NCBI GenBank assembly: GCA_018714125.1
Contig: DVNV01000068.1
Span: 1 to 36,460 of the forward strand
Direction: 5' to 3'
Length of the DNA: 36,460 bases
Origin: Candidatus Galloscillospira excrementipullorum
GTDB lineage: Bacteria; Bacillota; Clostridia; Oscillospirales; Feifaniaceae
In this document: piece after piece, positions 1-36,460 of the stretch
Layout of the letters: the number at the start of each line of letters is the position of its first letter
Position numbering within the stretch: the stretch's first letter is position 1
Position numbers and translations under genes: made by a program
The notes under the pieces: generated by a model
Databases searched by the model: none
The model's input: the letters and a program-made list of their open reading frames with translations, nothing else
Told to the model about the DNA's origin: nothing

Positions 1-35
1 GCCGGCCGTTTTATTGTCTGCAGTGCAAAAGATGC

Positions 36-452
36 TTAAAATTTGGTCACGAACTTGTGCAGCTCCTCTGGGATCTCGGAGATGTCGGCCGAGACGGTGG
101 CCGTCAGCGTGAGGTTGTTGGCCGTGGTCAGGGGATCCATCGAGAGGAAGAAGGCCGTCATGGCCTCAAAATCGGTGCCGCAGAGCTTGGTAATGGAATC
201 GACAAAAATATCGGTGCAGTCGTAGTCGCCGGCCATGATTCCGCAGACGAACCCTGCCATGACGGGATAACTGTCAACCAGGAATTCGTCGGCCCGGATG
301 AGACGAACCTGCGGCTTGATGTCGTAGGTCAGGGAGTTGCCCTTTTCAATGCAGACAACGTTGCCCTTGCTGGTATCGGCTGCCTGATGGACCAGATCCA
401 CTAAATGCTTGGTTTTGCCCGTTCCTTTTTTTCCAACGATTAACTTCACCAT
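36..452 (-). CDS. Small P-loop ATPase of unknown role
   Basis: Protein of 138 residues. The N-terminus carries a clear Walker A loop (GKKGTGKT, residues 7-14) directly after a short beta strand, as in P-loop NTPases. A hydrophobic strand ending in Asp (IFVDS, around residue 85) could be the Walker B. No further domain is visible, and the protein is too short for a secretion ATPase or a helicase, so it is a stand-alone nucleotide-binding protein of unknown substrate. The ATG is supported by AGGAG about nine bases upstream and by a near-consensus promoter further up. Small P-loop proteins of this kind occur in clostridia and are sometimes labelled PilT-like by over-annotation; I do not endorse that label. 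Coding status is well supported; function is not. Confidence 0.8.
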   Translation of the reverse strand: MVKLIVGKKGTGKTKHLVDLVHQAADTSKGNVVCIEKGNSLTYDIKPQVRLIRADEFLVDSYPVMAGFVCGIMAGDYDCTDIFVDSITKLCGTDFEAMTAFFLSMDPLTTANNLTLTATVSADISEIPEELHKFVTKF

Positions 453-505
453 ATCAAATTACTCCTATCTTGAAAAGCATTGCGGCGGATTCTTCTTTAT
501 CATGT

Positions 506-534
506 ATTATACAGGAAAGGGGCGGGCAAATCAA
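506..534 (-). promoter_or_regulatory. Sigma-A type promoter for the P-loop ATPase gene
   Basis: On the minus strand TTGATT (529-534) and TATAAT (506-511) are separated by exactly 17 bases. The -10 is a perfect consensus. It lies about 55 bases upstream of the ATG at 452, so the gene is probably transcribed on its own rather than with the carboxypeptidase gene behind it. Confidence 0.72.
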
Positions 535-558
535 CATCAACTTTCAGGCAATCTCAGG

Positions 559-1707
559 TTAGTCTGCCATGGTCAGCATGCCGAGATAGCGCACAAACTG
601 CTGCAGCACGCTTCGGCGGGGCACGGCACCGGCCGTGACAATGCGGCCGCGCCCGAGCTCCGTCTCCCCCAGCCGGAAGATGACCTCCCCCACGGTCTGG
701 CCCTCCTCCACCGGGGCGGTGAGGCTCTGCTGCACGGTGACGGAGGCATCCACCACACGGGTGTCCCCCTTTTCCAGCACGGTGGTGACGCTGTCTGGAA
801 TGCAAACCAGCTCAACCTCGTCCAGTGTGCCTCCCTCGACCGGGATGGGGGCCAGCCGTTCGACCGGCAGCACCGTTTTCTCATAGTTGGCAAAGCCAAA
901 ATCCAAAAGCTGCGCCGCCGACTTGAATCGCTCCGCCGTGGAGGGGGCCGCCATGACAACGGCAATGAGCTGCATGTCGCCCCGGACGGCCGAAGCAGAC
1001 AGGCAGTATTTGGCAAGGTCGGTTGAACCGGTCTTGAGTCCCGTGGTGCCGGTGTAGGAGCGCAGCAGCTTGTTGGTGTTGGCCAGCTCAAAGGCGCCGC
1101 CGCGCAGCGAGTCCATCCAGATGGTGGTGTAATCGGTAATCCAGGGGTGCTTTTCCAGAAGCTCCGCCGACATCAGGGCGATGTCGTGGGCCGTGGTGAG
1201 GTGGCCGTCGGCGTCCAGCCCGTGACAGTTGACAAAGGTGGTGTTGTCCATGCCGAGCTCTTCGGCCTTCTGGTTCATGAGCGCCACAAAGCCCTCGGTG
1301 CTGCCGGCAATGTGCTCGGCCATGGCGGTGGCGGCGTCGTTGCCCGAGGCGACCACAATGGCCTTGAGCAAATCCTGCACGCTCATGCTCTCGCCCACCT
1401 CCAGGTAAATCTGGGAACCGCCCATGGAGGCGGCGGTTTCGCTGGCAGTCACCATGTCGTCCAGCGAGATGCGCCCCGAGTCGATGGCCTCTGCCACCAG
1501 CAGGATGGTCATGATTTTTGTCACGCTGGCAGGGGGAAGGGGGGTGTTGGCCTCCTTCTCATAGAGAATTTTCCCGGTGGAAGACTCCATCAAAATTGCG
1601 CTGGGTGCGCTGATTTCGGGCGGCACCGGGGCCGCCGCAGCCGGCAGGCACAGCAGTGCGAGCAGGAGCAGGGATGACAGCAGACACAAAAGCCGTTTGA
1701 CAGGCAT
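559..1707 (-). CDS. Secreted serine-type D-Ala-D-Ala carboxypeptidase (DacF/PBP5 family)
   Basis: Low-molecular-weight penicillin-binding protein of 382 residues (peptidase family S11). It trims the terminal D-Ala from peptidoglycan stem peptides outside the membrane and so limits cross-linking. All three active-site motifs are present and correctly ordered: SVTK (Ser61 nucleophile, Lys64), SGN (121-123) and KTG (225-227). The first 25 or so residues form a signal peptide (MPVKRLL, a long Leu-rich core, then Ala-rich cleavage region). The part after about residue 285 fits the beta-rich C-terminal PBP5 domain. GGAGGGG sits about seven bases before the ATG. It is divergent from the M20 gene, with about 360 bases between. 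DacA, DacB and DacF cannot be told apart here, so no symbol is given. Confidence 0.93.
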   Translation of the reverse strand: MPVKRLLCLLSSLLLLALLCLPAAAAPVPPEISAPSAILMESSTGKILYEKEANTPLPPASVTKIMTILLVAEAIDSGRISLDDMVTASETAASMGGSQIYLEVGESMSVQDLLKAIVVASGNDAATAMAEHIAGSTEGFVALMNQKAEELGMDNTTFVNCHGLDADGHLTTAHDIALMSAELLEKHPWITDYTTIWMDSLRGGAFELANTNKLLRSYTGTTGLKTGSTDLAKYCLSASAVRGDMQLIAVVMAAPSTAERFKSAAQLLDFGFANYEKTVLPVERLAPIPVEGGTLDEVELVCIPDSVTTVLEKGDTRVVDASVTVQQSLTAPVEEGQTVGEVIFRLGETELGRGRIVTAGAVPRRSVLQQFVRYLGMLTMAD

Positions 1708-1883
1708 AAAAACCCCTCCGTTTCGGTATCAGGACCTGCCTTGCCGTGAGACAGGCAGAAGACGCGGTGCAAAACCGCTTCTTTTGGCTATCATATGCGG
1801 CTTTTCGGGCGCTCATGTGCAGACGCCGGACGGGAATTTTTGAAGGGATTTTCAAAAATGGGTACCCAAGCTCCCGCGCTTCA

Positions 1884-1892
1884 TGATATACT
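1884..1892 (+). promoter_or_regulatory. Extended -10 promoter candidate ahead of the M20 gene
   Basis: TGATATACT is an extended -10 (TGn followed by TATACT). No good -35 is present at 16-18 bases, which is tolerated for extended -10 promoters. The same nine bases occur in the promoter candidate before the hydroxyacid cluster at 15420-15428. Transcription from here would give a leader of about 170 bases. Confidence 0.4.
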
Positions 1893-1908
1893 ACCTTCGA
1901 TAGGCAGG

Positions 1909-1937
1909 GGGCATGCCGCCCAGGGGGCGGCATGCCC
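1909..1937 (+). promoter_or_regulatory. Strong hairpin in the leader of the M20 gene
   Basis: A perfect 12-bp stem (1909-1920 with 1926-1937) closes a five-base loop. A second small hairpin, CCCTGT-ATGG-ACAGGG, follows at 1948-1963. Neither is followed by a T-run, so neither is a typical intrinsic terminator; leader structure or mRNA stabilisation is possible. The rest of the 1708-2066 gap holds only the promoter candidate and a short tandem repeat; I see no riboswitch or small gene there. Confidence 0.45.
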
Positions 1938-1990
1938 GTCAAAAGCCCCCTGTATGGACAGGGAGCAGGCGGTCTTCGCAGGGAAAAGGG

Positions 1991-2015
1991 GGCAGCTTCC
2001 GGCAGCTTCCGGCAG
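1991..2015. repeat. Tandem 10-bp repeat
   Basis: GGCAGCTTCC occurs twice without a gap (1991-2000 and 2001-2010), and a third copy starts (GGCAG) before diverging. It lies just upstream of the Shine-Dalgarno sequence of the M20 gene and is slippage-prone. Confidence 0.6.
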
Positions 2016-2066
2016 ATGCGGGGAGCGTCGGACAAAAAATAAAAATCGTCTGTCAAAGGAGGAGCC

Positions 2067-3239
2067 ATGAACCAAATCAACGCATTGGCACAAAGCGTTT
2101 ATCCGAAAATGGTGGAAGTGCGCCGCGCACTGCACCAAAACCCTGAGCCCAGCATGCAGGAATTTGAAACCACACGCCGCCTGGCGGCCGAGATGGACAG
2201 ACTTGGCATCCCCTACAGGCTGACCCAACCGACCGGCCTGATTGCGCAGATTGAGGGGGCTGCTCCCGGCCCGCGGGTGGCCCTGCGCGCCGACATCGAC
2301 GCCCTGAGCATCGGAGAGAGGACAGGGCTTCCCTTTGCCTCGCAGGTGCCGGGCATGATGCATGCCTGCGGGCATGACGCCCATGCCGCCATGCTGGTGG
2401 GCGCGGCCGAAATCCTGATGGCCTGCCGCGAAGCCTTTGCAGGCTCGGTGCGCCTGATTTTCCAGCCGGCGGAAGAGACGGGGCAGGGGGCAAGGCTCAT
2501 GATTGAGCAGGGGGCGCTTGAGGGCGTCTCCATGACCTTCGGGCTTCACCTGCTGGCCTGCTTCAAGCCGGGCTGGCTTTCTGCGGCGACGGGGGCCAGT
2601 GCGCCGGCCGCATCGCGCTTTTCAATCAACATCAAGGGGAAAACCACTCACGGGGCAAGGCCCGAGGCGGGGGTGGACGCCACGGTGGCGGCAAGTGCCC
2701 TGGTGATGAATTTGCAGACCATTGTCAGCAGGGAGATGTCTCCCAAGCAGCAGGTGGTGGTCACGGTGGGGCAGCTTCACAGCGGCACCCGCTTTAACAT
2801 CGTCTCGGGGGAGGCCTTCCTGGACGGGACGGTGCGCTGCTACGACAGGGACATCCATCACGCCATGCCCGGGATTTTCGAGCGTATCGTCCAGGGTACG
2901 GCGGCCGCCTACCGGTGCGAGGCCGAGCTCTCCTATGATAAGATGGTGGAGGTGCTCATCAACGATGAGCGGGGTTCGCAGTTTGTCTATGAGGCTGCCA
3001 AAAAGGTGGTGGAGGAGCCCTCTTTGGCCACCATGGGGGACACGCACATGTCGGGCTCCGACGATTTTTCGGAGTATACCATGGCCGGACGCGGCGCCTT
3101 TGCGGCGCTGGGGGCGGGCGGCAGCCACCCCCACCATTCGGAGTTTTTTGACATCGACGAGTCGGTGATGACGGTGGGGGCCGCCTACTTTGCACAGGTG
3201 GCCATGGACTATCTCAACGCAGCAAAACAGGAAGGATGA
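2067..3239 (+). CDS. M20 family metallo-amidohydrolase
   Basis: A 390-residue member of the M20D amidohydrolase group (hippurate hydrolase, IAA-amino acid hydrolase, N-acyl-amino acid deacylases), cytosolic and di-metal dependent. Visible motifs are RADIDAL (residues 74-80), HACGHDAH (99-106, carrying metal-ligand Cys, His and Asp), PAEETGQGA (134-142, catalytic and ligand glutamates), the His at 161 (GLHL), and the C-terminal HPHHSEFFDIDE. The lid/dimerisation domain lies between about 185 and 300. The AAAGGAGG site is ideally placed before the ATG. The next gene begins five bases after the stop, so the two are co-transcribed. The substrate (N-acyl amino acid, dipeptide or a cell-wall precursor) cannot be read from the sequence. 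Confidence 0.93.
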   Translation: MNQINALAQSVYPKMVEVRRALHQNPEPSMQEFETTRRLAAEMDRLGIPYRLTQPTGLIAQIEGAAPGPRVALRADIDALSIGERTGLPFASQVPGMMHACGHDAHAAMLVGAAEILMACREAFAGSVRLIFQPAEETGQGARLMIEQGALEGVSMTFGLHLLACFKPGWLSAATGASAPAASRFSINIKGKTTHGARPEAGVDATVAASALVMNLQTIVSREMSPKQQVVVTVGQLHSGTRFNIVSGEAFLDGTVRCYDRDIHHAMPGIFERIVQGTAAAYRCEAELSYDKMVEVLINDERGSQFVYEAAKKVVEEPSLATMGDTHMSGSDDFSEYTMAGRGAFAALGAGGSHPHHSEFFDIDESVMTVGAAYFAQVAMDYLNAAKQEG

Positions 3240-3243
3240 GAGC

Positions 3244-4158
3244 ATGAAGATTGCGGTTGTGGGACTGGGCGGCGTGGGCGGCTTTGTGGGCGGCGCGCTG
3301 GCCAAAGTGGAGCCCAAGACCTGCTTTTTGGCCAGAGGGGAAAACCTGGCCGCGATTTTGAAGGACGGGCTGACGGTGGAATCCGACCGCCTGGGCCGCT
3401 TTTGTGTGGTGCCGGTGCTGGCCACCGACGACGCACGGCAAATCGGCGTGGCCGACGCCGTGATTTTGGCGGTCAAGGGCTACGACCTTGAGCAGAGCTG
3501 CCGCCAGATTGCGCCCATGGTGGGCCCCGCTACGGTGGTGCTGCCCCTGCTCAACGGGGTGACGGTGTCGCAGGTGATGGAGCCTCTGCTGCCGCCCTGC
3601 ATCCTGGCCGATGGCTGCATCAACGTGTTCAGCCATCTGGCGCAGCCGGGCAGGGTGCGTCAGGAGGGAAAAAGCTGCCGCATTGTGCTGGGCATGACAA
3701 GCGGGAAGTTGCCGCCCGAGCTCTTGACGCTGGGGCTTGAGCTTGAGCATGCGGGGATTCCCGTGGAGGCCACAAGGGACATCGCGCAGGCGAGCTGGGT
3801 CAAGTATACGCTCATGTGCGGCAACAGCGTGGCCCTTGCCAGATTTGACGTAACGGCGGGTGACGTTCAAAAGGACCCCCAAAAGCTAAACTTTTTGCGC
3901 AGCGCCTATGGGGAGCTGGTGAGTGTGGCAGAGGCAATGGGTGTCAGCATGCCCGAGGGGCTGGTGGAACAATACATGAGCAATTTTCTGGCCCTGCCGC
4001 CCGACACCATGACGTCGCTTTACCGCGACTTGAAAAACGGCCGCAGGAAAAACGAGCTCTCGCATATTGTGGGCCGCCTGGTGGAACTGGCGGGGCAGGC
4101 GGGCGTGCCAGTGCCCTGCCACGAGGCCGTGCTGGAGCAGTATCGGGACTTTCTCTGA
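3244..4158 (+). CDS. 2-dehydropantoate 2-reductase-like NAD(P)-dependent reductase
   Basis: A 304-residue protein with an N-terminal Rossmann motif (GLGGVGGFVGG, residues 7-17) and the ApbA/PanE layout: a central VKGYDLEQ element with the conserved Lys, and SWVKYTLMCGN opening the helical C-terminal domain. PanE reduces ketopantoate to pantoate for coenzyme A, but several PanE-like paralogues reduce other 2-keto acids, and no pan genes are nearby. I therefore give the family but no symbol. The ATG at 3244 is chosen over an in-frame ATG at 3190 because the longer form would run back into the M20 gene, GGAAGGATGAG lies just before 3244, and the Rossmann strand starts there. Confidence 0.88.
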   Translation: MKIAVVGLGGVGGFVGGALAKVEPKTCFLARGENLAAILKDGLTVESDRLGRFCVVPVLATDDARQIGVADAVILAVKGYDLEQSCRQIAPMVGPATVVLPLLNGVTVSQVMEPLLPPCILADGCINVFSHLAQPGRVRQEGKSCRIVLGMTSGKLPPELLTLGLELEHAGIPVEATRDIAQASWVKYTLMCGNSVALARFDVTAGDVQKDPQKLNFLRSAYGELVSVAEAMGVSMPEGLVEQYMSNFLALPPDTMTSLYRDLKNGRRKNELSHIVGRLVELAGQAGVPVPCHEAVLEQYRDFL

Positions 4159-4209
4159 TGTGCCGTTAGGCACCTCGAACAATTCGCACGAAAAGGTGAT
4201 GATGACGCC

Positions 4210-4977
4210 TTGAGGGAAGAAGAGGAAAGGCAGGGGGGCTTTGCACAATACGCCGCCCTGGCGGCCGACTCGGTTTTGGCCGGTGTGGCACTGGGCATTG
4301 CCTGCACGGCAAACGTGGCCGTTCAGCCCACGGCGCTGGGAGCCTTCCTGTTTTCGGTCGGCATGTTTACCATAGCAAGCTGCGACCTGGCGCTGTTTAC
4401 GGGAAAACTGTGCTTTCTGCTGGAGCGGCGGGGTGCGCGCCTGCCGGGGCTTTTGCTGTGCTGGACGGGCAATCTGCTGGGCGCTTTTGCAGTGGGATTT
4501 GCGCTGCGGCTGACGCGGCTTGCCCCCGTCATTGTGCCGCAGGCCGAGCTTCTCTGCAGGCAGCGCCTGGATGACAAGGGCATCAGCATTTTTTTGCTGG
4601 GTGTTTTCTGCAACTTTTTAATCTGTATGGGCGTCCAAAACTACAGGCACAAAACCGACGTGCTGGGACGGTATGTCGGCCTGTTTTTGAGCGTGACGGT
4701 GTTTGTCTCCTGCGGGTATGAGCAGAGCGTTGCGGATATGTATTATTTTTCGCTGGCAAGCCTGTGGGGGATGGATGCGCTGCGCGTGGTGCTGCTGGCT
4801 TCCCTGGGCAATCTGGCGGGCGGGCTTTTGATGCCGGCCGCCGCAGCCTGGAAGCGCAGGCTGATGCAAAAGCCCCGCCGTGCGGCTGCGTCTGAGGGCG
4901 CGCCCGCTCAAAGACCCGGCCCTCCGGGCCCGACCATCGAACGGGAGAGGGCTTTCACAAGCAAACGGGAGGAATGA
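4210..4977 (+). CDS. Formate/nitrite transporter (FNT) family channel
   Basis: Integral membrane protein of 255 residues with about six hydrophobic segments, matching the FNT fold (FocA, NirC, HSC), which forms pentameric channels for formate, nitrite, hydrosulfide or related anions. Family-like elements include the hydrophobic start with repeated small residues, LFTGKL, GNLLGAF, and GNLAGGLL near the end. It uses a TTG start preceded by AAAAGGTGATG; no ATG in frame fits better. The last 40 or so residues are hydrophilic, rich in Arg, Pro and Ala, and extend past the usual C-terminus. The stop lies two bases before the ATG of the SLH gene, so the pair is probably translated from one message. 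The substrate is not determined; formate would suit an anaerobic fermenter but that is inference. Confidence 0.8.
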   Translation: MREEEERQGGFAQYAALAADSVLAGVALGIACTANVAVQPTALGAFLFSVGMFTIASCDLALFTGKLCFLLERRGARLPGLLLCWTGNLLGAFAVGFALRLTRLAPVIVPQAELLCRQRLDDKGISIFLLGVFCNFLICMGVQNYRHKTDVLGRYVGLFLSVTVFVSCGYEQSVADMYYFSLASLWGMDALRVVLLASLGNLAGGLLMPAAAAWKRRLMQKPRRAAASEGAPAQRPGPPGPTIERERAFTSKREE

Positions 4978-4979
4978 AC

Positions 4980-7205
4980 ATGAAAAAGAAACTGTTGTCG
5001 TGGGCGCTTGCGGCAGCCATGCTGCTGTCGTTTGCCGCCGCACTTCCCATGACGGCCTCGGCCGACGTGACGTCGGGTGTCGACGTCGCCGCTCTGACGC
5101 AGGGGGACGCACTGTCTGCGCAGACCAGCTATGTCATCCGGGACTGGGACGGACTGGTCAGGCTGTCGGAACTGGTACGGGCCGGCACCGACTTCTCGGG
5201 CTGCCGGGTATATCTGACGACCGACCTCAACGCAGCCGGGAAATCCTTTTCCACCATCGGGCTCTACAGCTACCCCTATGAGACGGCGGTGCCCTTCAAC
5301 GGTCTGTTTGACGGGCAGGGGCATACCATCTCGGGCCTGTCCGGCGTGCAGGGCCTGTTTGGCTGTATCGGCAAGCAGGGCGTGGTGCGCAACCTGACGG
5401 TGGCTTCCGACCTGCAGGCCGAGAGCTATGTGGGCGGCGTGGCCGTCTACAACTACGGGCTGGTGGAGCGCTGCGTCAACACGGGCGACATCTCCAATAC
5501 CGACAAGACCTCGGCGGCCGGCGGCCTGGTGGGCGCCAACTACGGCACCGTGCGCAGCTGCACAAACTCCGGCACCATCTCGGGCCATAAGGTGGGCGGC
5601 ATGGTCGGCATCCATCCCACCGGCGCCGTCAATCCCGTGGTGGAAATCTGCACCAACTCGGGCACGGTGGACGGCACCAGCAGCTCGGGCGGCCTTGTGG
5701 GAGCCAGCATCGTCACAGCCACGGTGCAAAACTGTGAAAACACCGGCACCGTGAAGGGCTCGGGCAACATGGGCGGCATTGTGGGCATGGCCGGAAACAC
5801 CACGGTGAGAAACTGTGCCAACCATGCCGAAATTGGCGGCTCGGGCGACATGGGCGGCATTGTGGGAACGGCGGTCTACGGCTCCGCCATCTACAACTGC
5901 TACAGCAGCGGCCGTGCCGAGGGCATCGGCAGAGCGGGCGGCCTGGTTGGCCAGAAGGCCGACGGCATCCTTCAAAACTGCTACTGGCTCAACGACATCT
6001 CGGGCGCCCCTGCCCTGGGCATGAGCGACGCCGTGGGATTTGACTACAACTCGGTGCAGACGCGCAACTGCAGCGCCTTTGACTTCGACAGGGCCCTGTG
6101 GTCGCCCTCTGGCACCAACGGCGTCTTCATGGGCGAGGCCAGTTCGGGCATGATTTACACCGAGCTGACCCAGGCGCTCAACGCCTGGGTGCAGGCTTAC
6201 GCGCGGCAGACCTGCTTCCGGTGGGAGGTTGACACCGCGAAGAGCAGCTACCCCTCCTTGCTTGAGCAGGCCATCATGCCCTCCGCCACGCCCGCAACGG
6301 GAGGCTATGGCGGCAGCGTGAGCGTCACGCTCGAGAGCGAGACGCAGGGGGCGCGGATTTACTACACGGTGGACGGCAGCACCCCCACGCTGACCTCGCT
6401 TGCCTATACCGGCCCCATTTTGATTTCGCAGACCACCACGCTCAAGGCCATGGCGGTTCAGACCGGCATGGAAAACAGCCCCGTCATGACCGAGATTTAC
6501 ACCGTAACCGGGGACGCAGGCGAGAGCTTCTCGCCCGGCATGGTGGCCCTGCGCACGCAGGACGAGCGTCAGATTGTGGTGCGCAAGTCGCTGGTGCAAA
6601 ACGGAAAAATCAGCGTCCCGGGCGGAGACACCACGGGCCTGTCGGCGGCGGATCTCGGAAAAACCTTTGCCGACACCGACGGCCACTGGTCTGCCGACGC
6701 CGTGGCTTTTGTGACGGCGCGCAACCTCTTCCTGGGGGTCAGCGAGACCGAGTTTGCCCCCGACAGCTCCATGACGCGCGGCATGCTGGTTACGGTGATG
6801 CACCGCCTGGAAGACGAGCCGCAGGGGCAGGGCGAGAGCTTTTCCGACGTGCCTGCGGGCGCCTACTATGAAGACGGCGTGCGCTGGGCGAGCGGTACGG
6901 GGCTTGTCACCGGCGTGGGGGACAACCTGTTCATGCCGGAAAGCTCCATCACGAGGGAGCAGTTTGTCACCATCCTCTACCGCTATGCCGTGTCGCAGGG
7001 ATATGACGTCTCGCAGAGCGGGGACCTCTCGGGCTATGCCGACGCATCGGCGCTGTCGGACTATGCGCGCGAGGCGATGCAGTGGGCCGTGGGCAGCGGC
7101 ATCTTTTTCAGCCAGACCGGGCGGCTTGACGCAAGGGAGCCTGCAACGCGTGCCCAGGTGGCGCAGATGCTCATGAATTTCGGCATCTGTTACTGGGCCG
7201 GTTGA
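4980..7205 (+). CDS. SLH-anchored surface protein with GLUG repeats and a chitobiase-like domain
   Basis: Exported protein of 741 residues. It has a signal peptide (MKKKLLSWALAAAM core, cleavage near TASA), then roughly residues 115-340 with repeated GGLVG/GGIVG and N-x-G units (GLUG motif, a beta-helix type adhesive repeat, many copies starting with paired Cys or Asn). A chitobiase/beta-hexosaminidase C-terminal-like domain follows at about 430-510 (IYYTVDGSTPT). Three S-layer homology domains lie at about 563-611, 620-670 and 684-741, which bind pyruvylated wall polymer and hold the protein on the cell surface. Start choice: an ATG at 4974 is only one base from the GGGAGGA site, whereas 4980 is six bases away. 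No enzymatic catalytic motif is visible, so adhesion or S-layer structure is most likely. Confidence 0.92.
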   Translation: MKKKLLSWALAAAMLLSFAAALPMTASADVTSGVDVAALTQGDALSAQTSYVIRDWDGLVRLSELVRAGTDFSGCRVYLTTDLNAAGKSFSTIGLYSYPYETAVPFNGLFDGQGHTISGLSGVQGLFGCIGKQGVVRNLTVASDLQAESYVGGVAVYNYGLVERCVNTGDISNTDKTSAAGGLVGANYGTVRSCTNSGTISGHKVGGMVGIHPTGAVNPVVEICTNSGTVDGTSSSGGLVGASIVTATVQNCENTGTVKGSGNMGGIVGMAGNTTVRNCANHAEIGGSGDMGGIVGTAVYGSAIYNCYSSGRAEGIGRAGGLVGQKADGILQNCYWLNDISGAPALGMSDAVGFDYNSVQTRNCSAFDFDRALWSPSGTNGVFMGEASSGMIYTELTQALNAWVQAYARQTCFRWEVDTAKSSYPSLLEQAIMPSATPATGGYGGSVSVTLESETQGARIYYTVDGSTPTLTSLAYTGPILISQTTTLKAMAVQTGMENSPVMTEIYTVTGDAGESFSPGMVALRTQDERQIVVRKSLVQNGKISVPGGDTTGLSAADLGKTFADTDGHWSADAVAFVTARNLFLGVSETEFAPDSSMTRGMLVTVMHRLEDEPQGQGESFSDVPAGAYYEDGVRWASGTGLVTGVGDNLFMPESSITREQFVTILYRYAVSQGYDVSQSGDLSGYADASALSDYAREAMQWAVGSGIFFSQTGRLDAREPATRAQVAQMLMNFGICYWAG

Positions 7206-7230
7206 CAAAAAACGGCCGCGTTGATACACT
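7202..7230 (+). promoter_or_regulatory. Sigma-A promoter overlapping the SLH gene stop
   Basis: A perfect TTGACA (7202-7207) and TACACT (7225-7230) are 17 bases apart. It overlaps the stop codon of the SLH gene and would drive the small gene at 7326 with a leader of roughly 90 bases. Confidence 0.6.
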
Positions 7231-7254
7231 GTTGTCTGAAGGGTGCGTGCGCCG

Positions 7255-7283
7255 GGGCCCTGCGGCTCTGACGCGCAGGGCCC
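7255..7283 (+). promoter_or_regulatory. GC-rich hairpin in the 7,206-7,325 leader
   Basis: A perfect 10-bp stem (GGGCCCTGCG with CGCAGGGCCC, nine-base loop). It could terminate read-through from the SLH gene or act as a leader structure, but no T-run follows it, so a terminator call is weak. Confidence 0.45.
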
Positions 7284-7325
7284 GTCAAGCAAAAAGAAAT
7301 CACGAAACGAAAGAAGGAAATGCTC

Positions 7326-7619
7326 ATGCCCAGCTATCTGGACGAAGATATCGAAAAGAAACTGTTTACCATTCTCCACAAGAAGTATCCCGAGCGGTGC
7401 GGCAAGATTTCCGAGACCAACCAGTGGGAAGCTAAGGTCGAGGGAATGAGCGGTGTTTCGATTGGGGAGGGCGTGATGGTCTTCGCGCGCGGCGAGGGCC
7501 ATGTGACCGAGGTTGGAGACGGCTATGCCATGATTTTGCTGACCGACCGCAGAGATGCCCCCCACCCCGGGGATGAGGTGGTTTCCACCGGCAAGCCGGC
7601 GGAGGACTTCAAGGGCTGA
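7326..7619 (+). CDS. Conserved small protein of unknown function
   Basis: Ninety-seven residues starting MPSYLDEDIEKKL. It is soluble, acidic and without signal peptide or membrane segment; the second half (GEGVMVFARGEGHVTEVGDGYAMILL) looks like a small beta-barrel or sandwich. I chose the ATG at 7326 because the GAAGGA site is seven bases from it, while an in-frame ATG at 7320 is too close. It has its own good promoter overlapping the SLH stop. I do not recognise a named family. Codon pattern and RBS make it a confident gene, function unknown. Confidence 0.7.
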   Translation: MPSYLDEDIEKKLFTILHKKYPERCGKISETNQWEAKVEGMSGVSIGEGVMVFARGEGHVTEVGDGYAMILLTDRRDAPHPGDEVVSTGKPAEDFKG

Positions 7620-7738
7620 CATGACCTCGGTGCGGCGTGTGCCGCAGAAAAAGAAAGGCGCCTGCCCGGCATTCCGGGAGTCCGGGGCTCTTGCCTGCGG
7701 GAAAGAGCGCAAAGCCTTTTTGTCCGGAGGGAACGAGC

Positions 7739-8134
7739 ATGCGGCTTTGGAAAACGCTTCCCCTGACAAGCGGGGATAAAGACGTGCGCGCGGTGGCGGC
7801 CTGCTCCTATCTGGGTTTGCTGCTGCTGCCGGCCCTCTATGCCGCAAGGGAGGATGATTACATTGCCTTCCATGCAAACCAGGGGCTGACGCTGCTGCTG
7901 GCTGAGGCCGTCTATGCACTGCTGCTTTTGGCGGCGGGGCGGGTGGGCCTTCTGCTGCTGCCGTGGGGCTACTACCGAAGGTGGACACTGCTGCTGCACT
8001 GGGCGGCGCTTGCGCCACTGCCCTTTTGCCTGCTGGGCGCCTTTCACGCCATGAGGGGCAGGGCGGTCACCATGCCAATCATCGGCTGGATTCGCCTTTT
8101 GCGCAGCTCTCCAAAGCTCAAAGAAAACGCATAA
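7739..8134 (+). CDS. Small membrane protein, DUF4870/Tic20-like
   Basis: A 131-residue membrane protein. It starts with a short polar segment (GDKDVRAVAACSYLGLLLLP), then AAREDDYIAFHANQGLTLLLAE, which matches the conserved 'F-x-x-H-x-x-Q-G' element of DUF4870-type proteins, followed by three further hydrophobic segments rich in Leu. Function in this family is not established. GGAGGG lies about nine bases upstream of the ATG; an open frame extends further up but lacks an RBS. A strong terminator follows immediately. Confidence 0.75.
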   Translation: MRLWKTLPLTSGDKDVRAVAACSYLGLLLLPALYAAREDDYIAFHANQGLTLLLAEAVYALLLLAAGRVGLLLLPWGYYRRWTLLLHWAALAPLPFCLLGAFHAMRGRAVTMPIIGWIRLLRSSPKLKENA

Positions 8135-8142
8135 ATGAAAAA

Positions 8143-8179
8143 GCGGCCGCAAGGGGGCACTCCCTGCGGCCGTTTTTTT
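8143..8179 (+). terminator. Intrinsic terminator after the small membrane protein gene
   Basis: A stem of about 11 bp (CGGCCGCA-A-GGG with CCCTGCGGCCG, one bulge) followed by seven T. It closes the transcription unit and separates it from addB. Confidence 0.88.
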
Positions 8180-8348
8180 CTTTCAAAAGGGGCCCTGCGG
8201 GCAGATGACCCAAGCAGGCCCTTGATTTTTGGGCGGCAAGGTTTTTTTAAGGGGCAGCCCCGCAAGCGCAAAAGCGCCAAAGCTTTTCCTTTTCTGAGGC
8301 GTTTGGATGTGATAAAATAGCAGGCAGAAGAAAGGGGGCGTTGAGGCC

Positions 8349-11300
8349 TTGCTGCAACTGGTGTATGGAATGCCCGGAGCCGACCGCAATCAGGCGCTGG
8401 CATGGGAGCTTCTCGGCCGGAAGGGAAAAAGGCCCTGCCTTGTGCTGGTGCCCGAGCAGCTCTCGGTCACGATGGAGCGCCGGCTGCTCGAAGAGCTGGG
8501 GGACGAGCTCTCGCTTTGGGTGGAGGTGCTCAGTTTCCGGCGTCTGCCGGACTATGTGTTTGACAGGCTGGGAGGCCGTGCGCGCCAGACGCTCAGCGAG
8601 GGCGGTGTGCGCATTTTGCTTTCGGGCGTTCTCAGTCCGCTTCGCGGCGAGCTGCGCCATTTTGGGCCACTGTCGCAAAAGGCCGATTTCATCGAGCTGC
8701 TGCGCGCCCAGTTTCAGGAGTTTGCCGCCTATGAGACCGACCCCGACGAGCTCATGGAGCTGTCGGACAGCCTGTCCCCGGAGACGCTGGGAGACAAGCT
8801 GCACGACCTGGCGCTGCTCTACCAGGCCATGCTTGCGCGCATGAGCGAGAACAAGAGCGCGGAATTTGCGCTGGATGCCGCCTGCGACCTGCTGCGGCAA
8901 AGCAACCTGTTTGCGGGAACGGATGTGTTTTTGTGGCACTTCAAGGGCTTTACGCCGCAGGAGCTTTCCGCCATTGAGCTCATGCTGGCCTCCGGCAGCA
9001 CGGTCACGGTCTGTCTGCTGGGAGAGGCCGGGGGAGAGGCGGGGATTTTTGCGCCCTGCCGCACCACGGCGCAGCAGCTGCGCCGGATGGCGCAGCAGGT
9101 GGGCTGCGGGCTGCTGCCCGAGCAAACGCTGCCGCTTTCCGGCCAGAGCAGTGCCGAGCTGAGCCATCTGGAGCTCTGCCTGTTTCAGGAAAATCCCGTT
9201 TCGTGGGACCAGCCCACACGGGACCTGAAAGTGGCGGAGGCCATGACCCAGACGGCGCAGGCCGAATATGTGGCAGCCAACATTCTCATGCTGGCACAGC
9301 AGGGCTGCCGTTGGCGCGATATGGCAGTGGTGGTGCGCGAAGCGCCCGAAAGCGGCGTGCTGGAGGCCGCCTTTCGAAAGTTCGGCATCCCGGTACAGAT
9401 GGACAGCAGGGGCTTTTTGCTGGACAAGCCGCTCGCCGCGCTGCTTTTTTCGGCCATCCAGGTTGTCACGGGGGGATATGCCTGTGACGACGTCATGGCC
9501 TATCTCAAGACGGGGCTGGCGGGGCTGAGCATGGATGAGGTCGACCGTCTCGAAAGCTATGCTTCGGCCTGGGAGCTGCGCGGCCGGCGCTGGACAACCC
9601 CATTTTCGCTGCACCCCGACGGGTTTGACGGCGTTTTTGACGAGCAGGCCAGAAAGCGCCTGTGGAGGCTTGAGCAGCTGCGCCTGCGCGCCACGGCGCC
9701 CCTTCAAAGGCTGGGGGAGAGCCTTGCGCAGGGCGGCGCCCACAACATCTCCTGCGCCCTTTACGCCCTGATGGAAGAGGTCGGCGTGCAAGGGCAGCTG
9801 GAGCGGCTGACTGAGCAGGCCAGAGAGGCGGGGGAGGAGGCCACGGCGCTGGAATACGAGCAGACCTATGAGACCGTCATCTCGCTGCTTGAGCAGATGG
9901 AGGCGCTGGCCGAGCCGGAAGTGAATGCCTCCCGCTATGCCGAGCTGCTGCGCCTTGCGGCGGCCCAGAGCCGCCTTGGCATCATTCCGGCAACGCTTGA
10001 CTGCGTGCTGGTGATTGGCGCAGACCGCGTGATGCCGGGCATGGTGAAGCATGCCTTTGTCATGGACTTTTCCCAAGACAGCTTCCCAAAGCCTCTGGCG
10101 CAGGGAGGGCTTTTGAGCGAGCAGGACAGGCAGAGCCTGCGCAGCCGGCATGTGCTGCTGTCGGCCTCGGGGGAGCAGGAGGCCCTCGAGGAGAGTTATT
10201 ATGCCTATGTGGCCATGATGGCCCCCACCCAGACGCTCACGCTGACTTATGCGCTGCAGTCGGGAGGGGAGCAGAGGCGTCCGTCGCCCTATCTCATGGC
10301 GGTCAGAAGCGTGTTCCCCCGGCTGACAACGGTGGACGTGGAGGCGTGGAGCCGCAGCCCCGGGTCTCTGTGCTCGCCGGCTCAGGCCCTTGAGCGTTTT
10401 CTCACGCTGCGGGAGGAAGACCCTCTGAAAGAGCCCCTCAGACAGGCGCTGCTCGGGGATGAGAGGATGGCCGAGCGCTTAAAGCGTATGGAGGAGGCCG
10501 TGCAAAAGACGGGCACAGACGCGGCCTTTGCGCATCCCGAGCTGGCAAGGCAGCTTTACGGCAGGGGCCGTGTGCTGTCCCCGACCTCTCTGGAGCAATA
10601 TTCCCAGTGCCCCTTTTCACACTTCTGCCGCTATGGGCTGTCTCTCAAGCCCCGCAAAAAGCATGTGTTTGACGCCCTGCAGGCCGGCACCTTCCTGCAC
10701 CGCGCCATGGAGCTCTTTTTCACGGGGCTTTCCAAGCAGGACAGGGAGAACCTGACGCCGCAGCAGGCCCACGACCGGGTGGACGCCGCCGTTGCGCAGT
10801 ATCTCCGCCAGCAGATGCCTGATTTTGACGAGAAGGAGGCGCGCTTTCGGCGTCTGTTCGAGCGCCTGCGCAGCATCCTTTACCATACCGTCGACCTTTT
10901 GCTCGACGAGCTTTCCCACAGCGACTTTGAGCCCATGGACTTTGAGCTGTCGGTGGGTCAGGACATCCCTGTCCTGACCATCGGGGAGCCGCAGGAGGGC
11001 GTTGTGGTGCGCGGGAAAATCGACCGTGTGGACGGCCTGCGCCGTCCCGAGGGGCTCTACTTGCGCATTGTGGACTACAAGACCGGCAAAAAGCGCATGG
11101 ACTATGCCGAAATCTTCCAGGGCATCGGCCTTCAGACGCTGCTCTATCTGCTGGCGCTGCTCAAAAACGGGCAGCAGCACTATGGGGAACGCCTGCTGCC
11201 GGCCGGGGTGGTCTATGTCCCGGTGCGCCTTGACGTGGTCTCTGCCGACAGCAGGGAGATTTCAGATGCGGAGCTGCGGGCAAAGCGAAAACCCCGCCGC

Positions 11301-11687
11301 AACGGGCTGCTGCTGGCGGACGAGGCCCTGCTCAAAGCCATGGATAAAAGCGGCGCCTATGCCTTTTTGCCGGTTTCGGCAAAGGAAAAGGACGGGGAGC
11401 TGCACATCGACTGGAAAGCCTCTTCACTTGCCACCCTGCCGCAGATGGAGGCACTCATGCGCTACATGGAGAAAACGCTGCGGCAGACGGCGCAGGCACT
11501 GCGCGAGGGGGGCGTGTTTATCGACCCGGTGCGCAGCGCCGGGCCCGACGGAGTCGACGCCTGCCGCTTTTGCGACATGCGGGCGGTCTGCCGCTTTGAA
11601 GGACAGCCACGGGAGCTTGCCCCCATGGGCGCCGCCCGGTTTTGGGAGCTGGTGACGCAGGAAGAGGGAGGCGGGGAGCATGAGTGA
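8349..11687 (+). CDS. addB: ATP-dependent helicase/nuclease subunit AddB
   Basis: Subunit of 1112 residues of the AddAB helicase-nuclease that resects double-strand ends and loads RecA. The C-terminal RecB-type nuclease is clear: GKIDRVDG and LRIVDYKTGKK carry the metal-binding Asp and the DYK motif. The four cysteines that hold the AddB iron-sulfur cluster are present (C754, then C1072-x2-C1075-x5-C1081), the same spacing as in Bacillus AddB. The N-terminal Walker A of the family is degenerate here (GMPGADRN in place of GxxGxGKT), so the Lys and Thr are missing. Translation probably begins at TTG 8349 with AAGGGGG ten bases upstream. addA overlaps by eight bases, typical of this operon. Confidence 0.95.
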   Translation: MLQLVYGMPGADRNQALAWELLGRKGKRPCLVLVPEQLSVTMERRLLEELGDELSLWVEVLSFRRLPDYVFDRLGGRARQTLSEGGVRILLSGVLSPLRGELRHFGPLSQKADFIELLRAQFQEFAAYETDPDELMELSDSLSPETLGDKLHDLALLYQAMLARMSENKSAEFALDAACDLLRQSNLFAGTDVFLWHFKGFTPQELSAIELMLASGSTVTVCLLGEAGGEAGIFAPCRTTAQQLRRMAQQVGCGLLPEQTLPLSGQSSAELSHLELCLFQENPVSWDQPTRDLKVAEAMTQTAQAEYVAANILMLAQQGCRWRDMAVVVREAPESGVLEAAFRKFGIPVQMDSRGFLLDKPLAALLFSAIQVVTGGYACDDVMAYLKTGLAGLSMDEVDRLESYASAWELRGRRWTTPFSLHPDGFDGVFDEQARKRLWRLEQLRLRATAPLQRLGESLAQGGAHNISCALYALMEEVGVQGQLERLTEQAREAGEEATALEYEQTYETVISLLEQMEALAEPEVNASRYAELLRLAAAQSRLGIIPATLDCVLVIGADRVMPGMVKHAFVMDFSQDSFPKPLAQGGLLSEQDRQSLRSRHVLLSASGEQEALEESYYAYVAMMAPTQTLTLTYALQSGGEQRRPSPYLMAVRSVFPRLTTVDVEAWSRSPGSLCSPAQALERFLTLREEDPLKEPLRQALLGDERMAERLKRMEEAVQKTGTDAAFAHPELARQLYGRGRVLSPTSLEQYSQCPFSHFCRYGLSLKPRKKHVFDALQAGTFLHRAMELFFTGLSKQDRENLTPQQAHDRVDAAVAQYLRQQMPDFDEKEARFRRLFERLRSILYHTVDLLLDELSHSDFEPMDFELSVGQDIPVLTIGEPQEGVVVRGKIDRVDGLRRPEGLYLRIVDYKTGKKRMDYAEIFQGIGLQTLLYLLALLKNGQQHYGERLLPAGVVYVPVRLDVVSADSREISDAELRAKRKPRRNGLLLADEALLKAMDKSGAYAFLPVSAKEKDGELHIDWKASSLATLPQMEALMRYMEKTLRQTAQALREGGVFIDPVRSAGPDGVDACRFCDMRAVCRFEGQPRELAPMGAARFWELVTQEEGGGEHE

Positions 11688-14600
11688 GGTGAAATGGACG
11701 GCGGAGCAGAGAGCCGCCATCGAGGCGAGGGGACACACCCTGCTGGTCAGCGCCGCGGCCGGCTCTGGCAAAACGGCGGTGCTGGTGCAGCGCATTTTGG
11801 AACGGGTGCTCGACGAGAAAAACCCCTGTGACGTGAGCGATTTTTTGGTTGTCACCTTCACCCGTGCCGCCGCCTCGGAGATGCGGGAAAAGATGACAAA
11901 GGCCATTTATGAGGAGATGGGACGCCGGCCAAAGAACCGCCGGCTGGAGAGGCAGCTTGCCCTCATGCCCTCGGCGGCCTTTGAGACCATCGACGGATTT
12001 TACTACAGTCTGGTGCGCGAGTTTGCAGGAAAGCTTGGCATCTCCCCGGCGGCGCGCATTGCCCCCGAGGCCGAGCTGACGCTGCTTTACGAATCGGTGC
12101 GCGACGAGCTGCTGGAGGAGTATTACGAAAAGGCGGACAGCGACTTTCTGCAGGCGGTTGACTACTTTTCCGGCTCGCGCGACGACCGGCGGTTTTTGGA
12201 GGTCGTCGACCAGATGCGCCGCCTGACCTCGGCCAACCCGCAGAGGGAGGATTTTTTGAAGCGTCAGGTAAAACTGTACGAGTCGCCGCCGCCCTTTGGG
12301 CAGACGCCTTACGGCAGGGCGCTGCTGGAGACGGCTGCGCTGCGCATCGAGTATGCGCAAAAGCTGCTCAAAGAGGCGATGGAAGACGCTGCGGAGGAGC
12401 CGGTGCTCAAGCAGAAATACCTGCCGGCGCTTGCGGATTACGGTCAAACGCTTGAGCTGCTGCAAAAGGCCGTGCAGGGCGGGGATTTTGACGGGGCTGC
12501 CGGATTGCTTGCGGCCTTTGCGCCGCCCCGCTTCGCCCCCGCCGCCAAGGCCGACGAGGCGGTGAAAAAGCAGGTGAGCGCGCGGCGCGACCTTGTGAAA
12601 AAACAGCTTGTAAAGCTCAAGGAGAAGTGCTTTTTCCTCACGTCGGAGGATGCCTGCAGGGACGCCGTTGCCCTGAGCGGCGCACTGCGGGGCCTGTGCG
12701 GCTTTACACTGGAGCTTGAGAGGCGCTTTGGCGCCGCCAAAAATGAGCGCAGGATTCTCGATTTTTCCGACCTTTCGCATCTGCTCTACGGCCTTTTGGT
12801 GGAGAGCGTGCAGGACGGCAGGGTGACGCCGACCGACACCGCGCGCGAAATTTCCAAACGGTATCGCGAAATCCTCATCGACGAATATCAGGACACCAAC
12901 GAGCTTCAGGACTTCATTTTCCGCGCCATTGCACAGCAGGAGAGCAACCTCTTTTTCGTGGGGGACGCCAAGCAGTCCATCTACCTGTTCCGGCAGGCGG
13001 AGCCGCGCATTTTTGTGGAAAAGCGGCGCACCTTTGCCCCCCTCTCCAGTGAGGGGGCTGCCTGCCGTCAGCTGACGCTTTCAAAAAATTTCCGCAGCCG
13101 GCGCACGGTGGTGGAGTTTGTCAATGCCGTCTTCAGCCAGGTCATGAGCGAGCGGCTGGGCGGGCTGTCCTATGAGGGAGAGGCCCTTTCCTTCGGCGCA
13201 CCCTACGATACGGCGCAGGATGTGCCGGTGGAGCTGCGCCTGCTCACCGGGGAGGCGCAGCAGGAAAAGCCGCAGGAGGAACAGGAGTCCTTTGACGAGG
13301 CGGAGAATGTGGCGCGCCTTGTGCAGGAGCTGCTGTCCTGCGCCCTTGTCACCGAAAAGGACGGCACCCGCCGCAGGGCCAGAAAGCAGGACATCGTCAT
13401 TCTCCTGCGCTCGGTCAAGGACGAGGCCCCCCTGCTGGAAAAGGCGCTGACGCAGCATGGCGTCGCGGTCTACAGCGACACCCCAGAGGCCTTTTTCTCC
13501 CGCCCCGAGGTGCTGCTGCTCATGTCGCTGCTGGAGTGCATCGACAACCCCCTGCAGGATGTCGCCCTGGCTGCCGTGCTGCGCTCGCCGCTCTACGGGC
13601 TCTCGTCCGACGAGCTGGCGCAGATTCGCCTGGGCCTTGAGGGACAACCCTTTTACGATGCGGTGCGGGCCGCGGCCGACAGCCTGCCGGCGGCAGCCCT
13701 GTTTTTGGAGCAGCTCGGGCGATGGCGGGAGCTTGCCAAACGGGAACCGGTGGAAAAGCTGCTGTATACCGTGCTGGAGGAGACCGGCCTGATGGCCGTT
13801 GTGGCCTCAATGCCCATGGGGGAGCTGCGATGCGAAAACGTGCGCCAGCTTCTCTCCTACGCGGCCGAATATGAGAGCACCGGCTATCGGGGGCTCTTCC
13901 GCTTCAACCGCTACCTGGAAGGCCTCAAGCGAAGCGGGCGCGACCTGCCGGCGGCCCGGCTGAGCGCCGACAGCGATATGGTACGCATCATGAGCATCCA
14001 CAAATCCAAGGGGCTGGAATTTCCCATCGTGATTGTGTGCGGGCTGGCAAAGGCACGCAACAAAACCGACCTGCGCCAGAGGTTTGTGCTCAACGGCGAG
14101 GTCGGCGTGGGCCTCAAGCTGCGAGACATGCAGCGCCTTGTGGAGTTTGATACGCTGCAAAGGGCGGGCGTTGTGTGCAGGAATGAGCGCGAGGCGCTGG
14201 CGGAGGAGCTGCGCTGCCTCTATGTCGCCATGACGCGGGCAAAAGAACGCCTGCTGCTGGTGGTGGACACCAGAAAAAGAGGCCTCTCCCGGCTGGACCC
14301 CGTCCTGCTGGACGAGGGGCACATCCACCCCGTGCAGATGCTGGACGCCTCCAGCCTGGGCGAGGTGCTGCTGCTGGCCATGCAGGCCACCGACGCCGGC
14401 AGGGCCGTCAGGGAGCACTACGGGCTTCCGGAGTGCAAGGTGTGCAGGCACATGCCTTGTCAGGTGTATGTGGAACGGGGAGACGGGTTTACGCCGGCGC
14501 AGCAGGAGAGCACCCCCTGCGCAGCGCCGCAGGCGGCGCAGACGCCGCCGATTTTTGAAGGCTGGGCGCCACGGCCCGAGAGCGGGGCGGAGAGGCTTCC

Positions 14601-15267
14601 CAGCAAGCTCACCGTGACCCGGCTGAAAGACATGCTGCGCCCCGGACAGGACCTCGACACCCCTGCCGGGGAGCGGGTGAGCGCCTATCGTCTGCAGAAA
14701 ACGGGCTTTCGCAGGCCCTCCTTTGTGGCGCAGCAGCAGGAGGCCACTCCGGCCGAGGCCGGCACCGCCATGCACGAGCTGGTCCAGTTTGCCTACCTCA
14801 GGGGCCTTGCCGATGACCCCTGCACGGAAATCGACTATCTTGTGGAGCGCGGCTTCCTCAGCCAGAGGCAAAAGGGGCTCATCTCCATCGACATGGTAAA
14901 GACCTTTACACAGAGCGGCCTGTTTGCCCGCATGCTGGACGCAAAATGGCTCAGGCGAGAGCTCAAATTCACGGTGCTGGCGAGAGCGGGAGACCTGCTG
15001 CCCGGCCTGACCGGGGGACAGCAGGAGGAAAAGCTGCTGCTGCAGGGCGTGATTGACTGTATTTACGAGGGGGATGAGGGCATCGTGCTGGTTGACTACA
15101 AGACCGACCGCGTACGGCAGGCCCAGGTGCTGGTGCAGCGATATCAAAGCCAGCTGCAGCTCTATGCCCATGCCTATTTTCAAATGACGGGCCGCCGGGT
15201 GGCAAAGGCGGTGATTTACTCCCTTTCGCTGGGCTGTGAGGCCGAGGTGCCCTTGCACCGGCAGTAA
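11680..15267 (+). CDS. addA: ATP-dependent helicase/nuclease subunit AddA
   Basis: UvrD/RecB-type helicase and nuclease of 1195 residues, partner of AddB. Helicase motifs are easily read: Walker A AAAGSGKT (25-32), motif II DEYQDTN (401-407), GDAKQSIYLFRQAEP (motif III), IMSIHKSKGLEFP and a late RCLYVAMTRAKERL (motif VI). The C-terminal nuclease has GTAMHELVQFAY, GVIDCIYEG and VDYKTDR, with the catalytic Asp, Asp and Lys. All residues expected of an active enzyme are present, so the pair should be functional even though AddB lacks its own Walker A. Its ATG lies inside the end of addB with AGGGAGG upstream, so translation is coupled. Confidence 0.97.
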   Translation: MSEVKWTAEQRAAIEARGHTLLVSAAAGSGKTAVLVQRILERVLDEKNPCDVSDFLVVTFTRAAASEMREKMTKAIYEEMGRRPKNRRLERQLALMPSAAFETIDGFYYSLVREFAGKLGISPAARIAPEAELTLLYESVRDELLEEYYEKADSDFLQAVDYFSGSRDDRRFLEVVDQMRRLTSANPQREDFLKRQVKLYESPPPFGQTPYGRALLETAALRIEYAQKLLKEAMEDAAEEPVLKQKYLPALADYGQTLELLQKAVQGGDFDGAAGLLAAFAPPRFAPAAKADEAVKKQVSARRDLVKKQLVKLKEKCFFLTSEDACRDAVALSGALRGLCGFTLELERRFGAAKNERRILDFSDLSHLLYGLLVESVQDGRVTPTDTAREISKRYREILIDEYQDTNELQDFIFRAIAQQESNLFFVGDAKQSIYLFRQAEPRIFVEKRRTFAPLSSEGAACRQLTLSKNFRSRRTVVEFVNAVFSQVMSERLGGLSYEGEALSFGAPYDTAQDVPVELRLLTGEAQQEKPQEEQESFDEAENVARLVQELLSCALVTEKDGTRRRARKQDIVILLRSVKDEAPLLEKALTQHGVAVYSDTPEAFFSRPEVLLLMSLLECIDNPLQDVALAAVLRSPLYGLSSDELAQIRLGLEGQPFYDAVRAAADSLPAAALFLEQLGRWRELAKREPVEKLLYTVLEETGLMAVVASMPMGELRCENVRQLLSYAAEYESTGYRGLFRFNRYLEGLKRSGRDLPAARLSADSDMVRIMSIHKSKGLEFPIVIVCGLAKARNKTDLRQRFVLNGEVGVGLKLRDMQRLVEFDTLQRAGVVCRNEREALAEELRCLYVAMTRAKERLLLVVDTRKRGLSRLDPVLLDEGHIHPVQMLDASSLGEVLLLAMQATDAGRAVREHYGLPECKVCRHMPCQVYVERGDGFTPAQQESTPCAAPQAAQTPPIFEGWAPRPESGAERLPSKLTVTRLKDMLRPGQDLDTPAGERVSAYRLQKTGFRRPSFVAQQQEATPAEAGTAMHELVQFAYLRGLADDPCTEIDYLVERGFLSQRQKGLISIDMVKTFTQSGLFARMLDAKWLRRELKFTVLARAGDLLPGLTGGQQEEKLLLQGVIDCIYEGDEGIVLVDYKTDRVRQAQVLVQRYQSQLQLYAHAYFQMTGRRVAKAVIYSLSLGCEAEVPLHRQ

Positions 15268-15292
15268 GGCCCGGGGACGCGAAAGGAAGGGG

Positions 15293-15342
15293 GGCGCGCT
15301 GCGCAGGGCGGGACAGCCGGCGCGGCGCGCCTCCTTTGTTTT
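15293..15342 (+). terminator. Terminator after addA
   Basis: A 12-bp stem (15293-15304 with 15320-15331, one G-U pair) followed by the T-rich TCCTTTGTTTT. The U-tract is broken, so efficiency is uncertain. Confidence 0.6.
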
Positions 15343-15398
15343 GGGCAAAAAGAATTTCAAAGAAAAGCGCTCGACGGGAAAAAAGTTTTGAAACCGCC

Positions 15399-15428
15399 TT
15401 GTTCAAGCAGCGTAGGCCGTGATATACT
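15399..15428 (+). promoter_or_regulatory. Promoter for the hydroxyacid cluster
   Basis: TTGTTC (15399-15404) and TATACT (15423-15428) are 18 bases apart, and the -10 is extended by an upstream TG (15420-15421). It is the only plausible promoter in the 450-base gap before the oxidase gene. Confidence 0.55.
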
Positions 15429-15434
15429 TTTACG

Positions 15435-15716
15435 AAAAGCCTTCTTAAGTAAGGGGGGGCAGAAAAGAGGCAAAAGGGCTTTTGTGCAGGGGGATAAAAG
15501 GGAGGTTTCAGGCGTCTTTTCTTTTTGATGTGCCTGGCACAAGACGAGAAGCAAAGGGATGCACGGCCCTTGGAGGATGTCCCGGGAAATGGCAAAAAAG
15601 GAGCCTGGCCTGCCCCTGCGTGTGGAGTTTGACGCAGTTAGGCGCCCCAAAAAAAGAAACGGTGTTTTTTTAGAAGTTTTAACTTTTGAATTTTTGAAGA
15701 AAAGGAGCCGAGGAAC
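15435..15716 (+). other. Long untranslated leader with an operator-like palindrome
   Basis: About 280 bases between the promoter candidate and the ATG at 15717. It holds a perfect 13-base dyad, TGTGCC-T-GGCACA (15529-15541), and a run of eight T near 15666 beside an A-rich stretch, but no hairpin-plus-T attenuator I can align and no known riboswitch that I recognise. A regulator-binding site or a structured leader are both possible. Confidence 0.35.
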
Positions 15717-16763
15717 ATGAGTGAGAGCAGCAACCCCTTGACCTGGAAGGAAGTGTGCGACACTGCGCGCAAGGACATGCTGACCTGCAAGGTGTGCAGG
15801 GAGTGCAACGGAGAGGCCTGCCGGGGCGTGATGCCGGGGCCGGGCGGAAAGGGCACCGGCGTCGGCTTTGTGCGCAGCTATCAGAAGCTGCAGGAAATCA
15901 AGCTGCACCTGGACACCATCTACGAGTATGGTGACATTGACATGTCGTTTGTGCTTTTCGGGAAAAGGTTTGCAGCGCCCTTTTTTGTCGCGCCCCTGGC
16001 GGGAAGCCAGAACCAATACGGGCCCAAGTATCAGAGCGTGGAGTTTGGAAGAACGCTGCTGCGCTCGACCTCGCAGGAGGGGGGCCTGACCTTTCTGCCC
16101 GACGGCGGCGGCAAGATGTTTGAGGAGACCTGCTCGCTGTGCGAGGCCTTTCCCGGCAATGCCGTGCCCACCATCAAGCCCTGGCCGATCGACGTGATGC
16201 TGGAGAAATTCAAGCGCAGCCAGCAGGCGGGCGCATTTGCCGTGTGCACCGACCTTGACGGCGCCGGCCTGGCGCTCGTGCAGGGCGGCGAGGTGCCGGT
16301 GATGCCGCACACGGTCAAGGAGCTGGCAAAGCTGTGCGCATCGGTCACGCTGCCCGTGATTGTCAAGGGCGTGATGACGCCTGCCGGAGCCAAAAAGTGC
16401 CTGGAGGCGGGGGCCAGCGCCATCGTGGTGTCCAACCACGGCGGCCGCGTGCTCGAGCAGGCGCCCGCGCCGGTGGAGATGCTGCCCGCCATTGTCGACG
16501 CGGTGGGCGGGAAAATGGAAATCCTGATTGACGGGGCCATCCGCACCGGCGCCGACCTCTTCAAAATCCGTGGCCTGGGCGCCACGGCGGCGCTCATTGG
16601 CCGTCCGTATGCCGTGGCGGTCTATGGGGGCGACAGCGCCGGCGTGAGCTGCTATTCCAACAAGCTCAAATTTGAGCTGCGCGAGGCCATGATGATGACA
16701 GGCGCCCTCACGCTCGACGACATCACCAAAGACAAGCTGTTTTTGCCCGAATGGGCCAAATAA
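15717..16763 (+). CDS. FMN-dependent alpha-hydroxy-acid oxidase family protein
   Basis: A 348-residue TIM-barrel flavoprotein of the lactate oxidase/glycolate oxidase/IDI-2 superfamily. The FMN- and substrate-binding signature is present: VSNHGGRVLEQ (catalytic His and Arg), ILIDGAIRTGADLFK and IGRPYA. The N-terminus carries four close cysteines (C24-x2-C27-x2-C30-x4-C35), then PGPGGKGTG; this is characteristic of the clostridial version and absent from classical lactate oxidases, so a metal or redox role is possible. In strict anaerobes these proteins may act as dehydrogenases or isomerases rather than oxygen-using oxidases; that is inference. AAAGGAG lies nine bases before the ATG. The next gene starts 26 bases downstream. 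Confidence 0.85.
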   Translation: MSESSNPLTWKEVCDTARKDMLTCKVCRECNGEACRGVMPGPGGKGTGVGFVRSYQKLQEIKLHLDTIYEYGDIDMSFVLFGKRFAAPFFVAPLAGSQNQYGPKYQSVEFGRTLLRSTSQEGGLTFLPDGGGKMFEETCSLCEAFPGNAVPTIKPWPIDVMLEKFKRSQQAGAFAVCTDLDGAGLALVQGGEVPVMPHTVKELAKLCASVTLPVIVKGVMTPAGAKKCLEAGASAIVVSNHGGRVLEQAPAPVEMLPAIVDAVGGKMEILIDGAIRTGADLFKIRGLGATAALIGRPYAVAVYGGDSAGVSCYSNKLKFELREAMMMTGALTLDDITKDKLFLPEWAK

Positions 16764-16789
16764 CGACATTGGGAAAGGAAAAACGGGCA

Positions 16790-17752
16790 ATGAAGCTTTT
16801 TGTGGCCGACAATTACAACCTGACGCAGCAGGAACTCGACGAATTTCGCGCCATGGGATATGAAATCACGGTGGCAAGGCCCGACCAGGCGCCCAGCGAG
16901 GTCTGCGAAAACCATGAGGAGATGGAAGTGGCGCTGTGCGAGCACTTTTATCTGAAGGCGCACCTGGGGGAGATGCCCAATCTGCGCATGGTGCAAATGA
17001 CCGTTGCGGGGCTGGACCTCATGCCGGCCGTGGTTTTTGAGACCTATCCGAACACAAAATTCTACAGTGGCAGCGGCACCTATGGGGTGTCGCTGGCCGA
17101 GTGGAGCGTGGGTGAGACGCTCCAGATTCTGCGCCAGAGCGCCCTCTTTGAAGGCTACCAGAGAGAGCACCAGTGGAAGTGGGACGGCAGCGAGCAGACG
17201 GGTGAGCTCTGGGGGAAAACCGTTTTGGTGCTGGGCACCGGCGACATCGGCCGGGCCTGTGCCAGACGCTACAAGGCCTTTGACTGCACGGTCATCGGCC
17301 TCAATACCGACGGCAGGCCGGTGCAGGACTTTGACGGGAGCTGCACCCGCGACGACCTGCCCCATGTGCTGCCCCTGTGCGACGTGGTGTGCGTGGCCAT
17401 CCCCCGCACCGACAAGACGCTGCACATGCTCGACGCTGCGGCCATGTCCTGCATGAAGCAGGGGGCGGTGCTGGTGGTCAATTCGCGCGGGCGCATTGTC
17501 GACGAGGACAAGATGTGCCAGATGCTGGACTCGGGACACCTGCGCGGCGCCGCGCTCGACTGCTTTGACACCGAGCCCCTTCCTGCGGACTCCCCCCTGT
17601 GGGAGCAGAAAAACCTCATCATCTATCCCCACTGCGGCGGCGTGACCACGGGGCTGCGGGAGAGATACATTGAGCGGTACAAGAGCAACCTTGCGCTGTA
17701 TGCGCAGGGCAAGCAGCCGGTCGGGCTCATTCATTACGAGCGCGGCTATTGA
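16790..17752 (+). CDS. D-2-hydroxyacid dehydrogenase family protein (first paralogue)
   Basis: NAD(P)-dependent oxidoreductase of 320 residues. The Rossmann motif VLGTGDIGRACARRY sits in the middle, as in this family, and the catalytic residues follow in order: Arg in NSRGRIVDE (around 233), Glu in DTEPLP and His in PHCGG. The reaction would be reversible reduction of a 2-keto acid to a D-2-hydroxy acid. The protein begins MKLFVADNYNLT; an in-frame ATG at 16751 is rejected because it lies within the preceding gene and the GGAAAGGAA site is placed for 16790. It is paralogous to the next gene, sharing GRPV, QREH-W and SCMKQGAVLV. Confidence 0.88.
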   Translation: MKLFVADNYNLTQQELDEFRAMGYEITVARPDQAPSEVCENHEEMEVALCEHFYLKAHLGEMPNLRMVQMTVAGLDLMPAVVFETYPNTKFYSGSGTYGVSLAEWSVGETLQILRQSALFEGYQREHQWKWDGSEQTGELWGKTVLVLGTGDIGRACARRYKAFDCTVIGLNTDGRPVQDFDGSCTRDDLPHVLPLCDVVCVAIPRTDKTLHMLDAAAMSCMKQGAVLVVNSRGRIVDEDKMCQMLDSGHLRGAALDCFDTEPLPADSPLWEQKNLIIYPHCGGVTTGLRERYIERYKSNLALYAQGKQPVGLIHYERGY

Positions 17753-17770
17753 GCGGGGAGGGATAAGACG

Positions 17771-18748
17771 ATGAGCGAAACCAAAAAACTGCTGCTGACG
17801 GCGCTGCCTGTGACGCCGGAGCAAAAACAGGCCCTCGAGGCCCTGGGGTATGACATCGACATCTGCCCCGACAACCAGCCCGTGCCGGCCGACATTGCGG
17901 CAAACGCACAGGTCATTGTCTGCTTCCGGCTGTTCGGGAGCAACGCCCTGAGCGATTTTCCGAAGCTGCGCTATGTGCAGTCCGTGGCGACGGGGGTGGA
18001 GGCGCTGCCTCTGAAGGAGCTTGCCAAAACCGACATCCGGGTGGGAAAGGGCAAAAACCTCTACAGCATCCCCATGGCCGAGTGGACGGTCTGCCGCCTG
18101 CTCGAGCACTACAAGAAGAGCCGCCACTTTGCAGCGCTGCAGCGAGAGCACAAGTGGGAAAAGGCGAGCTGGGTTGACTACAAGAGCAATCTGGAGGAGC
18201 TTTTTGGCAAGAAGGTGGGCATCTGCGGCACGGGGGACATCGCCTTAGCGCTGTGCCGCCTGCTGCGCGGCTTTGAGGTCTCCTCCATTGTGGGCATGAA
18301 CAGCGACGGGCGCCCCGTGGAGGGCTACGACGCCTGCTTTGCGCCGCACCAGCTCTGCGACATGGTCAAAGACTGCGACATCGTGGTGTCGCTGGCCCCT
18401 CTGACGCCGCAGTCTGAGGGGATGTTTGACGAGAAGGTCATCTCCTGCATGAAGCAGGGGGCGGTGCTGGTCAGCCTGTCGCGCGGCAAGCTGGTGAACA
18501 CCGCCGCCGTGCGCCGGGGGCTGGAGAGCGGCCGCCTGGGCGCCCTGATTGCCGACGTGTTGGCCGAGGAGCCGCTCAAGCCCGACAATCCCCTGTGGGA
18601 TATGGAAAACGTCTACCTCACGCCCCACAACTCCTTTATCACCGACCAGAGGTATGTGCGCCTGTTTGAGCTTGTTTACCAGAACCTCAAGCACTATGCG
18701 CTGACCGGAAAGCCCCGGGACGAGGTGGATTTGTCCAAGGGATACTGA
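17771..18748 (+). CDS. D-2-hydroxyacid dehydrogenase family protein (second paralogue)
   Basis: A 325-residue protein of the same family as its upstream neighbour, 18 bases away. The NAD-binding loop reads GICGTGDIALALCRLL, with Ala in place of the Gly/Arg after the Ile. The catalytic Arg (LSRGKLVNT), Glu (AEEPLKPDNPLWD) and His (TPHNSF) are all present. The two proteins differ mainly in the N-terminal substrate domain, so they may act on different keto acids or act as a heterodimer; both ideas are inference. GGGAGGGAT provides the ribosome site. No terminator is obvious in the 210 bases that follow; the next gene has its own promoter. Confidence 0.88.
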   Translation: MSETKKLLLTALPVTPEQKQALEALGYDIDICPDNQPVPADIAANAQVIVCFRLFGSNALSDFPKLRYVQSVATGVEALPLKELAKTDIRVGKGKNLYSIPMAEWTVCRLLEHYKKSRHFAALQREHKWEKASWVDYKSNLEELFGKKVGICGTGDIALALCRLLRGFEVSSIVGMNSDGRPVEGYDACFAPHQLCDMVKDCDIVVSLAPLTPQSEGMFDEKVISCMKQGAVLVSLSRGKLVNTAAVRRGLESGRLGALIADVLAEEPLKPDNPLWDMENVYLTPHNSFITDQRYVRLFELVYQNLKHYALTGKPRDEVDLSKGY

Positions 18749-18865
18749 AAGAGGGTTCAAGCGGCGTTTTGAAGAGGGCGCCCGCGTCAATTTTGCAAAG
18801 GCGGCGTGCGGCAAAACAAATTGTCAAAAATCATTTGGATGAAGTCGCTGTTTTTTCTTCTCAGC

Positions 18866-18896
18866 TTCACAAAACGGTCATATTCCACGCTATAAT
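18866..18896 (+). promoter_or_regulatory. Promoter for the HtrA protease gene
   Basis: A perfect TATAAT (18891-18896) with TTCACA (18866-18871) 19 bases upstream. The transcription start would fall near 18903, i.e. just after an upstream in-frame ATG at 18902, which is one reason to place the protein start at 18959. Confidence 0.6.
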
Positions 18897-18958
18897 AGGG
18901 GATGAAAGAAAAGAAAGACCGCAGTCACAAAAAGACATCGGTGAAAGGAGAAGAAGCA

Positions 18959-20215
18959 ATGATGTTTTACAGCGACGAAGATTTGGATTTTTACGAGCAC
19001 GAAATTGATTTGACTGCTCTGAAAAAGAGGCAGGAAGAACAGGCCAAAAAGGAAGAGCAGGAGAGAGAACGTCTGCAGGAAGAGCAGCGCAAGAAAGAGG
19101 CGCGCCAGACCAGGCGGCGCACCTGGGCACGCCGCCTGACGGGGCTTGCCGCCGCCCTGGCGGTGTCGGTCACGTCGGTGGCAAGCTATGACTGGCTGGT
19201 GGCGAAGCCGCGCATTGAAGAGCTCGAAACCCAGCGCGACGAAATGCAGACCCAGCTCCAGGAGCTGTCGGGCAGCGCGTCGGTGTCGGGTGTCTCGAGT
19301 GTTGTCTATGGAAATGAGCTCACGGTGCCCCAGATTATCGCCAAGGCCAGGCCTTCGGTGGTGGCCATCAGCACGGTGAGCGGCTGGTCGACCGGAACCG
19401 GCTCCGGCGTGATTATGACGGAGGACGGAACCATCATGACCAACGCCCATGTGGTGAGCGGGGCGCAGTCCATCACGGTTCGCGTCATGGACGGCACCGA
19501 GTATGAGGCCACGCTGCTCGGCATGGACGAGAAGACCGACCTTGCCGTCATCAAGATTGACGCCACAGGCCTGACCCCGGCGGAGTTTGGCGACTCCTCT
19601 TCGATTGTGCAGGGCGAAATCGCCGTTGCCATCGGCAACCCCCTGGGCCTTGCCTTTGAGGGCTCGGTGACGCAGGGCATCATCTCGGCGGTCAGCCGCG
19701 AAATTGAGGTCGACGGACGCACCATGACCTATATCCAGACCGATGCGGCCATCAACCCCGGCAACTCGGGCGGCGCGCTGGTCAACGGTTCGGGCCAGGT
19801 CATCGGCATCAATTCGGTCAAGGTGTCCTCGAGCGACGTGGAGGGGCTGGGCTTTGCCATCCCCATCAGCGTGGCGCTGCCCATTGCCGAGCAGCTCACC
19901 ACCTACGGCTACGTCACGGGACGTCCCAGTATCGGTATCGGCGGCGAGGACGTGACCGACTATATGGTCTATTACTATCGCATTCCAAGAGGTGTGCTGG
20001 TCGGCCTTGTGACGCCCGATTCGGGCGCCGAGGCGGGCGGCGTTGAGGTGGGAGACGTCATCGTGGGCCTCAACGGCGTGTCGGTCTCGAGCATGGACGA
20101 GCTCACAAATGAGAAGGACAAATTCAGCCCCGGCGACACCGTGACGCTGACGGTCTACCGCAGCGGCGAGTATGTGGAGCTCGACGTGGTGCTGGGAGAA
20201 TCGACGGGAGGTTGA
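18959..20215 (+). CDS. HtrA/DegP-type trypsin-like serine protease with PDZ domain
   Basis: A 418-residue membrane-anchored S1C protease for quality control of proteins outside the membrane. Residues 1-55 are cytosolic and highly charged (KEEQEREREQ-like repeats, coiled-coil prone), a single membrane segment spans about 58-80, and the protease domain follows. The catalytic triad is complete: His164 (TNAHVVSG), Asp194 (KTDLAVIKID) and Ser270 (GNSGGALVNG). A C-terminal PDZ domain (about 325-415, GVEVGDVIVGLNG) recognises substrates. The start at 18959 is chosen for the AAGGAG site about nine bases upstream and the promoter position. The Crp/Fnr gene starts four bases after its stop, so the two are one operon. 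Confidence 0.93.
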   Translation: MMFYSDEDLDFYEHEIDLTALKKRQEEQAKKEEQERERLQEEQRKKEARQTRRRTWARRLTGLAAALAVSVTSVASYDWLVAKPRIEELETQRDEMQTQLQELSGSASVSGVSSVVYGNELTVPQIIAKARPSVVAISTVSGWSTGTGSGVIMTEDGTIMTNAHVVSGAQSITVRVMDGTEYEATLLGMDEKTDLAVIKIDATGLTPAEFGDSSSIVQGEIAVAIGNPLGLAFEGSVTQGIISAVSREIEVDGRTMTYIQTDAAINPGNSGGALVNGSGQVIGINSVKVSSSDVEGLGFAIPISVALPIAEQLTTYGYVTGRPSIGIGGEDVTDYMVYYYRIPRGVLVGLVTPDSGAEAGGVEVGDVIVGLNGVSVSSMDELTNEKDKFSPGDTVTLTVYRSGEYVELDVVLGESTGG

Positions 20216-20219
20216 CGGA

Positions 20220-20894
20220 TTGGAGGACAGCATTTGCTCCTGCCGGCTCTTCAAAGGGCTGGAGGGAGAGCAGCTCAGGGAGGCGCTGGCTTTTTTCGGG
20301 GCGCGTGAGCTGGCTTACAGAAAAGGGGAGCAGCTCATCCGCATCGGAGACGCCATGCCCAGCTTTGGCCTGGTGCTGGAGGGCGCCGTGTCGGTGTGCA
20401 GCACCGACATCAACGGCAACCGCATGATTATGGCCAGCGTGGGCAGGGGGGAGACCTTCGGGGAATCGCTCTCCTTCCTGCAGGTCCGCGAAAGCCCCAT
20501 CTATGCGCAGGCAGATTCCGACTGCCGGATTTTGTGGCTGTCCACCAGCCGCCTGCACGCCATGCAGGAGCAGCAGGAGCCTGAGGGCTGCGCCTTTACC
20601 GGACGCTTCATCGCCATGCTGGCCGAGCGCACCCTCTCCATGAACAACCGTATCCAGGTGCTGTCCAAAAAGAGCCTGCGCGAAAAGCTGATGACCTTTT
20701 TCACTCAAAGGGTGCAGGAGAGCGGAAGCTTTGCATTTGAAATTTCCATGGACCGAAGCGCCATGGCCGACTATCTGGGCGTCGACCGCAGCGCCCTGTC
20801 GCGCGAGCTCTCCCGCCTTCGGGACGAGGGAGCGCTGAAATTCCGTAAAAATCATTTTGAAATCGTGGATCGCAGGCTGCTTGATCAGCCGTGA
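20220..20894 (+). CDS. Crp/Fnr family transcriptional regulator
   Basis: A 224-residue regulator with an N-terminal cyclic-nucleotide-binding type beta-roll (GLVLEGAVSVCS, GETFGESLSF) and a C-terminal winged helix (MADYLGVDRSALSRELSRLRDEGAL). It carries a cysteine pair at the start (CSC) but no obvious four-cysteine Fe-S set as in FNR, so the signal is unknown. The TTG start at 20220 follows GGGAGG by eight bases; longer frames run into htrA. The neighbouring hydF and hydroxyacid genes make a redox-related signal attractive, but this is inference. Confidence 0.88.
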   Translation: MEDSICSCRLFKGLEGEQLREALAFFGARELAYRKGEQLIRIGDAMPSFGLVLEGAVSVCSTDINGNRMIMASVGRGETFGESLSFLQVRESPIYAQADSDCRILWLSTSRLHAMQEQQEPEGCAFTGRFIAMLAERTLSMNNRIQVLSKKSLREKLMTFFTQRVQESGSFAFEISMDRSAMADYLGVDRSALSRELSRLRDEGALKFRKNHFEIVDRRLLDQP

Positions 20895-20910
20895 GATGCC
20901 ATGTCAAAAC

Positions 20911-20945
20911 AAACTGCCGCACAGCATTTGCTCTGCGGCAGTTTT
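20911..20945 (+). terminator. Intrinsic terminator after the Crp/Fnr gene
   Basis: An 11-bp stem, AAACTGCCGCA (20911-20921) with TGCGGCAGTTT (20934-20944), and a short T-run. The same core, AACTGCCGCA, forms the spoIIID terminator at 31812-31860. Confidence 0.8.
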
Positions 20946-20946
20946 G

Positions 20947-20958
20947 TTGCAATTGCAA
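20947..20958. promoter_or_regulatory. Perfect 12-bp palindrome ahead of hydF
   Basis: TTGCAATTGCAA lies directly upstream of the hydF promoter -35. It is an operator candidate; it is shorter and more compact than the 14-bp FNR box (TTGAT-N4-ATCAA), so binding by the neighbouring Crp/Fnr protein is only a possibility. Confidence 0.4.
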
Positions 20959-20987
20959 TGGAGACAAGCCCTGTACTCTGCTACAAT
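20959..20987 (+). promoter_or_regulatory. hydF promoter candidate
   Basis: TGGAGA (20959-20964) and TACAAT (20982-20987), 17-base spacing. The start of hydF is about 75 bases downstream. Confidence 0.5.
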
Positions 20988-21061
20988 GGAAGCGGAACAA
21001 GAACGGCCGGATGCGGCGCAGGGCTTTTCGTGCGCCGTACCAGGAGAGGAGAGAAAAAAGC

Positions 21062-22258
21062 ATGAGTCTCAACAGCACACCCAGTGCAAACCGTTTGCAC
21101 ATCGGCATATTCGGAAAGAGAAATGCAGGAAAATCCTCGCTTATCAACGCTCTGACGGGTCAGAAGACGGCGCTGGTTTCCCCGGTGGCGGGAACCACGA
21201 CCGACCCTGTCTACAAGGCGATGGAGCTGCGCGGCGTGGGGCCGGTGGTCTTTATCGACACGGCGGGCCTTGACGACGAGGGCGAACTCGGGGCGCTGCG
21301 GGTGGAAAAGACGAGGCAGGCTGCGGACAAAACCGACATTGCGCTTTTGGTTTTGGATGCGGCGCCCGACGTGGAGCGGCAGTGGCTCACCCTTTTTCAG
21401 GAGAAAAAAATCCCTGTTTTAGCGGTGCTTGGCAAGGCCGATACGCTGCCCGACCCGCAGGCCACGGCAGCCGCCCTGCAGGAGCGCCTTGGGCTGCGGG
21501 TGCTGCCGGTCAGTGCGCAGGAGGGCGCCGGCATTGAGGCGCTGCGCGCCGCCATCGTCGAAAGCCTGCCGGCCGACTACGACGCCATCAGCATCACGGG
21601 AGATTTGGCAAACCGGGGGGATACCGTCCTGCTGGTCATGCCGCAGGACATTCAGGCGCCCAAGGGCCGTCTGATTCTGCCGCAGGTGCAGACCATCCGG
21701 GAGCTGCTCGACAAGGGGTGCACCGCCGTCTGCACCACGGCCGACCGCATCGACGAGGCGCTGGCCGCGCTGGCAAAGCCGCCCGAGCTCATCATCACCG
21801 ATTCACAGGTCTTCCCCCTGGTTGAGAAAAAGCGTCCCCCCGAGAGCCGCTTTACCTCCTTTTCCATTCTCATGGCGGCCTACAAGGGCGACATCGAACA
21901 ATTTGCCGCAGGGGCAAAGACCATCGGCGAGCTGACCGAGAGCTCCCGCGTGCTGATTGCCGAGGCCTGTACCCACGCCCCCATGGAGGAGGACATCGGC
22001 AGAGTCAAGATTCCCGCCCTGCTGCGCAAGAAGATTGGACAGGGCCTGACCATCGACTTCGTGCGCGGCGCCGACTTCCCGGACGATTTGTCGGGCTACG
22101 ACCTGGTGATTCACTGCGGGGCCTGCATGTTCAACCGCAGGCATGTGCTGTCGCGCCTGTCGCAGGCGCAGCGCCAGGGGGTGCCCATGTGCAATTACGG
22201 CATTGCCATCGCCTATCTGACCGGGATTTTGGACAAGGTGACGCTGCCTCGCCAGTGA
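21062..22258 (+). CDS. hydF: [FeFe]-hydrogenase H-cluster maturation GTPase HydF
   Basis: A 398-residue scaffold GTPase on which HydE and HydG products assemble the 2Fe subcluster that is handed to HydA. The G1 loop GKRNAGKSS (18-26), G3 DTAGL and a G4-like GKAD are visible. The C-terminal iron-sulfur ligands follow the family rule: C303-T-H305, then H351-C352-x2-C355, with 45 residues between the two histidines. The ATG at 21062 follows AGGAGAGGAG; a longer frame starts before the terminator and is rejected. hydE, hydG and the hydrogenase itself are not in this window, so the maturation genes are dispersed. The cell therefore probably makes an [FeFe]-hydrogenase. Confidence 0.95.
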   Translation: MSLNSTPSANRLHIGIFGKRNAGKSSLINALTGQKTALVSPVAGTTTDPVYKAMELRGVGPVVFIDTAGLDDEGELGALRVEKTRQAADKTDIALLVLDAAPDVERQWLTLFQEKKIPVLAVLGKADTLPDPQATAAALQERLGLRVLPVSAQEGAGIEALRAAIVESLPADYDAISITGDLANRGDTVLLVMPQDIQAPKGRLILPQVQTIRELLDKGCTAVCTTADRIDEALAALAKPPELIITDSQVFPLVEKKRPPESRFTSFSILMAAYKGDIEQFAAGAKTIGELTESSRVLIAEACTHAPMEEDIGRVKIPALLRKKIGQGLTIDFVRGADFPDDLSGYDLVIHCGACMFNRRHVLSRLSQAQRQGVPMCNYGIAIAYLTGILDKVTLPRQ

Positions 22259-22355
22259 AAAACAGGATGTTTTGATTTTTTCGTTTTGGAAAAATGACAC
22301 AGCACCGCACAAGACGGACAGGTGATTTTCCACAAAAAACACTTAAAAAACGCCC

Positions 22356-22391
22356 CGAGGGTCGGTAGCTTTTTCGCCGGCCCTCGATTTC
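22356..22391 (+). terminator. Terminator-like hairpin between hydF and pyc
   Basis: A 10-bp stem (22356-22365 with 22377-22386, one G-U pair) followed by ATTTCTT. The other strand also ends in a T-rich run, so it may work both ways. The rest of the 297-base gap is otherwise empty; I found no convincing promoter for pyc. Confidence 0.55.
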
Positions 22392-22555
22392 TTGGTGGTT
22401 TTGTCATACTGCGGCCCTGAAAAGAGGGAGAATTTATGTGGAACTTGATATGTAGAATTTAAGGGATGCCTGTGATATCCTGAGATATGACAGACAGCTC
22501 TAAACATCGTCAGGAGCATTTTCAACAAAGCAGTGCAATCAAAGGAGATGGTTTT

Positions 22556-25500
22556 TTGTCTGAGTATCGATTTAACAAAGTGATGGCGGCAAATCGCGGA
22601 GAGATTGCCATCCGCATTTTCCGTGCCTGTCATGACTTGGGCATCCGCACACTTGCCATTTACTCCAAGGAAGATACACTGGGACTGTTTCGTACAAAGG
22701 CGGACGAAGCCTATCTCATCGGAGAAAACAGGAGCCCTCTGGGGGCTTACCTGGCCATCGACGAGATCATTCCTCTTGCCAAGCGCCGCAAGGTCGAGGC
22801 CATTCATCCCGGCTACGGGTTCCTGTCGGAGAATGCCCAGTTTGCCAAGGCCTGCGAAGAAGCCGGGATCACCTTCATCGGGCCGCCTTCCAATGTTTTG
22901 GCCAAAATGGGCGACAAGCTTGAGGCCAAGAAAATCGCCGTGTCCTGCGGCGTGCCGGTCATTCCCGGCTCCAATGTTCCCCTGACCAGCGCCGAGGAGG
23001 CTCTGGAAAAGGCCAAAGAATTCGGATTCCCCATCATTTTGAAGGCGGCCTCGGGCGGCGGCGGACGCGGCATGCGTCTGTGCGAAAAGCCCGAGGACGT
23101 TGCGCCTGCCTTTGAGCTGGTGCGCAGCGAGGCCAAGAAGGCGTTTGGCAACGACGATATTTTCATTGAGAAGTATCTTGTTGAGCCCAAGCACATCGAG
23201 GTTCAGATTCTGGCCGACCAGTATGGCTGCATCCGCCATCTGGGCGAGCGCGACTGCTCGCTGCAGCGCCGCTACCAGAAGGTCGTGGAATTTGCCCCGG
23301 CCTGGAGCGTGCCGCAGGAGATTCGCGACAAGCTCTATGAAGACGCCGTGAAGATTGCAAAGGCCGTCAACTATGTCAACGCCGGTACGGTCGAGTTCCT
23401 GGTTGATAAGAACGGAAACCACTACTTCATTGAGATGAACCCCCGTATCCAGGTGGAGCACACCGTCACCGAGATGGTGACCGGAATCGACGTGGTGCGC
23501 GCCCAGATTCTCATTGCGGCCGGTGCGCCCCTGTCCCATCCCGAGATTGGCTTGGCCGAGCAGTCCGACCTGCACATCAACGGCTACGCCATCCAGTGCC
23601 GTGTCACCACCGAAGACCCGGCCAACAACTTCGCGCCCGACAACGGCAAAATCACGGCGTATTATTCGGGCGGCGGCCCCGGCGTCCGTCTTGACGGCGG
23701 CAACGTCACCACGGGTTCGGTCATTTCGCCCTATTACGACTCCCTGCTGGTCAAGGTGACCACCTGGGACCGCACCTTTGAGGCGGTGTGCCGCAAGGCG
23801 CTGCGCACCATCAACGAGGAGCATGTGCGCGGCGTCAAGACCAACATCCCCTTTGTCACCAACATTCTGCTGCACCCCACCTTCCTGGCGGGCAAGTGCC
23901 ACACCAAGTTTATCGACACCACGCCCGAGCTCTTCGATTTGGTTGACTCGCGCGACCGCGCCAACCGCATCCTCAAGTATATTGCCCTGCAGCAGGTGGC
24001 CGACCCCGATGCGCAGCGCAGCATCCACGAGCCGCCGCGCTACCCCGAGGCAACCCGTGAGATTACGCCCGAGATGGGCCTCAAGCACCTGCTTGACACC
24101 AAGGGCCCCGAGGCCTTCTCCAAGTGGGTGCTCGAGCAGAAGAAGCTGCTCATCACCGACACCACCATGAGAGACGCGCACCAGTCGCTGCTCTCCACCC
24201 GTATGCGCACCCGCGACATGGTCAAGGGCGCCGAGGGCATGGCCGACGTGCTCAACGACTGCTTCTCGCTGGAGATGTGGGGCGGCGCCACCTTTGACAC
24301 CGCCTACCGCTTCCTCTATGAGTCTCCCTGGGAGCGCCTGCGCCTGCTGCGTGAGAAGATTCCCAACATCCCCTTCCAGATGCTGCTGCGCGGCTCCAAC
24401 CTGGTGGGCTATGCCAGCTATCCCGACAACGTGGTGCGCGCCTTTGTGGCCGAATCGGCCCGCTGCGGCATCGACGTTTTCCGCGTGTTTGACTCGCTCA
24501 ACTGGATTCCCAGTATGGAAGTGGCCATGGACGAAGTCCTCAAGCAGGGAAAGCTGCTGGAGGCCACCGTCTGCTACACGGGCGACATCCTCGACCCCAC
24601 GCGTGACAAGTACACCCTCAAGTACTATGTCGACTTTGCCAAGGAGCTCGAGCGCCGCGGCGCCCACACCATCTGCATCAAGGACATGTCCGGCCTGCTC
24701 AAGCCCTATGCCGCCAGAGAGCTGGTCAAGGCGCTCAAGCAGGAGGTCGGCGTGCCCATTCACCTGCACAGCCACAACACCACCGACAACCAGATTGCCG
24801 CCTACCTGATGGCCGCCGAGGCCGGCGTGGATATTGTCGACTGCGCCATTGCGCCTCTGTCGAGCCTCACCAGCCAGCCCTCGCTCAACTCGCTTGTCGA
24901 GGCGCTGCGCGGACAGGAGCGCGACACCGGGCTTGACCCGCGCGGCCTGGAGCGTCTGGGCGACTACTGGGGCGACGTGCGTCTGCGCTACAAGAACTTT
25001 GACAACGGCCTTGTTTCGCCGCTCACCGAAATCTACCGCTATCAGATTCCGGGCGGCCAATACACCAACCTGCGTCCCCAGGTGGAGGCGCTGGGCCTTG
25101 GCGCCCGCTTTGACGAGGTGCGCGAGATGTTCCGCACCGTCAATGACATGCTGGGCGACATCGTGAAGGTCACGCCCTCCTCCAAGATGGTGGGAGACCT
25201 TGCCATCTTCATGGTGCAAAACGACCTCACGCCCGAGAACATCGTGGAAAAGGGCAAGTCGCTTGCCTTCCCCGACTCTGTGGTCAGCTACTTCAAGGGC
25301 ATGATGGGACAGCCCACCAACGGCTTCCCCGAGGATTTGCAGAAGGTCGTGCTCAAGGGCGAGGAGCCCATCACCTGCCGTCCGGGCGAGCTGCTCGACC
25401 CGGTGGACTGGGACGAGCTCGAGAAAAAGGTCAAGGAGTTCAGCCCCGATGCTTCGTGGCGTGACGTGATCTCCTATGCCATGTATCCCAAGGTGCTCGA

Positions 25501-25987
25501 GGACTTCTTTGCCAAGCGCAAGGAGTTTGGCTATCTCGTGCGCATGGGAAGCCACATCTTCTTCAACGGCATGGCCGTGGGCGAAACCACCAAGGTCAAC
25601 ATCGAAGACGGCAAGACGCTTGTCATCAAGTATCTGGGCCTTGGCGACCGCAATGAAGACGGCACCCGCACCGTGCAGTTTGAGCTCAACGGCATGCGCC
25701 GTGAAATCGACGTTCCCGACCCGCAGGCGGCGGACACCGGCAAGAAGGTGGTCATGGCCGACCTGAACGACAAGGGCCAGGTGGGTGCTTCGATTCCGGG
25801 CATGGTGTCCAAAATCAGCGTCAAGAAGGGCGAGACCGTCAAGGAGAACCAGGTTCTGGCCACCATCGAGGCCATGAAGATGGAGACCAGCGTGGTCGCC
25901 CGTATGGACGGCACCGTCGAAGAGGTGCTCATCGAGCCCGGCCGCTCGGTCAAGGCAGGCGAGCTGCTCTTCACCATCAAGGCGTAA
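22556..25987 (+). CDS. pyc: Pyruvate carboxylase, single-chain, biotin-dependent
   Basis: An enzyme of 1143 residues that makes oxaloacetate from pyruvate, bicarbonate and ATP, feeding the TCA branch, succinate formation or gluconeogenesis. Domains in order: biotin carboxylase (about 1-450, with the ATP-grasp segment KAASGGGGRGM and EMNPRIQVEHTVTE), carboxyltransferase (about 530-800, starting ITDTTMRDAHQS near residue 532), and a C-terminal biotinyl domain with AMKM, where Lys1108 is the biotin site 35 residues from the end. The length is normal for the single-chain form. The start is TTG at 22556 (MSEYRFNKV), eight bases after AAAGGAG; an upstream in-frame ATG at 22487 has no RBS and would add 23 residues that do not match the family start. 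Confidence 0.97.
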   Translation: MSEYRFNKVMAANRGEIAIRIFRACHDLGIRTLAIYSKEDTLGLFRTKADEAYLIGENRSPLGAYLAIDEIIPLAKRRKVEAIHPGYGFLSENAQFAKACEEAGITFIGPPSNVLAKMGDKLEAKKIAVSCGVPVIPGSNVPLTSAEEALEKAKEFGFPIILKAASGGGGRGMRLCEKPEDVAPAFELVRSEAKKAFGNDDIFIEKYLVEPKHIEVQILADQYGCIRHLGERDCSLQRRYQKVVEFAPAWSVPQEIRDKLYEDAVKIAKAVNYVNAGTVEFLVDKNGNHYFIEMNPRIQVEHTVTEMVTGIDVVRAQILIAAGAPLSHPEIGLAEQSDLHINGYAIQCRVTTEDPANNFAPDNGKITAYYSGGGPGVRLDGGNVTTGSVISPYYDSLLVKVTTWDRTFEAVCRKALRTINEEHVRGVKTNIPFVTNILLHPTFLAGKCHTKFIDTTPELFDLVDSRDRANRILKYIALQQVADPDAQRSIHEPPRYPEATREITPEMGLKHLLDTKGPEAFSKWVLEQKKLLITDTTMRDAHQSLLSTRMRTRDMVKGAEGMADVLNDCFSLEMWGGATFDTAYRFLYESPWERLRLLREKIPNIPFQMLLRGSNLVGYASYPDNVVRAFVAESARCGIDVFRVFDSLNWIPSMEVAMDEVLKQGKLLEATVCYTGDILDPTRDKYTLKYYVDFAKELERRGAHTICIKDMSGLLKPYAARELVKALKQEVGVPIHLHSHNTTDNQIAAYLMAAEAGVDIVDCAIAPLSSLTSQPSLNSLVEALRGQERDTGLDPRGLERLGDYWGDVRLRYKNFDNGLVSPLTEIYRYQIPGGQYTNLRPQVEALGLGARFDEVREMFRTVNDMLGDIVKVTPSSKMVGDLAIFMVQNDLTPENIVEKGKSLAFPDSVVSYFKGMMGQPTNGFPEDLQKVVLKGEEPITCRPGELLDPVDWDELEKKVKEFSPDASWRDVISYAMYPKVLEDFFAKRKEFGYLVRMGSHIFFNGMAVGETTKVNIEDGKTLVIKYLGLGDRNEDGTRTVQFELNGMRREIDVPDPQAADTGKKVVMADLNDKGQVGASIPGMVSKISVKKGETVKENQVLATIEAMKMETSVVARMDGTVEEVLIEPGRSVKAGELLFTIKA

Positions 25988-26016
25988 CCCCCCGATATCC
26001 CAGGCTGCATGTTTGC

Positions 26017-26060
26017 AAAGGGAGCTTTTCTCAAGGATTTGGGAAAAGCTCCCTTTTCTT
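26017..26060 (+). terminator. Intrinsic terminator after pyc
   Basis: A 14-bp stem, AAGGGAGCTTTTC with GAAAAGCTCCCTT, with a loop of about 12 bases and a following T-run. The remaining 26061-26279 stretch is GC-rich and I see no gene in it. Confidence 0.85.
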
Positions 26061-26279
26061 GCGCGCCGTGAAAAAGGGCTCTCCCGGCTGCAGGGGAAAG
26101 CCCTAAAGCACAAAAAGAAGGCGGCAGGGGTCTTTTTGCCGGCCCTGCTTCGCAGAGGCGCCGGAGCAGCAGGGGAATTTCAAAAAAGGGCAGGGGCGTG
26201 CGGCGCAGCCCTGCGGCAGGGAAGGCGCGCCGCTTTTGCAGAGGGAGGCCAAAGCAAAAAGGGAAAAAAGGTTTTTCTC

Positions 26280-26308
26280 TGGAAAGCGGGCAAAAAATGT
26301 GGTATGAT
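26280..26308 (+). promoter_or_regulatory. Promoter candidate for the ybaK-to-pepQ operon
   Basis: TGGAAA (26280-26285) and TATGAT (26303-26308), 17 bases apart, upstream of the ybaK gene by about 80 bases. Confidence 0.5.
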
Positions 26309-26388
26309 AAATTCCTTAAGGGGGAGAAAACGAGAAGGGGGCCGGCGCCCCGTTTCCCCCCGGGGATTTGAGAAGGGAGAAGAGCGCA

Positions 26389-26883
26389 GTGGCGGGAAAG
26401 AAGGATGGGCGCACACCCCCAAAAACCAACGCCGTACGCCTGCTCGAGCAGGCGAAGGTCCCCTTTGAGCAGCATTTTTACGGGGAGACGGGGGCCGTGA
26501 GCGGGATGGAGGTTGCGCAGGCGCTGGGCCAGGACCCCCGGCAGGTGCTCAAAACACTTGTCACGCAGGGCCGGTCGGGGGAGCACTATGTGTTTGTCAT
26601 CCCTGCCTGCGGGGAGTTGGATTTGAAGAAGGCGGCAAAAGCCGTGGGGGAGAAGTCGATTGAGATGCTGCGGGCAAAGGAGCTGCTGCCACTCACCGGC
26701 TATGTCCACGGGGGATGCTCTCCCGTCGGCATGAAAAAACGCTTTGTCACGGTGATTGATGAAAGCGCCGGGGCCTTTGACAGGGTCATGGTCAACGGCG
26801 GAGCCATCGGGTGCCAGGTGGAGCTGCGCCTTGAGGATTTGGCGCGGCTTGTGCCTTTTAAGACGGCAGACGTCGTGGTCTAG
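26389..26883 (+). CDS. ybaK: Cys-tRNA(Pro)/Cys-tRNA(Cys) deacylase, YbaK family
   Basis: A 164-residue trans-editing factor of the YbaK/ProX family, which hydrolyses Cys from tRNA(Pro) mischarged by prolyl-tRNA synthetase. Conserved elements are KTNAVRLLEQ at the start, VLKTLV (with the conserved Lys), GYVHGGCSPVGMKK (catalytic Gly-Ser-Pro region) and the C-terminal NGGAIGCQVEL. It is about the family's normal length. GTG at 26389 is chosen because the AAGGGAG site lies eight bases upstream; a TTG further up (26368) would swallow that site. The gene is followed by yqeG after 82 bases. Confidence 0.88.
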   Translation: MAGKKDGRTPPKTNAVRLLEQAKVPFEQHFYGETGAVSGMEVAQALGQDPRQVLKTLVTQGRSGEHYVFVIPACGELDLKKAAKAVGEKSIEMLRAKELLPLTGYVHGGCSPVGMKKRFVTVIDESAGAFDRVMVNGGAIGCQVELRLEDLARLVPFKTADVVV

Positions 26884-26965
26884 CGCCTTTTTTGGCAGGG
26901 TCTGTTTTTGCCTAAGCTTGTGCGCAAGGCCGCCTTTTGCGGTATTTCAACAACAAGGAGGACAC

Positions 26966-27478
26966 ATGGGTAAGGGGCTGTTTCCCGACTGCTATTTTCA
27001 TAGCATTTACGATATCACCCCGGAGTTTCTGAAGGGCAAGGGCATCCGGGGCGTGATTTTGGATATTGACAACACACTGGTCTTTTACGGGGTCTACCGC
27101 CCCACGGCACGCAACACCGCCTGGCTCAACGGCCTGACGCAGGCCGGCCTTGCGGTGGCCTTTGTCAGCAACGGGCGCCAGCAGAGGGTGGAGGAGTACA
27201 ACCGGGATTTCGGGTTTTACTTTTCCTTTCGCTCGGGCAAGCCCAAAAAGGCGGGATTTTTGAAAGCGGCGCAGGCAATGAACCTTGCACCGCGTCAGAT
27301 TGCCGTGGTTGGGGACCAGATATACACCGACATTCTGGGCGGCAACCGCGTGGGCATGTTCACCTGTCTGGTGCAGCCCATCAAGCCGGAGCCGTGGCTG
27401 CGCTTTCGGCTCAAGCGGGCGCTGGAGCGCCCCGTTGTCAGAAGACTGAAGCACACGAAGGAGGAGGAGACGCCATGA
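26966..27478 (+). CDS. yqeG: YqeG family HAD IIIA-type phosphatase
   Basis: A 170-residue haloacid-dehalogenase-type phosphatase. Motif I is DIDNTL (the nucleophile Asp), motif II lies in AFVSNGRQQ, the conserved Lys in GKPKKAGF, and motif III in VGDQIYTDILGGNR. This matches the YqeG group found next to ribosome-biogenesis or shikimate genes in Firmicutes; the physiological substrate is not settled. CAAGGAGG sits before the ATG at 26966; an open frame upstream is out of the family pattern. The stop overlaps the next ATG (ATGA), so the genes are translationally coupled. Confidence 0.92.
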   Translation: MGKGLFPDCYFHSIYDITPEFLKGKGIRGVILDIDNTLVFYGVYRPTARNTAWLNGLTQAGLAVAFVSNGRQQRVEEYNRDFGFYFSFRSGKPKKAGFLKAAQAMNLAPRQIAVVGDQIYTDILGGNRVGMFTCLVQPIKPEPWLRFRLKRALERPVVRRLKHTKEEETP

Positions 27479-28344
27479 CGGCGAAATTCGGTCCTGCCGG
27501 AAATTCCGATGCCTTTTACGAGGCCGGAAACAAGGCAACGCTGCAGATTCCCGGATACCTTGAGAGCCTGGGGCTGACGGCTTACGAATACCAGTGCGGG
27601 CGTGGTGTCACGGTGGGGGAGGAGACGGCCAGAAAGCTGGGCGCCAAGGCGGCGGAGCACGGCATCACGCTGTCGCTGCACGCGCCCTACTACATCTCCT
27701 TGTCGAGCGTGGAGCCCGAGAAGCGTGAGGCCAGCATCGGCTACCTGCTGGCCTCGGCGAGGGCGCTGGACTGGATGGGCGGCAGCCGTGTGATTTTGCA
27801 CAGCGGCTCCTGTGGGAAAATGTCCAGGGAGCAGGCGCTCTCCCTGGCCTGTGAAACGCTGGCCCGCGCCCGCGCCGCCCTTGACGAGGCGGGCTATGCC
27901 CACATTGTGCTGTGCCCCGAGACCATGGGGAAAATCAATCAGCTCGGCACGCTCGAAGAGGTGCTCACGCTGTGCGAGCTCGACGAGCGCATGCTGCCCT
28001 GCATCGACTTTGGACACCTCAACGCCCGGACGCTGGGCGCCGTCAGGACACAAGAGGACTATGCCGCCATTCTGGACGCCGTGGAGCAGCGCCTCGGGAA
28101 AGAGCGGGCGCGCAGCTTCCACAGCCACTTTTCCAAGATTGAATACACGGCAGGCGGGGAGAAGCGCCATCTGACCTTTGCCACGGACACGGGCTTTGGG
28201 CCTGATTTTGAGCCTCTGGCGCGGCTTGTTGTGCAAAGGGGGCTTTCCCCCACCATCATTTGCGAATCGGCGGGAACGCAGGATTTGGACGCCCTTGCCA
28301 TGCAGCAGACCTTAAAACAGATTGAGGAGGAGATGGCATCGTGA
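27475..28344 (+). CDS. TIM-barrel protein of the AP endonuclease 2/endonuclease IV superfamily
   Basis: A 289-residue protein. Strand ends carry the metal-ligand pattern of endonuclease IV-type barrels: His in LHAPYYI, His in ILHSGSC, Glu in CPETMGK, Asp and His in CIDFGHLNAR, His in HSHFSK and a final Glu in IICES. That set is nearly complete for three metal ions, so Nfo-like apurinic endonuclease activity is plausible. However, the usual DIDTCH and HxNDSK segments are altered, so a sugar-isomerase/epimerase role is equally open. The operon place between yqeG and pepQ is where many Firmicutes carry shikimate genes. The ATG overlaps the yqeG stop; the next gene overlaps its stop. Confidence 0.75.
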   Translation: MTAKFGPAGNSDAFYEAGNKATLQIPGYLESLGLTAYEYQCGRGVTVGEETARKLGAKAAEHGITLSLHAPYYISLSSVEPEKREASIGYLLASARALDWMGGSRVILHSGSCGKMSREQALSLACETLARARAALDEAGYAHIVLCPETMGKINQLGTLEEVLTLCELDERMLPCIDFGHLNARTLGAVRTQEDYAAILDAVEQRLGKERARSFHSHFSKIEYTAGGEKRHLTFATDTGFGPDFEPLARLVVQRGLSPTIICESAGTQDLDALAMQQTLKQIEEEMAS

Positions 28345-29405
28345 AACAGCCCGGGAGACTGACGCGCTTTCAGCAATCCCTGCCCGCGCAGGCGGCCATT
28401 GTCACGTCCAACCTGAACCGGTATTACCTGAGCGGTTTTTTGGGCACGGCGGGCACGCTGCTGGTGACAAAAGACAAGGTGTTCTACCTGGCGGACGGCC
28501 GGTATTTCGAGGCGGTATCGCAGAAAGTGCCTTTTGCAAAGGCGGTGCTGGTGAAAAGCAAGGGCTGGGACGAGCTGGCGGCGCTGTGCGCCGAGCTTGG
28601 CATCGGGCAGCTTGCCTTTGAGGATTTGGAGATGACGGTGGCCTCCTACCGCGCGCTGGAAAAGGCGATGCCGGGGGTTTCGCTTGTCGGGCTTGCCGAT
28701 GCGCTGCCGCGCCAGAGGGCCATCAAGGATGAGCAGGAGCTCTCGCTCATTCAAAAAGCCCAGTCCGTTACCGACAGGGCCTATCAGGAGCTGCTCAACT
28801 TTATCCGTGCAGGGGTCACGGAGCGGGAGGTGGCACACCGTCTGGAGGAGCTGATGGCCGGCTTTGGAGGCCAGGGCCTTGCCTTTGACACCATTGCCGT
28901 GGCCGGCACCCATTCTTCGCAGCCCCACGGCCGCCCCTCCGACTATGTGCTTGCCGACGGCGACTTTCTCACGCTGGATTTCGGCGCGGCTTACGAGGGC
29001 TACTGCAGTGACATGACCCGCACCGTGGCCATTGGGCACGCCACCGACGAGATGCGCCTTGTCTACGGCACGGTGCTGGAGGCCCAGCAGAGGGCAATTG
29101 AGATGATTGCGGCGGGCGTCTCCTGCCGTGAGGTGGACGCCCTGGCGCGCAGCGTTATGCAAAAACAGGGCTTTGAGCAGTATTTTGTGCACAGCCTGGG
29201 CCACTCCTTCGGCATGGAAATCCACGAGCAGCCCGGCCTGTCGCAGGCCAGCGAGCAGACGCTTGAGGCCGGCATGGTCATGACGGTGGAGCCCGGAATC
29301 TATCTTCCGGGACGCTTTGGCGTGCGCATTGAGGACGATGTCTTTGTCACGCAGACAGGCTGCATCAATCTGACGGCTTCGCCCAAAGAGCTGCTGATTT
29401 TGTAA
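28341..29405 (+). CDS. Xaa-Pro aminopeptidase/dipeptidase, M24 family
   Basis: A 354-residue cytosolic metallopeptidase that removes N-terminal residues ahead of proline. The creatinase-like N-terminal domain (1-125) is followed by the pita-bread catalytic domain. Metal ligands appear in the correct order: Asp in LTLDFGAAYEGYCSDMTR (two Asp), His in HSLGHSFGMEIHE, Glu in VEPGIYLPG and Glu in VRIEDDVFV. It starts with GTG at 28341, which overlaps the preceding stop (GTGA) and is preceded by GGAGGAGATGG. PepP and PepQ are not separable here, so I do not fix a symbol. It ends about 113 bases before efp, which has its own promoter. Confidence 0.9.
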   Translation: MKQPGRLTRFQQSLPAQAAIVTSNLNRYYLSGFLGTAGTLLVTKDKVFYLADGRYFEAVSQKVPFAKAVLVKSKGWDELAALCAELGIGQLAFEDLEMTVASYRALEKAMPGVSLVGLADALPRQRAIKDEQELSLIQKAQSVTDRAYQELLNFIRAGVTEREVAHRLEELMAGFGGQGLAFDTIAVAGTHSSQPHGRPSDYVLADGDFLTLDFGAAYEGYCSDMTRTVAIGHATDEMRLVYGTVLEAQQRAIEMIAAGVSCREVDALARSVMQKQGFEQYFVHSLGHSFGMEIHEQPGLSQASEQTLEAGMVMTVEPGIYLPGRFGVRIEDDVFVTQTGCINLTASPKELLIL

Positions 29406-29434
29406 AAAAAGTCGGGGTTTTGGCAAGATTTCAG

Positions 29435-29463
29435 TTGCATGGCGCTTCGATTTAGGGTACAAT
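29435..29463 (+). promoter_or_regulatory. efp promoter
   Basis: TTGCAT (29435-29440) and TACAAT (29458-29463) at exactly 17 bases. The leader to the efp ATG is about 50 bases. It is one of the best promoter matches in the window. Confidence 0.75.
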
Positions 29464-29518
29464 ATCTGGAGTGAGTGTAAGCATTGCCTCAACAAAAACA
29501 AGGAGGTTCCTGATAACC

Positions 29519-30076
29519 ATGGTTTCTGCAGGCGATTTTAGAAACGGCGTCACCTTTGAAATGGACGGAGGCGTTTACCAGATTATCGAGTTCCAGCATG
29601 TCAAGCCCGGAAAGGGTGCCGCTTTTGTGCGCACCAAGATTCGCAACGTCATCACGGGCGCCGTGGTGGAAAAAACGTTTAGCCCCACAGACAAGTATCC
29701 CACTGCGTTTGTGGAGAGAAAGGACATGGAGTATCTGTATAACGACGGGTCGCTTTACTACTTCATGGACCTTGAGACCTTTGAAAATATCCCCATCAAT
29801 GCCGATATTCTGCCCGACAGCTTCAAGTTTGTCAAGGAAAACGAGCAGGTCAAAATCCTCTCTTACAAAGGGAATGTTTTTGGCGTGGAGCCCCCGTTTT
29901 TTGTGGAGCTCGTGATCACCCACACCGAGCCCGGCTTCAAGGGCGATACCGCCCAGGGAGGCACCAAGCCCGCCGAGCTGGAAACCGGCGCCGTGGTCAA
30001 GGTTCCCCTCTTCATCAACGAGGGGGAGAAAATCCGAATCGACACCCGCACCGGCGAATATATGGAGCGCGCCTGA
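29519..30076 (+). CDS. efp: Elongation factor P
   Basis: A 185-residue, three-domain translation factor that relieves ribosome stalling at polyproline stretches. The acceptor loop is PGKGAA with Lys32 at its tip, the residue that is post-translationally modified in other bacteria; the flanking VKP-GKG matches the Bacillus-type loop more than the EpmA-type. The length is normal. AAGGAGG lies about 12 bases before the ATG, a slightly long but acceptable spacing. A longer in-frame start at 29471 is rejected because it would not match the family N-terminus. Next comes a CD1247-type gene 73 bases on, as often seen in clostridia. Confidence 0.97.
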
Positions 30077-30149
30077 CCGGCGGCGCTTCGCGCAACGAAG
30101 GCCCGTGGGGATATGTCCCTGCGGGAATGACAGGAAAGGAGAAGAAAGC

Positions 30150-30578
30150 ATGAACCTGACTGAAAAAGTTGCATACCTCAAAGGCCTGATGGACGGCATG
30201 GAGATTGACCTTGAGACCAAGGAAGGCAAGCTGTTTGCCGCCATTGCCGACGTGCTGGAGGACCTGGCGCTCTCGGTGAGCGATTTGGACGACGAAATGA
30301 CCGAGCTGAGCAGTGCGGTCGATGAAATTGACGAGGACCTCGCCGAGGTCGAAGAAATCGTGTTTGACGACGAGGACGACGACGAGTATTTCGAAGTGGA
30401 GTGCCCGGTGTGCGGCGAGGAGTTTTATGTCGACGCCGAAACCGTGATGGAGGGTGAAGCCGTCTGCCCCGAGTGCGGCACCGAAATCGAGGTGGAAGTC
30501 GAAGGCGAAGTGGACGACGAGGACGAAGACGACGAGGAGTGCGAGTGCGGCGGTGACTGCGGCTGCAAGAACCACTGA
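30150..30578 (+). CDS. CD1247 N-terminal domain protein, acidic zinc-ribbon protein
   Basis: A 142-residue protein. The first half (NLTEKVAYLKGLMDGMEID and following) is a helical dimerisation-like segment seen in clostridial proteins named after C. difficile CD1247. Residues about 75-85 form a run of Asp and Glu. A zinc ribbon follows (CPVC, then CPEC, spaced about 22 residues), and the tail is very acidic with a last cluster CECGGDCGCKNH. The function is unknown; the location right after efp is conserved in clostridia. GGAAAGGAG precedes the ATG at 30150. A strong terminator follows the gene. Confidence 0.85.
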   Translation: MNLTEKVAYLKGLMDGMEIDLETKEGKLFAAIADVLEDLALSVSDLDDEMTELSSAVDEIDEDLAEVEEIVFDDEDDDEYFEVECPVCGEEFYVDAETVMEGEAVCPECGTEIEVEVEGEVDDEDEDDEECECGGDCGCKNH

Positions 30579-30605
30579 GAAAAAGATATTCATAGCACGG
30601 CAAAT

Positions 30606-30641
30606 GGCCTGCACGGAAGTTTCGCCGTGCAGGCCTTTTTT
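30606..30641 (+). terminator. Intrinsic terminator after the CD1247-type gene
   Basis: A perfect 11-bp stem (GGCCTGCACGG with CCGTGCAGGCC) and six T. It ends the efp transcription unit and lies only 35 bases ahead of the nucleoside hydrolase gene. Confidence 0.92.
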
Positions 30642-30676
30642 CAAATCCGGGAGAATCGGGAAAGGAGAGAGCTCGA

Positions 30677-31675
30677 ATGAACCCTCAGAGAAGGCCTTTG
30701 ATTCTGGATGTGGACACGGGCAGCGACGATGCGCTGGCCATCCTCACGGCGCTGCTGTCGCCCGAGTATTTTGAGGTGCTGGGCATCTGCACGGTGCATG
30801 GCAACCGCCCTCTGCCCAACACCACCGAAAACACGCTGCGGGTGGTGCAGCTGCTCGGCAGCGACGTCCCCGTCATCCAAGGGTGCGCCAAGCCCATTGT
30901 GGCCGGCATTGACAAGCTTCGCGGCATGCGTGCCAGGGCCAACGAAAAACAGCTCAACGGCCAGGAAAAAGTGGCCTATCATGCCGAATACCTCGACCTT
31001 CCGCCGGCCCTGCGCGGCCCCCTTCCGGGGACCCGCGCCCCACTGTGGTACATCGACACGCTCATGAAGGCCGACCGGAAGGTCACGCTTGTCATGGTGG
31101 GGCCTTTGACCAATTTTGCCCTGGCATACCGGATAGAGCCGCGCATTCTCGAGCATGTGGAGGAAATCGTCATCATGGGCGGCGGGCATGACCAGCACAA
31201 CGCCACCGGCGCCTCGGAATTCAACATTTTTATGGACCCCGAGGCGGCCGCCGTTGTGTTTGAGTGCGGTGAGCATGTCCCGCTCACGGTCATGCCGCTT
31301 GACGCCACCCACCACGCCAACATGCGCCCGCGTCACGAGGCCATCTTCAGAAGCTGGGGCAGCGCCGTGGGGGACTTTGTGGCCGAGATGATTCGCGACA
31401 GGCTGGACGCCTACAACGTCATGCAGCCCCTGCACGAGCCCGACATCGCGCCCATCCACGACGCCCTTTGTCTGATTTACCTCATTGACCAAAGCGTCAT
31501 CACCCTCAAAAAGAGGGTGCGAGGCGACGTGGTGTGCGGCGGCATTGCCGACGGGGCAACGCTGTTTGACACCCGCTACTTTACCGACGCGCCCAAAAAC
31601 TGCACCGTCTGCCTTGCTACCGATGAAGACAAGTTTGCAAGCCTGCTAATTGAGATTTTTTCAAGGGCAAAATAA
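30677..31675 (+). CDS. Nucleoside hydrolase (IunH family)
   Basis: A 332-residue enzyme that cleaves nucleosides to base and ribose for salvage. The calcium-binding signature DVDTGSDD (11-18) is intact, followed by LGICTVHGN, the MGGG...EFN...DPEAAA element in the middle and HDAL near the C-terminus (the His and Asp that complete the active site). It is a little longer than the usual 310 residues because of a loop after about 75. No purine/pyrimidine preference can be read. AAAGGAGAG lies ahead of the ATG at 30677. It has only a 35-base gap after a strong terminator and no visible promoter, so it may depend on read-through or a promoter I missed. Confidence 0.92.
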   Translation: MNPQRRPLILDVDTGSDDALAILTALLSPEYFEVLGICTVHGNRPLPNTTENTLRVVQLLGSDVPVIQGCAKPIVAGIDKLRGMRARANEKQLNGQEKVAYHAEYLDLPPALRGPLPGTRAPLWYIDTLMKADRKVTLVMVGPLTNFALAYRIEPRILEHVEEIVIMGGGHDQHNATGASEFNIFMDPEAAAVVFECGEHVPLTVMPLDATHHANMRPRHEAIFRSWGSAVGDFVAEMIRDRLDAYNVMQPLHEPDIAPIHDALCLIYLIDQSVITLKKRVRGDVVCGGIADGATLFDTRYFTDAPKNCTVCLATDEDKFASLLIEIFSRAK

Positions 31676-31811
31676 AAATCAGGAAAGAAAAAAGCCGGCA
31701 CATCCGTGGCCCTGTCAGGGGAGAGCAGAGCCCCTTTTGAGGGGGGGCTGCAGGCGCCAAGGAAGGCTCTTTGCAAGAATGGCGCAGCGCAGACTTCCCC
31801 CAAAAAGACCG

Positions 31812-31860
31812 AAAAAAAGCCAACTGCCGCAGTGCACTTTTTGGGTGCGCTGCGGCAGTT
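31812..31860 (-). terminator. Terminator of the spoIIID gene (minus strand)
   Basis: A 16-bp stem (31822-31837 with 31845-31860, one G-U pair) with a seven-base loop. Read on the minus strand it ends in seven T, 10 bases after the spoIIID stop. The T-run is on the minus side only, so it serves the minus-strand gene, which argues that the spoIIID fragment sits in its native place. Confidence 0.85.
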
Positions 31861-31869
31861 TGAGAGCTT

Positions 31870-32007
31870 TCAAACACCTTTATACTTTTCCCGTGTGGCG
31901 CGTCCCCCACGGATGTGCCGTTCTTTGAGATTTTGCTCCAAAATGGGGCGCACTTCCTCATAGAGCGCTTTGTTGACCTTGAGCAACCTGTCTGTCACGT
32001 CCTTGTG
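31870..32007 (-). pseudogene. spoIIID: Split spoIIID: 3' end of the sporulation regulator gene
   Basis: Forty-five codons plus stop on the minus strand encode HKDVTDRLL, a middle segment with ALYEEV and ILEQN, and RHIRGGRATREKYKGV. This is the C-terminal half of SpoIIID, the mother-cell DNA-binding regulator that acts with sigma-E in sporulation. In the family the segment is preceded by the HTH with ...GVSKSTV, and HKDLTERL is its end. Here the match breaks off right before that His: upstream codons are those of a mobile-element recombinase in another frame. The 5' part is absent from the window. The gene's own terminator remains. The fragment is GC-rich like the chromosome. I am confident of the family; whether the gene is permanently broken or restored by excision is unknown. 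Confidence 0.88.
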
Positions 32008-33538
32008 TTTCGTCGTTACGAATTAGAACGGTTTCATCCAGACCAAGATCACCCAGCAGCCGGAGGTAAATGTCCACATTCCCGTCCTTGTCCACTTCGA
32101 TCTTCTGGATGATCCGCTTCAACTGGGTGTTGGTCATCTGCCGCACATCGGTGATGTCCTCAATCTCCTTGAAAGTCTGCTGAAGGATGCTTTCCAACTG
32201 CTCACCCTTTGTTAGATGGTAGGACACCATTTTCAGTTCATTTTCCAGCCGCTCGATCTCTTTCCGCATCCCGCCGATCTTATCGTTCAGTTCTTCCCGG
32301 CTGATTAAGTCATCGGCGTACATATCCATGTATTTCTGCCGGGTCTTTTGCAGTTTGGCAAGCTGGGCGGTCAGCTCCTTTTCGTAGTTCAGGTTTTCGT
32401 CCTTTGCCTTATAGACCCGCTGAAATTCCCCCACCACATAGCGAATGACATTTTTCTTTGCTTTCAGCAGCCCGGCAAAATACTCCTGCAAGACCTCGAT
32501 GAGTTCATCCTCGTCCACCGTCACGGCGTTGGGGCAGTTGTCAGCCCCCCGCCCGTTATGGCCGGAGCAGACCCACCGGACATAGGTGTTCTTGTAGGTT
32601 CGGACAGTGCGCCGGAAGGACCAACCGCACTCCTTGCACTTGATGAGGGTGGAGAACAGGTATTTGTTGCTTTGCCGCTCTTTGTCCACCTTGAACGCCT
32701 TGCCGCGGGACTGCATGATCTGCTGGGCCTGCTCAAAGATTTCCGGGTCGATGATCCGCAGATTCGGCCGGTCCACCACCATCCATTCCGAAGCGTCCTT
32801 ATCCGCCCGCTGGCCGGTGAGGAAGTCGGTGACTTCCTGCTTCCCGTTAATGATCTTCCCGGTATATAGCTCATTGGTCAGGATGCGGCAGACACCGTTC
32901 TGGCTCCATTGGCAGTTCCGCTTTGTCCGTAGCCCTCGCTCATTAAGAAAGATGGAGATTTTTGCCGCACCGTAGCCGTCCTTAATATACCACTCATAAA
33001 TCTGGCGGACAACCGCCGCTTCTTCCTCGTTGATGGTAAGATTGAAGTAATCGCCAATGGTCTTGTCATATCCATAGACGATGTTAGGGACACGGCCTTT
33101 TTCCGCATTCATTTTCTTGCCGAACTTCACGCGCTTGGAGGTGTTGGCGCTTTCTTCCTGGGCAAGGGCCCCGAAGATCGTCAGCACAAATTCGCTGTTG
33201 CCCATACTGGTCATGTTGGCAGTCAGGAACTGCGTTTCGATCCCTAATGCTTTCAATTTACGGACATTCTGTAAGAGGTCAACGGTATTCCGGGCAAACC
33301 GGGAAATGTCTTTTACGACCACCATATCAAAGAGGCCATGCTCCGCATCCGCCATCATACGCAAAAACTCTTTCCGGTTCTTGATTTTCGTCCCGGAAAT
33401 ACCCTCGTCCGCATAAAGGCGCACAAGGTTGTCCCCCGTGCGTTTGGTATATTCGGAGAAGAATTCTTTCTGTGCTTCCAGGCTGTTGAGCTGATCTTCC
33501 TTATCGGTGGAAACACGGCAGTAAGCGGCGATATTCAT
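31958..33538 (-). CDS. Large serine recombinase (TndX/TnpX type)
   Basis: A 526-residue site-specific recombinase. N-terminal resolvase domain with Ser10 in AAYCRVST as nucleophile, EGISGTKIKNR and the conserved ISRFARN; a recombinase domain at about 158-260 (KDGYGAAKISIFLNERG, WSQNGVCRIL); a zinc ribbon near 300-345 (CKECGWSF, then CSGHNGRG...NCPN); and a long coiled coil to about 450. These enzymes integrate and excise conjugative and mobilisable elements by recombining short att sites. The ATG at 33538 follows GAGAGG, and a good promoter lies upstream. The last dozen or so residues lie over spoIIID DNA in another frame, so the C-terminus is that of the integrated form. Its 3' end marks the left end of the element. 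Confidence 0.95.
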   Translation of the reverse strand: MNIAAYCRVSTDKEDQLNSLEAQKEFFSEYTKRTGDNLVRLYADEGISGTKIKNRKEFLRMMADAEHGLFDMVVVKDISRFARNTVDLLQNVRKLKALGIETQFLTANMTSMGNSEFVLTIFGALAQEESANTSKRVKFGKKMNAEKGRVPNIVYGYDKTIGDYFNLTINEEEAAVVRQIYEWYIKDGYGAAKISIFLNERGLRTKRNCQWSQNGVCRILTNELYTGKIINGKQEVTDFLTGQRADKDASEWMVVDRPNLRIIDPEIFEQAQQIMQSRGKAFKVDKERQSNKYLFSTLIKCKECGWSFRRTVRTYKNTYVRWVCSGHNGRGADNCPNAVTVDEDELIEVLQEYFAGLLKAKKNVIRYVVGEFQRVYKAKDENLNYEKELTAQLAKLQKTRQKYMDMYADDLISREELNDKIGGMRKEIERLENELKMVSYHLTKGEQLESILQQTFKEIEDITDVRQMTNTQLKRIIQKIEVDKDGNVDIYLRLLGDLGLDETVLIRNDETQGRDRQVAQGQQSAL

Positions 33539-33582
33539 GGCAAAACCTCTCTGTTAAAATAAAACCGTTCTGTTACATCCCT

Positions 33583-33611
33583 ATTGTATCATGTGCTGTT
33601 CGGAATTGCAA
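33583..33611 (-). promoter_or_regulatory. Promoter of the large serine recombinase
   Basis: On the minus strand TTGCAA (33606-33611) and TACAAT (33583-33588) are 17 bases apart. The recombinase would therefore be expressed from inside the element, independent of spoIIID transcription. Confidence 0.75.
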
Positions 33612-33618
33612 CAGGAAA

Positions 33619-33648
33619 AGGGGCGCCCCGCTCATGCAGGACGCCCCT
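33619..33648 (-). terminator. Possible terminator after the TnpW-like gene
   Basis: On the minus strand a 7-bp GC stem, AGGGGCG with CGCCCCT, is followed by TTTTCC. It overlaps the stop of the TnpW-like gene and lies just ahead of the recombinase promoter. Confidence 0.45.
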
Positions 33649-33811
33649 CGCCATCTTTTTCCCCGGTGCCTGCTGCCGTATCCGCGGCAGCCTGTATGGC
33701 AAGCTGTACCTTTTCCTGGTTTGCTTCCATCAAGATTTTCAGTAAGTAGTCGGCGGTAACTGCCGCTGGATTTGGGTTATGGAACCGATAATTGAGTTTC
33801 CTCTTTTTCAC
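33632..33811 (-). CDS. TnpW-like small transposon protein
   Basis: A 59-residue protein: MKKRKLNYRFHNPNPAA, then VTADYLLKILMEANQEK, VQLAIQAAADTA and a charged tail. The pattern 'Y-R-F-H-N-P-N-x-x-x-V-T-A-D-Y-L-L-K' is that of the short TnpW family coded beside serine recombinases in clostridial elements. Function is unproven. The start is a GTG (minus strand at 33811) with GGGGAGG about 12 bases upstream; no ATG fits. It lies 90 bases upstream of the recombinase in the same direction. The 200 bases above it (33812-34009) hold no gene I can support. Confidence 0.72.
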   Translation of the reverse strand: MKKRKLNYRFHNPNPAAVTADYLLKILMEANQEKVQLAIQAAADTAAGTGEKDGEGRPA

Positions 33812-34009
33812 AGCAGCATTCCCACCTCCCCTTTGCTGCCTGCTCTTTGTCCAAGTCTATGAGAGCAGGGCGGAAGATAGTACCCAACAAGGGAAGCAAG
33901 GACGTGTTTCCCAGCAGCGAAATGGATCGGACTCACCACCTTTCGTTAAACTCCCGAAAACTCAGGTGGTTTATCATAGGCGGTGCTGTTCTTGCTTATC
34001 AGGGGACGG

Positions 34010-34972
34010 TCATTTGGTGTAGTTGTAGTGGCTGAAAATGATCTCCAGCCGGTTATGTCCCATGGCCCCGCTGACGGCGGCAACCACCTGGGTGGGGTGT
34101 CCCTGGTAGGTGTCGCCGCACTTTGCGTCCCGACTGGAAAGACGGATGTAATTCTGAGGGCTGAGATCCCCGCCGAACCAGGGCTTTCCCAGGGCCTGTT
34201 CTTCTTCCAACTGTTTCAAAAGAGCGGCGCAGTACTCGGTCCGGAAGCGATGATTGTCAATGTGGCTGTCATAGTCCATAAACAGGGGTTTGGAAGCCTC
34301 CTGGGCCCTGTCCACAATAGAGGTCACCCGCTCCTTGTAGGCGTTGAGAACGGGCGCTACACGCTCTTTTCCGCCCTTCTCCACCACCTTGATCCCCACC
34401 ACCTGTCCCCGGCTGTTGCGTACACAGTCGTTAGGGGTGATCCTGGTGATGGAGGCACGGCGGCACCCGCAGGCTTTGGCAACAGTGATCTGATCCTGGA
34501 ACTTTCCAAACCGCCGCCTGTCGTTTTCCGTCTCCACCCGGTTGCGGGTGATTTCTGACTTCCTACGGGAACGCAGCCCCAACTCCTTCTTGTTGAGGTC
34601 AAACCCCATTGCCTTGTTGATGGCGGCCATGTCCCGGCTTACTGTCCAGGAGGACAGTCCCACCGCCTCCCGTTCCCGCAGATAGGTAGCGGCATGGGCC
34701 TTGGTGATCTGTGAGGCATTTTTCACCTTGTGGGCGGAGAGCCACTTTGCGAAGGGCTGCATGGCAGCCCGGTAAGTTTCCATGGTGCCCACGCTGAAAA
34801 TCCCGTCCACCCTAGCTGGGTTGTAGCCCGCCAGATTGCCGTGTTCTTTCAAGTGCGCTTCCCGTGCTTCCTGCTTGGCCTCATGCTTGCTCTGCCCAAA
34901 CCGGGCCAACCTGGACAGTCGGTTTTGCAGACCGCCGAAGATCCGTTTCGCCGCCCCTTTCAATTCTGACAT
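34010..34972 (-). CDS. Tyrosine recombinase/site-specific integrase
   Basis: A 320-residue integrase. The N-terminal part (60-130) is a SAM-like core-binding domain (TMETYRAAMQPFAKWLSAHK). The catalytic set is visible: Arg171 or Arg172 (GCRRASIT), Lys at 199-202 (VEKGGKERV), H241-x2-R244 (HRFR), His306 (MGHNRLE) and Tyr316 or Tyr318 (SHYNY) four residues from the end. The spacing between Arg and HxxR suits the family. The start at 34972 (MSELKG) is taken because GAAGGAACC lies seven bases upstream, while an in-frame ATG at 35017 has no such site. It is more GC-rich than the flanking recombinases. It probably belongs to an older or nested element. Confidence 0.85.
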   Translation of the reverse strand: MSELKGAAKRIFGGLQNRLSRLARFGQSKHEAKQEAREAHLKEHGNLAGYNPARVDGIFSVGTMETYRAAMQPFAKWLSAHKVKNASQITKAHAATYLREREAVGLSSWTVSRDMAAINKAMGFDLNKKELGLRSRRKSEITRNRVETENDRRRFGKFQDQITVAKACGCRRASITRITPNDCVRNSRGQVVGIKVVEKGGKERVAPVLNAYKERVTSIVDRAQEASKPLFMDYDSHIDNHRFRTEYCAALLKQLEEEQALGKPWFGGDLSPQNYIRLSSRDAKCGDTYQGHPTQVVAAVSGAMGHNRLEIIFSHYNYTK

Positions 34973-35354
34973 GACAGGTTCCTTCTTTCTGAGCATGACA
35001 AGTAACCGTGCGTGCATTTCATGCCCGCCCGTTTACTTGCCGCTCCTCTTTCGAAAATCAAACACAGGTGTTGAGACAAGCGCATTTTTTCAGATGGTTG
35101 CGCTTCCATCATGGTGCTGTTTCGTGTCCACTTCTCCCACTGGGAGCCGGGAAACCGGAAACATGAAAACGGCGTTGCAGACTGAGCGCCTGCATGGTCA
35201 GCGTTTCCTTTCGAAAACGGCTGACCTCCGGAAACCTGGGGCTGTTTCATCCTCCATGGCTGGCTGCCATGTGGTAGATCACGCCTGTTGTCGTTGCACC
35301 TGCGTTTTGGAGAAACCTGCTGCTTGTAATGCCCTCCTTTTCTGATGTCCAAGA

Positions 35355-35471
35355 TCAGTGCGGCACCCTGCCGCCCTGGTGTTGGTGTGAACCTGATGTG
35401 TCTTGCGGTGAAGAACCGCCCTGCGTTTGTGGACCGGATTTCTCTTTGCCAATTAAGGGCTGACTTATCAT
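35355..35471 (-). pseudogene. Possible 3' remnant of an element gene
   Basis: Thirty-eight codons open on the minus strand end in GKEKSGPQTQGGSSPQDTSG and a His/Gln/Gly tail, ending at a TGA. This looks like the flexible hydrophilic C-terminus of a conjugation or mobilisation protein whose body is missing; a stop upstream in frame cuts it off. No family can be named. Confidence 0.28.
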
Positions 35472-35501
35472 ATACAAGTGCAGTTTCAATTATCAGAAAA
35501 T

Positions 35502-35535
35502 TGGACGAGATTCGGAAAAATTAAAATCTCGTCCA
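35502..35535. repeat. 11-bp perfect inverted repeat
   Basis: TGGACGAGATT (35502-35512) and AATCTCGTCCA (35525-35535) with a 12-base spacer, 90 bases upstream of the resolvase gene. It could be a terminator for minus-strand reading (followed by ATTTTC) or a recombination/resolution subsite. Confidence 0.6.
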
Positions 35536-35624
35536 CTGTTTTGCCATTGTGGTTTGTCCCCTGATGGGGATAAAAGAATCTGTATAGTTTAACGATAAGA
35601 ATATCTTTCACAGGAGATGGTCTT

Positions 35625-36233
35625 ATGGGAAATCTATACGGATATATCCGTGTCAGTACACGGGAGCAGAATGAGGACAGGCAGTTGATTGCTATGCGAG
35701 AAATGGGTGTTCCACTGTCCAACATCTATTTGGACAAGCAGTCCGGCAAGGATTTTGACCGGCCCCAGTATAAAAAACTGCTGCGGAAATTAAAAAAAGA
35801 CGACCTGCTCTATATTAAGAGCATCGATCGTCTGGGGAGAAATTATGAGGAAATTCAAAATCAGTGGCGGGTTTTAACAAAAGAAAAGGTGGTGGATATC
35901 TGTGTCATTGATATGCCACTGTTGGACACCCGCCGGGGCAAGGACCTTTTGGGAACTTTTCTCAGTGACATCGTTTTGCAGGTACTGTCCTTTGTTTCGG
36001 AGAACGAACGGACGACCATCCGCCAGCGCCAAGCGGAGGGAATTGCAGCGGCAAAGGCAAAGGGGGTAAAGTTTGGCAGGGTGCCAAAGCCTCTGCCGGA
36101 TGAGTTCCACAACGCATATCAGTGTTGGAAGCGGGGAGAGATTACCGGCAGTGAAGCTGCCAGGGAGTGTGGATTACCCCGATCAACTTTTATCTATCGA
36201 GCTGAAATTTACGAAAAATCCACCTTATCGTGA
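35625..36233 (+). CDS. Small serine recombinase (resolvase/invertase family)
   Basis: A 202-residue recombinase. The catalytic domain has Ser11 in YIRVSTREQ, the LDKQSGKDFDRP loop, KSIDRLGRN and the long E-helix (SENERTTIRQRQAEGIAAAKAKG). The C-terminus is a Hin-type helix-turn-helix (ITGSEAARECGLPRSTF). This size belongs to resolvases and DNA invertases, not to large integrases. It is on the plus strand, opposite to the other recombinases. AGGAGA lies nine bases before the ATG. Codon use is more AT-rich than in the chromosome. It may resolve cointegrates of a Tn3-type or invert a nearby segment; no res or inversion site is clear apart from the inverted repeat at 35502. Confidence 0.92.
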   Translation: MGNLYGYIRVSTREQNEDRQLIAMREMGVPLSNIYLDKQSGKDFDRPQYKKLLRKLKKDDLLYIKSIDRLGRNYEEIQNQWRVLTKEKVVDICVIDMPLLDTRRGKDLLGTFLSDIVLQVLSFVSENERTTIRQRQAEGIAAAKAKGVKFGRVPKPLPDEFHNAYQCWKRGEITGSEAARECGLPRSTFIYRAEIYEKSTLS

Positions 36234-36241
36234 AAGAAAAA

Positions 36242-36273
36242 ATTTCACAATAAAGTGTACTTTCCTGTGAAAT
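36242..36273. promoter_or_regulatory. Nested palindrome, operator candidate (copy 1)
   Basis: Outer arms ATTTCACA (36242-36249) and TGTGAAAT (36266-36273) and inner arms AAAGT and ACTTT (36252-36263, two-base centre) share the same centre. The inner part recurs, inverted, at 36387-36402. On the minus strand the hairpin runs into TTTTTTC, so a terminator reading is the alternative. Confidence 0.55.
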
Positions 36274-36386
36274 CCTGGTAAAATAGGCATTAATACTATA
36301 TCACAATTTATACTGCATTTCCATAGACAATTCAAGAGAAAATACATAATCACTTTTGCAAAAAAACTTATAAATTTCCACTCGCA

Positions 36387-36402
36387 AAAAAGTACACTTT
36401 TT
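36387..36402. promoter_or_regulatory. Palindrome, operator candidate (copy 2)
   Basis: AAAAAGT-AC-ACTTTTT, just 20 bases upstream of the last gene's ATG and overlapping the region where its promoter or RBS would be. It shares the core AAAGTnnACTTT with the site at 36252-36263, centre-to-centre 137 bases. Confidence 0.5.
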
Positions 36403-36422
36403 AAACAGGGGGAAGAAGTAAT

Positions 36423-36460
36423 ATGCAAAAAAAGAGAATACTAAGTCTATTCATAGTGTT
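36423..36460 (+). CDS. Start of a gene cut by the window end
   Basis: ATG preceded by AGGGGGAAG. The first codons read MQKKRILSLFIV, i.e. two or three basic residues followed by a hydrophobic stretch, which suggests a signal peptide or membrane anchor. Twelve codons are visible, so no family can be named. The region is AT-rich. Confidence 0.5.
   Translation, partial: MQKKRILSLFIV

Follow-up and report, generated by a model that had tools for sequence, protein, structure and literature searches.

Enzymes of the FMN_dh family (PF01070) act on L-2-hydroxy acids, while those of the PF02826 family act mostly on D-2-hydroxy acids. In glycolate oxidase, we take the catalytic residues to be K230, H254, R257 and D157, and the substrate-binding tyrosines to be Y24 and Y129. 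In flavocytochrome b2, the FMN_dh barrel is joined to a heme domain, an extra redox centre that receives the electrons of FMN. MftD, related to the flavoenzyme described below, acts on an amino acid derivative or peptide-like product.

Two dehydrogenases, SlcC and ComC, have the combined effect of a racemase on sulfolactate, according to the available parts of two papers (PMC9594981, PMC6303947). In the portion of PMC6303947 at hand, SlcC is placed in the 2-hydroxyacid dehydrogenase family, in or near the SERA clade, and most subfamilies of this family are described as 2-keto acid reductases; ComC belongs to another, NADH/NADPH-dependent family, as stated in the accessible part of PMC5695019.

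Layout of the three-gene locus

The window, a stretch of 36,460 nucleotides from an uncultured Clostridia bacterium, contains three genes in tandem on the + strand, encoding an FMN_dh-family flavoprotein of 348 aa (15717..16763; hereafter, the flavoenzyme), D-2-hydroxyacid dehydrogenase 1 of 320 aa (16790..17752, ATG to stop) and D-2-hydroxyacid dehydrogenase 2 of 325 aa (17771..18748). The original prediction, which was made from the sequence of this region, had described an FMN hydroxyacid oxidase-like protein with a four-cysteine N-terminus, coupled to two different D-2-hydroxyacid dehydrogenases. The coupling is close, with gaps of 26 bp between the flavoenzyme and dehydrogenase 1 and 18 bp between the two dehydrogenases, and a purine-rich, ribosome-binding-like sequence precedes the ATG of each gene; the three may be co-transcribed. 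The span then given for the cluster, 15399–18748, holds all three genes, but its first 318 bp are non-coding upstream sequence. For dehydrogenase 1, the automatic list of open reading frames gives an ATG at 16751; a search of relatives based on the 16790 start gave alignments that begin at the first residue of that version.

A non-coding gap of 449 bp (15268..15716, + strand) separates the trio from the upstream gene, presumably addA-like, and is the presumed leader or promoter region. No sigma-70-like site was matched in this leader, and no Rfam family reached its gathering score there; a sub-threshold RNA match (E 0.054, to a plant-virus element) was regarded as chance.

The trio is real and not a product of chance, because its dN/dS is 0.16–0.26 against the G002 relative (and below 0.5 in every comparison made) and its gene order is kept in all four sampled genomes of the genus, two contig breaks among them.

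The flavoenzyme, its cysteines and the two dehydrogenases

Pfam matches bore out the predicted gene identities. The flavoenzyme matched PF01070 with 192.6 bits (gathering cut-off, 24.9), and its AF2 model (pLDDT 92.1) has the barrel fold of the FMN_dh family, superposing on mandelate oxidase 5zzp with a VIA Z of 37.8 and 2.6 A over 315 residues. Residues D181, K217, H241 and R244 are invariant in all 44 sequences of alignment A2, which comprises the window's flavoenzyme and 43 of the 65 loci found in a wide scan. K217, H241 and R244 align with LldD residues, and D181 corresponds to D157 of glycolate oxidase by hand alignment, the hhalign alignment to LldD being unusable in the middle of the protein, so that the equivalents of Y129 and D157 were taken from secondary structure and hand alignment.

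Both substrate tyrosines of glycolate oxidase are absent from the flavoenzyme. Its C-R-G-V-M-P-G-P-G-G motif stands opposite the Y24 segment and, by the order of secondary structure, its strand V-P-T-I-K-P-W stands opposite the Y129 strand, the residue replacing Y129 being assigned by hand alignment. No Tyr occurs in these facing stretches, either in the flavoenzyme or in the 44-sequence consensus. Within the wider sequence set, one protein (L041) has Gln in place of Lys154. Because both tyrosines are missing, the name 'hydroxyacid oxidase' is not safe for this protein, and for the same reason it is uncertain that the flavoenzyme acts on a simple L-2-hydroxy acid. In the available part of PMC8491902, ten FMN_dh proteins were inactive, and eight of them were missing one or more of seven conserved residues. 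The NCBIfam scores were all low: the best match was MftD (115.7 bits; cut-off, 470.85), and L-lactate dehydrogenase LldD (103.5 bits; cut-off, 550) and L-lactate oxidase (89.7 bits; cut-off, 645.5) were also under threshold.

The predicted four-cysteine N-terminus is also real. It reads C-x2-C-x2-C-x4-C (C24, C27, C30 and C35; 15786..15821, + strand, codons 24–35), and the four residues are possible ligands of [4Fe-4S] or Zn. The four cysteines were present with exact spacing in 63 of the 63 sequences having the N-terminus, including all 25 of these that were obtained without the cysteine search pattern; L033 and L087, which lack the N-terminus, are left out of this count, and L088 was dropped for an internal stop. 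They were also found in all six further genomes of the order that were opened (see below). The carriers belong to Bacillota and Spirochaetota, with one Calditrichota, one Eggerthellaceae and one unassigned genome, and these lineages are mainly anaerobic. In the model, the four fixed cysteines appear to lie close to the active site, in a loop that is among its least certain regions (AF2 block means, 55–78). The pattern suggests that they probably hold an iron-sulfur cluster, and we think that the flavoenzyme is an Fe-S-carrying FMN dehydrogenase and not an oxidase. No description of a four-cysteine FMN_dh subfamily was found among the papers listed by searches of an open-licence library, and this widespread group is seemingly unstudied.

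The two dehydrogenases share 33% identity, in agreement with their description as different. Dehydrogenase 1 matched PF02826 with 166.3 bits, and dehydrogenase 2 matched PF02826 with 142.3 bits and PF00389 with 35.7 bits. The catalytic Arg-Glu-His triad is intact in both; in dehydrogenase 1, it consists of R233, E262 and H281, which are invariant in 9/9 aligned rows, two of these rows being near-identical G003 copies. The best NCBIfam match of both was NF041369 (DDH; 160.2 and 137.1 bits, far under the cut-off of 400). The beta-B loop reads G-L-N-T-D-G-R in dehydrogenase 1 and G-M-N-S-D-G-R in dehydrogenase 2, and the NAD-selecting Asp is absent from both. In the part of PMC6303947 available, a missing NAD-type Asp is linked to NADPH preference in the related DDH subfamily. 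The beta-B loop thus suggests that both enzymes are probably of NADP(H) type, a reading that is weak because the loop Arg of this genus is not conserved in dehydrogenase 1 of G004.

Conservation and gene neighbourhoods

The trio was not found outside the genus in any genome searched. In G004, from a sister genus, the reductase pair is retained and the flavoenzyme lies on a separate contig; the trio stays together in the sampled genomes of the genus and is apart in this relative. Among 394 genomes of the order, which were searched for the flavoenzyme and dehydrogenase 1, five had both the flavoenzyme and a dehydrogenase-1 orthologue (at least 55% identity), 20 had the flavoenzyme only, and none had the orthologue without the flavoenzyme. 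Separation of the genes in relatives, named beforehand as evidence against the prediction, was seen in part, 20 of the 25 flavoenzyme-bearing genomes having no such orthologue. The search for dehydrogenase 2 covered 59 genomes. All five genomes with the reductase pair, G004 included, also have the flavoenzyme. This co-occurrence is probably the outcome of one evolutionary event. The six opened genomes mentioned above were the best by score of the 20 without a dehydrogenase-1 orthologue, with G029 excluded, and were read with 1.5 kb flanks.

In the wide scan, 61 of 65 loci had no dehydrogenase-like match in the available flank, one of the 61 (L034) being a cut contig end from this genus; of the 59 loci that lie outside the family and have a mapped gene, 45 have at least 1.5 kb on both sides. 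Two relatives, L025 and L033, come from goat gut according to their record titles. The Eubacteriaceae form the sister group in the flavoenzyme tree, from which L033, L034 and L087 are omitted. In all four of their loci, an MFS transporter gene lies immediately before a flavoenzyme copy; in two of the four, this copy adjoins a LUD-domain protein. Neighbour groups were built for the 65 loci with a purpose-made, crude gene caller. The widest shared group was ABC-type ATPases, identified by reading (10/65 loci), followed by a sodium symporter (9/65), one member of which was identified as SNF; SNF matches occurred in 10 loci, eight of them within one tree clade. These shared neighbours were considered as a clue to the substrate and were not informative.

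Candidate reactions and comparison with known systems

Our preferred reading, held tentatively and at somewhat less than even confidence, is that the genus has an operon in which an Fe-S FMN dehydrogenase and a pair of D-reductases bring about L-to-D inversion of a 2-hydroxy acid. The operon would unite two older pieces, the flavoenzyme and the reductase pair, at the level of the genus. The flavoenzyme would be an anaerobe-type FMN-dependent dehydrogenase of a 2-hydroxyacid or similar alpha-substituted acid, with an iron-sulfur cluster on the N-terminal cysteines near the mouth of the barrel, through which the electrons of FMN would reach a protein carrier instead of O2. His241 would take the alpha-proton from an L-2-hydroxy acid, two electrons would pass from FMN through the Fe-S cluster to the acceptor, and the released 2-oxo acid would be reduced to the D-2-hydroxy acid by one or both dehydrogenases. 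If the enzymes share a substrate and run in this direction, the net result would be inversion together with a redox link between the carrier and NADPH. Such a route was part of the original prediction. The opposite stereochemistry expected of the two families agrees with it, as does the lack of a lactate-racemase match (PF09861, 0/1) in the same draft genome; the missing substrate tyrosines of the flavoenzyme speak against it. An (R)-2-hydroxyacyl-CoA dehydratase (PF06050), a candidate alternative or sink, likewise gave no match in this draft genome (0/1). Passage of a 2-oxo acid to the reductases is possible, as suggested by gene order.

A substantial though smaller share of our confidence goes to co-transcription with no relay, in which the flavoenzyme and the reductases handle different acids and no single substrate is inverted, for example by removing several 2-oxo acids (phenylpyruvate and branched-chain keto acids are candidates) or using them to balance redox. 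The reductase pair of G004, with no adjacent flavoenzyme, and the other gene contexts of the flavoenzyme elsewhere are in line with this, as is the nearest PDB sequence to dehydrogenase 2, phenylpyruvate reductase 8hpg (131.4 bits); close enzyme–substrate fits are, in the available text of PMC6303947, rather rare in the family. The constant gene order in the four sampled genomes of the genus and the presence of the flavoenzyme in all five genomes with the pair argue against it.

It is unlikely that the flavoenzyme oxidizes some other alpha-substituted substrate, such as an amino acid derivative or peptide-like product, or has a non-redox role like that of type 2 IPP isomerase. The loss of both tyrosines, the rank of MftD as best NCBIfam match and the fusion of two relatives (L082 and L084) to an L-amino-acid-ligase-like ATP-grasp domain point that way, but the catalytic His/Arg/Lys/Asp are intact, the scores for MftD and IPP isomerase are far under their cut-offs, and the fused forms are remote (33–34% identity). 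Moreover, the 2-oxo acid reductases in this genus and the LUD domain in Eubacteriaceae point to 2-hydroxy acids. Very improbable is a chance neighbourhood, in which the flavoenzyme came to lie before a reductase operon unrelated to it in the ancestor of the genus and has stayed there since: a single event would suffice, and G000 and G003 are not independent because the 16-kb tract bearing the trio is unusually alike between them, but the more diverged G001 and G002 (57–77% protein identity) keep the same order and dN/dS is below 0.5 throughout the comparisons made.

The cysteine-bearing subfamily is of more interest than the inversion, which would not be a new mechanism because inversion by two dehydrogenases is known from SlcC/ComC. 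FMN_dh proteins of anaerobes are at risk of being named 'oxidase' although O2 is an unlikely acceptor, and an invariant four-cysteine subfamily could reveal how a glycolate-oxidase fold came to serve electron transfer in anaerobes; the substrates of the reductases offer a handle for finding what the flavoenzyme oxidizes. The wider proposal, of a widespread and so far undescribed class of anaerobic FMN + [4Fe-4S] dehydrogenases, derived from the glycolate-oxidase fold by exchange of the N-terminal tyrosine segment for a loop that binds the cluster, which here inverts its substrate with two NADPH D-reductases, is rather unlikely as a whole; if true, the four-cysteine class would be the anaerobe's counterpart of flavocytochrome b2.

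The flavoenzyme resembles glycolate oxidase, mandelate oxidase, LldD and lactate oxidase in its barrel fold and its Lys/His/Arg/Asp, at 18–28% identity among the structure alignments listed. Unlike these PF01070 enzymes, it has no counterparts of Y24 and Y129, carries the four-cysteine N-terminus where they have the Y24 segment and falls below every NCBIfam cut-off listed. If the cysteines bind an Fe-S cluster, it would resemble flavocytochrome b2 in joining an FMN_dh barrel to an extra redox centre, heme domain in one and cysteines in the other, with different acceptors. Both dehydrogenases are like Haloferax-type DDH/GHRA in their best match, triad and lack of the NAD-selecting Asp, but they match only partly the NADPH motif of GHRA, given as [ST]R[ST]X[RK] in the available part of PMC6303947. 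Like SlcC/ComC, the trio would combine opposite stereospecificities, here expected ones, through a 2-oxo acid and with no racemase. On the parts of the sources available, SlcC shares its family with both trio reductases (PMC6303947), whereas its partner is the NADH/NADPH-dependent ComC (PMC5695019) and that of the trio reductases is an FMN protein; the single substrate of SlcC/ComC was proposed from studied enzymes (cited in PMC9594981), and that of the trio is suggested by gene order.

Gene organization and conservation of the trio

Three intact genes, of established family, residues and conservation, lie on the forward strand: the flavoenzyme gene (15717–16763; Pfam FMN_dh), the dehydrogenase 1 gene (16790–17752) and the dehydrogenase 2 gene (17771–18748; both Pfam 2-Hacid_dh_C). 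The intergenic gaps are 26 bp and then 18 bp, while 449 bp separate the trio from the upstream gene (end 15267), presumably addA-like, and 153 bp lie between it and the next ORF (18902); the three genes are probably co-transcribed. Within the source draft genome (1.6 Mb, 99 contigs, completeness rated 97.6%; the window is contig C54), the flavoenzyme has a single match, and the trio dehydrogenases account for two of three 2-Hacid_dh_C matches above the cut-off. The one LUD-domain match is on a contig other than that of the trio. By reading, the downstream genes are htrA-like (18902–20215), a HydF-like GTPase (20891–22258) and pyruvate carboxylase (22487–25987); nucleotide comparison indicated that G001:C158 (L020, 190–1765), of the same genus, lacks the htrA-like gene between dehydrogenase 2 and the regulator gene (window 20172).

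The original prediction, drawn from gene order, was that the trio might turn an L- into a D-2-hydroxy acid via the keto acid, without a racemase. The gene order itself was retained in all four sampled genomes of the genus (G000–G003), with the G001 flavoenzyme split across two contig ends (its start on C364, the remainder on C158 with both dehydrogenases) and the G002 dehydrogenase 2 gene running off the contig end. It did not extend to the sister genus G004, where the dehydrogenase pair lies in the same order on contig C87 (55% and 54% identity) and the flavoenzyme (58%) on contig C43, adjoining a GntR/TrkA-C regulator. The other three family genomes (G005–G007, one 75% complete) gave no trio member at G004-like levels; in G006, part of the flavoenzyme was matched at 28%. 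Among 394 order genomes, the flavoenzyme was detected in 25 at E ≤ 1e-40, and dehydrogenase 1 at ≥55% identity in five, all in the window's family and all five with the flavoenzyme. At E ≤ 1e-45, dehydrogenase 1 was detected in 16 order genomes, the 11 outside these five matching at 30–40%.

A pattern-based scan of 84,980 species genomes yielded 65 flavoenzyme loci, and a dehydrogenase directly behind the flavoenzyme was present in three (L024, L025 and L033), all of the window's genus. The G004 locus, L026, had only a 28% dehydrogenase match, about 8 kb away, and 61 loci had none in the flank examined, including L034, the cut other half of the L033 gene; of the loci from outside the family, 59 had a mapped gene, with at least 1.5 kb of flank downstream in 50 of them and on both sides in 45. 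The dehydrogenase pair can thus stand with no flavoenzyme next to it, and the flavoenzyme with no pair, which makes the trio a local arrangement. Within the family, co-occurrence is suggestive, and may reflect one event.

The dN/dS ratios for the flavoenzyme, dehydrogenase 1 and dehydrogenase 2 were 0.17, 0.16 and 0.26 (partial gene) against G002, and 0.13, 0.03 and 0.06 against G003; those of the two dehydrogenases against G001 were 0.47 and 0.35. The ratios of the more distant pairs, with dS of 0.8–1.2, are rough. As every ratio was below 1, the genes look functional. Identity between the window and its near relative G003 was 77–89% upstream of the trio (15240–15680; per-kilobase means) and 91–100% over the 16 kb from 15678 to 32007, starting just before the trio, with no alignment past 32007 in the stretch compared. 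The pattern resembles that of a tract gained by recombination or transfer, or else of a mixed assembly.

Active site and four-cysteine motif of the flavoenzyme

The AlphaFold2 model of the flavoenzyme, built from a 44-sequence alignment (mean pLDDT 92.1, pTM 0.92), was grouped by Foldseek and VIA-align with mandelate oxidase, glycolate oxidase and relatives (Z 37.8, 2.6 Å, 315 residues). Asp181, Lys217, His241 and Arg244 are invariant in 44/44 sequences, the last three aligning with LldD residues, and the enzyme would be L-specific. Glycolate oxidase binds its substrate by tyrosines Y24 and Y129, neither of which has a counterpart in the flavoenzyme. Opposite Y24, sequence alignments place the tail of the cysteine motif, C-R-G-V-M-P-G-P-G-G. 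The strand that faces Y129 is V-P-T-I-K-P-W, whose Lys is found in 44/44 sequences and in 63 of the 64 wider-set rows having a residue there (Gln in L041). According to PMC8491902 (section 8), of seven conserved residues one or more was missing from 8 of 10 inactive FMN_dh-domain proteins; that the flavoenzyme acts on common L-2-hydroxy acids should therefore not be assumed.

The motif C-x2-C-x2-C-x4-C was present in all 63 sequences with an N-terminus, the window's own counted. Because one of the two search patterns held two of the motif's cysteines, we checked for bias: 25 of the 63 were without the cysteine-bearing pattern, and all 25 had the motif, as did 6/6 inspected flavoenzymes of other order genomes found by whole-protein search. 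On the tree, the carriers belong to Bacillota and Spirochaetota, with one from Calditrichota, one from Eggerthellaceae and one genome not assigned to a phylum. Within the order, three FMN_dh proteins that are more distant (L007, L008 and L009) showed no motif as far as their open frames reach; they carry S-H-H-H-G where others have S-N-H-G-G. The flavoenzyme gene frame is broken in Anaeromassilibacillus senegalensis (L088:10001–11294) and in one order genome (G094:C12).

The motif occupies the place of the Y24 segment, near the active site; block means for model residues 21–50 were 78, 55 and 71. Based on this position and the invariance of the motif, we prefer the reading that the four cysteines would hold an Fe–S cluster accepting electrons from FMN, zinc binding or a structural role being possible alternatives.

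Probable cofactor and direction of the two dehydrogenases

Dehydrogenases 1 and 2 share 33% identity, and the top NCBIfam match of both is NF041369 (Haloferax D-2-hydroxyacid dehydrogenase), well under its cut-off. Among solved structures, 3hg7 and 5mh5 are closest in sequence to dehydrogenase 1, and phenylpyruvate reductase 8hpg to dehydrogenase 2. Across nine aligned rows, including two near-identical G003 copies, Arg233, Glu262 and His281 (dehydrogenase 1 numbering) are invariant. So is the Asn at the NAD-type Asp position in the loop behind the second beta strand, G-L-N-T-D-G-R in dehydrogenase 1 and G-M-N-S-D-G-R in dehydrogenase 2; the last loop Arg is absent from G004 dehydrogenase 1. 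PMC6303947 states that a missing Asp goes with NADPH preference in the DDH subfamily, and that 2-keto acid reductases are found in most subfamilies. From these statements and the Asp-less loop, we infer that both enzymes would use NADP(H) and act in the reductive direction.

Possible functions and comparison with known systems

An inversion relay with an Fe–S flavoenzyme, in which the three enzymes would share a substrate, is quite possible, and we hold it tentatively. Somewhat more doubtful is that the flavoenzyme and the dehydrogenases act on separate substrates. The Eubacteriaceae loci L027–L030 form the sister group of the window's flavoenzyme group on the tree, and all four have an MFS transporter gene directly 5' of a flavoenzyme gene. 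In L027 this precedes the first of two flavoenzyme copies; the genes in between encode a LUD-domain protein and, by reading, a regulator-like one. In L030 a LUD-domain protein comes after the flavoenzyme, plus a partial second copy. The L028 transporter matched several organic-acid carrier models, all below cut-off. This gene context would fit catabolism of a 2-hydroxy acid. A third LUD match was detected in L063, about 5 kb from the flavoenzyme.

Different chemistry of the flavoenzyme, which keeps the invariant residues but lacks both tyrosines, is unlikely. In L082:8318–10579 and L084:146–2419, one of them from a spirochaete, an L-amino-acid-ligase-like ATP-grasp enzyme (PF18603, PF13535) precedes the four-cysteine FMN_dh domain in a single fused protein, suggesting that the subfamily may be functionally non-uniform. 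A chance neighbourhood appears very improbable beside the order kept in all four sampled genomes of the genus.

We found no description of the four-cysteine subfamily in the open-licence literature searched. PMC8914356, in which lactate-use loci of human intestinal bacteria were sought with PF01070 among other models, contained no discussion of it in the portion available. Inversion by two dehydrogenases has already been published for sulfolactate (Denger and Cook 2010, as cited in PMC9594981, PMC6303947 and PMC5695019), and PMC6303947 places SlcC of that pair within the 2-hydroxyacid dehydrogenase family, in the SERA clade or close to it. The trio consists of known families, arranged in this manner at the genus level.
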